Both the position numbers and the translations under genes were made by a program. Shown in pieces: positions 1-64,000 of a stretch of DNA of 64,000 bases; positions within the stretch are counted from its first letter, which is position 1, and each line of letters opens with the position of its first letter. Under the pieces are notes generated by a model. That model ran no database searches. It worked only from the letters and a program-made list of their open reading frames with translations, and was not told the DNA's origin. Source of the DNA: Anagrus nilaparvatae (taxonomy: Eukaryota; Arthropoda; Insecta; Hymenoptera; Mymaridae); the NCBI GenBank assembly GCA_022575985.1, contig JAKSXM010000269.1:1798001-1862000 (forward strand), given 5' to 3'.

Positions 1-515
1 AATATAATGATCATCTTATCATAAATGAATTGTAGTTTTTTAGAATGAAAAGTAAGTATCTTCTTAGGGTTTTTATTGCTGTTTCAGCAGAAAAAAAAAA
101 TTTTTTTTCTTGTAATTTTTATTGTGTGACAAACTATGTAATGAATTCTTTTACTATGTTTATGCTATAATTGTTTATAGTTTAATGAAAAAAGAAATGT
201 ATATTAGCTCGGTGCAAAAAAAAAAATAATTTTTTTAATTTTTTATTTTTATTAGTTTCTTGTTAAGACCGTGATATTCTTTTATTTTTTTGATGGTGAA
301 ATGTTGTTGTTTTACGGCATGAATGAAAATAATTATTTTCAATTCTCGTTTGATGCAGTTTTTTATTTGATAAAATTTTTTAACAAATTTCAGGGATAAT
401 ATACATAAATGAGCTGATTTTTTTTTATCCTATGACATTTAATTTTTATATTTTTATCGTCAGTCAGTTTTTTGCTGCTTTCTGATTAAGCTAAGTCCTA
501 AGAATATTAAAATAA

Positions 516-1380
516 ATGTCTTCGCAAATTAATTTTGATGGCGATGAATTTGATGAATTATTTTGTGAAATTTGATTTAGATAATTTACAAAATGTAGTG
601 AGGTGTACTGATGAATTTGATGCAGGTAACGTGTTGCAAATATACAAATTAAAAATTTATTTATTTTTTTATTGTGCCGCTAATTAAAACTTGATTTTTC
701 AAAAATCTTAAAATTAAATTTTTTTATTTAATAGCTGATGAAACATTGTCTACTGGCGATTTTAATCGACAAATTTTGAATATGGAGAATGCTGCGTCAA
801 CGAGTCGAGGTATTTTTTTTTTTTAATAATAAATATATGTCCAGAAATTAAAGTTGTTTATTTTTTTTAAATAAAAAATTTATAACTTTTTGCTATGTTA
901 ATAAAACCTAGATTTTTTAAAAATCTTCAGATTCGATTTTTTTTTAAATTTAATAGATGAAAATACATCCACTACTTGTGAGGTTAATCAAAGAATTTTG
1001 AATATGGGTAACGTTGCATCGACGAGTGAAGGTTTTTCGTTTTTTTTTTTTATTAATTTAAAATATATATTTACAAATTCATTTATTTTTTTCTTTCAGT
1101 CTTAGCATATAATAATAATGAACAGGAGAAAGAGGTGGATGTGGAGTGTGGAGCTGGTGACGAAAATATTGATGTGCAAGGTAAAAAAAAAAAGAAAAAA
1201 AATTCGTTTTCTTTATGTAAAAAGTTAATACTTTTTTCAGGCAACCATTTTCAGGTCGGTGGTGGTTGCGAAGATATGGAAATTGACAGCGTGGACGAGG
1301 AGGTGGGGGAACCAAGCAGGAATAACAACGGAAATGTAAACCATTTAATTATATTAAACGAAAAATCTCGTAGATATTAA
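516..1380 (+). CDS. Acidic 5' exons, possibly of the DNA polymerase gene downstream
   Basis: A run of small candidate exons with GT/AG borders starts at an ATG at 516. Exons at about 735-810 and 957-1030 encode near-identical peptides sharing the core ILNM.N.AST, and their preceding introns are also alike. Exons at about 1100-1180 and 1240-1380 are rich in Glu, Asp and Asn. An in-frame TGA near 573 breaks the first exon unless it is spliced out. I recognise no domain. The strand and position suggest a spliced acidic leader for the polymerase reading frame that follows, but this could be an independent gene or chance. Confidence 0.35.
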
Positions 1381-4300
1381 CAAGGCGTGAAATTTCTGTA
1401 AAAATTCAGCAAAAACCGCCGAATTTAAATATTGATTTAATTGCATGGTTGGACGAAAGTATGAAAGAATCGCAAGACTTGTTGCTTGCACTGACATTAC
1501 CTAACGATTTTGTAGGTATTGAGATTCAGGCCAACGGTCTTTCGAAACCTTTATGGATGTCATTTCGCCCGGTAGGTAAATTCAACTATCGCGAAATTTT
1601 GGCGTTAATCGAAAGCGCCTCTCAGAGTTCGAGTAGTTTCGACATAGCCTCTGAAAATTTGAATGTTACGGCATCTGTAGTCACTGTACTTGCAGGAAGG
1701 TGGCGAGTCCCTTATCGCACGTTACACGACACGATGTTAGAAAAGATTCTCTTTTAAAAATAAAAAGAGATAGATCGTGTTTAGCGAGATCTTTGTGCGT
1801 TAGTTACGTTTATGAACAGCGAGGACAGGTGCGAAGCGGGGAATTGAAAAATGGAACGAAATCAGACAAGAGTCCGGTCTCAAGCAGAAATCAATGTCAC
1901 TGAAGCTCGAACGCGATGCAGGTGTTGATATTCCTGAAATTGGATGTGGTCCTCAAGAGATTCATCGGTTTCAGATATATTTCGCAAATCTAGGTGTATG
2001 TGTAATTGTATACGACAGTCAAACTTTTGATACCGGTGGAAGTCCAATTTATGATGGGACCGAGATCTTGATCGCTAGTGATATTGATATACTTTATAGT
2101 TTGAAAGTAATGTATTTTCCGAGGCTTAATCATTGCAGACCTATTTTGAATTTAAAAGCTTTAGCGGGGTCACGAAATTACTGTATACCGTGCAACAAGA
2201 AATATGAACATTATCATCGTTGTTCCAATCGGTGCTATAGGTGTAAGCAGATGCCACCATGTGAACCGGTCCGACAGGCACTCCTTGTTGATTGTGCCGA
2301 TTGCAATAGGGAATTTTTCGGGCAAAATTGTTTTGATAAACACAAACCAGAAATTTGTGCTTCCATGTGGCATTGCCACGTTTGTCTCAGAACCATCAAG
2401 TCTACGGGCGGTGAAAGCCAGCATAAATGTTATGAAATTTTTTGTAAAATTTGTTTAAAGCGGGTCAACATCAATCATTACTGTTTTATGCAACCTATCG
2501 TTAAAGAAGGGCGAAGAGCCCAAATGTCATGTTTTTGTTTTATGACTTTGAAACGCAGCAATCTGAGACAATGGAGGGTGATAGCAGTGTTAAAATTCAT
2601 AGGCCTAATTTGTGCATAGTGCATCAAGTATTCACTTTTTGCATAAATGACTTCGAAGAGAAATTATGGTGTAATGAATTCGGTGTTCATGAGTACAAAT
2701 TTGACAGGGAGCCCGTAAAACAGTTTGTCGATTTAGCTCTTGAGCATCGAACGCTGTTTTCCACGGTAATCTGTCTGGCTCACAATAGCCAAGGTTTCGA
2801 TGCTCAATTTATATTGAAGTACATTGTCGAAGTTAAGGGTCGTGAACCGAAGTTAATTTTAAACGGTACAAAAATTGTGCTAATGACTTTGGACAATGTA
2901 AAATTTATAGACAGCTTAAATTATTTCCACATGCCACTAAGCGCATTACCAAAAGCCTTTGGTTTTCCTGACACATACAAGGGTACTTTTCCTCACTTGA
3001 TTAATAGACCGGAGAATATAAATTACAAGGGGCCCTTACCTGGTAAGAAATATTATTCTTCGGATAGCATGTCTTGCAATGCGAGAGAAAAATTTTTAAG
3101 TTGGCACGACGAGATGAAGGCTTCGTGGTATGTTTTTAATTTTGCAGAAGAAATTGTGCGGTACTGCAGAGAAGATGTTAAAATTTTAAAATTGGCATTT
3201 TTAGCTTTTAGAGAATCATTTTTGGAAAACGGCAAAGTTTGTCCATTCACAGAGGCAACGCCGATCGCGAGTACTTGTATGCGAATGTACAGAAAAAATT
3301 TTTTGAAGCCAAACACGGTGGGAATTTTACCGAATCGCGGTTACCGGTTTAACGATAATCAGTCAGCAGTTGCACTGAAATGGTTTGTGGGGATGGAACA
3401 CGACCTGAAACGTAACATTTACTATGCAGGTAGATGTAGAGAAATCAAATTGCCCATTAATTTGAGAGTTGATGGTTTTTCAGACCCTAGACCAGGTGAA
3501 ACACACAGAGGCGTCTGTTTGCAATTTTACGGATGCTACTGGCACGGTTGCTATAAATGTTACAGAACTAACCGAGACGTAGCCGTAAGCGAAAATTGCA
3601 TAGAAACATTGGAAGATCGATATACTCGTATGTTAGCGATCGCCAATCGAATACGGGCTACAATTACAAGCTATGCGAAATATGGGAGTGTGATTTCAAT
3701 CGAGAATTCAAAGAGAGAGAAGAGATGAGAGAATACGTTTCGCAACATAGTTTGACGAAATATGAACCTCTGAACGTGAGAAATAAGTTTTACGGGGGTA
3801 GGACCGAAAATTTCGTGAAACTGTACGAGACGAGAGAGGGTGAAAAAGTCAAATACGTAGACGTGACCTCGCTCTATCCGTTTATATGTAAAAGAGGTGA
3901 ATTTCCGGTTGGGCATCCAAAACTGTACGTGGGGTTGGCAGAGTGCAAGGATTTCGCTGCTGAGAATTATGAAAATTTTTCGGCAAAAGTCGATGGTATA
4001 GTTTACTGCAAAGTACTACCTCCTAGAAACTTTTTGCACCCTGTTTTGCCCGTGAAAATGCACAATAAGCTTTTGTTTGCTTTGTGCAGAACCTGTTGCG
4101 AGGAGATGAACCAGGAGGCTTGTACTCATTAGGATGAAAATTTGCAATGTTTTACAGGGACTTGGGTTTCTCTGGAAATTAAGAAAGCGATTGAAAAGGG
4201 TTATGTTATCCGTGAAATTTACGAAATTTGGCATTACAGAAAAATGACAAAGTATAATCAGGCCACAAAGACTGGCGGTCTCTTTGCCGAGTTTATCAAC

Positions 4301-5195
4301 ACTTTTTACAAGCTTAAAACCGAGGCCAGTGGTTTACCGTCCGAGTGCATCGACGAGGCGACGATCGACGCGTACATCGAAAACGTCAAGATGAGTGAAG
4401 GCATAGAGCTACAGTGAGAAAAAATTCAAAAGAACATTGCTCTCAGAGGCGAAGCGAAGCTTTGTTTAAATTCGCTTTGGAGATTTTTTGGTCAGCAGGA
4501 AAACAAATTGCAGACAAAGATAATTCGGGATCCTGCAGATTTACAAGCTCTTTTGGCTTGTCCAATGACCAAAGTGGCTGGGCTTTTACCCGTTAACAAC
4601 AACGTGTTTTACCTGAGCATGAGGACCAAAGAAGGTTGTCACGAACCGTTAAATACAGCAAACGTAGTTTTGGCTGCTTACGTAACGGCTCAGGCGAGAT
4701 TGAAACTTTACAGTTACCTTGAGCACCTTGGCCCTTCCAGCTTGTATTGTGACACGGATTCGGTTTTATACGTTACGGACGAACAGGTGGGTTCCCCCTG
4801 ATTTACAGACGGGTCCGCTTCTTGGAGATCTCACGAACGAACTCGAGGCGTACGGTCAAAACGCGTATTGTCGTGTTTTGATAACGTGTTTTGTCTCCAG
4901 CGGACCGAAATTTTACGCTCTGACGATCAGGAAAGACGACGGTACCTTTGAATAAGTTTGAAAAGTCAAGGGTATCAGGCTAAATTATCAAAACAGTAAT
5001 AAAATAAATTTTAATAGTGTAAAATCACCCATGTGCGAGGAAATCGACGCTATAACAGTGAACGACAACCATGTAATTAGACGTACAAAATTTAACGACG
5101 TCGTTACCAAAAAAGAAAGCAAAGTTTGTAAAACAGTGTACACGAAACGCAGATATGTAAATGATAGTTTTAGTTTGCCATTTGGCCATGTTTAA
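1381..5195 (+). pseudogene. Decayed protein-primed family B DNA polymerase (Maverick/virus-like)
   Basis: Reading frames broken by shifts and stops together follow the order of the long family B polymerases of Maverick/Polinton-type and related virus-like elements. First comes an N-terminal region (about 1400-1757), then a Cys/His-rich zinc-binding stretch (about 2160-2500). The exonuclease domain begins with YDFET (2540) and includes an AHNSQGFD motif. The polymerase follows, with DVTSLYP (motif A, about 3860) and YCDTDS (motif C, about 4750). A basic C-terminal end stops at 5195, directly followed by AATAAA. Frameshifts or stops fall near 1757, 1900, 2525, 3728, 4130, 4417 and 4800. The domain call is secure; the exact element family is inferred. 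It cannot make an intact enzyme. Confidence 0.85.
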
Positions 5196-5364
5196 ATAAA
5201 ATTAAAAAAAAAATTTATTTGTTAAACTAAAACAATTGCATTTCTTTTTCTTTCTCTTTTAATATATAATATAAATATAATTAATTAATAATTATTATAA
5301 TAAAATAATCATAATTAATTATTTATTTATAATAAATTAATTAACATATAATATTTTAATTACC

Positions 5365-5560
5365 TACAGTGTTGCAGAAGCAGCAGCAGTTTTCTACCAG
5401 CGGCAGCAGTGCATTCAATCGGGCTGGTCCCCTCCCCTCCACGGCTGCGCTAGCAGTTTTAGACGCGAGTCGAATCGAGCTTGTAGCAGCAGCAGCAGCA
5501 GCAGCAGCAACTGCAGTGCGTTTACGATAAGACTTTTTTTTTTAGCACCGAAGATTTTGC
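5365..5560. repeat. GC-richer CAG/GCA trinucleotide tract
   Basis: Two clusters of CAG repeats (near 5382 and 5477) sit in a GC-rich island within otherwise AT-rich DNA, between the polymerase remnant and the ATPase start. It could be a promoter or 5' leader for the ATPase reading frame at 5578. No splice or TATA arrangement decides this. Confidence 0.5.
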
Positions 5561-5577
5561 ACGCGGCCAACTATAAA

Positions 5578-5641
5578 ATGGATCAATTTTATCGCGCTTG
5601 GAAGCATCCTTGGACTTGTATAATTAGTGGACCTAAGGGTT
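5578..5641 (+). pseudogene. First codons of a P-loop ATPase, truncated in Walker A
   Basis: An ATG at 5578 opens about 21 codons ending in HPWTCIISGPKG. In Maverick and related large DNA elements the packaging-type ATPase commonly begins with a similar hydrophobic strand leading into a GPxGxGK[ST] Walker A loop. Here the frame leaves the motif after GPKG: either an intron starts (GTTTGT follows) or the gene is cut off, because LINE-derived sequence begins within about 60 bases. Its place just after a family B polymerase fits an ancestral virus-like element carrying both. Too short for certainty. Confidence 0.45.
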
Positions 5642-5699
5642 TGTATTTAAAATTTTTTTTATTTTTTTTTTAAGTCACACATCTAACTTTGATTTTTTT

Positions 5700-6537
5700 T
5701 TCTTCTTATTTACGCAAATTAACGTCACGTCATCCATTAAACTGTGTAAATGTTACACAATGGACTAAAAAGGTTTCACTTCATCTGAATCCTGACAAGA
5801 CGAAAGCCATATATTTTGGCTCGGGGTATTTTGTTGATCAACTTGATAAACAAAATCTCCCTGGTATTGACATGGGTGATAACGTTATCGTTCCTTTCGT
5901 ACACGAAGTTAAAAGTCTTGGTGTTATACTAGACAGTAAACTTTCCTGGGAACCCCATGTAACATTTGTGGGGAAAAAAGTTAATAAAATACTCTATACC
6001 CTGAGATTCATCAGGCACTGTACGTCATAAAATCTTCGATTACGCCTTATACAAGCTCTAGTCACACCTCACCTAGATTATTGTAGTACTGTTTTTCTTG
6101 ACCTTAATAATATATTAAAAGAGAGACTTCACAGGCTTAGTAATATTGGCATCAGATATATCTTTGGTATTAAAAGGGATGTTCATGTAACCCCGTACAG
6201 GAAAAAGCTCAATTGGCTAACAACTGATGCGCGAATATTCTACTTGTACAATATTATTATATATAAAATTATACGCTTGAATCAACCAAACTATTTGACT
6301 AGTCTCTTTATCCGACACAAACCAAAGTCAACAACCAGAGGAAAACTCATTACCCAGGAATTTAAGATACCTAATATTTTTAAAGGTCGTGGTAACATAA
6401 GCTTTCAAGTACTGGGTGCTAAATATTGGAACTCCTTACCATCCACTATCCGATTTTTACCATCCCTTAACAGTTTCAAAGCAGCCCTATTCAAACATCT
6501 TAACACAACTGACTGTCTGGCACTGGTTGATCCTTAG
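5700..6537 (+). pseudogene. 3' end of a jockey/CR1-like LINE reverse transcriptase
   Basis: The 5'-truncated fragment covers the end of the RT thumb and the C-terminal region, with LNPDKTKAI and VKSLGVILD followed by SWEPHV. A stop at about 6028 interrupts the frame, which resumes and ends at 6537. The same family occurs on the opposite strand at 31471-32725, where motifs match closely (for example SLGVILD, YTLRFIR and NSLPS). No endonuclease and no RT catalytic motif are present. A palindromic element is inserted about 40 bases after the stop. Confidence 0.8.
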
Positions 6538-6579
6538 TTAATTGTTATTTATGCCTTTACCTTATACATGTAAATATTA

Positions 6580-8633
6580 GACTGCCAAAAAAAAAATCGA
6601 CTTTTCGATTTTTTAAGGTGCTCAAGCGTTTTTGGATGTCATTTAATGAAAAAATAAGTTCTACGTAAACCGCATCTAAAAATATTTAGTCGTTGGACAG
6701 CGCCAAAGCATTTTTGATTTTTGAAAATGGACTCTGGAACGTCGGGAGGGACTAAAGCTACTAAACTTAAAAGGCAACGTAAAAACAAAATTTCGGGGGG
6801 TATTTCATAGTTTTTTTGGTCGCTAAAAACGATGGAAACATTGATTTTGAATTATTTTTTTAAGGCAAAAAGTTATGAGCTAATTTCAGTGGTAAAAATA
6901 TCAAAAATTGGACATTTTTTGACGTCAAAAACTTGCTGCGGACTAAAAAATGTTTAGAAATTATTTAAAAAGGGCATTCCGCATGTTTTTTGGGTCACTA
7001 AAAGCGATGATATTGGTTATTTTTATTTATTCTTGACGGATTCAGAGTTATGGGCCAAATATTGTAGTTTGAATTTCCAAATTCAGCATTTTTTTGAGTT
7101 AAATGACTGTCAAACGTGCAGAGAACTTTTCTGAACCTCTAAAAAAGTAAATTATCATATTTTTGTGTTAGTCTAACTAGCGCAGAATTAATTTCTTAGA
7201 TTTTTTTTAAGGGTGCTAGTTTAGTTCAGTGTTACCACTATGTCATAAAATATGGTTTTCAGGCAATTTTCCAAATAATGCTGTCATCTTGCAATTCAAC
7301 CAAAATATTTCCAGTTGGTCTCATTATTTTTGTATAAAATACACCTTTCAATCCCCGTAATCGGCAATTTTTCATCACCGATTCTATCATCGTAATAGTC
7401 AATGAACCAAATGCCCATTTTCGGCCCTAAATGACCAATTTTTAAATTGGTGCTAAAATTTTAATTTTTGATAAAATTGAATTTTATTTTTTACAATAAC
7501 TTTTTGTAAGTTCCAAATTTCCAAAAATTTCTTACTCGTCCTTTTAGCTTTAGATTATTCCGAGATATGGTTCTACAAATTTAATGATAAAGTATGATTT
7601 TTTTTAAAAACCTCAAATTGAGACTCTGTCTTTAAATTATCATATCTGCTAAAGGAAAAATTAAAAACAAAGAAGTAAACAAATTTTGGAAACTTAAAGT
7701 TTTTACAAAATTTATATCACGTATAAGACCTATTTATAATGAAAATTTCAATTTTTGTAGCAACTTAAAAATTGGTCATTTGTGGCCGAAAATGGCCATT
7801 TGGTTTATTAACTATTACGATGAGAGAATTAGCGATGAAAAATTGCCGATTAAGGGGATTGAAAGGTGTATTTTATGCAAAAAAAATGAGACCAACTTGA
7901 AGTATTTTGGTTGAATTGCAAGATAACAGCATTATTTGGAAAATTGGAATTTTGAAAACCTTATTTTATGACATTGTGGTAACACTGAACTAAACTAGCA
8001 CCCTTAAAAAAATCTAAGAAATTAATTCTGCGCTAGTTAGAAAAACACAAAAATATGATAATTTACCTTTCTAGAGGTTCAGAAAAGTTTTCTGCACGTT
8101 TGACAGTCAGTTAGCTCAAAAAAATGCTGAATTTGGAAATTCAAAATACAATATTTTGCCCATAACTCTGAATCCGTCTAGAATAAATAAAAATAACCAA
8201 TTTTATCGTTTTTAGTGACCCAAAAAATATGCGGAATGCTCTTTTTAAATAATTTCTAAACATTTTTTAGTCCGCAGCAAGTTTTTGACGTCAAAAAATG
8301 TCCAATTTTTGATATTTTTACAACTGAAATTAGCTCATAACTTTTTGCCTTAAAAAAATAATTCAAAATCAATATTTCCATCGTTTTTAGCGACCAAAAA
8401 AACTATGAAATACCCCCCGAAATTTTGTTTTTACGTTGCCTTTTAAGTTTAGTAGCTTTAGTCCCTCCCGATGTTCCTGAGCCCATTTTCAAAAATCAAA
8501 AATGCTTTGGCGCTGTCCAACGACTAAATATTTTTAGATGCGGTTTACGGAGAACTTATTTTTTCATTAAATGACATCCAAAAACGCTTGAGCACCTTAA
8601 AAAATCGAAAAGTCGATTTTTTTTTTGGCAGTC
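6580..8633. mobile_element. 2.05-kb palindromic fold-back element with TA duplication (mariner-like)
   Basis: The two halves are near-perfect reverse complements of about 1 kb each, from GACTGCC at 6580 to GGCAGTC at 8633. TA dinucleotides sit at 6578 and 8634. There is no coding frame. The structure fits a non-autonomous Tc1/mariner-type fold-back element. It sits in the 3' tail of the LINE fragment. Related, more diverged copies occur at 9240-9760, 28278-29083 and 48790-49115. Confidence 0.9.
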
Positions 8634-8639
8634 TAGTAA

Positions 8640-9239
8640 ATATACCTGCCTATATATTTTTATATATCTAATATACATATATATATATAAGTATAGTAAT
8701 TATATTAAAGTATATTTTAATTATATATTAGTAATATAATTACTATACTTATATATATATATATATATAAGTATAGTAATTATATTAAAGTATATTTTCA
8801 TCCTAAGCCTACATTAAAGTATCAGAATTATTAAATAAATAAATAACTTCAACTATTAATTATTATAACATCAAAATCGTAACAATTATAAACATTAAAA
8901 AAGTAAAAAAACTGTAAATGAAAATCCTAAATCTAAGTAGAAATAATTAAAAATTCGCAAATTTTAATTATCCTGATTCTCTGTATTAAAACCATGATCC
9001 CTATATATCTAAATTATTCTTACAAGGGGAAGGTACACGGAAACCTGTTTTACCGCCATCTCAGAGGGACACTAGTACCTTTAAAACTTGGGTACAGTTA
9101 TCCCCAAAATATTCATGGACTTTAGAATCGTGGTACCTATCAGAAAATAATAAATAAAATTTGTAGTTTTTAAACAATTATTTATTATTAATTGATTTTT
9201 ATTGATTTGGAAATTAATTGATTAAACAGTATTTTTATT
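8640..9239. other. AT-rich spacer with (TA)n tracts; no gene seen
   Basis: TA-rich microsatellite sequence at about 8655-8800 contains a duplicated, partly palindromic segment (AAGTATAGTAATTATATTAA). The rest, to 9239, is unique AT-rich sequence with no supported gene. Confidence 0.6.
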
Positions 9240-9760
9240 GAATCTGCCAAATTCTGACCGCACTTGGCGGAAGTTTTCTTAGGTTACAAAAATCCTCCCT
9301 GTAGTTCTAGTTGCATCCCATTGGACATGCTTTTTAGACTAGAATAGTGAGCTTCAAAGTTCATAAATGGAAATTCCGTATAACGTTACAATCTTGCAAA
9401 TCAGTCAAAAAACTTCTGGTTGATCTTATTTTTTTTGTATCAGCATATCTACTTTTCAGCGCCGTAAATCAAATTTTTAGGTCACTAATTCTCACACCTT
9501 AATATACAATTAACTAGATGACTTTTTTTGCCAAAATTGGTACGCAGTTTATAGAGAATTACGGAAAGAGTGTTAATACTAACAAAATTCTGTTTACGGT
9601 GCTCCAAACTAGACTCTTATAAAAAGAAAGTGAGACCATCCAGAAGTATTTTCATTCATTTGTAAAATGAAAGCGTTGTACACAAAAAAACCTAAGAATC
9701 CCATTTATTAACATTGAGGCTCACTGTATTAGGCCCAGAAAGCTTAAGGATAAATTTCAT
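9240..9760. mobile_element. Diverged fold-back element of the 6580-8633 family
   Basis: The segments around 9380-9470 and 9600-9700 are imperfect reverse complements of each other. They resemble the conserved core of the larger palindrome (a stretch related to TTGCAATTCAACCAAAATA followed by a TTTTTGTAT motif). The ends are eroded and no target duplication is visible. Confidence 0.55.
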
Positions 9761-9820
9761 AATTGCCAACTTGCGAGCGATACAAAAGAACCATATTATA
9801 AGTTAGAATTAAAATTTCAG

Positions 9821-10116
9821 AAACTGATGCAGACACAGAAAATAAAAATAATGAAGAAAAGTCAAAAGAAAATCTAGAAAATGATGATTCTGAATCAGAT
9901 GAAAAAAACTCTTATGAAAAAAGAAATAGTAAATCTTCAGAAGGGCGTAATTCAGATGATTTTGATGATAATGAAAAAGAGACTGATGAAAATTCAAGAG
10001 TAAATAATTCTGAAATTGATATGTTTCCCAGCCCTACGGACAACAACAAAAATAATAAGAAAAAAGATAATGATTTAGAAATATTTAATTTTAGTGATGA
10101 CGATGAAACCCAATGA
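9821..10116 (+). CDS. Acidic, Asn/Ser-rich terminal coding exon of an unknown gene
   Basis: An open frame of almost 100 codons follows a good acceptor (TTTCAG at 9815-9820) and ends at TGA 10114-10116. It is dominated by Glu, Asp, Asn, Ser and Lys and ends in an acidic FSDDDETQ-like tail. Composition and position suggest the last exon of a gene for a disordered nuclear-type protein, but no upstream exon was located and no domain is recognisable. It could belong to a fragmented host gene or to element cargo. Confidence 0.4.
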
Positions 10117-10216
10117 AAATTCAATATATTACTTAGAAAATACCCTGTCAGATTAAAAATTATGTAAATTTTATTTTTTTCTTAAATGCAGGTTACCAAT
10201 TTTAACTTTCATTTTA

Positions 10217-10609
10217 GGGCCGGTTTTTTTTCACGAATGAAAAATATCAGAATGCGAAAAATTCCAAAAATAAAATAATCCTAAAGAGTTTTTTCCGAAA
10301 AGAAAACAATCCGAAGTAAAAATTTCCAATGGGTAAAAATCCGAAAAAATATTAAAAAAGTCTAAAAATGCTGTTCATATTTTCATTGAAAGCGAAAAAT
10401 GAATTTAGTGTACAAAAAACGGTTCGTTTTTAGACTTTTTGAACATTTTCTGATTTTTTTGCTTTCGGAATTTTTATTTTCAGATTTTTTACCCATCGGA
10501 AATTTTTACTTCGGATTGTTTTCTTTTTGGAAAAAATTCTTTAGGATTATTTTATTTTTGGAATTTTTCGCATTCTGATATTTTTCATTCGTGAAAAAAA
10601 ACCCGACCC
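10217..10609. mobile_element. 393-bp fold-back MITE with TA duplication
   Basis: Inverted arms of about 150 bp (GGGCCGGTTTTTTTTCACGA on the left, a matching complement ending CCGACCC on the right) lie between TA dinucleotides at 10215 and 10610. There is no reading frame. Consistent with a non-autonomous mariner-type MITE. Confidence 0.8.
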
Positions 10610-10619
10610 TAGTTTTAAT

Positions 10620-11517
10620 ACAAGATACAAGCCTTATTAATTTTTTAATTTTAGTTTTTTTTTTTAATCTATTTTGCACTAATTAATAATTTTACTGTAT
10701 TTTTTGTGAATAAAAATACATTTTTTAATTTTTATGTGGCGAAATTCGTGAGAAAGCCTCTAGTTACAAAGTTGACTCTTAAAAACTGCATATCACTGAA
10801 TATCAAGAATATCACCTCATACGATTTTCTTGAAAAACAATAAAATATTGTTTCATCATTTATAAGTGTTAGTTTTTTGATTTTGTAAAAGTAAAAAAAA
10901 ATTTTTTTATCATTAAAATAATGGTTTTTTTTTTTCTATTATGTAAAAATTGATGGACTTAAATAGCCAATAAAATTGCTTGTTTAAAAATTTGAATTTT
11001 CTATTTCCTTTGTAGACTATATTTCTTGTAAAAATTTATCTTAAATATTTCTTAATAAAGCTAAAGGGAAATTATGTATAATAGGAGACAAACCTTAAAT
11101 CAGCCAAAGCTAACCCTTTTCAATATTTGTTAAAGCAATGAATTATGTCAATTCATTCATTGGTTAATTTTTTGAATATTAATTAAAAAGTTCTCATTTT
11201 ATTATAATGTAATAAAAGTTGAAATTAAAAAGAAGAATATGGTTATGGTTATGGTTTTTTCTGAGAGATGTAAGACTTTTGCTTTTATCTCTTGTTTTGT
11301 TATGCTTGTTGTATGATTTTTATTATGCTAGATTTATGTTGCTTTTTTTATAAGGTCTTTCATCCTTAGTGTGTGCGAGTTTAAATGTTTGTGTTATGTG
11401 AATGTGTTATGTGCGTTGAACCTATGGCCTCAGAGAATCACACAATTTCTCCTGTCCCCATGCCTGCTTATAGTGCACATGGTCGCACTCCGGACTGCGT
11501 TATCTACATAATGCCAT
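10620..11517. other. AT-rich spacer with possible LINE/SINE tail
   Basis: No supported gene. From about 11235 the sequence becomes more mixed (a GGTTATGGTTATGG repeat, then a segment with CTGTCCCCATGCC) and ends at the T-run of the SINE. It could be an old retroposon tail. Confidence 0.4.
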
Positions 11518-11548
<31 letters not shown>

Positions 11549-11707
11549 ATTATGCGGATGTCTCAGTCCCAGAGCAATGATAGAAAATAATTTCAGAATT
11601 TAATCTATACAGAAAAAAAACTAAAAATATTTTTGTCCGAGTCGGGTCGCGAACCTGTAACGTTCAGATCGACATGCTGACGCGCTACCGACTGAGCTAT
11701 CAAAGCT
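11518..11707 (-). mobile_element. tRNA-headed SINE
   Basis: On the minus strand, 11707-11634 has a degenerate tRNA-like head with A box (TAGCTCAGTCGGTAGCG) and B box (GGTTCGCGACCC). The acceptor stem does not pair. The apparent anticodon position would read GTC, but the structure is too decayed to be a working tRNA. A body of about 90 bases follows, then an A-run (T-run on plus, 11518-11541). No clear target duplication was found. Confidence 0.55.
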
Positions 11708-11869
11708 CTCAAAAGAAGAATATAAAAAAACTATACCACACGCTTTGCACCCACATAACCTAATTCATTGATAATGAAATATCATTTGTGTAAATTATAT
11801 AAATTTCATGGAAACCGAGCTCTTTCGGCTGTAATATAATTCTTATTTTATATCGAGCTACGTACTAAC

Positions 11870-12589
11870 TGTTACGTCTAAGGTACTTTAAATATTTTAT
11901 GAGTAGTATTTTATGAGATTAAACTGACTAGACTCTATTGTAGCTAAATAAGACTAACGGACGTAACGTAAAGATGCGAAATCAAGTATACCTTTTGCCT
12001 TGCGTCTTGAGCAGACACTAACGGCGGGAAGGTTTGAGTTCAATTAATAGAAGATAAATTAATCAAATATAACAATTACTTTATTTATAGAAGGTTACAA
12101 TAGAAATAATACTTAATAATATTAATTTGAATGTTATTAAATAGATATAATTTGTCTTACAATGTTCTTATGTAGATAAGTGACCTTGATTATCCTATTA
12201 GGTTATGTGATTGGTGGTACTGAATATAAAATCACGACACTACTAGTTTGGAGTCCTGACTAAGAAGACCGATCCTTCAAAATCAGCGAGTATATATAGT
12301 CACGGGAGAATTTGACAAATCCTCAAATTCTCCTCCTAAAATCTGCGTGGGGAGGTGTAACGGTCAGCAAAGCTGGCGTGGGCCAACGCCCGAAACTCTG
12401 GTGGGAACCTGGCAAATTCCGAGAATAGGCGGAAGTTTGTGACTGCTCATCTATAGATTTCGCAATCATGCAAAATTCGTTCCTTTCTCAATTTGCGTAT
12501 AATTTTATTAATTACTTTTATAATTCCTAAATCATTTACTTTACCAATATTTGCGCCAATATTTAGGCGAAATATTTCAATACGTTACA
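11870..12589 (-). repeat. 3' LTR (720 bp)
   Basis: It begins TGTTACG and ends CGTTACA on the plus strand and matches 27235-27959 almost base for base. A short region near 11900-11912 and an indel near 12525 are the main differences. It is the 3' LTR because the element genes read leftwards towards it and a purine tract abuts it. Confidence 0.95.
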
Positions 12590-12601
12590 CTTCCCTCCCT
12601 G
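12590..12601 (-). other. Polypurine tract
   Basis: Read on the minus strand, CAGGGAGGGAAG ends exactly at the 3' LTR boundary, where plus-strand DNA synthesis would be primed. Its position shows that the cargo region 12602-17393 lies inside the element. Confidence 0.7.
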
Positions 12602-13525
12602 ACAGAAAAATTTGTAAAACAAATTTTGTTTATAATTTATATTTTTTTTTTTTGTTTGCGACTACATATCATGCCAATTCTGAAGGATCTAGAAAAAAAA
12701 CGAAATATATAAAAATATAAATTTAAACGTCTAGTACAACCACTCACATGGACCCTATGAATATTTATGTTGGCTCGTTTTTTAAAAAAAAATCTTTCTC
12801 TTAAAATGGCTTAAGTCTAGGGTTTCTAATTTAAAGATTTTTCTTAATTCTTACAAAAGTAAAATTATCCTAATTTTACCTCTCCTAACCTTCTCTCCGC
12901 TCCTTAAAACTAAAGCACTAGGTGCTTTTACAACAATAAAAAGTAAAATTATCCTAATTTTACCTTTTCTATCTCTCTCTCTCTCCACTCCTTAAAACTA
13001 AAGCACTAGGTGCTTTTATAATAATAAAAAGTAAAATTTTCCTAATTTTACCTTTTCTAACCTTCTCTCCGCTCCTTAAAACTAAAGCACTAGGTGCTTT
13101 TACAATTTAACTTTGAAAATAACAATTTTAATTTAATAACATTAATCCCCAAAAACTAAATATTTATGTTTAAATCGTTTTACTTTAACAAATTATTGTT
13201 TAAAAAATATTAATTATACATAAATTATTCCTTATGATTATTTAAAATTCAAATTTTCCCGCTCAAAAATTTTTAAATTTTACCGCTTAAGAGCTATAGT
13301 ATAATACTTTACACATACTACTAAAATTTGTATCTGTGTGTTGCTTGGTACTATACTATAGCTTCTTGTTATTTTTAGTGTAAGATCACCTCGTGGCATT
13401 TCTTTTTCTTCCGCTTTTTACTGAAGTGATTCTATTATTTGATAAAAGAAAAAACTAACTAATGACAAAAATATTTTTCTAAAAGTGCATCAATTTTTGT
13501 GAAGTGATAAAAATAACAAAAAATT
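12602..13525. repeat. Non-coding block with three tandem ~86-bp repeats
   Basis: From about 12855 to 13108 a unit occurs three times. It contains GTAAAATTATCCTAATTTTAC and CTCCTTAAAACTAAAGCAC, and its palindromic AAAGCACTAGGTGCTTT copies start at 12912, 13000 and 13083. The repeats lie about 400 bases upstream of the JmjC gene start and could contain its promoter. The rest is AT-rich with no supported gene. Confidence 0.7.
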
Positions 13526-15791
13526 ATGGATTTTTTTACCAATCAAGTAAGTATTTACTATTTTCTTTTGATTCTGAAGTGTACATAACCTTATTCAAAA
13601 ACAAAAAATTTTTATTTTTTTTTTACATACTAAAAGGACATTTTTACACTAACTATTATTTAATTAACTATAATATTGATGCAGCTTTTTCTTTTTTATT
13701 TTAACACGGTTTTCTTACTTATAATTTTAAATCTTAACCTAAAAAAAAATTTATATTCTCCGATATGCTGAGACTTTTTATACTGCAATATATATATTGA
13801 TGATCTTAGACAAAATTTTACCAATTTTTAAAAAATCTCAGCATATTTTCTGATATGCTGAGACTTTTTTTGAAAACATATATATTTTGAACTTAGAAAA
13901 ATTTTTACAAATTTTTTTTTTTTACAAAATCTCAGCATATTTTCTGATATGCTGAGACTTTTTTTTGTAGATATATATATTTTTGAACTTAGTAAAAAAT
14001 TTTTACAAAAAATTTTTTATTTTACAAAATCTCAGCATATTTTCTGATATGCTGAGACTTTTTTATTGAAAATATATATATTTTTGAACTTAGAAAAATT
14101 TAAAAAAAAAAATTTTTTTTTTTTACAAAATCTCAGCATATTTTCTGATATGCTGAGACTTTTTTTTTATTGAAAATATATATATTTTCTAACTTAGAAA
14201 AATTTTTACAAAAAATTTTTTTTTCAAAATCTCAGCATATTTTCTGATATGCTGAGACTTTTTTTTATATTGGAAATATATATATATTTACACCTATATA
14301 AGACTTATATAAAAATACTTATGTAAAAACATTTTGCCATTACAACAACATTTATATCTAATTTTCTTTCCAGCCCATACTTGAACGCTTTAGTCACCCT
14401 AAATTGATAGTGAAACCGGGTTACAATATTGAGACCATAGCTGCTTATTTAGGGCAACCCAAGAATATGGAGGTTCAGAAAGCTTCTTGCATAAAGGTAT
14501 TTATTATTTTTACTTATTTTACTTTATTATATGTATTAATCTTATTCTATTCTTGTATCTAGTTTTAAATCATTCTACTTAAAATTTACTTTTAGTTTGC
14601 AGCCTCGGTCAATGTTGATGATTTCGACCCTTCAAAGTATGAGGCCTCTTTCCAACGGGATCATTTCCACCGGGAGTATTTTGAAGAGCGAGCTGTAGGC
14701 GAACATCAAATTTCCTTTTACCATCGCAAGGATCGTTACCGTGGTGATCGCTCTGAACTGATGGCCACTTTTCTCAACCTCAAGCTTCCCGTATCCAATT
14801 GTGGAAGTTCTGATCCTTCAAAAGATGCTAAAAAGGCTACACGTGCCCTGGATAAACGTGCCCGGAGTAGGCGGTCCTTTCTGATGGCTCGTGACATACC
14901 TATTTCTCTGGACCTGACTTATATTAAGCTGTTTCAAAATGATACCTCCAGCGATATGCTCACCTATGCTATGAAACCAACTCCTGGTAAATATTCAAAA
15001 CTTAATTTTTCTTATTACTATTATTATTATTATATATTATTAATTTAATCTTATTGTTATTAGGCATGAATGCTTCAATGCTTTATGTAGGTTACCCTGG
15101 TTCGTCCACTGTGTGTCATATTGAGCCTGGCCAATTTTGCTCCATGAACACCCTGATACAAGGGCGAAAGGCCTGGCGGATTATACCTGCTGCATTTATG
15201 GACAGGTTTATGGACTTATACCGATCATTTGGTCTTAGCACTTGCGGTAGGGATGATTGTGTTCAAGGCTCTTTATGTCGATTTTGTGGCTGCCGTTGGG
15301 TTGGTGCTCATGCACCCGTATTTTATTTGTCATCGGAGTTTCTTTGGGCCCATGGCATCCATCATTATGATTTCATTCAGTATCCTGGAGATACGATCCT
15401 TGTGAACCCTACTGTAGGCCATGAAATTGTAAATTTGGATTTCTGCGTGGCCGAGGCTCGTACTCTTCTTCCCGTCATTGTTGGTGGTGGTCGTGACGAG
15501 GCTGACTGCTGTCCATGCCGTGATGAAGAATTTGGCGTTTATGGTCGACAGCGAATAGGGTTATCCAATCCCGGGATATTCATTCAAGTCGTAACTACAA
15601 ATCAATGTAAGGATAAAAAATGTAATAATGGTCTCTGTCCATCCCGTAAGGACTTAAATGCTCACATGAGGAACGTTCACGGTGCCTTCAAATGTGAAGT
15701 TTGTGAGAAACAATTTGTCAACCAGGAAAATCTTACCCGGCACAAAGCCGATATCCACGAAAGACGCACTGTAACCTGTCATCCTTGTTGA
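13526..15791 (+). CDS. JmjC-domain protein with C-terminal C2H2 zinc fingers, four exons, antisense to the element
   Basis: Predicted exons 13526-13546, 14374-14496, 14596-14986 and 15064-15791 join in phase at GT/AG borders into about 420 residues. The last exon carries a JmjC-like fold: iron ligands H197-x-E199 and H298 (in VGHEIVN), a candidate 2-oxoglutarate lysine K214 (GRKAW) and the YPGD turn before the third ligand. A Cys-rich insert (about 239-255) lies between them. Two C2H2-type fingers follow (about 360-384 and 389-410). JmjC proteins are Fe(II)/2-oxoglutarate oxygenases, often histone demethylases; fingers suggest DNA or RNA binding. The gene lies between the envelope genes and the 3' LTR, on the strand opposite to the element, and keeps its introns. 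An AATAAA follows at about 15867. Coding looks intact. The substrate is unknown. Confidence 0.75.
13761..14262. repeat. Tandem hairpin minisatellite in intron 1 of the JmjC gene
   Basis: The motif GATATGCTGAGACTTTTTT recurs at 13762, 13852, 13946, 14046, 14147 and 14246 (period 90-101). Each unit ends with the complement AAAATCTCAGCATATTTT, so every unit can fold into a hairpin. It fills most of the intron. Confidence 0.85.
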
Positions 15792-15906
15792 GATTCCGGT
15801 ATTAAAACGATTAGCAAGAGCCAACATCAAGTAGCTAAGAAACATTTATTAAAGTGCTATGAAATAATAAAACTATTATGCTGAAGCCTTGCCTTTCGTC
15901 ACCAAT

Positions 15907-16137
15907 ATGTCTGTTTCTAACGACAAGGATAGGCGAGAATTATCTAAATTACTAGGAAGGTAAGTATATTTTAATAAACGCTGATAATAATAATAAAAAA
16001 TTTTTTTTTTTTTAATTTTCTTTGCTAACTCCTTTTCTTTTATTTAGAGCCTTCCTTTTATTCAGAAAGATACGGCGGAATGGAAACGGCTCAAAACCGT
16101 GGTTGAACAGAAATTTTCCAGACTGGATGTTTCTTAA
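15907..16137 (+). CDS. Small two-exon gene of unknown function (46 aa)
   Basis: The ATG at 15907 opens exon 1 (15907-15959, donor GTAAGT). Exon 2 (16050-16137) gives a 46-residue, charged, probably helical peptide with TAEWKRLKTVVEQKFSRLD near its C-terminus. A competing acceptor two bases upstream would give a longer poorly composed frame that runs into a T-tract, so I prefer 16050. An AATAAA lies about 100 bases after the stop. It sits in the same direction between the JmjC gene and the next spliced gene. I recognise no family. Confidence 0.45.
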
Positions 16138-16543
16138 TATTAAATTTAGTTTCTCTTTTTTTTTTTTTTTTGACTAAAACTACTTTATTACCAAAAATTT
16201 GAAGTTTTACCTTTAGGTATTTTGTAAGTAAAAAAAAATTAAATAAAATATAGCTTTCTATTTAATTGCATCAAAAAAAATTTTTTTTTTTTTTATCATT
16301 TGCATCTAAATGTCTTCCTTGTCCTACTTTGACCCTTTACGTCATTTCAAAAAAAAAATTTTATTGTCTATTTAATTGTTTTAGCTTCTTCTCTCTTTCC
16401 CTTTCTAAAATTTTCTAATACTATTTGCTTATGACTTTTACCAAAATTTTGATTTCTGCCCACTCACTTGTCTTCCAACTTCGGCTTTGAACAGTTCTCC
16501 TTTTTACTTCTTAACGTTAACAGAAATATAAATTTTTTTTACA

Positions 16544-17019
16544 ATGGACCAACATCTCAATAGTCATCCAGGCCGCCATGTGGTGAAAATCACCAATGAA
16601 GATGAGATGAACCTTGCGGTAAATAATACTTAAAATTTTATTAACTACAACAAACTTTATAAAATTTTTTGATTTTTATAAAAAAAAAATTAGTTTTATA
16701 ACATAAATTTATATTTTTCAGTGGGAATTTGCAAACATAAGAGCTTTTTACCTGGGGGATAACCCCTTCACTTGGGTATTAAGGCAGGTTGACGACTACC
16801 AGGATGATGATGACTTCTGGTGGACTTTAGTAAGACTTTCTCACTAAAACTAAATTTTCTCTTTTCTTTCTTCAAAATATTTCTTAAAAAAAAAATTAAA
16901 TTAAAAAAAATTTTCAGTTGTGGGATTGTGAAATACTTTGGGAACTAGGGCAGGGACGCTGGACGCCTCCTCCACCAGGACCCCAACTTCCACCAGGTGA
17001 CATGGAAATGGTCGATTAA
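16544..17019 (+). CDS. Small three-exon gene of unknown function (94 aa)
   Basis: Exons 16544-16618, 16722-16829 and 16918-17019 are all in phase 0 with clear GT and TTTCAG borders, giving 94 residues. The middle is rich in Trp and Asp (a QDDDDFWW core) and the tail is proline-rich (TPPPPGPQLPP). Clean splice sites, an ATG and a following AATAAA (about 17083) make it a credible gene. It matches no family I know. The 3' ends of this gene and of the minus-strand envelope gene face each other across about 370 bases. Confidence 0.55.
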
Positions 17020-17393
17020 TTTAAAATGTTCTATTTGCTTGAAAATTGACTAAATTTTGTAAACTAAATTTTACAAGGTAATTAATAAACGTATTTATTT
17101 TACTGTAAAAACAAAAACGTGTTAGATATTTATTTAATTTCCATTCTTCCGTACTCTCTCTTTCTCTCTCTTCTTTTATTATTTCTTTTTTTTTTTTTAA
17201 TTATAAAAGCTAAAATCAATTTTTATTTCTGGATCTGGTTTCATAAGTGACTGAAGCAAATTGAAATTAAATTATAAATTTTACAGATTTTCTGGACCAT
17301 CACTTTTCACTTAATATTATCGATATTGAGTATTTATAGCTAAGTTTACTTAAGTTACTAGTTTTTACTAATTTATTTAACTAAATTACTCAT
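17020..17393. other. Spacer between convergent cargo and envelope genes
   Basis: AT-rich, with an AATAAA at about 17083 in the sense of the cargo genes and a CT-rich tract (about 17155-17180). No gene is seen. Confidence 0.5.
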
Positions 17394-18809
17394 TTACTTC
17401 ATTATACTAGAATTTTCGTTACTCAAAACTTCTGTCATATCTTGATTCTGCCTGACCTTGCTGTATCTACTCCTTTTCCTTTTACATGCATAAATCCACA
17501 AGCATATATTGCATAAAAGTGCAATTACCATGATTGATAATAAAATTTCTATATGGTACTGAAAACTGGCTGCTAGGATGTATTGAGACGTAAGTTTTGG
17601 CTTTATTTTTATTGGTACAATTGCTGCTGTTGGTTTTGGTATAAATTGATTCATATTTCCTATTTCTAGGTACGCATACTGAACCATTAGTGAAACTGGC
17701 TGGGCTGAGGTGCCTTTAAAAATTGTTCCATTTATTTTGATCTCACATTGGACTGGTATGTCGGCCACCACTAGCCCTTTTAATTCCTTTACTTGTTTGA
17801 TGTCTGGGCAAGTGACTGCTGCTTTCATGGGCTGGCTGAATGAGACGATTATTCCTGATTCTGTTTGGCTTATAGTGGATTCCTCCGAGACCCTGTCTAC
17901 TACGTCACAAGTTAACCTAGAATACACTAATAATTCTGTCTCACAATTTGAATTTGACTTGAAAATTGGTGGTCTTCTGAAATATTTTTTGTCATCACAT
18001 TTTGGTAAGTTATTTAATTCGGATTCTGAAATAAAAAACGTTTGATTTCTGAAATGATTTATCCCCATATAGTCGTTATTGAACTTCACTTGGGTCAAGA
18101 CCACTGAAGTGCCAACTTTGGAAAACAGCGCTGGACGATGAAGTTTAAAAACCTTATATGGGTTTAACTGTAGCTGTGGAATTTTTAACTTGATTACTAG
18201 AACTTCAGTGTTTACTCTTCTGATCTTCAGCTCGTGGGTAAGGTCGCAATTTTTTGTTTTAATAATATTTGGAAAACTTTCTGAAATATTTTTCCACGTT
18301 GTAGGTGAAAAGATGTCTTCCAGAATAAATTCGTTTTCCATTCTCCTCAGTGTATCTAGGAAACTTTTAAACCTCTGCGTTAGTTTTACTGGTTTTTCTG
18401 CACGGTACATTTCCCGTGATATTTCTGTCCATTCATGAATTAACCTTGAGTCTACCAGGAATCCTTTTCTTTTTATGTTGTTAGTCACTGACGTAAACTT
18501 AGTTATTTGATGGTTAAAATCTTCTAATTCTTCTAGTCCTCCCATCCAATTCCTCATTTCGGTGATAGTTTGGTTGAGTCCAGGTACTGCATTAATTTTG
18601 TTCTGATAGTACGGGTGGATATTATATATATAATTCAAATTTATTAATGAAAATATTCCCATAGATTTTTCTTGCAAATATACCCCTTGAACTTCCTCAA
18701 ACAGTATGCCCGGATTTCTAATAATGTTGTAAAGTCTATATTTCCCTGGACTGTATGCCTCGCCAATCACCCCTATGAAGCATAGCATCACTACTGCCCA
18801 CTTAGTCAT
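17394..18809 (-). CDS. env: F-like envelope protein (errantivirus/baculovirus F type)
   Basis: An intact 471-residue frame starts at ATG 18809. It has an N-terminal signal peptide (about 1-20), then a segment with PGILFEEVQGVYL that resembles the start of insect retrovirus Env and the baculovirus F family. An extended Cys- and Asn-rich ectodomain with several N-x-S/T sites follows. A single transmembrane segment lies at about 421-445, and a short basic tail follows it. I see no convincing furin site, so the cleavage pattern may differ. Such proteins sit in the membrane and mediate cell entry in envelope-bearing gypsy elements. It is the second envelope-type gene of this element, downstream of an unrelated glycoprotein. 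Confidence 0.65.
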   Translation of the reverse strand: MTKWAVVMLCFIGVIGEAYSPGKYRLYNIIRNPGILFEEVQGVYLQEKSMGIFSLINLNYIYNIHPYYQNKINAVPGLNQTITEMRNWMGGLEELEDFNHQITKFTSVTNNIKRKGFLVDSRLIHEWTEISREMYRAEKPVKLTQRFKSFLDTLRRMENEFILEDIFSPTTWKNISESFPNIIKTKNCDLTHELKIRRVNTEVLVIKLKIPQLQLNPYKVFKLHRPALFSKVGTSVVLTQVKFNNDYMGINHFRNQTFFISESELNNLPKCDDKKYFRRPPIFKSNSNCETELLVYSRLTCDVVDRVSEESTISQTESGIIVSFSQPMKAAVTCPDIKQVKELKGLVVADIPVQCEIKINGTIFKGTSAQPVSLMVQYAYLEIGNMNQFIPKPTAAIVPIKIKPKLTSQYILAASFQYHIEILLSIMVIALLCNICLWIYACKRKRSRYSKVRQNQDMTEVLSNENSSIMK

Positions 18810-19050
18810 GTCTCGTGGATTTATGTCTGGCTAAAAGAAAACAAAATTTCTCTGGTTATTCTTCTATATATATATATAGTATTAACTTATTTTCTAAACT
18901 AAAAATAACTTTCATAATATATTGTACTTCTAAACTTAATTTAAATAGTGCTTCCTTTAATTAACGCCCTCTCAACAAAATATGTATACATTTTTTTTAT
19001 TATTTTTTTTTTTTTATTTTTCATACACAGAATTTTGCTTTATCTTTTCC
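18810..19050. other. Short intergenic region between the two envelope genes
   Basis: AT-rich, with TATATATATATA near 18872 and a T-tract. A minus-strand acceptor-like TTTTAG at about 18834 could serve subgenomic splicing of the F-like gene, but this is only suggestive. Confidence 0.35.
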
Positions 19051-20835
19051 TTATTGAGAAGGACGTCTATTATTATTTCTGGGAGGAGGTAATGGGGATG
19101 TTGGCCGGATGTTTTCCCCATCTACGGTTACTTCCTGTAAATTGATGTTAGATCTTCCCAGTAAAGGGTATAATTCATTTCCCGTAGGAGCCGAAGGGCT
19201 AACCACCACTTCTAGAATACCGGTGCTTATTTCTGGCTGACTGATTACCGTATTGGAGTCCTGATTTTCTCGGTTCCCGTAGTCGTTTATCTCTTGGCCT
19301 AAATGTATTAGTAGCTGCGTTAACGAATCCCAGAAAGCGGCCAGAATGTGTACTGAAAATCCGTAAATTAAATACAAGGCATATCCTTGCAATGCTGAAT
19401 CTAAAATAAATTTAAATAGTCTAAATACTAAGAAGAATCCTAGTAAACCTGCGCTGAAGGTTCCGAAGGAGATGAATTTTCCCCAAAACCTCTCCCAGGT
19501 TGTATTAAAGATTTTTTCTATTGAGTCTGCATTTATTAGGTGCGATACATTAATATTATCGCCTGTCACGTTCTTTCCTACCATCCCTCTAGCTATAGAG
19601 TTTAGTATGGCGGTCCTTTCTATCGGGAACATCAGTGCCTCCCTCACTGATTCTAGTTGCTGTAGTGAGTATAAACCTGTTTGTGCCAGCTTTTTCGGAT
19701 CAGTGTATTTCCATGTAGCCCTAGTTTCCGGTGAGATGATTTCCGGCTTCTTTGACTCTATCGGGTCCGGAAATAATTTATACCATTTGTTGCCTATGAA
19801 ATACATCGGAGGAAATACACTGGAGCACTGATAACGGACTCCTACTTGTGTCAGAATGTGAGTTCTTGGTGCCATGAAGTATGGTTTACCGTCCCTGTCC
19901 ACTGGCATCTCCTGGTAGCAAGTACTGGTTCTTCTAAACGTTACACTTACTGGTTGGCACTGGACAATATTTATCGATTCGCCCGCGACTACTCCGATGA
20001 ATCCAGCTTTTCCGGTCAGCTGGAATCCGAAATGTGCTGGTTGGGTAATAGCCGTGCTGAGTGCATTTGCTATAATTTTCTTTTCAATTTGACACTTGTG
20101 CATCAGGACATCATGGTACAATTCCGTCATTTGTTTCTTTGTGTGCTGTTGAACAAAAAAGATTTTAGTATTTACATACGCCATCAGGTCGATGTTTTCA
20201 GCAGCTGTGACCATCGGCATATCCAACCCTTCTGGATTTTCGGTTTCTATTATAAAATGGGCTGGAGAATCCGCCCGGATGAGATCCGAATTACATGCTG
20301 TTGTTACTCCTTGCGCTGTAAAAGCAAAAGGTACATCTGCCTGAATGGCATATATTGGGCTATTCGGTTTTTCCGGGTCAGTTATTTTATTCACCACCCC
20401 TGAAAAAAGTTTAGTATACTTCTTTTGGCAATCACTAATAGGTAGTGCAGTCCAGAATACATAGCCTCCGTAAAGATCCAAACATTCTTCTTCGTTGAAT
20501 CTACAGCGAGTTCCTGTACGGAGTACCAGTTGGTTAGTTTCTAAATTGACAGTTGCATAATAGTCTTCCAATGTTACTTTTACATATCCGCTCACTATTA
20601 CTTCATTGTACGTGCCGTATGGATCAGAGTATCGTCCGTTCTCACAATCTTCCCCATTTCCATTTCTGGATCCGGCAAGTTCCACTGGAGTTACTACTGA
20701 ATCGTTTCTTTTTAACATCGGAATCACAATCATGTTTCTAAAGTGCAAATTTCCATGATATTGCATTTGTTCACATTGCGATCTGGTGATTGGCTCGACA
20801 TAAGAAGCCATTGATAGGTCCAGGGAGTTTATCAT
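19051..20835 (-). CDS. Second envelope glycoprotein, main part (mononegavirus/chuvirus-like)
   Basis: The 594-residue frame is rich in Cys and has an extended ectodomain, strongly hydrophobic membrane segments (about 480-525) and a Pro-rich basic cytoplasmic tail. It follows the 87-residue signal-peptide frame at 20863-21126 in the same phase, separated by one in-frame TAA and a few codons, so the two are pieces of one gene. The overall pattern resembles glycoproteins of chuvirus-like negative-strand viruses that insect LTR elements have captured; this family call is tentative. In this copy the break probably prevents normal targeting, unless the stop is read through. Confidence 0.6.
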   Translation of the reverse strand: MINSLDLSMASYVEPITRSQCEQMQYHGNLHFRNMIVIPMLKRNDSVVTPVELAGSRNGNGEDCENGRYSDPYGTYNEVIVSGYVKVTLEDYYATVNLETNQLVLRTGTRCRFNEEECLDLYGGYVFWTALPISDCQKKYTKLFSGVVNKITDPEKPNSPIYAIQADVPFAFTAQGVTTACNSDLIRADSPAHFIIETENPEGLDMPMVTAAENIDLMAYVNTKIFFVQQHTKKQMTELYHDVLMHKCQIEKKIIANALSTAITQPAHFGFQLTGKAGFIGVVAGESINIVQCQPVSVTFRRTSTCYQEMPVDRDGKPYFMAPRTHILTQVGVRYQCSSVFPPMYFIGNKWYKLFPDPIESKKPEIISPETRATWKYTDPKKLAQTGLYSLQQLESVREALMFPIERTAILNSIARGMVGKNVTGDNINVSHLINADSIEKIFNTTWERFWGKFISFGTFSAGLLGFFLVFRLFKFILDSALQGYALYLIYGFSVHILAAFWDSLTQLLIHLGQEINDYGNRENQDSNTVISQPEISTGILEVVVSPSAPTGNELYPLLGRSNINLQEVTVDGENIRPTSPLPPPRNNNRRPSQ

Positions 20836-20862
20836 ATTTGGTTTGTACCATTTCTTTATGCA

Positions 20863-21126
20863 TTATGAAATTCTGCGTTCCACCTCAACCTTACAAATAA
20901 TAACTTTTGTCTTCGAATATTTGTTCGCCTGGACCAGAGCTAATTTGGTCTTGGTTACATTTAGATTTGTTTTCTCCGGAATGTCGCAATCTCCGATGTC
21001 AATCAAGGAAAATGTTGAATAATTTGAGATCTGGCTTTCACAGTCAAACGCTATCATCGAGTTTTCCTTGAAATCCTGTGCCCTTGTGACCCAAAGTGCC
21101 GATATCAGTAGTAAAATTAGCTCCAT
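20863..21126 (-). CDS. Signal-peptide end of the second glycoprotein
   Basis: ATG at 21126; a hydrophobic signal peptide of about 17 residues, then an AFDC start and a CDI motif typical of the amino end of the glycoproteins mentioned for the neighbouring frame. It ends at a TAA at 20863-20865 that lies in phase with the downstream part. Confidence 0.6.
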   Translation of the reverse strand: MELILLLISALWVTRAQDFKENSMIAFDCESQISNYSTFSLIDIGDCDIPEKTNLNVTKTKLALVQANKYSKTKVIICKVEVERRIS

Positions 21127-21200
21127 CTGGAATAAAAATAACTATTTATACTTTTAACCAAGATAAACTTCTTTTATCTTACCCCCCTTAACTACAAAAT

Positions 21201-21230
21201 CGCTGAGCCCTCCTGCGCTCAGCGTTTTTT
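21201..21230. other. Stem-loop followed by a T-run
   Basis: CGCTGAG pairs with CTCAGCG around an 10-base loop, with TTTTTT after it on the plus strand. It lies between the glycoprotein and integrase genes. Its role is unknown. Confidence 0.45.
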
Positions 21231-21282
21231 AATAATGTTAATTTACGCTAACTTAAACTTAAACCTAATTTTAACCTTCTTA

Positions 21283-22152
21283 TTAGTCGGTTAATGGAAA
21301 TCTGGGTTTTATATATGATTTCCTTACTCTATTCGGATGAATTATTTTGAACTTATTTTGTTCTAACTTTAATTTTAAATTACCATTTTGGTACGTATCA
21401 CTTACTGCAAAAAGACCCAAATAATGATTTCTAAATTTTCTAATTTTATATCCTGGCAGCAAATAAACGCTGTCACCTATTTTAAATATTCGATGAACTA
21501 TTTTTCTGTCATAATACCTTTTTGACCTTTCTTTAGCTTTTATGAGATTTTCTCTAGCTAACTTTTGTACCTTGTTCAAACGAGTTACTAAATTTTTCAA
21601 ATACTCATCCATGGTTCTTGGTAGGTCTTCTGGGTCTTCCATGCTTGATGGAGTTCTACATATTCGGCCAAAAACCAATTCAAACGGAGTTGCATCAGTT
21701 CCTTCATGGTCGGCGCTGTTATAACTTAACGTAGCCATGTCCAGGTAGTCATCCCAGTCGTCCAAATTTTTGTTCACAAAATGAGTCAAATATTCGGCTA
21801 AAGGATGGTGCTGGCGCTCCAGGCTGGCGTTACTCTGTGGCATATAGCTACACGTTCTGATCTGCTTAATCTTGAACCTTCTTGCTATTTCCTTCAATAA
21901 TTTTGAAACAAAATTTTGGGCTCTATCCGTCAGCAGTTGTTTCGGGCACCCAAAAGTTGATATGAATCGCCTTATGAAAACTTCTGCTATAGTACTAGCT
22001 GATCCATCTGGTATTGCATAGGCCTGCGCAAACTTAGTCAATAAACATTGAGCTGTTGAAATATACACATTACCATTTGCTGTGGTGTTCAGAGGGCCGA
22101 CCAGGTCGATAGCTACTTTATGAAATGCTTGCGGAGGGGTATCCGTAATCAA
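21283..22152 (-). CDS. Integrase catalytic core and C-terminal domain, truncated at the N-terminus
   Basis: The frame has the retroviral D,D(35)E spacing: D16 (VAIDLVGPL), D76 (LLTDRAQNF) and E112 (SNASLERQ). The C-terminal part resembles the GPY/F-type domain (FKIGDSVYLLPG, then LGLFAV). The usual zinc-binding HHCC head is missing. The open frame extends only about 40 bases upstream before a TAG, where the unrelated protease-repeat frame ends. Some residues around the first motif are unusual (ISTAQ in place of a second-strand D). It joins element cDNA to target DNA; the 4-bp target duplication fits. Confidence 0.85.
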   Translation of the reverse strand: MITDTPPQAFHKVAIDLVGPLNTTANGNVYISTAQCLLTKFAQAYAIPDGSASTIAEVFIRRFISTFGCPKQLLTDRAQNFVSKLLKEIARRFKIKQIRTCSYMPQSNASLERQHHPLAEYLTHFVNKNLDDWDDYLDMATLSYNSADHEGTDATPFELVFGRICRTPSSMEDPEDLPRTMDEYLKNLVTRLNKVQKLARENLIKAKERSKRYYDRKIVHRIFKIGDSVYLLPGYKIRKFRNHYLGLFAVSDTYQNGNLKLKLEQNKFKIIHPNRVRKSYIKPRFPLTD

Positions 22153-22178
22153 AAGTGGTTGTCTTGTTTTTACTCTGA

Positions 22179-24300
22179 CTAATTTCTTTCTTCCGGAGTA
22201 ATTACCAACACTCTAACTTTACCTTTTCTGCTACACTTTACTTTATCCAATACCTCTATAGCTTTTTTAAATATTTCTGGCATAAATTTAGGTTTGTCTA
22301 CCTCTAAAACTGTTAACAAATTAAATAAGCCTTGAGTATTTATTTCTTTAAAATTTATATTATCTAATACTACATTTGTCAAAGCTATTATATCTTGCTT
22401 ATTATAATCACTAAGGTTATTTTCTTCTAACATATCAGAAATTAATTCTTTTAATATTGACACTTGTTTCAAAAAATAAGTTTCTTCTTCAGAACTATGT
22501 ACAAATTTATGTTCAGATAATGTGTCAATTGTATCAGCTAAATCTTTTTTATGCTTAACTAATTTCTTATAACTGAAGCTTTCAGCCTCGTCTACTTTAT
22601 TAATACCTATTTTCTGATTTATTTTATCGAAATTATTTACTATTTTTACTATTAATTCTAACACAGGAGAGCAAACATTATTACCAATTTCTAAGTATGA
22701 CATGAGCTTATCCAATAATTTTAAAGTTTCTCTGGGCTCTAATGGTGTTAGTGATGTTTTTTCTAACAAAAACCTTTTAGCCATGGCAATTAATGCTCTA
22801 GAATCATGAAATGCCATTGGTATTAAATCCTTACTTTTTGCTAAAAACCTTAATAATACTTGCAGCGTTTTGAATTCGTCAAAACCTTGAATTTTAGTTT
22901 CAGCAATTCTTAGTACTTTATACACAGGTCTTACCACCGAATTTTCTTTAAGCCCTAATTTACACAAGGAGTCATTTGCATTAAGATGAAATACGCGCAT
23001 TGTCAAACAACTCAATGTTTTTAAATCAGAGCTTGATGGACCTGCTTCCTGCTCTACTGGAACTGCTTCATGACCTGCAGGACCTGCTGCTGTACTAGAA
23101 GGAATTTGCTCAGGATTTATTAAAGTTTCATTACTGAATTCTGGAGAAAACATACAAGTTCTGTTGGTATTTTGCTGAGGTAGCGTTTTTTGAACTAAAT
23201 TAGGATTCTGATTTTGTACTAAATCAGACCTTGAATTATGTGCCAATTTATTTGCTGAAGTTTGTGATAAATTGGTAACCGAAGTTTGAACTAAATTTTG
23301 TAACGAATTTTGTGCCAATTTAGGGGTCGAAATTTGTGCTAAATTGGGTTTCGAAGTTTGAACTAAATTTTGTAACGAATTTTGTGCCAATTTAGGGGTC
23401 GAAATTTGTGCTAAATTGGGTTTCGAAGTTTGAACTAAATTTTGTAACGAATTTTGTGCCAATTTAGGGGTCGAAGTTTGTGCTAAATTGGGTTTCGAAG
23501 TTTGAACTAAATTTTGTAACGAATTTTGTGCCAATTTAGGGGTCAAAATTTGTGCTAAATTGGGTTTCGAAGTTTGAACTAAATTTTGTAACGAATTTTG
23601 TGCCAATTTAGGGGTCGAAATTTGTGCTAAATTGGATTTCGAAGTTTGAACTAAATCTTGTAACGAATTTTGTGCCAATTTAGGGGTCGAAATTTGTGCT
23701 AAATTGGATTTCGAAGTTTGAACTAAATCTTGTAACGAATTTTGTGCCAATTTAGGGGTCGAAATTTGTGCTAAATTGGATTTCGAAGTTTGAACTAAAT
23801 TAAGGTTTGCTAATTTATTACTTATTGATTCTAAGACAAAGCAATTTTCTTCCATTTCTTGAGTAAACGGAAATGACGTTTTTCCAATTTCCAAACATTT
23901 AGTACCGAAATTTAAATTTGCCTTAGTCTCGTCTAAAAATATATTACCAATCAAACCATCCTGATCAATAGGAAAATCATCCTGTACAATATGAAAAACT
24001 GATTTGTAATCACCAAATTTCAAATATATTTTTCCTAAAGTTGGAACGGTTGGATCAGTAATACCGCTTAATCTAATTATACAACTTTTATCAACAATTA
24101 AATTATTGGGCACCGCGAAGTTTTTAATTAAATTAGCATTTGCGCCCGAGTCTACTAAAAATAAATAAGGCTTTACGAGCGACTCGGATACAATTCTAAC
24201 TGTTGGCGCTTTGCTGACCTTACTTAAATGTATACTAACTATTGGTTCGCTGTGTTCGGGGCACTCTGAATCGCGCCTGAAGTCGAGACCCCACTGGCGT
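22179..24300 (-). CDS. Aspartic protease fused to seven 24-residue repeats and a helical domain; RT absent
   Basis: The frame is open from about 24300, overlapping the end of gag in the -1 phase. The protease active site is FLVDSGANAN (about 24150), with a later GLIGNIFLDE strand. After roughly 100 further residues come seven copies of a 24-residue unit (LVQTSKPNLAQISTPKLAQ pattern) and a Pro/Glu/Ser linker. A charged alpha-helical region of about 270 residues runs to the stop at 22179. A gypsy pol would normally continue into reverse transcriptase and RNase H; I find neither here nor elsewhere in the element. The integrase core starts 26 bases beyond. Either an internal deletion removed RT, or this is a non-autonomous lineage with a replacement domain. 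Confidence 0.7.
23287..23800. repeat. 72-bp coding tandem repeat, about seven units
   Basis: A 72-bp period encodes the 24-residue repeats on the minus strand. Units differ by a few substitutions (Ser/Pro, Asp/Asn and Ile/Thr/Leu changes), so they probably arose by recent unequal exchange. Confidence 0.9.
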
Positions 24301-25602
24301 TTCCTGCTGCCTGATTTTGAGAAGCCTTAAACCTTTCATTATATATTCTCTTTCTACACTCTTTTATTGTATGTCCAGGTTTTTTACAATAATAGCATAT
24401 TATTTTACTACGTCCGGAAAAGCCAGCCGACTGAGCTCTATTTTTTTTTTTTTTTTTTTTTTTTTTTATGGGAAATATGTGAATCTTACATCAGCTATGG
24501 AGTGTTTGCGGGCCTTAAAGACCCGCAAATTTCCATGACCGCCCAGTTGCACAAAGTGCACAACTGGGAGACCACCGACGAACGCGGTCGCCGGCTACGC
24601 CCCAGATTCTTACTGGATAAACACACTTTAAACCCCCCGCGCTTGTTTGTCCCAAACCGGAACTCCCTTTTCAGGTATAACTTCAGTTTGGGACGCGCAG
24701 CCTAAGCAACTGGCCGCTGCCTTCCCCCAGCCTAGTGACAGGAAAGCAATCTACGATAGAAAGCCCTCCTCCTTTTTCTTCAACAAGGACCCTTACGTAC
24801 TCTGCTACTTTGTTCCAATTTTCAGAACTCCGTAGAGTTCTATAGACTGAGCTCTATTATTTTGGTTATTATTTACTGCATGAATTTCATTCGCTTTCTT
24901 ATGATCGTTTAACGCTTTTTTAAAAATTTCACATGCCGTGGTAAGATGACCTCCACCGCAAATATCGCACTTTTCTACAACATTATTATTATCTGAAACT
25001 AACCTAATATTCGCTGTTGCGCTTGCGTGCGAGTTGCTTACGGCGTATACTCCCAATTCCCTCTCTACTATAACAGCCTCTTTGATTGTATCATCAAAGT
25101 TTGCACAAGGTATTAACCGTACCCTTATTTCTGGTTTCATACCTCGTAGAAAATATTTCAGCAAAACGCGATCTAAGCCTATCTCGGTTTCTTTAAAATT
25201 TATATTTGTGTCATTTATTGCAGCTTTTAAAATATTCCTACCTAAAATTTTGACTCTATTCGAATATAAAACCGTATCTTCGCTTGCTTTCTGCCTAATT
25301 TGCGCTAGGTCGCCATATAGCTCATGAACTGTTTTCAAATTCCCAAACATAAACTCGAAAAAACTTGTAACCTCCTGCATGTTAACGAACACCCTCTCTC
25401 CCATCGCCTCGGCTGCCGCCCCTGATATCCTAGTTGCTATTAATTTTGTAAGTTGAGACTCAAACTCTGGGGGAATGGATTTACGAGCTAAATTACACCC
25501 TCGTAAAAAATTTGACAGCTCATTTCTGTTTCCATCAAACTTTGGGATATAATCTAGGGCGTCTTTAATTGACAACGCCCTAATTTTTGTAAGTTCATAA
25601 TT
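24239..25602 (-). pseudogene. gag: Gag, C-terminal part with two zinc knuckles, split by an R1 fragment
   Basis: Continues the N-terminal gag frame after one in-frame TAA (25603-25605). It includes a retrotransposon capsid-type region (about 25100-25500). A first CCHC knuckle is CDICGGGHLTTAC, and a second, beyond the insertion, is CYYCKKPGHTIKEC (about 24385). The 402-base R1 fragment lies between the knuckles. Gag ends at TAG 24239-24241. The protease frame overlaps this end in -1 phase, the usual gypsy arrangement for frameshifted gag-pol. Confidence 0.8.
24443..24844 (-). mobile_element. 5'-truncated R1-clade LINE fragment inserted in gag
   Basis: A perfect 14-bp duplication (GACTGAGCTCTATT at 24429-24442 and 24845-24858) flanks a GC-richer segment. 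On the minus strand it starts in the last RT codons (NWNKVAEYVRVLVEEK, similar to NWYSVAEYVR at about 44967) and ends in an A-run (T-run on plus, 24443-24467). It interrupts gag between the two knuckles and is younger than the host element. Confidence 0.9.
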
Positions 25603-26712
25603 TTATTTAAAAATAGAGCTTGGATCGGGTTCTATACCTGTATTTTTGCTATAATGTGGGTTCTCTATATTATTTAGAAAGTTTGGAGGAATTTCTGGGT
25701 ACGTGGTGGGCCTTGAATGTTGGATATCCCCCCCATCCGCCTTCAAAGGTGGGGATGGAATGCTTTCGTACTGTGGAGTGTGGTACATTGTCGAAGGCCA
25801 ATTCTCATGACCTCGATGACGTGAGCGATTTTGAGTAATTTGACCGTAGTTTACGCTTTCGCAATCTTCTATATTGTAAATTTGCGGCGTATTTTGATTA
25901 TTTTGTAAACTATTTCTAATAATTTCCTCTTTTAAATTAAAACCTGTAGTTTTACTAACCCCTGAAGTTAACGGTGTTTCAAAATCTTTTGCTAATCTAC
26001 TCTCTACGTTTAGTGAATCAGATTTTACTACACTGTCGTGTAAATTGAGTGCCTCAATGACCTGCTCGAGCCCTAAACCTTTTTGGTTTAATTCATTTAA
26101 AACTAGACAAAATTGAGGATCCTGCATAGTTTTTTCCAGTATTTCTTTATTTTCCACGGAATATTTTAATTTATTATATAATTTTGTAAAATCACTCGGT
26201 ATTGATTTACCACTGAATGATTGTATTTTTTCGTAAATGTACTTAATATAGTCAAACGTCGTAGAGCAAATTCTATTCGAATCCACTTTAATAAAATTTC
26301 TGAGAATTTCGTTTACTCTGAAATCTGTATAAACCGAGTATGAATTTACTTCTTCCGATTTTGCTGTTATGATATCTACTAAAACTGAAGGCTCTATTTG
26401 AGCATCTTTTAATTTTTTAAACAAATCAACAAAAAAATTATCTTTAAATAACGAATTCATTTTTAGTAATGGAATCAACTGAGCAAGATCCGTTATTAAT
26501 GCGTTTGCTTCATCACTCAATTCACACGTAAGAGGAATTGTTTTTTCACTATAATAATTTTGATACGCGGCGATTACTGCCCTGAGATCTGATTCGTTAT
26601 TTATTTCTAATACACCATCCGCGTGTTCTACCAAAATCTCAAACGTTTTTAACACTATTTTATCTCCAGCTTTGAACTTCTTTTCTAAATGGTTAATTTG
26701 ATTACTTGCCAT
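25603..26712 (-). CDS. gag: Gag, N-terminal part (369 aa)
   Basis: ATG at 26712. The protein is mostly alpha-helical with no recognised motif in its first 250 residues, then a Pro/Asn/His-rich stretch, and ends at TAA 25603-25605. The downstream gag frame continues in the same phase, so the stop is either a mutation or a readthrough site. It would be the matrix-like and spacer part of the structural polyprotein. Confidence 0.65.
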   Translation of the reverse strand: MASNQINHLEKKFKAGDKIVLKTFEILVEHADGVLEINNESDLRAVIAAYQNYYSEKTIPLTCELSDEANALITDLAQLIPLLKMNSLFKDNFFVDLFKKLKDAQIEPSVLVDIITAKSEEVNSYSVYTDFRVNEILRNFIKVDSNRICSTTFDYIKYIYEKIQSFSGKSIPSDFTKLYNKLKYSVENKEILEKTMQDPQFCLVLNELNQKGLGLEQVIEALNLHDSVVKSDSLNVESRLAKDFETPLTSGVSKTTGFNLKEEIIRNSLQNNQNTPQIYNIEDCESVNYGQITQNRSRHRGHENWPSTMYHTPQYESIPSPPLKADGGDIQHSRPTTYPEIPPNFLNNIENPHYSKNTGIEPDPSSIFK

Positions 26713-27234
26713 TTTTAATAATAGTAATTACCAAAAACTGAATTAAAAGGATTTTAAAATTAATTAATTTAATTAGTAGATTTATTTTATACTTGAATTT
26801 TAAAAATTAAACAAAAAAAAATTTTTAAATCGCAGATTACACGAGGAAAAAAAAAATGGCATGTAATATTGTGAAAGTACTCAAAGAATATTGAATCCCC
26901 ACTTAATCTAACATCCAAACGAGATTTATCTGTTTTGTATATATTTTAATATTTATATATATATATATATAATATATATGTATATTTTGAATATTCATTA
27001 ATTATATAAGAAAAAAAAATTTTTTTGATAAATTTCACATATATATATATATAAATATATACCACCAAAGTAAAAATTTTTAATTATTATTAAAAAAAAA
27101 TACCTGAATTATAAAATAATTTTATTAATAAATAAAAATATGAGTTTTAAAACTACTAAATAACATTCAATTCAATATTTAATTAATTAGAAGAAATTTT
27201 TATTGAACTCTTATCGCGGACGAGCCCTCAAACT
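26713..27234 (-). other. 5' leader of the LTR element
   Basis: AT-rich untranslated leader between the 5' LTR and gag, with TA-rich runs near 26940-27060. No usual TGG-initial primer site abuts the LTR; the sequence there on the minus strand is AGTTTGAGGGCTCGTCC, so the primer is undetermined. Confidence 0.5.
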
Positions 27235-27959
27235 TGTTACGTCTAAGGTACTTTAAATATTTTATGAGTAGGTGAATTGAGATTAAACTGACTAGACTCT
27301 ATTGTAGCTAAATAAGACTAACGGACGTAACGTAAAGATGCGAAATCAAGTATACCTTTTGCCTTGCGTCTTGAGCAGACACTAACGGCGGGAAGGTTTG
27401 AGTTCAATTAATAGAAGATAAATTAATCAAATATAACAATTACTTTATTTATAGAAGGTTACAATAGAAATAATACTTAATAATATTAATTTGAATGTTA
27501 TTAAATAGATATAATTTGTCTTACAATGTTCTTATGTAGGTAAGTGACCTTGATTATCCTATTAGGTTATGTGATTGGTGGTACTGAATATAAAATCACG
27601 ACACTACTAGTTTGGAGTCCTGACTAAGAAGACCGATCCTTCAAAATCCGCGAGTATATATAGTCACGGGAGAATTTGACAAATCCTCAAATTCTCCTCC
27701 TAAAATCTGCGTGGGGAGGTATAACGGTCAGCAAAGCTGACGTGGGCCAACGCCCGAAACTCTGGTGGGAACCTGGCAAATTCCGAGAATAGGCGAAAGT
27801 TTGTGACTGCTCATCTACAGATTTCGCAATCATGCAAAATTCGTTCCTTTCTCAATTTGCGTATAATTTTATTAATTACTTTTATATGAATCATTCCTAA
27901 TTCATTTACTTTACCAATATTTGCGCCAGTATTTAGGCGAAATATTTCAATACGTTACA
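27235..27959 (-). repeat. 5' LTR (725 bp)
   Basis: TG...CA termini; nearly identical to 11870-12589. It is the 5' LTR of the minus-strand element, and the TAAC duplication follows at 27960-27963. Confidence 0.95.
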
Positions 27960-28090
27960 TAACAATGAATTCTTGCTTCATAATTTATCGTTTTATTATG
28001 GAACTACTAACAAGGGGAGACCGGAACATTTAGGTCGCCAAATTACAATTTATAGTTATATGCTGAAAAAACTCCAAAATACCAGAGTAG

Positions 28091-28262
28091 CCGTTTATAG
28101 CATAATGGAATTAAGTTGGCTAGCATGAATCGGTTGGTACTGGTATCTTTTTTGAAAATATTTTTCCTTTGCACGTGCAGCAGACAATAATAGCAATACA
28201 AAGAAGTTACCAATGCCAACCGATTTATGTTAGCCAACTTAATTCCATTATGCTATAAACGG
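28091..28262. mobile_element. 172-bp fold-back MITE with ~46-bp terminal inverted repeats
   Basis: CCGTTTATAGCATAATGGAA at the left end is repeated inverted at the right end, and the arms match for about 46 bp. No reading frame. A target duplication is not obvious. Confidence 0.75.
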
Positions 28263-28277
28263 GTTCTCTGCAAAATA

Positions 28278-29083
28278 CCCTCCGTTTATTCCAACGCGTC
28301 TTCTGGGCTCAGAAACGCAGGGCATAATGTTATAAAATAAGTTTTTTTTTTTTAATCTTCCATATAACGCTGTAGTCTCAAAAATTAATCAAAATACTCC
28401 CAATGGGTCTTAATTTGTTTGTATAAGTACCATCTTTCAATCCCTGTAACCCTCCATTTTTCATCACCAATTCTCTCATCACTGCAGTCAATAAAACCAA
28501 TACCCATTTTTGGCCCGAAATAATCAATTTTTAAATTGCTGACAAAATTTTAAATTAAAAAAAAAAAAGTAGGTCTCAAAAATATTATATCAGCTCTAAG
28601 TTTTTAAAAAATGCTTTTAGATCATTTGTTTAGCATATATGATAATTTAGAGACAGAGTCTCAATTTAAGGTTTTTAAAATAAAATTAAATTTATTTTAA
28701 ACTAACTTTGTGGAGTCTTTCTCGGAAACAACTAAAGCTAAAAAAACGAGTGTATAATTTTTTAAAACTTGAGACTTGTACAAAATTTTTTAGACCTGTA
28801 AAACTCATTTGCATTAAAAGTTACAATTTTGACAGAAATTTAAAGATTGAGCTAAAAATGGAAATTTGTTTTATTGACTATAACAATTAGAGAATCGGAA
28901 ATAAAAATTTCAGTTCGCGGTTATTAAAAGGTGGCACTTTTGCAAACGAAATGAGACAAACTGGGAGTATTTTGGTTAATTTGCAAGGCTGCAGCGTTGT
29001 ATGGAAGATTTCGAAAAACCCTATTTTATAACATTGAAGCCTGCGTTTCTAAGCCCAGAAGGCGAGTTAGAATAAACAGAGGG
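28278..29083. mobile_element. 806-bp palindromic fold-back element with TA duplication
   Basis: CCCTCCGTTTATTC at 28278 and its near complement ending at 29083 are flanked by TA (28276 and 29084). The internal arms resemble the core of the 6580-8633 palindrome, such as CTTTCAATCCC and TTTTTCATCACC. Short reading frames inside are chance. Confidence 0.8.
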
Positions 29084-29619
29084 TATCTTGAGTGTTTTTT
29101 CAACATATATACAAAGTCAACGATAGCTATAGATTGCTTTTATTAAATCGTAAACAATTAATATTACTTCAATATTATTTTATAATACAGTTTTTTAATT
29201 TTTGTTTAATTTTTTTTATTAACAAATTTAATGCACAAATATTTATTAACATAAAATTCTTTTCTGCGCCGCAGAAAGTTATAGTATTAATTATATATTA
29301 TACTTATATATGAGCATTCTTACCCGAAAATACGTTTTAATGGCACAAAAATGATAAACAATTTGTGATGGATGCCAAAAAGATTCTACCATTTTTGTGT
29401 CAAAAACTACGTTTTTCGTATCAGAGCTACCCCAAATTTTAAAAATAACTTTTTTGTTAAATAAAATTTTAAAAAATAAATGAAAAAATTTAAGTTCATA
29501 AAGAAATTTAAGCTATTTCATTTAATTTAATCATAACGAAGTTTTTGTTTCAAACTGGAAATTTCAGGTATTTGGGCCTTGAAAAACAGAAAAATACAAA
29601 AAAAAATTAAAAAAAAAAT
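29084..29619. other. AT-rich spacer; no gene seen
   Basis: No supported coding frame or repeat beyond simple A/T runs. Confidence 0.5.
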
Positions 29620-30202
29620 AATTTAGAACGTGACTTTTACGAGATTAATTTGTTGTTTATTAATTTTTAAAAAACATTAATCCAACGTTTCGATTACAAT
29701 GTAATCTTTTTCAAGGAAGATGGAATAGAAATTGACAAAACTGTTTTAAAAAATATCATAAAACGTTGTGATATGAATAATAACTATGTGTGACATAATT
29801 GAAACAATAAGTATAGTAAAATGTAAAAATGTGAATATTGCACAAAAACATTGTAGTTATTTAAAAGCATAATAACGTATTGTTTTTCAATAGAGTTTTA
29901 ATAATTTAATGTTATTTATATTACATTTTTTTTTTAAATTAGTAATTCCCATATTATCAATATGTACTATTCATTGTTTGTGCAATATTCACATTTTTAC
30001 ATTTTACTATACTTATTGTTTCAATTATGTCACACATAGTTATTATGCATATCACAACGTTTTATGATATTTTTTAAAACAGTTTTGTCAATAACTATTC
30101 CATCTTCCTTGAAAAAGATTACATTGTAATCGAAACGTTGGATTAATGTTTTTTAAAAATTAATAAACAACAAATTATGCTCGTAAAAGTCACGTTCTAA
30201 AT
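29620..30202. mobile_element. Fold-back element with ~230-bp arms
   Basis: The left arm from TTTAGAACGTGACTTTTACG is mirrored by CGTAAAAGTCACGTTCTAAA at the right. The arms include the stretch CCAACGTTTCGATTACAATG. Sequence beyond the right end, up to about 30290, recurs with the right arm at 33870-34165. Confidence 0.8.
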
Positions 30203-30289
30203 TATTAATTTAAACTTCACTCCTTAATATCGAGCGATAAATAAAATTTGAATAATTATTCAAATAAATTATTTAAAAAAAAAGATATT

Positions 30290-31470
30290 AGGTAAGTGTT
30301 GCGCCGTAAAAAATAAAAAAATGTGCAGTGAAAAACACCCATATTTATAAATAAAATGAAACTAAAACTATGTATTAAATTTTTATTATTAGAAAAATAT
30401 TCACCTTTCAATTAATAGTTCGAAAACTACTAATTAACACTTTGAAAAATACCACCTATCATCATGTTACTTGCTTTCATTTATTTAAATTATGTTTTTA
30501 TTGTCTTGATTTTCCATAATTAAAAGATCACCTCCAATTTAATGCTCTAAAGATTATTTGACACTTTCACTCACTGATCAAAAACAATTAATATTTATAA
30601 GTTTTGTTTAAGACTTAAAGGCTTGCTAAAATTACACTTTTTTAAAATGAGCTTTATAAAAAAAACGAAAATTACATACAATAAAGAAAGTGACCTTGTG
30701 TCTACCTCATACACGAGCACAAGTATAGTAGCAACTAGTATATTGAGATAGGTCAGACTCGAATATATATTTATTTGACTGGCACAAAAAAGCCAGCCAA
30801 TCACAGGCCTTCATTTTATGAACCAACACTGATGCATGTGTACATATAATAATACGTTGTCGGTAAATAAGATAACTGATCACTACTAAAGTCAAGTGGT
30901 GTGTAAAAACAGCTATAGTTATGGTAAAGCAAACGCGCGATGAAAATACAAAGCAGCTGTTTTTATTTATCACCAAAACAATACCTCGCACTAATTCTTA
31001 AATGTGCTCTAGATAACATTTAGAATTAAAAAAAATTCTTATGCATTTAAAATGCACGCAATTAATAAAGTTAATTATTTTTGTAAAAAAAGTGTAAATG
31101 TAAATAATGTAAATAATATTTTATTTTGTTTTACAAAAATTTGATACATAGGTTACATAGATAGTAATAGCAATTTATAACAATTTTAATATAACATAAT
31201 ATAGATAACTTGTTAAAAATAAGTTATATGTGTATAAAAAAGAAAAAATTAAAATTAAAATTCTAAAAGTAAGCAATGTAATAGTAACAGTAATTAATGT
31301 GCAGCTAATAATTTAATATTTTAATTAACTTTCTAAGAATACGATAAAGTATATCACAGGCATTTCATAGCAATAGAATAGATAACTTTTATTTATTTAT
31401 AGGTAGCTTTAATACAATTTAATCTTGATAAATAGGCAGATATAACACTCTTATTTGATAATTTTGAATT
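30290..31470. other. AT-rich region; LINE 3' tail at right edge
   Basis: No supported gene from 30290 to about 31380. The last 90 bases are probably the 3' untranslated tail of the minus-strand LINE. Confidence 0.45.
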
Positions 31471-32725
31471 TTAAAAGGCCGAGTCATCATATGTATGATT
31501 CGATGCTCTTAGATAATTTAAAAGGCCTGATTTAAAAGAGTCAATCGATGGGAGGAAACTAATTGCCGATGGAAGTGAGTTCCAGCTTTTTGCACCTTGC
31601 ACTTGAAAAGAGAAATCACCATGCCACTCTTCAAGATCAGGTATACTTAACTCCCTTGTTAGTAAATCCCCTCTAGCTGTTTCTTTGGGATTGTATTTAA
31701 CAAAATTGGAAGTTAAATAATCCGGCTGATGTAGACGGAGGATTTTGTACATAATAATAGATGGAAAGTACAACCTACGTGTATTGCATGTTAACCACCC
31801 TAATTGTTCCCTATAAGGAGTAATGTGAATATCTCTGCCGATTCCAAACACATATCTCAGACATGTATTGCTCATCCGTTGTATTCTGTCTTTTAAGTTC
31901 TTCGAGCAGTCTAAATATACAACCGAGCAGTAATCTAAGTGAGGTATTACTAGAGCTTGCACAATCTTGATTCGAAGAGACTCAGTTGTGCATTGTCTGA
32001 TAAACCGTAGAGTGTAAAGGACTCTGTTAACCTTTTTTCCTATCGATGTAACATGCGATTCCCATGATAGTTTATTATCTAAGATTACTCCTAAGCTCTT
32101 AACCTCTTTTACAAAAGGCACAGTTACTCCTTCACTTTCAGTCACTCCAGGTAGGTTTACTCTGTCAAGTTGCTCTACAAAGTGATTGGTGCCAAAAAAT
32201 ATTGTTTGCGTCTTGTCAGGGTTAGTCTCAAAGATACCTTTTTGGCCCAAATGTTAATGTTGTGAGCCGCTATTGAGAGCCGCTCAATTGCCTCATTCGC
32301 GCTCTCAGGTGAAGCTTGGACATAGATTTGTAAGTCGTCTGCATACAGTAAGTGAAAAACGTCTGCGTCGAGGTGTTCTTTAACGTCATTTATATAAAGG
32401 CAGAACAAGAGAGGACCAAGTACAGACCCCTGTGGGACTCCAAGGTTAACTCCAAGAGGGTCAGAGGAAGATGTTTTCGAGGTAACTTGCAATTGTCTGT
32501 CTTGGAGGTAAGATTTGATCCATAGCAAGGCGCTTTTTGAAAATCCCATGGATTTTAGTTTAATTATTAACTTAGATGGTGCTATAGAATCAAAGGCCTT
32601 GCTAAAGTCAAACTGCAGTAAAAATATCATTAATCGTTTGCTTTTGTCAAACCGTATGTCCTCTGTTAATTTAAGTAAGGCTGTTTCAGTACTGCTGTAA
32701 GGTCTAAAGCCAAAAAACATTTTTT
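31471..32725 (-). pseudogene. 5'-truncated jockey/CR1-like LINE reverse transcriptase
   Basis: Reading leftwards: FGFRPYSST, the palm motif A region (LLQFDFSKAFDS), GVPQGSVLGP (motif B) and the catalytic YADDLQIY, then the thumb and C-terminal region to the stop at 31471. A frameshift joins the two frames between 32175 and 32250. The endonuclease is missing and the 5' end stops near 32725. Same family as 5700-6537. Confidence 0.88.
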
Positions 32726-33859
32726 TTACATGCATACGTTTAAAGTATATAAAATTCAAAAAATAAACGGATTTACCTGCACAGTCTGGAATCGAGCAGC
32801 GAAAATGTGAGATTCTTTTTGGAGTTTGCATGGCTACACTTTATGCATTTTTTATCACGTTATCATCAAATCGTATTTGAAAAACTTGAAATTTTAAGGA
32901 ATATTGGGCGTTTAGCGATCATATGTATTTTATATCAATTATAAGGACTGCGTACACGCTATTGCAGACATGCGCATCGGGGTTTAAATAACTGCGTGAG
33001 CTTGTTATTATTTTTGCACTTGATACTTACGCTCTATATAATTATATTATGGTGTTTATGTACATATCAGAGTCTATTATTTATTTTTTAATGTATAAAT
33101 ATTTTATTGGTTTCAAATAAATTTAATATTATTTTTATGGGGGAGTTGTGATTCGCATCAGGATCCGAATACCGCGTGAGCTTCTACCGTTACTATAAAT
33201 GTACAAACAGCTGCTTTAGTTGTAGATATCCAGTGTAAGAATAACCTGACCTTGAGTTGCTATATACACAGAGAGAGAATATTTTTGGAGCCGTAATTTT
33301 CTTTCGAGCGATGAAAATAATTAAATTTTATAAAAATTAACAACCATTCTTATGATAAAAAGAGTTATTATTAATATTAAAATAATTTAAATAATATTTC
33401 AATAATATTAAAATAAAATACTTATATTATACACTTATAAAGAATTAGGAAAATATTTTAAAAAAGACATGCAGTGTAAATAAATCATAATTGTATATGT
33501 TTGCAGAAAATATAATAAAAAAGATTTAATAATTTTTACTTTATGAAGTATATGAATAATTATAAATTTTATTTAAAAGTCTTCACCGCACCTAAAGAAT
33601 AATATTTTCTAACTTTTAATATAAACGTTTACTAATTAAATCTTGTAAAAATAAAAATTACCTGCATTTAAATTATGAGATAAAAAGGGTTTTAAAATTC
33701 AGATGACATTTTAAAATATTTATTTATGAAAATTAAGCAAGTAAAAAAATTGTAAACTAATTAAAAGAAAGTAAATATCACCTTTTGGTCGTAATCCATT
33801 TAATAATTAAGTATAAAGCTCCTTTCAGAAAATCGTCGAAGTAACGTAAGCGAAGAACC
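32726..33859. other. AT-rich region; no gene seen
   Basis: Unique AT-rich sequence with scattered more mixed segments near 32940-33030 and 33140-33310. No supported gene. Confidence 0.45.
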
Positions 33860-34165
33860 TTATAAATGTGAAGTTTTATGATATTTTTAAACAGTTTTGT
33901 CAATAACAATTCCATCTTGTAAGTTTTTCTTTGTAAAAAATTCTATGTATATTTTTTGTAAACTAATGTCATATATTATTCCAGCCTTGAAAAAGATTAC
34001 ATTGTAATCGAAACGTTGGATTAATGTTTTTTAAAAATTAATAAACAACAAATTATGCTCGTAAAAGTCACGTTCTAAATTATTATTTTAAACTTCACTC
34101 CTTAATATCGAGCGATAAATAAAATTTGAATAATTATTCAAATAAATTATTACTTATAAATGTGA
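33860..34165. repeat. Second copy of the 29620-30290 repeat (right arm and flank)
   Basis: TTTTATGATATTTTTAAACA through CACGTTCTAAATTATT and on to ATTATTCAAATAAATTATT matches 30060-30290 closely, with a 70-base unrelated insertion after about 33917. Confidence 0.75.
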
Positions 34166-35831
34166 GTTTTAGATCATAAAGCTTAAAAACTTTGATGACA
34201 AGTGTGAATCTTTATAAATATAAATAAATTTTTTTTAACAGATATCTGTTAAATAAAAATATATATTTTTATTAAAATAGAATAATAAAATTATTATTAT
34301 TCTGTTTACAAAAATTATACACATATTATTATTTATCGAAAATGAGGGATTTTTAATAGTGACAAAAAGTTTACATACAATTAATAACAAAGTAAAACTT
34401 GTAATTATTCAATAATTAGAAATATACGTATAAGGCATTATTTTTAGATAAAAGCCTTTACTTAATGCAAAAAAAAAATTTCGGCCCAGAGACAAAAAAT
34501 TTAAACTGCACTAGTGCCTTATATCACTTGTTAATTTAAATTTGGGCATTCTTAATTAATGTCAATTAGATATGGAATCGTGCATTTTTAAACCACTGAT
34601 AAGAATATAATACTTTATTTTTCACTTATAAAAAATTATGAAAAATTGTATATTTATGCTTGCAATTTTTTAATTTTAGTTACATGCCTTAACTTACAAT
34701 ATAATTTTAAATCTAAACATAAAAGAAAACGATTTATTACATATACTTCTTCCCTATCATCTAATATTTAAATTTTTTTATTCATTTTTAAATTATTTTA
34801 TTACAACAATCTTTGGTCCATCAAATTAAATATATCATTTTATGAAATAAACTTTAACATTCATTTTATTTTCTTTACAACTGATTTAAATAAATCAACT
34901 AAAAACATTTAATAAGTTATTAATTTCCTACAGTTTTGAATATAAAAAAGAAAAATATGAAAATCTTATAGTAAATTTAAAATGTATAATTTCATTTAAA
35001 TATTTACAAAATGGTGTCGACAAAGGTATGTGTGCACTTAGGAAACTCAAATTGGTTCTAAAGTATTTTTTTCCAAAATTACTACTTAAAATAACCCAAT
35101 ATGTCATTTTTTAGCTTATAAGGTTCAATCTTCGATTTTTGAAAGCCATTTAAAAAAATCCAAAAACAGAGAGATAAGGTTACTTACTTTTTCTTTAAAA
35201 TTCTTCCTAAACATACACAGTTATAACCTTATGTAAAATTTCCAAGTTTTCAGTCACATTTTTAATTGGTCACGTGCTTTTTCGGGAAATATCAAATTAA
35301 TAAAAAATGGACAAATAAGAGCTACTACTTTTTTTATTAATAACCCATCGGTTAGTTTTTTTCATCGAAAAATTATAAGTCAGAATTAATTTAACTCAAA
35401 CGATAGGATTTATTTATTGAGAAAACGATTTTTGAAAAAAAAGACGTATTGTATTCATGTGTGGCTCATATAAAGGCCAAAGAAAATTTTAACTCCAGAA
35501 TCGTTTTCTACGGGCAATTTCTTATCTGGACATAAGAGAAATAAATTTTTTACAGTAATGTGGGTACTTTAAAGAAAAAATAATAAATATTATCTCTCTT
35601 TTGTAGCTCTTTTTTTATAAATTGACAAAAAACGAAAATTAACGAAAAAAATCGAGTACTGAACCTTAGAAGTCAAAGTCGTTTTTATTCAGGAAAAAAG
35701 ACTTTGGAGCCGATTTGAAGACCCGACGATTACCTATACATCGGTTCGGTTTAAAGTTTGACATATAATATTTTTTTTATAACTTTTTAGTTATAAAAAT
35801 GACGAAGAAGAATTTTTGTTTAATTTTTTAG
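34166..35831. other. AT-rich region; possible old fold-back at 35120-35670
   Basis: No supported gene. AAGGTTCAATCTTCGATTTTT (35122) and an imperfect complement ending at about 35668 could be the ends of an eroded MITE. Confidence 0.35.
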
Positions 35832-37163
35832 TTACGCGTAACGGTATCCTTGCGGTTTCAAAGTCAAATGGTTTCTACTATTTTTGGATTTTTTTGCTGT
35901 TGTTGAATTTGATTCAATACTTATACTTAATTTCTCCTCTACTCTACACTTCTTACTTTCCGCTGATTTTGATTTCTCCGTTTCAACTTTTATTTTCTTC
36001 AGCTTTGTTTTCTCTGGATTATTCTTCACGACTTTAACTTTTTCACATTTTTCTTTCTTCTTACTCTTTGCGCTTGCAGGTTTTGGCAAAATTTTCGGTT
36101 TTACAGGATTGCTTACAGCTGGCACTCCTTCAGTGTCATCATCATTGGTGACACAATTATCTTCAACCTTTAAAATATATTTCATATTGATATATTTCAT
36201 TAAAAAAAAAAAAAAATTATTCTTTCAGCGTTCTAAAGTAACGCGTTACAATCGATATTTTTTGTAACAACGTCTTCATGTGTATTGCATTTACGACCAT
36301 GATTAATAAGTATAATACTTAAAAAAAGGAAAAAATTTATTTTATACTCTTATTTTTAAAAGAAATTTAGTTGTAACTCGATTTTAAAATTAATCATTAC
36401 ATTTAAAAATTTATTTGATACTTTTATTTTTAAAATAAATTTATTTGATACTCTTATCGTATCCATAATTCTTTCTCTCTTTAACTCGTGTGCTGAATGA
36501 ATATAAAAATACATGCGTATAAATCAATATGACTATATTGCTCATCTTACATTACGAAGATTTTTTCTCGCTTCAATAAAAAACCTCTATTTCATTCACA
36601 TAAACTCGTCGTTATGCTATACATATGAAGGTGGCGTTACAAAAATATTATATATGAACTTACTTTCAAATTTATACCATTTTGACCATCAACACGCTTA
36701 CTGGCATCATCTAAAATGACTTCTTGAATCATCATTTCATCGTCTTCTAAACAAAAAATGATAAATTTATTGTAATAACTTTTATTTATATATTTTTTGC
36801 CCACACCCGGGCGTAAAAGCTTTTGTGAAATTTCAGCACGCGTTTTAAGTCCTGGTGGGCAAAAAATAGTGTAAGCACCATGGGTGAAATACTTTAGACA
36901 CTAGCGTAAACACATAACAAAACTCGTCTAAACTTTTGCGCCATTGATACTTAATATACTATTCTTATATACAAAAAATAATATAATGTTTTTTTAAATT
37001 TACCTTCATCTACTAATTCACATACATCCGGATTTTTTAATGCAGCTAATTTTTTTAGAAATGTTTTTGCATCTATTTCATCTTTAGATACCTGTTTTGA
37101 CAAGTTTCGGACTTCAGCATCCCATTCTTGCATAATTTTTGTTTGTTTTTGGCTTATTTTCAT
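35832..37163 (-). CDS. Three-exon Lys/Glu-rich protein, unknown function
   Basis: Exons 37163-37004, 36746-36678 and 36160-35832 join in phase (GT/AG) into about 185 residues. The N-terminal part is a short helical region (LSKQVSKDEIDAKTFLKKL). An acidic middle (EEDDEMMIQEVILDD) follows, then a long basic Lys/Ser/Pro-rich tail typical of a disordered nuclear protein. The first Met (37161-37163) is a guess: the frame is open further upstream without an ATG, so a 5' exon may be missing. The last acceptor lacks a good pyrimidine tract. I know no family. It is one of few candidate host genes here, and a small MITE sits in its first intron. Confidence 0.5.
36791..36868. mobile_element. 78-bp fold-back MITE in an intron
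   Basis: TATTTTTTGCCCAC at the left and GTGGGCAAAAAATA at the right are inverted copies, with TA at both outer edges. Confidence 0.55.
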
Positions 37164-37552
37164 ATTGTTCTTTACCCTTTCCAAATTTATGTGCGAATTA
37201 ACATTTAATGTTATAATATGCTTTGTAAAAAACGAATTGTAATTTTTTTCACGCTCACACCTGACTTATACCTGTAAAATCGTCCCGTAGTCCGCAACCG
37301 TTGACCGTAACGAAAGAAATTTTTCAGTGTGGCCAACTCATCTAGAATTTATTAAATTTATAACCAAACATAATAAAATAAACAAACGCAAAAAAATCAA
37401 ATAAATTATTAAATAAATGATCCATAAAAGTAATTAAATAAGTTATTAATTTTTTTAATGTTCAGTTGTTATTGGGCAGAAAATGGAAAAATATCATAAA
37501 ATTATATATTTCTTAATTCTCATAAAATTTAATTATTTTATTTATTTATATG

Positions 37553-37582
37553 TTGTGTATGCCAGAATTCTGGCATACACAA
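37553..37582. repeat. 30-bp perfect palindrome
   Basis: Perfect dyad centred on GAATTC (37565-37570), with half-sites of 15 bases. It stands about 100 bases before the recognisable LINE sequence. Confidence 0.8.
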
Positions 37583-37689
37583 CTCTACACTACACAAAGT
37601 ATTTCTTTACAACTTATATAAAAGAAACTTCGACAATGATAATATTAAATCAGAATATAAAAATTTTGTTTAAATTTTATTTAAAGTTA

Positions 37690-40140
37690 TAAATGCTGCT
37701 AAAAAAATGCATGAAAACGAGAAAGCTAAAAAATCCTGTGCAAATTCAAAAAACATGTGGGAGTTTATTAATTCAATAACTGGTAAATCTAATAAAAAGA
37801 GAAGAAAAATAATATAATAAACTTAGATAAAGATGGTATAAGAATAACCGATGGCCAAAAAATTGCAGACTGTTTTAATGATTTCTTCACCAATGTAGGA
37901 TTTAATTTAGCTAATGATATTAATAATAACCAAAGTAATAGCCTTCAACTTCCGGACTTTAATTCAGATTCCTTTTTGTTGTTACAAACTGACAAAGATG
38001 AAATATCATAGTTAATTTCAAATCTACCTAATAAAACAGATAGAATTAACTCAAGAACCTTAAAAATGATAAAAGATTATATTTCTGAACCTTTTGCTTA
38101 TATAATCAACCTTTCTATTGATAAAAGCATTTGGCCACTAAGCCTAAAGCAATCTGAAGTGGTACCTATATAGAAAACTGGAAACAGAAATGACTGTAGT
38201 AACTATCGCTCCATCTCCCTAATATCTAATTTGGCAAAAAATAATATTTTATCAAAAAAACAATTCGGCTTCGTCAAAGGAACAGGAACCAAAGAAGCTC
38301 TCAAAGAACTTATTGATACACTCTACGATGCAATTAACAGAAATAAAGCAGCTATGGCAACTTTTATTGATCTAAGCAAAGCCTTCGATACAGTTGACCA
38401 TAACATCTCGTTAAAAAAATTATATAGTTATGGTATTAGAGGAAACATACTTGAACTAATGCGTAGCTACTTAAAAAACACAATCCAAAGAGTCAGACAT
38501 AAAGAATGCTTAAGTTCTCCTAGCTTGTTAACTACAGGTGCCCCTCAAGGAACAATACTTGGCCAAATTTTTTTCATATTATACATCAATGATCTCTTGT
38601 TAAAACATAATTTCATTCTTTCTTATTCAGATGACACTGCAATAGTCAGTATAGAAGACACCTGGGATAGATCAGAAAAACTTATGAATAAAAGGTTAAG
38701 CATAGTAACTTAAGGCCCCCTTTTCATTATTTTGTGTAATTTTAATGAATTTTAAACATCTTTTTTTTAGTTATTTTATTATACAAGAACTTCAAATTTT
38801 TTTTAAAATTGTTACAAAACTATCAAAGAATACAAAAAAAATTACCATTTTTATTTCCCAAATTTTTTACATTTTATAGAGGGCGTCAAAGTAGAGGCTG
38901 AAAAAAAAAAGTAAAAAACGGTTCCACACCTAGCGCCTATTGTGGGCATCCGAAACAAAAAAATAAAAGAGCATTTTATTCCCTACACACTTCTCAAGTG
39001 CTGGAACTAAAAGTTTGCAAAAATTCCAAAAATTGACCATTTGGTGCGCCAAAAACAAAAAATGGAGATTTTTAAGTAAAAAAAAACACCTAATATGGTC
39101 AATAAAAAATTTTCTAATCCACTTTTTTCTGATCTTCTAGTTCCAGCACTTGACACTACAATTACAAATAAAAAGCACCAAAATTTAGGTCAATTGCTGA
39201 ATAAGTTTTTGAGTTAGAACTGGAACCGATTTAAAAAAGTAGTTTTGAAATAAACGCGTTTAAAGTTTTTAAATGCTTATGTTTTCATATGAATCCGTCC
39301 CATAAAAATCAAAATATCTCAAAAACATATATTTTTTTTTGCTTGAAATTTTTTTTATACACTCTTGAAATGTTTTTAAGCAAGAAAATGAAATAAAAAA
39401 AAAGTGCATTACGAATTTTAATTTTTGAAAAGGGGGCCTTAATGGTTTAATTGCAATAAATTAACGATCAACATCAGCAAAACTATATACATGACTTTTG
39501 GTAGTTACACTGATAGCATTCCTACAAAAAACGCAATTAAAGTTGAAATTAATCATATACAAATTGACTGAGTCAAAAATATTTAGGTGTTATAATTGAC
39601 TTTAACCTAAAATGGGATTCACATATTAAAAATATTGTGAAGAGATTAGGATAGTTCTTATTTATACTATACAAACTAAACAACATAGACAAAAAAATTA
39701 AACATGTCATGTATTATGCATTGTGCCACAGCATATGAACATACGGAATAACAGCTTGGGGTGGTACGTACAACAAAGAAATAAACTCTCTTCAGAAATT
39801 AATGAACAGAATACTAAAAAAACTACCTGATCTTAAAACAGAAATATTATCCGTCAAAAATACTTTTCATCGTTTCTCATTATTACACTATTATGACAAA
39901 CTGTCTCACGACTTTATTGAATCGCAAAGTCGTACAAGAAATAAAAGCTTACGTATTCCTGAAATAAATAAGGAAATTTACAAAAAAAGCTGCTACTATA
40001 ATGCCATAACTCAATTCAACAATATAAATACCGACTTAAAAAAAATCAATAAATCGACAATAAAATCTTCTAATATATATAAAGTGAGAAAATTAAAAAT
40101 CAAGAACTTCTATCAACTTATCAATTATGTAAATGTGTGA
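37690..40140 (+). pseudogene. LINE reverse transcriptase split by a TTAA element
   Basis: From about 37690 decayed frames show the RT fingers (FNDFFTNVG, NYRSISLIS), then an intact block at 38231-38713 with LSKAFDTVDH (motif A), GAPQGTILG (motif B) and SYSDDTAI (motif C; Ser in place of the usual Ala). A 725-bp TTAA element follows motif C. The thumb and C-terminal region resume at 39443 and end at 40140. Several stops interrupt the frame. It is a different family from the two jockey-like fragments and lacks an endonuclease. Confidence 0.85.
38714..39438. mobile_element. 725-bp TTAA fold-back/MITE (piggyBac-like ends)
   Basis: TTAA at 38710-38713 and 39439-39442 flank GGCCCCCTTTTCA and its complement TGAAAAGGGGGCC-like right end. 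There is no transposase. Removing it restores continuity of the surrounding LINE frame, which confirms insertion. Confidence 0.88.
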
Positions 40141-41608
40141 AATACGACAAATCTTTTAAATTTAATGAATCATGTGATAAAAATGATCAAATATAAAACA
40201 TGTGATATGTATATATTTGTCTAAAAATAAATTGTAAAAAAAAAAGACTAATATTAAATAATATAACAGTTTAACTTTAAATTTTTTAGATTAACTATGA
40301 CAAGAATAATTTAATTAAATTGTTATTTTGCTAAATATTAATAAGAGTTTATGTAATAAAATAAAATATTATCTTGTAATTATAAATAATGTATTATAAA
40401 ATTATATATTTGTTAATAAATAAACAATTCGTCCAGAATCCTACCACAGATGGCTTTGTCCATCTCTTAGAAATTTTTGTTTAAAAATAATCTGGTTAAA
40501 TAATGAATAAATAATATACTTATTAATATATTTATACTTTAAGAGCACCTTTTAATAAATATATGTACGTATAATTATTTAGTAATAGTAATAATAATAG
40601 GCGGGGGATTACCTCTGTTATTCGGCTAGCTCGGAATGAGAAACGGTCTCAATCGGCAAGTGGGGGAGTTCTAAGAAATAGGTATTTATGTGGGGAAATA
40701 TGATTATGTGTGAACATTCATTTACACTAATGAATTAAACACTTATTTATTTATTATTATAACATTTTAAACTTAAACTTTATTAATAATTTGATATTAT
40801 TTTATATGATTTTATATTGCCTCGAACAAAATATAAAATATAATTATAATATTAAATACTAAAATAATAAACCCCTCGTGGCTTTACATAAAATATTCGC
40901 GATCCGCGCGCAATTACACACATACACTTTTACGATACCGCGCTGATATAATATCTGCTGCTGGAGTCGTCTACTTTTGGATGATGTCGTCTGCTAGGAT
41001 GCTGAATAATGATGTAGGCTTGTAGATACTGATGCAGGATTTTTATCTGCTGCTGTCGGCTTTCTAACTTTACACGATCGTGATTTTGCTCAATATTTTT
41101 AATGCGATCGCTATGCGATTTAATGGCGACCATAGTCGGCTATTTCTATTAATGAATAGAAAAAACTATATTCGCGTTACTCAATTTCCTGTTTGAAACA
41201 GTAATCATTTACTTACTACAGCTCTAAAACTGCTCCAATTAATTTCCAAATTTTCTTTTATAAATAAAGAATGAAGGAGTTAAGGATTAGGTCTAGGATG
41301 CCTTTAACGTACATGTAAGTATATAAATAAAAGAAATGAATATAAAAATTATTAATAATAAAATTAGAATAAAATATCTTTTATCATCAAATCTTTTGGG
41401 CAAGAAAAAGAAAATTAGATATATACATTCATCTAGCCTTTTGGGATAGAAAAGAAATTTGTTATTCGGTCTTCGAACCTTTTGGGCGAGAGAATATATT
41501 TAACATTTTTATTGAACCTTTGGGCTATAAAAATATAAACGATGTATAACGGTTTTAACTTAAACTTAATATGAAAATAATTGCTAGTCAAGCCTTTTTG
41601 GCGATTAA
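40141..41608. other. AT-rich region with a GC-richer block at 40590-41140
   Basis: The block at 40590-41140 has above-average GC and CpG content (for example TTCGCGATCCGCGCGC near 40899) and could be a promoter or an exon. A minus-strand frame at 40930-41133 lies in it. The rest shows nothing supportable. Confidence 0.4.
40930..41133 (-). CDS. Possible small coding frame (67 aa), unknown
   Basis: An ATG at 41133 opens 67 codons rich in Gln, His, Arg and Ser (VKLESRQQQIKILHQYLQ) in the GC-richer block. It is not obviously a shadow of another frame, and the composition is more protein-like than nearby frames. There is no family match and no supporting splice site; it may be a fragment or chance. 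Confidence 0.25.
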   Translation of the reverse strand: MVAIKSHSDRIKNIEQNHDRVKLESRQQQIKILHQYLQAYIIIQHPSRRHHPKVDDSSSRYYISAVS

Positions 41609-42544
41609 CCCTCCGCCTGTCCTCTAGGTCGATATCGTCCATCGATTTTTTACGACATAGCTGTAATTCAGACATGCACAATGGGCGATGGTTGATTATC
41701 CCTCCTAAATAAACTTGGGCACATATTATGAACACAAGCCAAGCCGCATTAGTTTTGGTTTAGCCGTTTAGCCGTACCGTGGGTACAAAGTTGGACCGTG
41801 GACGATATCGACCTAGAGGACAGGCGGAGGGATTTTTTTGCTATTTCTTGGAAGTAAAAATTTTTGTTATTTTTGCTCCAAATGAATTAATTTCTTCATA
41901 TATTATATTTTTTTCATGTACAAATGAATGTAATAAAAAAAATACGTGTTTTTGACCCGTTTTCACTAAAAAAATCCATTTTTTTACTTTTCCAAAATTT
42001 AATTGTATTTCGACCAAAAAACTTAATTTTTTTTGAAAATTTTTTTTTCTTTACATATACAAAGGGTGAAGTATATTTTTAAATAACTTTTTTGAACATT
42101 TAATGCCCCTAAGTGGGTTTTTATCCCAAAAAACCTTCAATTTTTTAAAATTTTTTTACTCAAAAAAAGGCCCATTTTAAGGTTGCGAAATAATTATGGT
42201 TTTTTCAGCGGAGCCAAATCTGGGTAGGTTTTTTTTGATGGTATATATCTAAAGCTTAAAACCCTAGAATATTTTTCCTTAATACCCATTAGGGCCGGAG
42301 TTATGAATTTTTAACCAAAAATCAAAAAAATGCTCGTTTTGCACTGCTCCGGAATTTTTTCCGCAAAACTGAGCGGACATTTTAGCCAAAAACCTTTTTT
42401 ATTCTTTAGTTGGGATGTTTATCTAAAACCTTGAAAAAAAATTTTTGGCCAAAAATTGTTTTTAAAGGTGTTAAAAAATGACGTGGACGATATCGACCTA
42501 GAGGACAGGCCGAGGATGTAAAAATATAGAGGACAGGCGGAGGG
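41609..42544. mobile_element. 936-bp TTAA element with an extra internal end
   Basis: TTAA at 41605-41608 and 42545-42548; outer ends CCCTCCGCCTGTCCTCT and complement. A third copy of the end (GGACGATATCGACC then AGGCGGAGGG) ends at 41831, so 41609-41831 alone is a 223-bp fold-back. Non-autonomous. Confidence 0.85.
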
Positions 42545-42749
42545 TTAAATTAAATTTTATTTAGTAACAACTAATATTTATTATTTTACTGGAATTTCTA
42601 TTTGACATATTAATTATAAAGCCCTTTTTTGGAGATTAAAATTTATTAATACTATTTCATTAATTTAAATTTCTATTTTGATAAACTCATTTTAATGTTT
42701 TCAATTTTAGCATAAAAATATTCAGGTATAGGGGAAGGGATATTTTCTT

Positions 42750-43019
42750 TTAAAAAAAAGTGATCACGTTCCCTTTTAGACGACTTAGGGTCAGATAACC
42801 CACCTGGCCTCCAGAAAGAAAGTCCATCTTGAAAAATCTGTCCTGCACTTCTTCAATTTTTCCATTAGATAAAGCTAATTCATCCATTTTTTGACAAAAC
42901 GTAATAAACTGTATATTTTTAATAATACTTCTCAGTTCCTGTACTTCCTTGAGTTTCTCATAAGCCTGCCCATTGCTGGGCTTATGAGTAACCTCTATAT
43001 GCATTTCTTGCGAGTCCAT
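42750..43019 (-). CDS. Possible 89-aa protein or exon, unknown
   Basis: ATG at 43017-43019 begins a balanced helical sequence (AYEKLKEVQELRSIIKN, then CQKMDELALSNGKIEEVQ) to a stop at 42750. The last residues (VITFF) are poor, so a splice could replace them. It resembles no family I know. It may be a small gene or a 5' exon reading left. Confidence 0.4.
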   Translation of the reverse strand: MDSQEMHIEVTHKPSNGQAYEKLKEVQELRSIIKNIQFITFCQKMDELALSNGKIEEVQDRFFKMDFLSGGQVGYLTLSRLKGNVITFF

Positions 43020-43409
43020 TTTTAATTTTATAAAAATTAAATTTCAATTAAATTTCATTTTAATTTTTATCGCTTAGCTTTAGCTCAAGCGCTCACCCCT
43101 CCCTTAAAAAAAAGTAGGCAGTTAAAAAAAATCTAGAAAAATTTGGCGGTGTACATGAAATTTTAATTTTCTAGTGAAAACGCGAAAGGTTTTCCCATTG
43201 TATATTATTAAAAGAAGCTGATATTTTTAATAACTAATTGTACATATTTTTCTTAAAGGCTATGCCAGGATGTATACAGTAAATCGGCCCACGAAAGATA
43301 TTTAAAAACTAATTATATTAGGTCAAAGTACACCTGAAAAAAATAGAATCCTGAAGTTTTCAGACCTTCGGATGCCTTCAGCTCTGATTGGCGGCCTATT
43401 AAGACGGCC

Positions 43410-45327
43410 TCAGCAAGGCGCGCTGTCTTCGGTCCCTAAGAGATGATATCAACAGTGACCCGTGGGGCCTGGGATATAAGGTTGTCATGGGCAAACTTAA
43501 GTCCGGATGTGACAACACGATGGATGAAACAGCGACCAAAAGAATAGTGGACGCTCTCTTTCCGGATCATCCAAACCAACAACACCCTGCTTTGGATGTC
43601 CCGAGGGAGCAAGTTTCGCTATTTATCGAGGCCGAGATGCTTCAGACAATTAGGTCAATGAAAAATGGGAAAGCGCCAGGACCAGACAGAATACCCACGG
43701 AAGCCCTTAAGGAAAATATAAAATATTTATTTTTTTCTAAGTGGGACGATATGTTGCACTCCCTCGAGCAGGTATTCAGAGTTCCAGATTATCTGAGAAA
43801 TATACGCAGAAATTATCTCCGGGACCGATACCTGCGCTGGGACACGCTCGATGGCACAAGAGGTAAAGTATTAAGCGCAGGCATAGCGCAGGGTTCAGTT
43901 CTGGGCCCTGATCTGTGGAATGCCTTTTACGACGGTTTGCTAAAGATTGAGCTTCCGGATGGATGCTCCATGATCGGATACGCGGATGATGTTGCTCTAA
44001 CCATAACAGCTCGAAAGACAGAGGACCAGCAGAATACCTTGGATGAGGCCATGCGCCTTATCAATAGCTGGATGTCGGATCACGGACTAAGACTGGCAGT
44101 TCTGAAAACGGAGATTGTCCTTCTGACCTGGAGAAGGGTTGATACCATATTCGGCGTCAGCTTTGATGACGGAGGTAATCCCCTTATGATCCAGACCAAA
44201 CCATCGGTCAAATATTTGGGGGTCTTCTTGGATAACAAGTTGACCTACAATAGACAATTCCAGCAGGCCTGTGAAAAGGCTGGCCGGGTGACAAAATCCC
44301 TCTCGTGGCTGATGACGAACATCAGCGGCCCCAGATCAGAGAAGAAGAGGCTGTTGATGACGACATAACGACATAACATGACGACACAACCATCTTGCTG
44401 TACGGTGCAGAGGTGTGGGCGGGCAATGTCCGCATAAAAAAGTACTGCAAGAAACTAAAGGCAGTGCAGAGGCAGGGGGCACTTCGAATCGCTTGCTCGT
44501 ACAAAACTGTATCAGAGCCAGCGATCCAGGTGGTGGCTCGGGTGATTCCCATTGATCTGCTTGCCTTGGAAAGGCAGGCGATCTATAACCGTGAGGAAGA
44601 AGAGCGCGACGTATCTTATGTTCGCGCTCGCTCCCACACAATGGAATGCTGGCAGTATAGGTGGAATGGTGACCCGAGGGGACGTTAGACGCACCGCCTT
44701 ATCATCGATTTTGAAAGCTGGATGAACCGTGATCACGGGGAGGTAGACTACTACCTCACACAGTTCCTAACTGGTCATGGTTATTTCCGCGATATGCTTT
44801 TCAAGTGGCGCAAGGTGACATCTCCGGAATGCTTGCATTGCCCAGGCGAGCTGGATACCGCTGAGCACACCTTTTTTGGGTGTCCTCGCTTCGCTGAAGG
44901 GCGACCGCCCTTCGATGAATGGAGGCCGGAAGGAGTCGTCACGGAAATGCTGCGCAGTACCGCTAACTGGTACAGTGTAGCAGAGTACGTACGGGCGACA
45001 CTGAATAAAAAACAAGGAGGAAGGTTTCGTCTCGTAGGAAACTCTCCTCCTTTATTGACAGGGTATGGCGAAGAAATGCCTTGGCTGCATTGTTTCCGGA
45101 CCGAAGGAATACCTAAACAGGGAGTACCGTTCCGGATTCTATGATATTGTTATAAATACAGGAGGGAGGGGAGTTTAGTGGGTATTGTAATTCCTCCTCA
45201 GTTATACTGAATATCTGGGCAACCATAAATTTGAGGTTGAGTCCTACATAACCATACAGTACGCGGTGTATGGTATGCGTAAATGCATTCTCCTCGTCCT
45301 ACGAAAATGGCCCCTTCTTGAAGAAAA
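43410..45327 (+). mobile_element. R1-clade LINE, 5'-truncated and internally deleted
   Basis: RDDINSDPWGLGYKVVMGKL (about 43440) is the classic R1 start of the RT region, followed by GKAPGPDRIP, AGIAQGSVLGP (motif B), YADDVAL (motif C) and VKYLGVFLD. Motif A is missing: the frame jumps from the first RT motifs to the region just before motif B. A short scrambled segment near 44370 and a TAG at 44686 also break the frame. A CCHC motif (CLHCPGELDTAEHTFFGC) ends the protein at about 44885, with the stop at 45142-45144. The 3' UTR ends in a GAAAAA run. It lies in the left arm of the palindrome. Confidence 0.88.
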
Positions 45328-46649
45328 AATGACAAAAAAAAGTACATTTTTAGCGACTTTTTAGCCAACTTGCTGATACTCCCATGGTAAAATGATTTTG
45401 TCAAAATGATCTTGCGACCTCTCATTCGGAAGGTTAGATGATATACTTTGAGATGAAATAATTTTTGGAAGTGATTTTAGTGCATCGTTTTGATTGGTAG
45501 ACCATAAACCGTCCAAAATAAAAATTTTTTTTCTCTTATATTTTAACTTTAACAGCGATTTAATAAAAATTGAGGGATAGGCCCATTCTATTTTTTTTTA
45601 ACTACTGAGAAATGAATCAAATTTTCATTTGCGACCATCCTGAAAAATATTTGGGGCAACATGGTCAAATACTTAAAAAACTGAAATAACTTTTGTTTTT
45701 AATTTTGCGATTTTTCGAAAAAAGACCCGCACTAACGTCCGTTCGATCAAATTAGCTGAATTTTTTGTATGTTTCAGATTTTATTATTCCGAAAAAAAAG
45801 TCTCCCTGGACGCAAAGCTCCAAAGTCACAACTTTGGCTGCTACAGAGCTTGAAAGCTCCATAGCTCATTTATAGCAAGTTTGCTTAAAGACCTTTTAAA
45901 AGTTAATTATTAAAGTATACTTTTTTGTTTTTGAGGTCGCTGATAAATTTGAAACGAATTTGACATCAGATTGACAAGGTAGTCTATTTTCAATTAGCTG
46001 GCAATCGCTAAAATAAGTCTTTACATTTTAAACAGGGCAAATACGTTTGAGATTACTGATTATAAATCGCGTTCCAAATAATATTGAAATTATTGATATC
46101 ATAAATTAATACATTAGCATCATATAAATAGATAATTCCACTAATGCATATATTTTATACTAAAGCACGTATACAAACATACACTTGCAACCAAAACCAC
46201 TTAATTACACACACATAAGAACACGCAAACATGCACACTGGGATCAGTATCAGTCAAGTCCACGCCGTAGGTCCTGGGTAAAGCAAAGATCGAATTTTTA
46301 TTACTAAAAAAGTTAGTTGACTTTAATAGGCTATTTAATTTGACAGCAATCAACAGTCGACTTTTCCTAGTATGAAATAACATATTTAACAATGTCAAAA
46401 ACAAAAATCCTACATAAAATATTTTATTTTTGTTTTGACTTATTGACAGGTACTTGACATCTGTCAACTTTTATCAAATTGGTATCCAATTTATAATCAG
46501 TAACCTCAGAAACATATGAGAGAGGGTAAGAGGGAGAGAGAGAGAGAGAAAGAGAAATATTATGGATCAATAATTTCAATATTATTTGGTATCAGATTTA
46601 TGATCAGTAATCTCAAACATATATACCCTGTTTAAAATGTAAAGACTTG

Positions 46650-47060
46650 TTTTAGCAATTGTCAGCTAATTGACAGCTGTCAACTGTTAACATTGACAAT
46701 TATATGAGAAATTCATAATTAGTGACATCTGAAACATAAGATCTTTTTAAAATCTATTATTATATTATTTTTTTTGCCTATTTGAAAGTTAATTGACAGT
46801 TTTCAACTATCAGTAATGTCAATTTGACATCAGATTTGAAATTAGCGACTTAAAAAACATAAATCTTGTCTAATCTATAAAGTTTTCTACGATACATTAG
46901 AGTTTTGGAAGCTAATTGACAGCTGTCAATTAACAATCTTGTCAATCTGATAGGAAATTCGAAATCGGTGATCTCAAAAACATAAATATCAGATAATCTA
47001 TAAAATTTTCTATGGTATTTTAGAGTTTTGTCAGTTAATTGACAGCTGTCAATTGACAAT
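46650..47060. repeat. Three ~130-190-bp sub-repeats with TTGACAGCTGTCAA
   Basis: The 14-bp palindrome TTGACAGCTGTCAA, with its AAT flank, occurs near 46670, 46916 and 47038, each in a related context (GTCAATCTGAT and ATAAATCT...TCTATAAA). It is part of the right arm. Confidence 0.65.
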
Positions 47061-47155
47061 CTTGTCAATCTGATGTCAAATTCGTTTTCAAATTCATCAG
47101 CGACCTCAAAAACAAAAAAGTATACTTTAAAAATTAACTTTTAAAAGGTCTTTAA

Positions 47156-47864
47156 GGGGGCAAGTCCATATAGATTTTTTTGGAAATCGATTTTTTGTTT
47201 TTTGTTTTTTTGGGTTCGAAAACATCTTAAGAATATGGGAAAAAAATTTTATAATGATATCTTGAATAATAAGGAAGTTATAGAAGATTAAGCGAGACAC
47301 CGCTATAGAAGTTATACGTTACACCGAAACTTTAAACGCGTTTATCTCGAAACAACGTTTTTCGAACTTGCGGGCACGATAACTCAAAAAATAATTAAGA
47401 TATCTTCCTAATTTTTTAGCTGCACTTTTAAAATAAAATTATCTTCTGGATTGATGGAATGATTTTTCCAAAAAATGTCCCAATTTTTTTTTCTTTCAAA
47501 AAAACATGTGAAAAAAATTGCAATTTTTGAAAAAAATTAAATAATTTTCACAATTTTCCATTTTCCGAAATTTGAATCCATCAATCCAGAAGAAAAATGT
47601 TTCCCAAACATAATTAATTTGGTTTCGTGTGTTTCTGAACAATTTGGAGACCGGAATCCTGCCCGCAATCAAAAGTGAGGCCTAACTTTGAGCACCTGTA
47701 TTCGGCGCCATTTTTGAAAAAAAAAAAAAAAATAAATAAAATAATGTTTAGTAACTTATAATCTAATAAACTGCCAATTTTGAAGAAATTATCTCAATTA
47801 TTTCTACCCGAAAACCTATTCACAAAAAGACACCTTTTTTTTTTCGCTATATGGACTTGCCCCC
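47156..47864. mobile_element. 709-bp TTAA MITE (piggyBac-like ends)
   Basis: TTAA at 47152-47155 and 47865-47868; perfect ends GGGGGCAAGTCCATATAG and complement. It interrupts the right arm of the palindrome, whose left arm lacks it at the matching place (near 45885). Confidence 0.9.
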
Positions 47865-48789
47865 TTAAGCAAACTTGCTATAATAGAGCTATGGAGCTTT
47901 CAAGCTCCGTAGCAGCCAAAGTTGAGACTTTGGAGCTTTGTGTCCATAGAGACTTTTTTTCAGAATAATAAAATGTAAAACATACAAAAACTTCAGTTAA
48001 TTTGATCGAACGGCCATTTCCTATTTATTTGTGCGGGGCTCATTTTCGAAAAATCGCGAAATTAAAAACAAAACTTATTTCAGTTTTTTAAGTATTTGAC
48101 CATGTTGCCCCGAATATTTTTGAGCGCAGATGGTCGCAAATGAAAATTTGTTTTATTTTTCATTAGTTAAAAAAAAATAGAATGGGCATATCCCTCAATT
48201 TTTTTTAAATCGCTGCCATAGTTCAAATTTAAAAAAAAAAAAAATTTTATTTTGGACGGTTAATGGTCTACCAATCAAAACGATGTACCAAAATTACTTT
48301 TAAAACTAATTTTATCTCAAAGTATATCATCTAACCTTTTGAATGAGAGGTCGCAAGATCATTTTGACAGAATCGTTTTACCATGGCAATATCAGAAAGT
48401 CGGCTAAAAACTCGCCGAAAATGTACTTTTTTTTGTCATTAATAGGCCATCATTCAGAGCTGAAGTCATCTGGTGGTCTGAAAACTTCAGGATCCTATTT
48501 TTTTTAGGTGTACTTTGATCTAATACAATTAGTTTTTATATATCTTTCGTGGGCCGATTCACTATATAGATCTGGGCAAAGTTTTGCCGCATAGTTTTTG
48601 GAGTTAAACTTTAAGGCTATTTTTGGCTGAGAAGGAATATTTTATGAGGATAAGAGTGAATTATATAAATTAAAAGTTTTGGAAATTAATTATTGAAATA
48701 TGATGTAATTAAATCTTATTATGTTGTATGTAATAAATTTTTAAATATTACCTATATATAGTAAATAAATATTGCCAAAAATTAGAAGT

Positions 48790-49115
48790 TGAGAAAATAA
48801 TTATTTGTGAGTAAAATTTTTACTTTAAAATTAAAATTTTAGCACCAATTTAAAAATTGGTAATTTAGGGACAAACATAAAAATATGATAATTTACATTT
48901 CTAGAAGTTCAGAAAAGTTCTTTGCATGTTTGACAGTTATTTAACTCAAAAAAATGCTGAATTTGGAAATTCAAGCTACAATATTTGGCCTATAACCCTG
49001 AATCCGTCAAGAATAAATAAAAATAACCAATTTCATCATTTTTAGTGATCCAAAATAACACCTGCAAAAGCTTGAGCACCTTCAAAAATCAAAAAAACGT
49101 TTTTTTTTCTACTTT
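48790..49115. mobile_element. Fragment of the 6580-8633 fold-back family
   Basis: Sequence from AGCACCAATTTAAAAATTGG to the stretch with GCTTGAGCACCTTCAAAAAT parallels about 8040-8610 of the large palindrome, with internal loss. One arm only. Confidence 0.75.
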
Positions 49116-49322
49116 TATCTATTAAGTTAATCATATATATTAGAGTGGACCTATTTTTGGACTATAATACTTTATTAATTCGTTCCTTTCATAAATTTAA
49201 CTTAAAAGATATTATATATTGGTCAATATGGAACATAAAAATAACAATATAATTATTGCTTTATACAAAAATTTGATGGAAATTATTTACAATTCTTATT
49301 ACTGACCTAAAAGATTTTAAAT

Positions 49323-49396
49323 GGTTCATTTCGGCTCTGTATAGTAGTACGAGCCATCATCAGTAAGGTATACTACTATACTTCTTTAGATAAACC
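49323..49396 (-). ncRNA. Hammerhead ribozyme, direct unit 1
   Basis: On the minus strand: stem III GGTTTAT...ATGAACC (one G-U pair), cleavage after ATC, a stem I hairpin, the CTGATGA core, stem II GGCTC/GAGCC, and GAAA. All conserved core bases are present. Confidence 0.85.
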
Positions 49397-49818
49397 AATA
49401 TGTTAAACTTTACAAAATACTCATTTATATACCTTTAGTATATCACTTCTCTTTCGAGAGAAATTACAGTTTATGTTCATCGGTGTTCAGATAGTACAAC
49501 ACAATATATATACTTATATTTTGTATAGTTAGTCGAATAACAGTATAATTACTGAAAAAATATGACTATATTACCATACACAAAGTAGTACATATAAAAT
49601 AGACAAACAAAACTGTAATTTCTTGGCATTTTTAAGACCCAATGCCAAAAAATTAAACTATAATACTTTATTAATTCGTTCCTTTCATAAATTTAACTTA
49701 AAAGATATTATATATTGGTCAATATGGAACATAAAAATAACAATATAATTATTGCTTTATACAAAAATTTGATGGAAATCATTTGTCAGTCTTATTACTG
49801 ACCTAAAAGATTTTAAAT

Positions 49819-49892
49819 GGTTTATTTCGGCTCTGTATAGTCGTACGAGCCATCATCAGTAAAGTATACTACTATACTTCTTTAGATAAACC
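49819..49892 (-). ncRNA. Hammerhead ribozyme, direct unit 2
   Basis: Exactly 496 bases after unit 1. Stem III is a perfect GGTTTAT/ATAAACC; core CTGATGA and GAAA are intact; the stem II loop carries one substitution. Confidence 0.88.
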
Positions 49893-50314
49893 AAGATGTT
49901 AAACTTTACAAAATACTCATTTATATACCTTTAGTATATCACTTCTCTTTCGAGAGAAATTACAGTTTATGTTCATCGGTGTTCAGATAGTACAACACAA
50001 TATATATACTTATATTTTGTATAGTTAGTCGAATAACAGTATAATTACTGAAAAAGTATGACTATATTACCATACACAAAGTAGTACATATAAAATAGAC
50101 AAACAAAACTGTAATTTCTTGGCATTTTTAAGACCCAATGCCAAAAAATTAAACTATAATACTTTATTAATTCGTTCCTTTCATAAATTTAACTTAAAAG
50201 ATATTATATATTGGTCAATATGGAACATAAAAATAACAATATAATTATTGCTTTATACAAAAATTTGATGGAAATCATTTGTCAGTCTTATTACTGACCT
50301 AAAAGATTTTAAAT

Positions 50315-50378
50315 GGTTTATTTCGGCTCTGTATAGTAGTACGAGCCATCATCAGTAAAATATACTACTATACTTCTA
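50315..50378 (-). ncRNA. Truncated hammerhead at the inversion point
   Basis: Core, stem II and most of stem I are present, but the 5' strand of stem III and the cleavage site are lost where the array inverts at about 50378. It should not cleave in cis. Confidence 0.8.
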
Positions 50379-50697
50379 ATATATAATATCTTTTAAGTTA
50401 AATTTATGAAAGGAACGAATTAATAATGTATTATAGTTTAATTTTTTGGCATTGGGTCTTAAAAATGCCAAGAAATTACAGTTTTGTTTGTCTATTTTAT
50501 ATGTACTACTTTGTGTATGGTAATATAGTCATACTTTTTCAGTAATTAAACTGTTATTCGACTAACTATACAAAATATAAGTATATATATTGTGTTGTAT
50601 TATCTGAACACCGATGAACATAAACTGTAATTTCTCTCGAAAGAGAAGTGATATACTAAAGGTATATAAATGAGTATTTTGTAAAGTTTAACATCTT

Positions 50698-50771
50698 GGT
50701 TTATCTAAAGAAGTATAGTAGTATACTTTACTGATGATGGCTCGTACTACTATACAGAGCCGAAATAAACC
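50698..50771 (+). ncRNA. Hammerhead ribozyme, inverted unit 1
   Basis: On the plus strand: GGTTTATC (cleavage after C), stem I TAAAG...CTTTA, CTGATGA, stem II GGCTC/GAGCC, GAAA, TAAACC. All core positions match the consensus. Confidence 0.9.
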
Positions 50772-51193
50772 ATTTAAAATCTTTTAGGTCATTAATAAGA
50801 CTGACAAATAATTTCCATCAAATTTTTGTATAAAGCAATAATTATATTGTTATTTTTATGTTCCATATTGACCAATATATAATATCTTTTAAGTTAAATT
50901 TATGAAAGGAACGAAATAATAAAGTATTATAGTTTAATTTTTTGGCATTGGGTCTTAAATATGCCAAGAAATTACAGTTTTGTTAGTCTATTTTATATGT
51001 ACTACTTTGGGTATGGTAATATAGTCATACTTTTTCAGTAATTAAACTGTTATTCGACTAACTATACAAAATATAAGTATATATATTGTGTTGTACTATC
51101 TGAACACCGATGAACATAAACTGTAATTTCTCTCGAAAGAGAAGTGATATACTAAAGGTATATAAATGAGTATTTTGTAAAGTTTAACATCTT

Positions 51194-51267
51194 GGTTTAT
51201 CTAAAGATGTATAGTAGTATACTTTACTGATGATGGCTCGTACTACTATACAGAGCCGAAATAAACC
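51194..51267 (+). ncRNA. Hammerhead ribozyme, inverted unit 2
   Basis: Repeats the previous ribozyme 496 bases on, with one change in the stem I loop (GATG for GAAG). The core is intact. Confidence 0.9.
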
Positions 51268-51398
51268 ATTTAAATTCTTTTAGGTCAGTAATAAGACTGA
51301 AAAATAATTTCCATCAAATTTTTGTATAAAGCAATAATTATATTGTTATTTTTATGTTCCATATTGACCAATATATAATATCTTTTGACCTATTTTTG

Positions 51399-51949
51399 AA
51401 CTTTGTGGAAAAAGTTTGCTCTTCGAGTTTTTTTGTAAAGTTTTGGTCATAAAAAGTACTCAGTTCCAAGGATTTTGCTTTCGCCTTGCAAAAACGCGTG
51501 CCTGTAACCTCTTCATTTTTTTTTACAAGTACAAAATTTTCAAATTCAATTTGTACTATCTATAACTCATCCTGAACCCATTTTTTAATATTCTCCTTTT
51601 GCTTCTTTATAAAATTAATACAATAGAATAATTTTTTTCATCTTAGAATCTTTCTTTACCCCACACGCAACCCCCCTCTTTCATTTTTTTTCGTTTCTTT
51701 TCTTTTTCTCTTTAGCTTATGTCTATTAAAATTTCTCTTAAGTTAATCTAATCAAAACCTTCTCGTATTACTTAAATGATAAGCATTAATTCTACGCAAT
51801 CAATTAAATCTACACAATCTTTTCTATTATCATTCATAAAATTTGGTTACAAAAATTTATAAAACCAAACACAAAACTAAACACATTTTTTTTTTTTTTT
51901 TAATTTTTTAGTTATAGTAACTTTATTACAAAACATTAGAATAATTACT
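51399..51949. other. AT-rich spacer; no gene seen
   Basis: Pyrimidine-rich segment at 51650-51720 and a T-run at 51888-51902. The last part, from about 51895, already resembles the region downstream of the F-box-like gene at 60180. Confidence 0.45.
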
Positions 51950-52420
51950 CTACTCATCATTATCGTAACAAGTTCGAAAATACTTATTTACTAACAAATT
52001 AACCCCTGATTGAGTCAATAACCAATTCATATGATTAGTTCTCCTGGACAAACAATTTGGAATATCATAGGTTACATTTATACCCTCTAATTCACACAAA
52101 TGTTCCATAAATTCCATAACCAAACCATCTAAATAAAAATTAACTATACGATTCTGATTAACCCAAATTCTAAGGAAATCATGAATTTAATTTTTAAAAT
52201 AATCTACCATCATATAAAAATTGTTAAACCGAAAAATAGTATTATAAATAACAACACTTTCTAAGTTACGTAATTTATAAACAAAACTTAGCATTCTTAA
52301 AAAAGATATTGAATACGAAAACAAATCAGCTTTCACGTAATTCATTCAATATTGGACACGAGCCAACAAACTAGTCTATACCATCCCAGTAAAATTATAT
52401 CATCGGGATAAACCACATGA
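51950..52420 (-). pseudogene. C-terminal fragment of the F-box/leucine-rich-like gene
   Basis: The minus-strand translation matches the end of the gene at 60236-60720 throughout (for example INFYLEGF versus VNFYLDGL, and ELEGINVTY in both). It keeps a Trp codon where the other copy has TAG at 60308, and has its own stop near 52190. Similarity fades at about 52420, just before gag. It is a second, older copy placed on the other side of the retroelement. Confidence 0.75.
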
Positions 52421-52520
52421 GGTTCCAACCTGCTGAAAGTCATACTAATTACCTATAAAATATCAATAAAAATTACATCTAAATTTACGTGCAGTATCTC
52501 ATCAACTTTAATTTCTTTTA

Positions 52521-53405
52521 ATGCGCCATTTCCATGCCCTACGCGTACAAAATTTAGAACAAGCTTTACATGCAATTTATGATTCATCGGTTAGCTTAAC
52601 CGCAAACGAAAAAGAACAATGGAAAAAGCGAACTAGTATTGAAGCCCTTGAATGCTTTCTTTTTGGATTTAGAAACCCTCCGGAATATAGAGTAGCCTCA
52701 AAACAACTAAAAACTTTGCGAGAAGCTGCTAATATTGTAGTTAACCTTGAAGGTAGACGTCGCTCGGTACAAAGACATGAATTTTGTACATTAAAACACG
52801 CACCAGTTACCCCAGCTGAACCAAACAACTTTGCGATGGACGACACATCTAGTGTCAGCACAGCCTCAACTTCAGAAATTTTTAATTCAATAAACCAATT
52901 TCTAGAAATACAAAGATTACGTAATAACGTGATGAATACAACAGGACACGATATAACTGGTATACGCACTGTTGCCGCGGAACCTCCAAAAAAGCAATGT
53001 ATTTTCTGTAAAAGTAATAGTCATGATATATCACAATGTAAAGAGTTATTTAAATCTGTTGAACAAGGAAAAATTAAACACCCTACCGAAATCCAAGAAC
53101 CTGATACTTCAATTACAACCTTAACTCCTGCTTTTGAAAATTACCCCCAAAATTACCCACCACCTTGGTGGCAACCAAATAGAGGAAATAACTATAACCG
53201 TTACAATCAGGGTTATAATAGAGGAGGTCGAAACAATAATAATAATCGATATAACCAAAATTTTAATCAATACCCAAACAATCAACAAAATTTTAATTCT
53301 TATCAAAATTTTAATAGATACCCCAACAATCAGAATTTTAACCCAAATAATCGCCAAATCTATAATAATAATCGTGGACAATATCGCGGTATTTTAGAAA
53401 AATAA
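52521..53405 (+). pseudogene. gag: Gypsy-type Gag, C-terminal part
   Basis: The 294-residue frame has the end of a capsid domain (a region with WKKRTSIEALECFLFGFRNP), a zinc knuckle CIFCKSNSHDISQC at about residues 159-172, and a long Asn/Tyr/Gln/Arg-rich tail, as in envelope-type gypsy Gags. The start at 52521 is an internal ATG; the upstream capsid part is missing. No protease lies between it and the RT, so several hundred bases have been lost at about 53405-53430. Confidence 0.75.
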
Positions 53406-53423
53406 ATTAAATAATTATAGGAG

Positions 53424-54674
53424 ATGCTTTTCCCATGCAAAATATAACCGAAATACTTGATAAATTAAGCAATTGCCGCTACTTAAGCTCTCTTGATGCA
53501 AAAATGGCTTGCCATCAAATCAAGCTAACTGAAGATACACTGCACTCAAAAATACACTGCATTTGCAGCCAATAACAATCTGTGGCTTTATGAGCGTTCA
53601 CCTATAGGTTTAAAATCGAGCCCATTAGTTTTCTGCAGGCTAATGCAGAAGATTCTGGAGACTCTAGGACCTGACTGGGTCTTCGCATACTTGGATGATC
53701 TAATTATGATCGCAAAATCACTTGAACAACACTCAGACACAACACTCATCAGACTCAGACAGCTTCTACAACGATTAAAAGAAACGAAACTTCTTATAGA
53801 TCCAAAAAAATGCTTTTTCCTGCGACGCCAAATCAAAATTCTGGGACATATTGTTGGCGACAACAAAATTACTCCATCCCCTGATAAAATCGAAGCCGTT
53901 GAAAAATTCCCTGCTCCAAATACTGTCAAAAAAGTAAGACAATTTCTTGGCTTATCTGGCTTCTACAGAAAATTCATAAAAGACTATGCAACTATAGCTA
54001 AATCACTTACAAACTTGTTAAGAAAAGATGAACCATTTATTTGGGGTACCGAACAAGAAACTGCTTTTAACACCTTAAAGCAAAAACTGTGTGAACATCC
54101 AATTCTAGTACTTCCAGATTTTTCAAAATTTTTTTACGTAGTCTGCGATGCTAGCGATATAGCCGTGAGCGCCATCTTGGAACAGCTAGATGATGATGGA
54201 AACGAACATGTGATTGCATATAGTTCAAGACTACTTACTAATACAGAGACATTTTACAGCGTTTATCACCGTGAACTCTTATCTACCGTGTTTGCTACTG
54301 AACAATACGGAAGTTATATTTATGGAAAGAAATTTTATATTATTAGTCACCACCTCCCACTAAAATCACAACATAATTCTTCTAAAGTTGACCAAAGAGC
54401 TTGTAACTTAAGAGCTAAAATTATGAATTATGATTTTGAAGTAATCTACAGACCTGGACCAAAAAATTCTGCTGCTGATGCATTGTCAAGAAATCCGGTT
54501 CCTAAAGATGGTATACCGAGTGAAGAAATGCCTAGAACTGAGTTATACAATTTAGCAGAAAATAAAATGCTTGCAGACACATCAGATTCTGACTCATCTG
54601 CTCATTTCCTTAGGATTGAATCAAACAAAAAATTTTTTATACAAGAATTTTTCAAGCTATTCTTCAGAATCTGA
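53424..54674 (+). pseudogene. pol: Gypsy reverse transcriptase and RNase H, decayed
   Basis: It begins inside the RT (NITEILDKLSNCRYLSSLD), passes a stop near 53573 and continues with IGLKSSP, the catalytic YLDDLI at about 53690, and the connection region LGHIVGD and FLGLSGFYRKFI. RNase H follows with VVCDASDIAVSAIL and the end motif RPGPKNSAADALSR (about 54455). The catalytic residues are present, but the N-terminal fingers are missing and stops interrupt the frame. The region past 54600 turns Ser/Asp-rich. Confidence 0.85.
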
Positions 54675-55080
54675 CTCATATATACAAAAGAAAAAGGTTA
54701 CATTTAAACTTAGCAGCAATTCTGACTCTGAAGATTCAGAAAATTACTCAGCATCTCATATATTTATGGCTAAACGAAAAAGAGAAAGGAGAAATAAAAA
54801 TGTATCTTTTGAGAAATATTTCGAAAGTAGTTCTGAATCCAATGTTGAAAAGAAAAAACAAAAAAAAAAACCCTAAAAAACCCAAACCAATCATAAAAAA
54901 AGTTGAAATTGTGACAGAAGAAAGCCATCCCCTAATAACTAAACAATAAAAAGAAACAGAGGTAGACCTAGAAAAGATGTTGAACCTTACCCTCAACCCT
55001 CCGACATCCCTAAAAGAGGTAGAGGCAGACCAAAAAAAGAAAAACCTAAAATCCCTCCACTTACCCCAAAATACCCTGGC
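54600..55080 (+). pseudogene. Spacer with acidic/basic blocks and two AT-hook motifs
   Basis: After RNase H a Ser/Asp/Glu- and Lys-rich stretch runs to 54876, with a basic cluster AKRKRERRNK. After a frameshift come two AT-hook cores, RGRP at about 54958 and RGRGRPKK at about 55015, in phase with the OTU-like frame. AT-hooks bind the minor groove of AT-rich DNA. They are not a usual part of gypsy pol, so this may help the element find or hold chromatin. Confidence 0.55.
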
Positions 55081-56060
55081 ATGAATTATAAGGCACCTCC
55101 AATGTCCCCTTGCGTTTCAAAAGCCTCATCATTTAAATTACCAAGAACTTCCAGTTCTGATACCTCTGATTTAGAAATACCAAATTCTGCAACAACTTCT
55201 GAAAACGAAATAATTATGCAAGATATATTAAAACATAAAATGGATAGATTAGATCATGCAGAAAATAATATTTTAAACAAAAATAAAGTAAAATCAATTG
55301 ATTCAGAAAAATGTAAATCAACAATAAATAAAGCAAAAATACAAGATAAAATTTTATTTGAAGGATCATTAGATGTCAAAGTAATAGATAAAAATTCAGA
55401 AATTACGATATTTACTAAAAATTTAAGCAAAAATAATTTAAAAAATAACCCAATAAATAATAAATTAGAAAATAATAACATAGAAAATATGGAAATTGAA
55501 AATATTAATAAAAATGGAAATATTGAAGAAATAGAAAATGAAGCTGATAATGAAATAATATGTGCTCCCACCAGTAATAAAAAAATTGAATGTAAAAAAA
55601 TAATTGATGACCCAAATGAATTTAATCGTTATAACCCTATAGAAAAATGTGCTGAACCCAATGAAAAACTCACTAGGTATTTAAAAGTAGCTAATGATGG
55701 TGATTGTTTATTCCACAGCCTCGTAATTTTAATAAAAACTAATTTAAGTACAAAAGAATTGAAAAATAAATTAAAAACTAGTAATTATTTAAAATACTGT
55801 GAAAGTACTGATATCACATTCCAGGTGAAAAATTTGAAACTTTTCATTTACATTTAGCTTCAAATCATTATACCCCTTTAATTAAAAACACAAATATTGA
55901 AAATATTCCAGAAAATTCTATAAAAATCCCAATGGAAATTGAAAATCTTGAATCACATAACGAAAATAATTCAAAAAAATCAAATGAGTTAGCTGAAACA
56001 GGAAAAGAAAAACCAATAGATAAAACTCCTCATGAACCATCCCCTAGAAAACCACCATGA
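55081..56060 (+). pseudogene. OTU-like cysteine protease domain between RNase H and integrase
   Basis: An Asn/Lys/Ile-rich low-complexity stretch leads to NDGDCLFHSLV at about 55694, the typical OTU catalytic Cys loop (DGDCLFxS). After a frameshift near 55823 a further frame has ASNHYTPL (about 55865), a candidate catalytic His region. The spacing of about 50 residues fits a small OTU. OTU proteases remove ubiquitin or process polyproteins. Its place within pol, between RNase H and integrase, suggests a polyprotein domain. The residue pattern is convincing; activity in this copy is unlikely given the shift. Confidence 0.6.
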
Positions 56061-57665
56061 GTCTACAAGAAAAATATTAAGTATACAAATTTAAACCCTT
56101 TAAAATGTGTTGATATATCCGGAGACCACCCATACCACGGTTTCCAAAATTTAGTTTTTTACATCACTGAAGATGTACACCAAACTGAAGTATTAAGTAC
56201 ATTAATTGAAAAAAATTTATTAAGACTTACTGATATTACTCGTAACTATCCAAAAATGCACGAAGTAATCGTAATACCATTATTAGATAAACATTTAATC
56301 GCTTTAGTTATCAAACCTTTTATAGACTCTAAGTTTATGAGAACTGACTTAGACAAAACATTAAAAAATCTTGCAGCATTAATCGACAGGTTTGATTTTA
56401 AATCAATTTCAATCATTAAAGATCTAGATATTCTTAACACAAAACAAGTATTAAACTTTATTAGTAGATTAAATCATTATCTAGGAAGCAAAAAGATCTT
56501 AGCAACTTTTTATCATGACAATTTACAAGTACCTCCTCCCGAAGAAAGACAAAGAATTATTAGACAATATCACGAACCTCCTTCGAGCGGACATAGAGGA
56601 TATCACAAATGTTTAGCGAAAATCGCAGAAAAGCATTACTGGCGTCACATGCGCGATGAAGTACTGTTATTTATACGCAGTTGTCCAACATGTCGACGAG
56701 TCAAATCTAGATTACCCATGGCTATTTCAGACTCTCCAGTTCATCTCTTTGACCACATTAGCATCGATTTACACGGACCCTTACCAAAATTTCAAAATTA
56801 TTGTTGGATACTCACCGTAGTTGACATAATGTTAAAATTTTTTATAGCTGCTCCTTTACATGGCACCTCAGCCACGGAAGTTGCAGAAGCATTAGTTAAT
56901 AATGTCATAAAAAAGCACGGTCCTCCTAAAATTCTGACCTCGGATCAAGGGACACATTTCTGTAACAAGGTCATCCAAGGTTTCGCAAGGATTTTCAAAA
57001 TACGGAAGTACAAAAGTAGCGCGTTCCATCCGATGAGCCAAGGATGCATTGAGAGACTTCACTCACCACTTATTAATTACCTTAAAGTATATATGTCTGA
57101 ATGTAATGATTGGCCAAAATGGTTGCCATCAGCCTGTTTTTCATTAACATTACTAAACATGAAAGTACCGGATACCCTCCATTTACTTTGATTTATGGAT
57201 ACAAAGCTAGAATACCTTTAGAATTCCCACCTAGAGAACAAATACAAAAGTATATATACAAAAGTTTTATATGATAATTACCTTGCTGACATGACCACCA
57301 AACTGTCAGAAATGCATATAAATGCAATTTTTATGGAAAGACAAAGAAAATATAAAAGTAAGGAATATTATGACAGGTCAGCAAACTTAATACATTTTAA
57401 AACCGGTGACATAATTTACCTAATAAATAACAGAAGTGGCGAAAAACACGCCAAACCATCTTTTTTAGGATTTTTTGAAATCACGTGCATAGATTACGAT
57501 AAACATAATGCCGAAATAAAATGCGGAAAAATAAGAAAAGTTGTCCACATGAATCTATTAAAACCAGCTAGAGAAGCCACAGAACCCGGTAATATCTGCG
57601 AATCACCTACAGAAGAAAATACTGACTGGTTAGATGATGCTCCTAGTAGCGATACAGATGTATAA
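56061..57665 (+). pseudogene. pol: Gypsy integrase with upstream spacer domain
   Basis: A domain from about 56100 (LLDKHLIALVI, then IDRFDFKSISI) resembles the spacer found before integrase in many insect gypsy pols. The zinc-binding HHCC follows (H-x-H in the GHRGYH region; CPTC at about 56685). The core has SIDLHGPL, ILTSDQGTHF and QGCIERLHS as the D, D and E motifs. A frameshift near 57190-57290 separates the C-terminal GPY/F-type end (FKTGDIIYLI, FLGFFEI), which stops at 57665. Catalytic residues look conserved. Confidence 0.85.
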
Positions 57666-58409
57666 AACAAACAAACAAAAAAAAAAAAAAATAAAAAAAT
57701 AAAAAAAAAAAAAAAATACATAAATACATTAATTAAAAAGTACAAAAAAAAATATACAAAAAAAAAAACAAAAAAAAAAAAATAAAGTATTCTAAAATAA
57801 CACCTACAATAGTAATTTAAGTTTAAAATTTTACCCTTATTACTTACTTATTTATAGATATAAGTTCAAATAATCCATGTAACTAATGTAAGACTATAGT
57901 AACCTTATTATAAAATCAATAATATATAATTAAATTCCATATTATAAAATATTAAATACATAGAAGATATTTTTACCCATATATATATCACCTATATCCG
58001 AATATTTAGCATAATATAGTAACACTTCAATTATTATTTAAAAATACTAATCTTTTTAATTATTAGTTAGAATATTATTTATAAAATAAGATATTTTAAG
58101 TTTAACAAAAATCACCCAAGTAATAAAAACATATATTTCTACGTTGTGCTTTTTAGAAAAATTATCTTAGAAAAATAGAATTTTTATAAAATTATCAATA
58201 AAACCCTGCTTGATTTAGAAACACGATTAACATAACTAATTTAAAACTCACCTATTTTTACATTTCTGAAAACAAAAACAACACAAAAACAACACAAAAA
58301 TAATAACAAAAAAATATGCACTTTTATATTTAAACTCAGAAACCATTTATTATAAAAGAATTTTACACAATAAATTTCAATTTCTTTTAAAATTTTATCC
58401 ACAAATCCA
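57666..58409. other. A-rich and AT-rich spacer after pol
   Basis: A-rich tracts at 57665-57790, then AT-rich sequence without a supported gene. No obvious LTR boundary or purine tract could be fixed here. Confidence 0.45.
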
Positions 58410-58899
58410 TTAAATGTCTTTATTTGGTGAATCCGGTGAAAAATCCGGTGAATAACAAAATGGCGAAACCCCGGGATTTTCAGAAGCTTTGCCTTGCCCC
58501 TCCTCATCTGAAGAATAACCAGGTACAGATTCGCTTTCCTCTCCCACAGAAGATTCACTTTGCCTCTCCTCATTTGAGGAATAATCAGGTTCAGGATCTC
58601 CTTCTTCTACAATTTTTACAGACTTTCCTTGTACTTTCCCCTCAGCAACACCCAAATTTTCAAATTTCGAACGTATATCTTTCATCCTTGAACCAATTTC
58701 TAGTATTCTCACGTTGCTTTTGTAACAATGATACTTCACAATTTACAACTTCAGAGAAAAACTTCCTTCTATTTTCCACAAAACTTTTAAAATTTTCCAA
58801 TCTTGCATCAAAATTTTTTTCCTCATCAGTAATTGTTCTCTTCAGATACTCCAATTTTCTAATCATTAATTCCAACTTTACACTTTCAAAAGTATCCAT
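58410..58899 (-). pseudogene. Coiled-coil protein with acidic repeated tail, one frameshift
   Basis: ATG at 58899 begins a helical, probably coiled-coil region (LELMIRKLEYLKRTITDEEK). Two frames overlap between 58739 and 58660; the second carries the natural continuation (IRSKFENLGVAEGKV), so one shift has occurred there. The tail contains two similar units, PDYSSNEERQSES and PGYSSDEEGQGKA. It lies antisense to pol, downstream of integrase. About 160 residues; no family recognised. Confidence 0.5.
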
Positions 58900-58909
58900 T
58901 GTATAAAAA

Positions 58910-59361
58910 AAATAGCAAAATAAAAAAAAAATATATATATATCACCTTTTACTAAATACTTTGTGAGCAAATACTATAGAATAAGATCTTAGTACAAAAA
59001 AAATAATAATTTTTTCCATCAGTAATAAATCCCCTCTTCAATTTTTTATTTAGCTCTTTCTAACACATATATATTAAAATCATTTACCAAGCAAATCTTA
59101 TCAAAATTCCACGTAATATAATTCCAAAAACCCTTATGCATATTAATGATTTCAATCTAAATTATAAAAGTGCACTATTCTACACACATATACACTTTTA
59201 CAAATAGTCTTTTTCATCATACCTGCCTTTTTCTTAATAGGTGAAAAAAGTTAACTTCAGAACTATAAGATTTAAAGAAAGATAAGATTGAAACTTTTCC
59301 AAACGACAAGAAAACCAAAAGAAAAACTAGACAATTTATAAAATTTTTATCAAGAAATAAA
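58910..59361. other. Intergenic region between divergent genes
   Basis: AT-rich. The coiled-coil gene reads left and the exonuclease reads right from its two ends, so it may contain a two-way promoter; a TA-rich run lies at 58931-58941. Confidence 0.35.
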
Positions 59362-59922
59362 ATGGAAAAACTCCCTATTGTATATTTAGATATTGAAACA
59401 ACTGGATTCAATCAAAAACAAGACGACATTATCCAAATTGCCGCAAAATACTATACTCAGGAATTTAACGTATACATACTACCAAACAATAAACGTATGC
59501 ACCCAAAATCCATACAAACCACAGGAATAGTAATTCACAATAATAGAATGTTTGTACGTAATCAAGAAGTTTTTACTATTTCAATTCATGAAGCTATCAA
59601 CCAATTTATACATTTTATTAATAATTTAAGTAATTTAAAAATTATACTAGTAGCTCATAACGGTTTTGCCTTTGATTTTAAATTTATTATTAGAGATGCA
59701 TATAGATATAATTTTGATATTGCCTTAAAAACTAACATTTTCGGTTTCATAGACTCATTAAATTTAATCAAAGATAAAATCAAAAAACCTTCATACAGTC
59801 TAGAAAATTTATCAAAAGAACTTATTCCAAATTATAATTTAAACACCGCTCATAATGCAATTCATGATGTTAGATGTTTAAGAAAAGTACTTCAGAATTT
59901 AGGATTTAATCAAACATTTTAA
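59362..59922 (+). CDS. DEDDh 3'-5' exonuclease (DnaQ/TREX-like), intact
   Basis: A complete 186-residue frame starts at ATG 59362 (AAATAAAATGG context). ExoI is YLDIETTG (Asp and Glu ligands, residues 9-15), ExoII is AHNGFAFDFKF (about residues 98-108), and ExoIII is HNAIHDVR (about residues 164-171, with the His and Asp of the DEDDh class). Length equals a bare catalytic domain. Such enzymes degrade DNA or RNA from the 3' end; those of viruses and hosts proofread or destroy foreign or cytosolic nucleic acid. It is the only gene between 52 and 62 kb with no break, and follows the decayed gypsy pol on the same strand. Confidence 0.8.
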   Translation: MEKLPIVYLDIETTGFNQKQDDIIQIAAKYYTQEFNVYILPNNKRMHPKSIQTTGIVIHNNRMFVRNQEVFTISIHEAINQFIHFINNLSNLKIILVAHNGFAFDFKFIIRDAYRYNFDIALKTNIFGFIDSLNLIKDKIKKPSYSLENLSKELIPNYNLNTAHNAIHDVRCLRKVLQNLGFNQTF

Positions 59923-60235
59923 ATAATTTAAACTACAACTAATATCAAAAGTAATAATAATAATAAATAAATAAATAAATTATTAATAAAAGTAATAATA
60001 ATAATAATGTATAATAATACCACACAAAATAAATTTCTAGGACCGGTATAAATACCAAAATTTATAATAACATACTCACACAAGTTTAAAAATTTCATTT
60101 TATCAAATTTTATTTCTTTCATATAAAAGCATTTACAATACTTAAACTCATTTACATGACTAAGTATATAATTTCAATAATTACATTTTTTTTTCTCAAA
60201 AATAAATCTTATAACAAAATATTAAAATAAATACT
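59923..60235. other. AT-rich spacer with AATAAT microsatellite
   Basis: (AAT/TAATAA)n at about 59950-60010; the tail of the F-box-like gene's 3' region starts at about 60180. No gene seen. Confidence 0.5.
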
Positions 60236-61597
60236 CTATTCATCGTCATCGTAATGAGTTCGAAAATCCCTATTTACCAATATATTAACCCCTGACTGAA
60301 AGGACAACTAATTCATATGAGCAGTTGTTTTAGATAACAAATTAGGAAAGCCATATGTCACATTTATACCCTCTAACTCGCGTAATCGCCCCATATATTC
60401 CGAAACAAACCCTTCCAAATAAAAATTAATTACACGACCTTGATTAACCCAAAGCCTTAAGAAATCAGAAAATTCATCCCTAAAATAACTATCTATCATA
60501 TAAAAAAATTCAAATTGATAAACTGTATTATAAATGACTATACTTTCCAAGCTATGTAATTCATATACAAATTGCAGCATTCTTAAAAACGAAATAGAAG
60601 ATTCAGTTACTAGCAAAACCTTTAAGTTACTCAATCCCCGTAACCAACGCCCTGAAACATAAATAAAACCTATTGATAGTTGTTCTAAATTAACAAACAA
60701 ATTGAAATTCTTCATACCTTCAACACTTAAATTAAAACTTGCACTTATATCTTATCGTTTTAAATTTTTTAAATTATTCCTAATATTTATAAAATCAATG
60801 TCAATAATATTCGTATAGGGTATAGCAAGCTCTACTAAATCTTGACATGTTATAAATTTCCTAACTCGTAATGGAGATAAAAGTAACATTTCATGATTTT
60901 TTGATCGGCTAATAAATGTAATTAAATTCTTAAACGAAGGAATACTTTTCGAAAAATTAATTGACAACATTCCCCCTATACTTAAATTTCTTAATGTACC
61001 AGACAAAATTGCCATCTCCCATTCCCTATACATATCTATAATAGGATGTATAAGCTTGAGATATGGCATATTTAAATCTTTTAAAACCCTACATCCACTT
61101 AAAAACGAATTTAATCTATGAAACGCTGACTCCATCACACTATCAAAATGTAATGTCTGTAAATTTAAAATTATGGAATTTTTATACATCTCTCCGAAAA
61201 TTTCTCCAGTGAATGGAACCCCAAAACAAATTAACTGCTTTAAATTTAAACAGCTTTTCAATGCGCAATAAAGCAATTTTATACTAAAGTCTCGATCGGA
61301 ACGCGTACGCATTATTTTATGCAATATAGTCAATTTATTTAAATTAATTAGTGAAGGAAATATATTCAGCATAAAATCAGCAGATTGAAAACGTAAATCA
61401 ATTAAACTTGTTTCAAATTGATCAACCTCATTAATATTTCCTACATAACTTAAAACTAAAGATTTTTCCCTTTTCCACTCAAACTGACTACGAGCTTCTA
61501 GAGTAACATCCACTTGCATTAAATTACTACGATCCTCAAAATCCAAATAATCCCAAATCAGTCTGAAACTATCATCATCAATATTATGGAATCCCAC
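60236..61597 (-). pseudogene. F-box/leucine-rich-repeat-like gene with two in-frame stops
   Basis: ATG at 61597 begins an F-box-like helix set (DDDSFRLIWDYLDFEDRSNLMQV). Irregular leucine-rich repeats follow (LKQLICFG, LQTLHFDSV, LRNLSIGGM, LKVLLVTESS). The frame is continuous to 60236 except for single stops TAA (60752-60754) and TAG (60308-60310). The partial copy at 51950 has Trp at the latter place, so that stop is a mutation. About 450 codons in all. F-box/LRR proteins choose targets for SCF ubiquitin ligases; here that role is inferred from the fold pattern only. Confidence 0.55.
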
Positions 61598-64000
61598 CTA
61601 TAAATACATCCAATATTTAGAGAAACAAATATACGCACAAACAAAATAAATATATAATCTCAAAACCCTTACACACCATTTTAAATAAATTCAAATAAAA
61701 ATAATAAATATTTTAATTTTTTCTCAAAAGCAAATAAGTTCTTATTTGAATTGAACTTTATGTATAACAAAATATAATTAAATATAACCAAAATATAATT
61801 AGACTTTGTCACTAAAAACTTAAAAAGATTTTTTCACTAAAAATCTCAGATTTAATAAAAGCTCCTTTATATTAATTGCGAAAAAAAAAAAGAACCAAAC
61901 TATAACTAAACGTAATAGCATAAAATTTAAAATAAAAAAAAAAAAAAGTGCAAACAAATCAGACTCATAATTTCTTATAGAGTAATTAAATCCATTAAGA
62001 TTTGATAATCTAAAATTTATAAGTACTCTATAATATAATTATCTCAAAATTCGACACCAATATTTTTTTATATAAGCAAAATAAGAATTATAGCATTATG
62101 TATATTTCAAATGAATTGTGTTTTTTTTTTTAGAAATTAAAATGGAAAAACAAAGACTCAGAAATATTTTTTTTGCATGCTCAATTTCAGTATCTTGAAA
62201 ATATTTAAATTTTAGTCAAATAAACTAACATTAAAGAAATTAAATAAAAAAATCAATAAATAAATTACCAATAAACAACAGCCCTTATCGGTTGGCTGGA
62301 AAAGTTACATATGCAAACTATCATCAAAAAAAAATGCGTATAAAGGGACACAACTGATTGAGAACTTACAAAAAGAAAAGAGAACGGGAGAACTATAGTA
62401 TGCTCGTCGATAAAACACATACTTACTATGGGAAATCGATCTAGTGATGACACAATCACCTGCTTGCATTGTGCTGGGAAACTGACGTATCATCCCTGTA
62501 TGAATGATAATAAGATTTTCCGAGAGCCTATAAATCGGACGGGGAAATAAATAAATGTTTTACCTCTAAAAAAGAAATTTCTTTTGACATTTATGCCAAA
62601 GAAATCAAATACCTCAGAATTTTGGTACAGGTATAGCGGTTTTTGAACTTTCATGGATCTTGATGTCCCAATACCAAGTATGTAGGCGTAATAACATACT
62701 TTATTTTCTCCCTACTCTCAAACTATAATGAAATTTTCTCCACAGTACTGTGCTTCCCCTACTTTTCTGGTCACCGCTTTGGGAATGTTTTATAACGTGC
62801 TTCAAGAAACTTCTACCTTTAAAAATTTTTTTTTAATTACCTTCAAAATCCCTTTTCCATTATTTTTTCTTTAACACAAGATATTGAAATTGACGATTAA
62901 TAGTAAGGGCTTTATAAAAGAGATTTTTTTCCTCTCACTTATTCATATTTGAACAAAAATAAAATTTGTTTTCTCTTTAAAAACACAGTTTATACTTTTT
63001 AAATTCAAGCAAAGTCTTACTTTTAAATAAAAGCACAAGAACATAAATTCATATTTTTTTTATTTTTATTTCGTATAACCGGCACCACTGTAAATTGCAC
63101 CTTATACTCGATCCAGAATACTTAGAACACGCACATATTATAAGTATGTTTAATAGAAACACATGTTTGCGTTAAATAGTTTAAAAAATTTTTTTTTCTC
63201 TCTCCCTTTCATTCATAAAAATTTAAAACTAATAATTATAATGATAACACATTTAGTCCGGCTATTTAATTTTATTTTAGAAGAGTTTTTTTTTATATAT
63301 ATACATAAAAATTTCTTTTTCTCTCCTTTTATTATAATTTTTTTATAAAACAAAATTTTCCAAATCTATAGCACTTACTCAAATGTAATTTAACTCCCAA
63401 CAATCAGATAAAAAATACCTACGTTTACCGTTTGAATAAAAATTTTTTTTTTGGAATAAATAATAATTATGAAAATAATAATAATAATAGCAATACTAAT
63501 AATAATGACATCCGCTTACAATAAAATACAGCCATCTGTAAAAATTAAAATAATAGCCAAATTTCCAAACTTTAAAAACATATTTTTTTTACTTTTTTAA
63601 CATGCTTCGTTAATAAATATAGACACATTTTCATAGTTAAACACAAACAAAAAAAAAAAAAAAAAAAAAAAACCTTTTTTCTATTAAATTGACCATCCAA
63701 TACAAAAACTTATCTTATAAATATGAACTTAAGGATAAAAAGAATTAAATACTACTTACAAAAAAAAGAGAGAGCTACCTTTTAATTCTTATAACCCAAA
63801 CAAAAGATCAAATTTTTCTCGCTACTATATTTGTATACATTATATATGTACTGTATATTTGTAATATAATATCATATACCTATTATCAAATACACATATT
63901 TATCACTCGAATTACCTTGAAGCACCTTTAACATTATTCGACTTGCTAATGTGCGGCGAAGCCCCCTAGCAAGAGACATTATATATCAACTTGCTAGAGA
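61598..64000. other. AT-rich region; no gene seen
   Basis: No supported coding frame. Simple repeats include (AATAAT)n at 63475-63510 and an A-run at 63650-63673. A more mixed segment at 62340-62560 shows short frames on both strands without support. The last 60 bases hold an imperfect repeat of CTAGCAAGAGACATTATATA-like sequence with CTTGCTAGAGA, possibly the edge of another element. Confidence 0.45.

Follow-up and report, generated by a model that had tools for sequence, protein, structure and literature searches.

The 64,000-nt stretch of Anagrus nilaparvatae DNA analysed here (hereafter the window) harbors a minus-strand LTR retroelement, bounded by a 3' LTR (11867-12589) and a 5' LTR (27231-27959) that match at 97.1% with gaps counted and are flanked by the target-site duplication (TSD) TAAC at both outer sides. 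A polypurine tract (12590-12601, minus strand) was read directly beside the 3' LTR, where similar sequence also occurs in other copies, and the sequence adjoining the 5' LTR resembles a tRNA-Pro primer-binding site. An earlier note on this DNA had proposed such a minus-strand element with a purine tract, as well as plus-strand genes with GT/AG introns between its envelope genes and the 3' LTR, and both were recovered in the sequence; the LTR difference of 1-2% given there was too low, the divergence being 2.9% with gaps. The minus-strand sense genes comprise a putative gag region of two ORFs (24808-26727), assigned by its position and by a zinc-knuckle ORF (24242-24490); protease and spacer (22182-24326; PF00077, E 0.0011, just under its cut-off); integrase (21283-22212; PF00665, E 2.1e-8); env2, the gene of a Monjiviricetes-type fusion glycoprotein (19051-21141; PF24664 in two pieces, E 7.6e-158 and 1.4e-17, with one in-frame stop between them); and env1, a second envelope-type ORF (17394-18830). 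RT-RNase H is absent from the pol of the window copy, none being present between protease/spacer and integrase. By its sequence features the family is classed as Ty3/gypsy-type, the domain order coming from the related copy L041, in which RVT_1, RT_RNaseH, Integrase_H2C2 and rve were found by Pfam in the gypsy order, and the LTRs show the TG...CA ends and a TSD within the 4-6 bp of Ty3/gypsy elements. Ten insertion records were sampled for TSDs, representing nine events, since C373 2.45 Mb and C281 1.05 Mb have the same flanking sequence and are one insertion; an exact 4-bp TSD was observed in seven of the nine, with one further event matching at three of four bases and one ambiguous by one base. 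The env1 homologue of L046 contains Baculo_F (PF12259, E 5e-10) and matches the window ORF at 25% (E 2e-38), by which env1 may be regarded as baculovirus-F-like; the F-type envelope of errantivirus-like elements was thus detected by PF12259 in L046, and env1 of the window copy and of L044 gave no Pfam family above cut-off. Errantiviruses and insect endogenous retroviruses (Ty3/gypsy elements with a baculovirus-F envelope) are alike in the gypsy order of RT-RNase H and integrase (L041) and in the F-type envelope homologue (L046), whereas the elements described here add a Monjiviricetes-type glycoprotein and an antisense block.

The antisense block, on the plus strand between env1 and the 3' LTR, was resolved by copy alignment into two genes, not the three of the earlier note, whose genes 1 and 2 form a single five-exon JmjC gene that is broken in the window copy. 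This gene consists of exon 1 (13526-13546; seven codons from the ATG, donor GTAAGT), intron 1 (13547-14373; tandem ~100-bp repeats with a hairpin in each), exons 2 (14374-14496) and 3 (14596-14986), both placed by copy alignment, exon 4 up to a premature TGA (15064-15791; JmjC domain and C2H2 finger), the remainder of exon 4 beyond that stop (15792-15959), and exon 5 (16050-16137; stop at 16135-16137). Two lesions interrupt it, the TGA at 15789-15791 and, near 15858-15867, an insertion of 10 bp that occurs only in the window copy and is absent from the other five alignment rows (L002, L003, L004, L005 and L007). The frame of 'gene 1' runs beyond the window's stop to the exon end in L007, L043, L044 and the database proteins P0001 and P0002, and in L007 the intron after it leads into a homologue of 'gene 2'. 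The candidate 'gene 2' (15907-16137) is ruled out as a separate gene by the copy alignment, its 5' part lying in the exon 4 remainder and its 3' part in exon 5. Among the remaining copies, L002 reads through the window's stop and has its own five codons on, L004 stops earlier than the window, and L005 is frameshifted and without the last exon. Divergent copies still have the splice sites. The GTAAGT donor of intron 1 is present in 11 of 15 aligned rows, three rows ending earlier and that of L044 being misplaced in the promoter/exon-1 alignment, where its BLAST match falls in the env region; the exon 2-5 junctions are kept in L007, and single copies have some degenerate splice sites, such as the exon-5 acceptor of L002. 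Gene 3 is a separate three-exon gene (16544-16618, 16722-16829 and 16918-17019, plus strand) for a conserved, small, acidic and tryptophan-rich protein of 94 aa, which gave no Pfam family above cut-off; in L046 its intron 2 is missing precisely at the predicted junction, exons 2 and 3 being contiguous. Both genes of the block are predicted to be spliced and polyadenylated. An AATAAA had been noted after each gene, and the one at 17084 does follow gene 3, but that at 15866 is not a gene end because it overlaps the window-specific insertion. Nor is the block clearly less damaged than gag or pol, as had been thought, with the JmjC gene interrupted, one stop in env2 and RT-RNase H missing.

Two noncoding features lie between the 3' LTR and the JmjC gene, namely three tandem repeats of ~84-88 bp (12855-13106, no strand assigned) and a conserved element with a long inverted repeat (13243-13415, plus strand), a candidate promoter of the antisense unit. 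The latter element matched 13 of the 15 loci tried at E 1.7e-11 or better, including L045 with a JmjC protein only 31-32% identical, and was not found in L044, the misplaced row, or in L046, which dropped out at E 0.008. The hairpin at 13277-13400 has a z-score of -4.0, and one unit of the intron-1 repeat folds strongly (z-score -5.4), with core-motif counts differing between copies.

The product of window exon 4 matches PF02373 (E 8.2e-14) and PF00096 (E 3.7e-6) in Pfam, and the JmjC gene is accordingly annotated as encoding a KDM6-like JmjC domain with C2H2 zinc fingers. All nine solved-structure matches of a single-sequence search are KDM6, at weak scores, which makes KDM6 (UTX/UTY/JMJD3) the nearest JmjC family among solved structures by sequence, at remote similarity. 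One branch of the element proteins keeps the HxE and distal His (HxE...H), the JmjC iron-ligand motif; unlike KDM6, the element proteins continue from the JmjC domain into C2H2 fingers, and their iron ligands are altered in the other branch. The ligands are kept in the window, L007, L043, L044, P0001 and 14 of 40 further JmjC stretches, and are altered in L045, L046 and 24 of those 40, the last two being unreadable in one frame. Within the class at 29-33% identity, 23 of the 24 copies examined have altered ligands, and so do 18 of the 30 readable copies that are paired with a glycoprotein gene. Demethylation therefore cannot be the general function, and a DNA- or chromatin-bound regulator appears likelier than an always-active demethylase. 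Eighteen Cys/His columns are invariant in nine JmjC protein sequences, with frames kept down to ~31% protein identity. The AlphaFold2 model of P0001, built on three sequences, was poor (mean pLDDT 34.6). Protein-database searches with the JmjC protein returned two ENA proteins and then seven including the same two, and no match was found in the viral contigs scanned with it. Another JmjC gene, with several C2H2 fingers, was observed at L054.

Genome-wide, 75 JmjC loci and 71 env2 loci were detected. All 34 JmjC-env2 pairs within 8 kb are convergent, with none on the same strand and none divergent, and at 15 kb one same-strand pair appears among the co-located loci; 41 of the 75 JmjC loci have no env2 match within 8 kb. 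Block order and orientation are alike in the window, L002/L039, L004/L040, L007/L042, L044, L045 and L046, and LTR-bounded insertions with the block have their own TSDs, TAAC in the window and GCAG, CAAT and GATG elsewhere, with the block introns retained. The block-bearing LTR pairs are ~13.5 to 28 kb across, and the LTRs of the L045 element are 99.0% identical. Around L043, a stretch of 6.3 kb showed neither env nor gene 3, and an env2 match lies 10.7 kb away. None of the 23 env2 loci with at most 38% identity has a JmjC match within 15 kb, and no block proteins were found at L053, beside one of them, while 36 of the remaining 48 env2 loci have a JmjC locus within 15 kb; the block may either mark one clade or be too divergent at the low-identity loci. 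C113 9.74 Mb (TSD ATTT) was rejected as an intact copy, having JmjC pieces at both ends of its LTR pair and thus being rearranged, and C213 (TTGG) and C95 20.07 Mb (ATAG) contain only parts of the block region. These insertions bear out the earlier proposal of an element-borne antisense cargo with introns, as the block of other copies has the same position and orientation and the contrary outcome named there, full copies lacking a block that was inserted separately, did not occur. The comparisons thus indicate that the block belongs to the element family and was kept through many jumps. The L044 element is similar to the window on its LTR and env sides (75-80% at the DNA level), yet the block between them is unalignable except for one 64-bp match, so that the block is exchangeable as a unit, and blocks have moved from one element lineage to another.

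The dN/dS of the window against L007 is 0.171 in exon 3 and 0.107 in exon 4, L045 and L046, both iron-altered, have a pN of 0.277 against a pS of 0.758 in exon 4, and gene 3 shows pN below pS in all 10 pairs; some near pairs have middling or high dN/dS, such as window-L004 (~0.44) and L002-L004 in exon 3 (0.907). These values point to purifying selection on both antisense genes, and the retention of the block across many jumps suggests a built-in regulator of the element. Judged by its sequence, the block is probably an antisense regulatory module that is fixed in an envelope-bearing family of Ty3/gypsy type, and whose JmjC/zinc-finger protein regulates the element. The antisense unit would be driven by a promoter of its own, situated between the 3' LTR and the start codon of the JmjC gene, the introns of the unit would stay in the sense genomic RNA and pass reverse transcription intact, and the mRNA of the antisense genes would be made only from integrated DNA. 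In the nucleus the protein would exert DNA- or chromatin-bound control of the element's own expression or silencing; it may also erase repressive histone marks in the branch keeping the iron ligands, and may be a non-catalytic scaffold in the branch with altered ligands.

A bolder form of this reading is put forward tentatively, in which an animal Ty3/gypsy retrovirus lineage possesses a dedicated chromatin-control module, a zinc-finger-guided KDM6-like protein with a partner, antisense-spliced from integrated DNA only, that would be an active silencing-countering demethylase in one branch and a catalytically dead DNA-bound regulator in the other, perhaps guided to the intron-1 palindromic repeats, with the cassette traded between lineages. 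It seems unlikely that the module is instead self-limiting, repressing sense expression and favoring persistence in the manner of the HBZ/APH proteins; HBZ, APH-3 and APH-4 lower 5' LTR-driven expression according to the available text of PMC10186651, and the iron-altered form, which is common, could act as a binding repressor without being catalytic, but no bZIP family is among the Pfam matches and some members of the element family have preserved the iron ligands that an active enzyme should have. We regard as quite unlikely an antisense unit that acts as RNA, limiting sense expression through double-stranded or interfering RNA with passive ORFs. PMC7264820 and PMC10186651 discuss such a role for the antisense RNAs that LTR elements make, and one intron-1 repeat unit folds strongly; against this stand a pN well below pS in both genes and the frames and 18 Cys/His columns kept to ~31% protein identity. 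A host gene captured once and carried as neutral cargo would fit the host-type nature of the JmjC and C2H2 domains and the decay of the iron site in one branch, but is improbable given that the elements carrying the gene share only ~30-60% identity in their JmjC proteins, that pN is lower than pS, and that 34 of 34 pairs are convergent. Nesting of a distinct mobile element within the retroelement, which the exchangeable block of L044 might suggest, is very improbable, since several insertions have the block enclosed by outer LTRs and TSDs, no inverted pair of at least 40 nt was found around it in window positions 1-22000, no solo copy with its own duplication was met among the loci read, and recombination between co-packaged RNAs would account for the exchange equally well.

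The favored regulatory module has partial counterparts in known systems. In plant Ty3/gypsy elements of the Retand/Tat lineage (Grande gene23, RIRE2, TRP28 domain), nearly all clusters have an antisense coding region between pol and the 3' LTR, about half have tandem repeats there, and Grande gene23 has its own upstream promoter (PMC7264820, PMC11963269). The present elements likewise keep an antisense ORF on the 3' LTR side of their sense genes (34 of 34 pairs within 8 kb), a likeness in working, not homology. The Retand elements differ in that they belong to plants, no envelope-like domain was found in their sense ORFs of this region, and their antisense domains are TRP28, Smc, Mis12 and others, with no JmjC noted in those portions of the same papers; neither TRP28 nor the other Retand domains were found in the block, where Pfam gives JmjC and C2H2 for gene 1 and none for gene 3. 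HBZ of HTLV-1 and APH-2/3/4 of deltaretroviruses are antisense, spliced, regulatory and located near the 3' LTR; these vertebrate viruses differ in having the promoter in the 3' LTR, as against a candidate promoter outside the LTR here, and in encoding a bZIP protein (HBZ) or one without bZIP (APH), and the available text names neither JmjC nor zinc fingers (PMC10186651). The retroelement Anakin likewise has a glycoprotein of a negative-strand RNA virus (chuvirus), but is a BEL/Pao element, and the word 'antisense' is absent from the main text of that paper (PMC7642597); for Gypsy, no clear evidence of glycoprotein capture from negative-strand RNA viruses is reported in the available text of PMC10084718. 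DNMTs captured by retrotransposons (PMC5890265) and intronless KDM4-like JmjC genes in endogenised giant viruses (PMC11244446) are alike in joining a selfish element to a host-type chromatin enzyme, with no antisense intron-bearing unit noted in the portions available. Among the titles and abstract openings listed by full-text searches, in a collection with few subscription papers and probably no Repbase reports, none describes an animal LTR element that carries a JmjC gene or an antisense block with splicing. The earlier note knew of no description of a spliced antisense cargo; the present combination did not appear in these searches, but its parts have precedents, antisense ORFs near the 3' LTR being known in plants (PMC7264820, PMC11963269) and spliced ones in HTLV-1 (PMC10186651).

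That plant Retand elements and HTLV have a similar arrangement suggests a solution that recurs. The present family would be a case of genes with introns that a retroelement has kept over the long term through antisense placement, the introns being retained because splicing of the genomic RNA cannot remove antisense introns. It also offers a candidate for an endogenous retrovirus that encodes a chromatin-type protein of its own, of which natural iron-bearing and iron-altered forms can be compared directly.

The plus-strand block of antisense genes belongs to a family of LTR elements, and the sequences support well both the anatomy of the element and the conservation of the block across the family. 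The element in the window lies on the minus strand and is bounded by LTRs at 11867-12589 and 27231-27959 (97.1% identical, gaps counted), with a purine tract at about 12590-12601, and its sense genes comprise gag, protease, integrase and two envelope-type genes. RT-RNase H is absent from this copy, and the related copy L041 carries RVT_1, RT_RNaseH, Integrase_H2C2 and rve arranged in gypsy order. The two envelope-type genes are adjacent and unrelated, one baculovirus-F-like (env1, 17394-18830, minus strand) and one Monjiviricetes-type (the glycoprotein, 19051-21141, minus strand), as is also seen in the genomic loci L042, L044, L045 and L046; the fusion glycoprotein of the window matches PF24664 (E 7.6e-158), while the homologue in L046 of the second envelope-type ORF matches Baculo_F (E 5e-10). 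Between env1 and the antisense block, the minus strand of L045 (4555-5292), L046 (4524-5261) and L042 (105-845) has an extra sense ORF of about 246 aa; it is not seen in the window copy and gave no Pfam match in L045 and L046. Elsewhere in the window are ORFs at 1816-4801 that probably resemble a Polinton-like element's protein-primed DNA polymerase, a large inverted repeat at 6575-8638 (arms of 638 nt, 96%), and a complex cluster of direct and inverted repeats at 49161-51386.

The earlier note had described three intron-bearing plus-strand genes, of which the third stands as a separate gene and the first two are one five-exon gene that is interrupted in the window copy. Exons 1-4 of this JmjC gene (13526-13546, 14374-14496, 14596-14986 and 15064-15791) join in frame across GT/AG introns and encode a protein of 420 residues, in which a JmjC domain (PF02373, E 8.2e-14) and a C2H2 finger (PF00096, E 3.7e-6) are recognised. 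The merger follows from three observations: in L007, L043, L044 and the related database proteins P0001 and P0002 the frame stays open beyond the TGA of the window (15789-15791) as far as the end of the exon; in L007 an intron follows the exon 4 homologue and leads into the homologue of the former second gene (window end 16137); and the AATAAA once taken as a gene end was rejected, as it overlaps a 10-bp insertion that is missing from all five other aligned rows. Individual copies vary, with the frame of L002 reaching its own stop five codons beyond the window's TGA, that of L004 stopping earlier than the window's, and the gene of L005 being frameshifted and missing its last exon. Gene 3 (exons 16544-16618, 16722-16829 and 16918-17019, plus strand) encodes 94 residues, for which no Pfam match was found.

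The genome comprises 488.7 Mb in 393 contigs; a six-unit TTAGG pattern matched 1685 times and its reversed control 0 times, and contig C19 opens with such an array, which suggests an arthropod. It was searched with the block DNA (at least 77 matching places; scoring covered 40 of 68 candidates) and with the LTR (at least 49 places; 40 of 218 scored), as well as by tblastn with the JmjC protein (121 hits at no fewer than 75 loci, 100 of 417 scored) and the glycoprotein (76 hits at no fewer than 71 loci, 73 of 488 scored). Among the loci scored, all 34 JmjC-glycoprotein pairs within 8 kb were convergent, with none same-strand or divergent, and 30 of them were spaced 3.1-4.8 kb apart; about 0.04 convergent pairs were computed to be expected by chance, the 34 pairs being partly non-independent events. 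For 41 of the 75 JmjC loci, tblastn gave no glycoprotein hit inside 8 kb among the candidates scored, and at least two of these (L045 and L002/L039) do contain the glycoprotein when their sequence is read directly. The proposal that other copies carry the block between the envelope genes and the 3' LTR was borne out by LTR-bounded insertions with their own duplications and by the conserved gene order. Exact 4-bp duplications flank the block-bearing LTR pairs of the window (TAAC, on either outer side), C342 at 11.05 Mb (GCAG), C342 at 13.4 Mb (CAAT) and L045 (GATG; LTRs of 1001 bp, 99.0% identical). The duplication of the pair on C342 at 16.58 Mb agrees at three of four bases, the pairs at C373 2.45 Mb and C281 1.05 Mb represent a single event with an ambiguous duplication, the C113 pair (ATTT) is rearranged, and those on C213 (TTGG) and C95 at 20.07 Mb (ATAG) enclose only a partial block region. 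Envelope genes and block, read in pieces, keep one order and orientation in L002/L039, L004/L040, L007/L042, L044, L045 and L046.

Several related arrangements were also observed. A derivative of about 7 kb (L047 and L008, C157:6.644-6.652 Mb) contains gag, with a first ORF that matches that of the window at 98% identity, together with 3'-end repeats and intron-1 repeats, and no protein match to pol, env or JmjC was found in L047 and L008; similar LTR hits occur at C175:1.34 Mb, C215, C62:39.55 Mb, C218 and C157:14.55 Mb. In a distant glycoprotein group (L053 and 23 loci, identity up to 38%) no JmjC block was detected, and L053 has a 276-aa sense ORF. A different JmjC gene, with a 508-aa frame and several C2H2 fingers, lies at L054:3482-5513 (minus strand), and 12 consecutive same-strand hits to one part of a JmjC exon at C62:66759947-66765352 apparently represent a tandemly repeated fragment.

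Blocks have been swapped among element lineages, since L044 combines a window-like LTR and env with an unlike block, and L007/L042 show the reverse. L044 matches the window at 75% over the LTR and adjoining repeats, 80% in env DNA and 90% in glycoprotein, whereas its block aligns with that of the window over a single 64-bp match and its JmjC protein is 43% identical; L007/L042 retain 78% identity in JmjC and about 50% in the glycoprotein. Recombination of co-packaged genomes would be the simplest mechanism.

Splicing of the antisense genes is likely. Of the 15 aligned rows, 11 show the exon-1 GTAAGT donor of the JmjC gene, three stop short of it and one, L044, is out of place. The remaining junctions are retained in L007 at a DNA identity of about 71%; certain copies have degenerate sites, such as the exon-5 acceptor in L002. 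In L046 no intron separates exons 2 and 3 of gene 3, which abut at the predicted junction, where four other copies have an intron. Intron 1 of the JmjC gene holds tandem hairpin units of about 100 bp each. Upstream of the JmjC ATG, a conserved stretch at about 13243-13415 recurs in 13 of the 15 loci that were examined, L045 (JmjC 31-32% identical) among them, and was not found in L044 and L046; its part at 13277-13400 has a predicted fold z of -4.0. An antisense promoter likely exists, and this stretch is the candidate promoter region.

The two antisense genes show purifying selection. Between the window and L007, dN/dS is 0.171 for exon 3 and 0.107 for exon 4, and closer pairs give higher values (window-L004 about 0.44; L002-L004 exon 3, 0.907), with dS saturated in many distant pairs; for comparison, window-L044 values are 0.057 for the glycoprotein and 0.151 for env1. 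Exon 4 of L045 and L046 gives pN 0.277 and pS 0.758, and pN is below pS in all ten pairs of five gene 3 copies. Eighteen Cys/His columns, presumably zinc ligands, are invariant across nine aligned JmjC sequences. A single-sequence search of solved structures returned KDM6 in nine of nine matches (best E 6e-6); in the profile search zinc-finger proteins scored highest (1.6e-19), and among the best 60 of 174 matches KDM6 came first of the JmjC proteins (UTY, 6.5e-9), with one JMJ14 (3e-5). The HxE...H triad, which we take to be the JmjC iron-ligand motif, is kept in full by the window, L007, L043, L044 and P0001; L045 and L046 have changes in it. Another 40 stretches comprise 14 with the complete triad, 24 with an altered one and two that are unreadable: the class with 29-33% identity to the window has 23 of 24 altered (L092 is the sole complete one, and L059, counted as altered, was read at the distal site only), and the class of higher identity has 13 of 16 complete, one altered and two unreadable. 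For JmjC loci that have a glycoprotein within 15 kb (35 in all), the triad is altered at 18 and complete at 12, and at five it was not read or could not be read. Because the triad is altered in many copies, no more than one branch would have demethylation as its function; what the family conserves is the JmjC fold plus fingers.

In the available parts of the sources, plant Retand elements characteristically have antisense ORFs in the region that separates pol from the 3' LTR, and about half have tandem repeats there as well (PMC11963269, PMC7264820); Boty of fungi and the non-coding antisense RNAs of micropia in Drosophila are also mentioned (PMC7264820). The HTLV-1 regulator HBZ is antisense, spliced and driven by the 3' LTR (PMC10186651), whereas the candidate promoter here lies outside the LTR. 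Bdelloid LTR elements have additional ORFs, with antisense mentioned for small RNAs only in the text available (PMC5408684). Chuvirus glycoprotein capture is shown in BEL/Pao (PMC7642597), with no clear Gypsy case in the accessible part of PMC10084718, and selfish elements with chromatin enzymes are already known (PMC5890265, PMC11244446). What looks new is the combination: a conserved antisense module with introns, encoding a JmjC/zinc-finger protein and a partner, in an envelope-bearing Ty3/gypsy lineage of animals. The best-supported guess for the antisense protein is a nuclear regulatory role, and only one branch might be catalytic.
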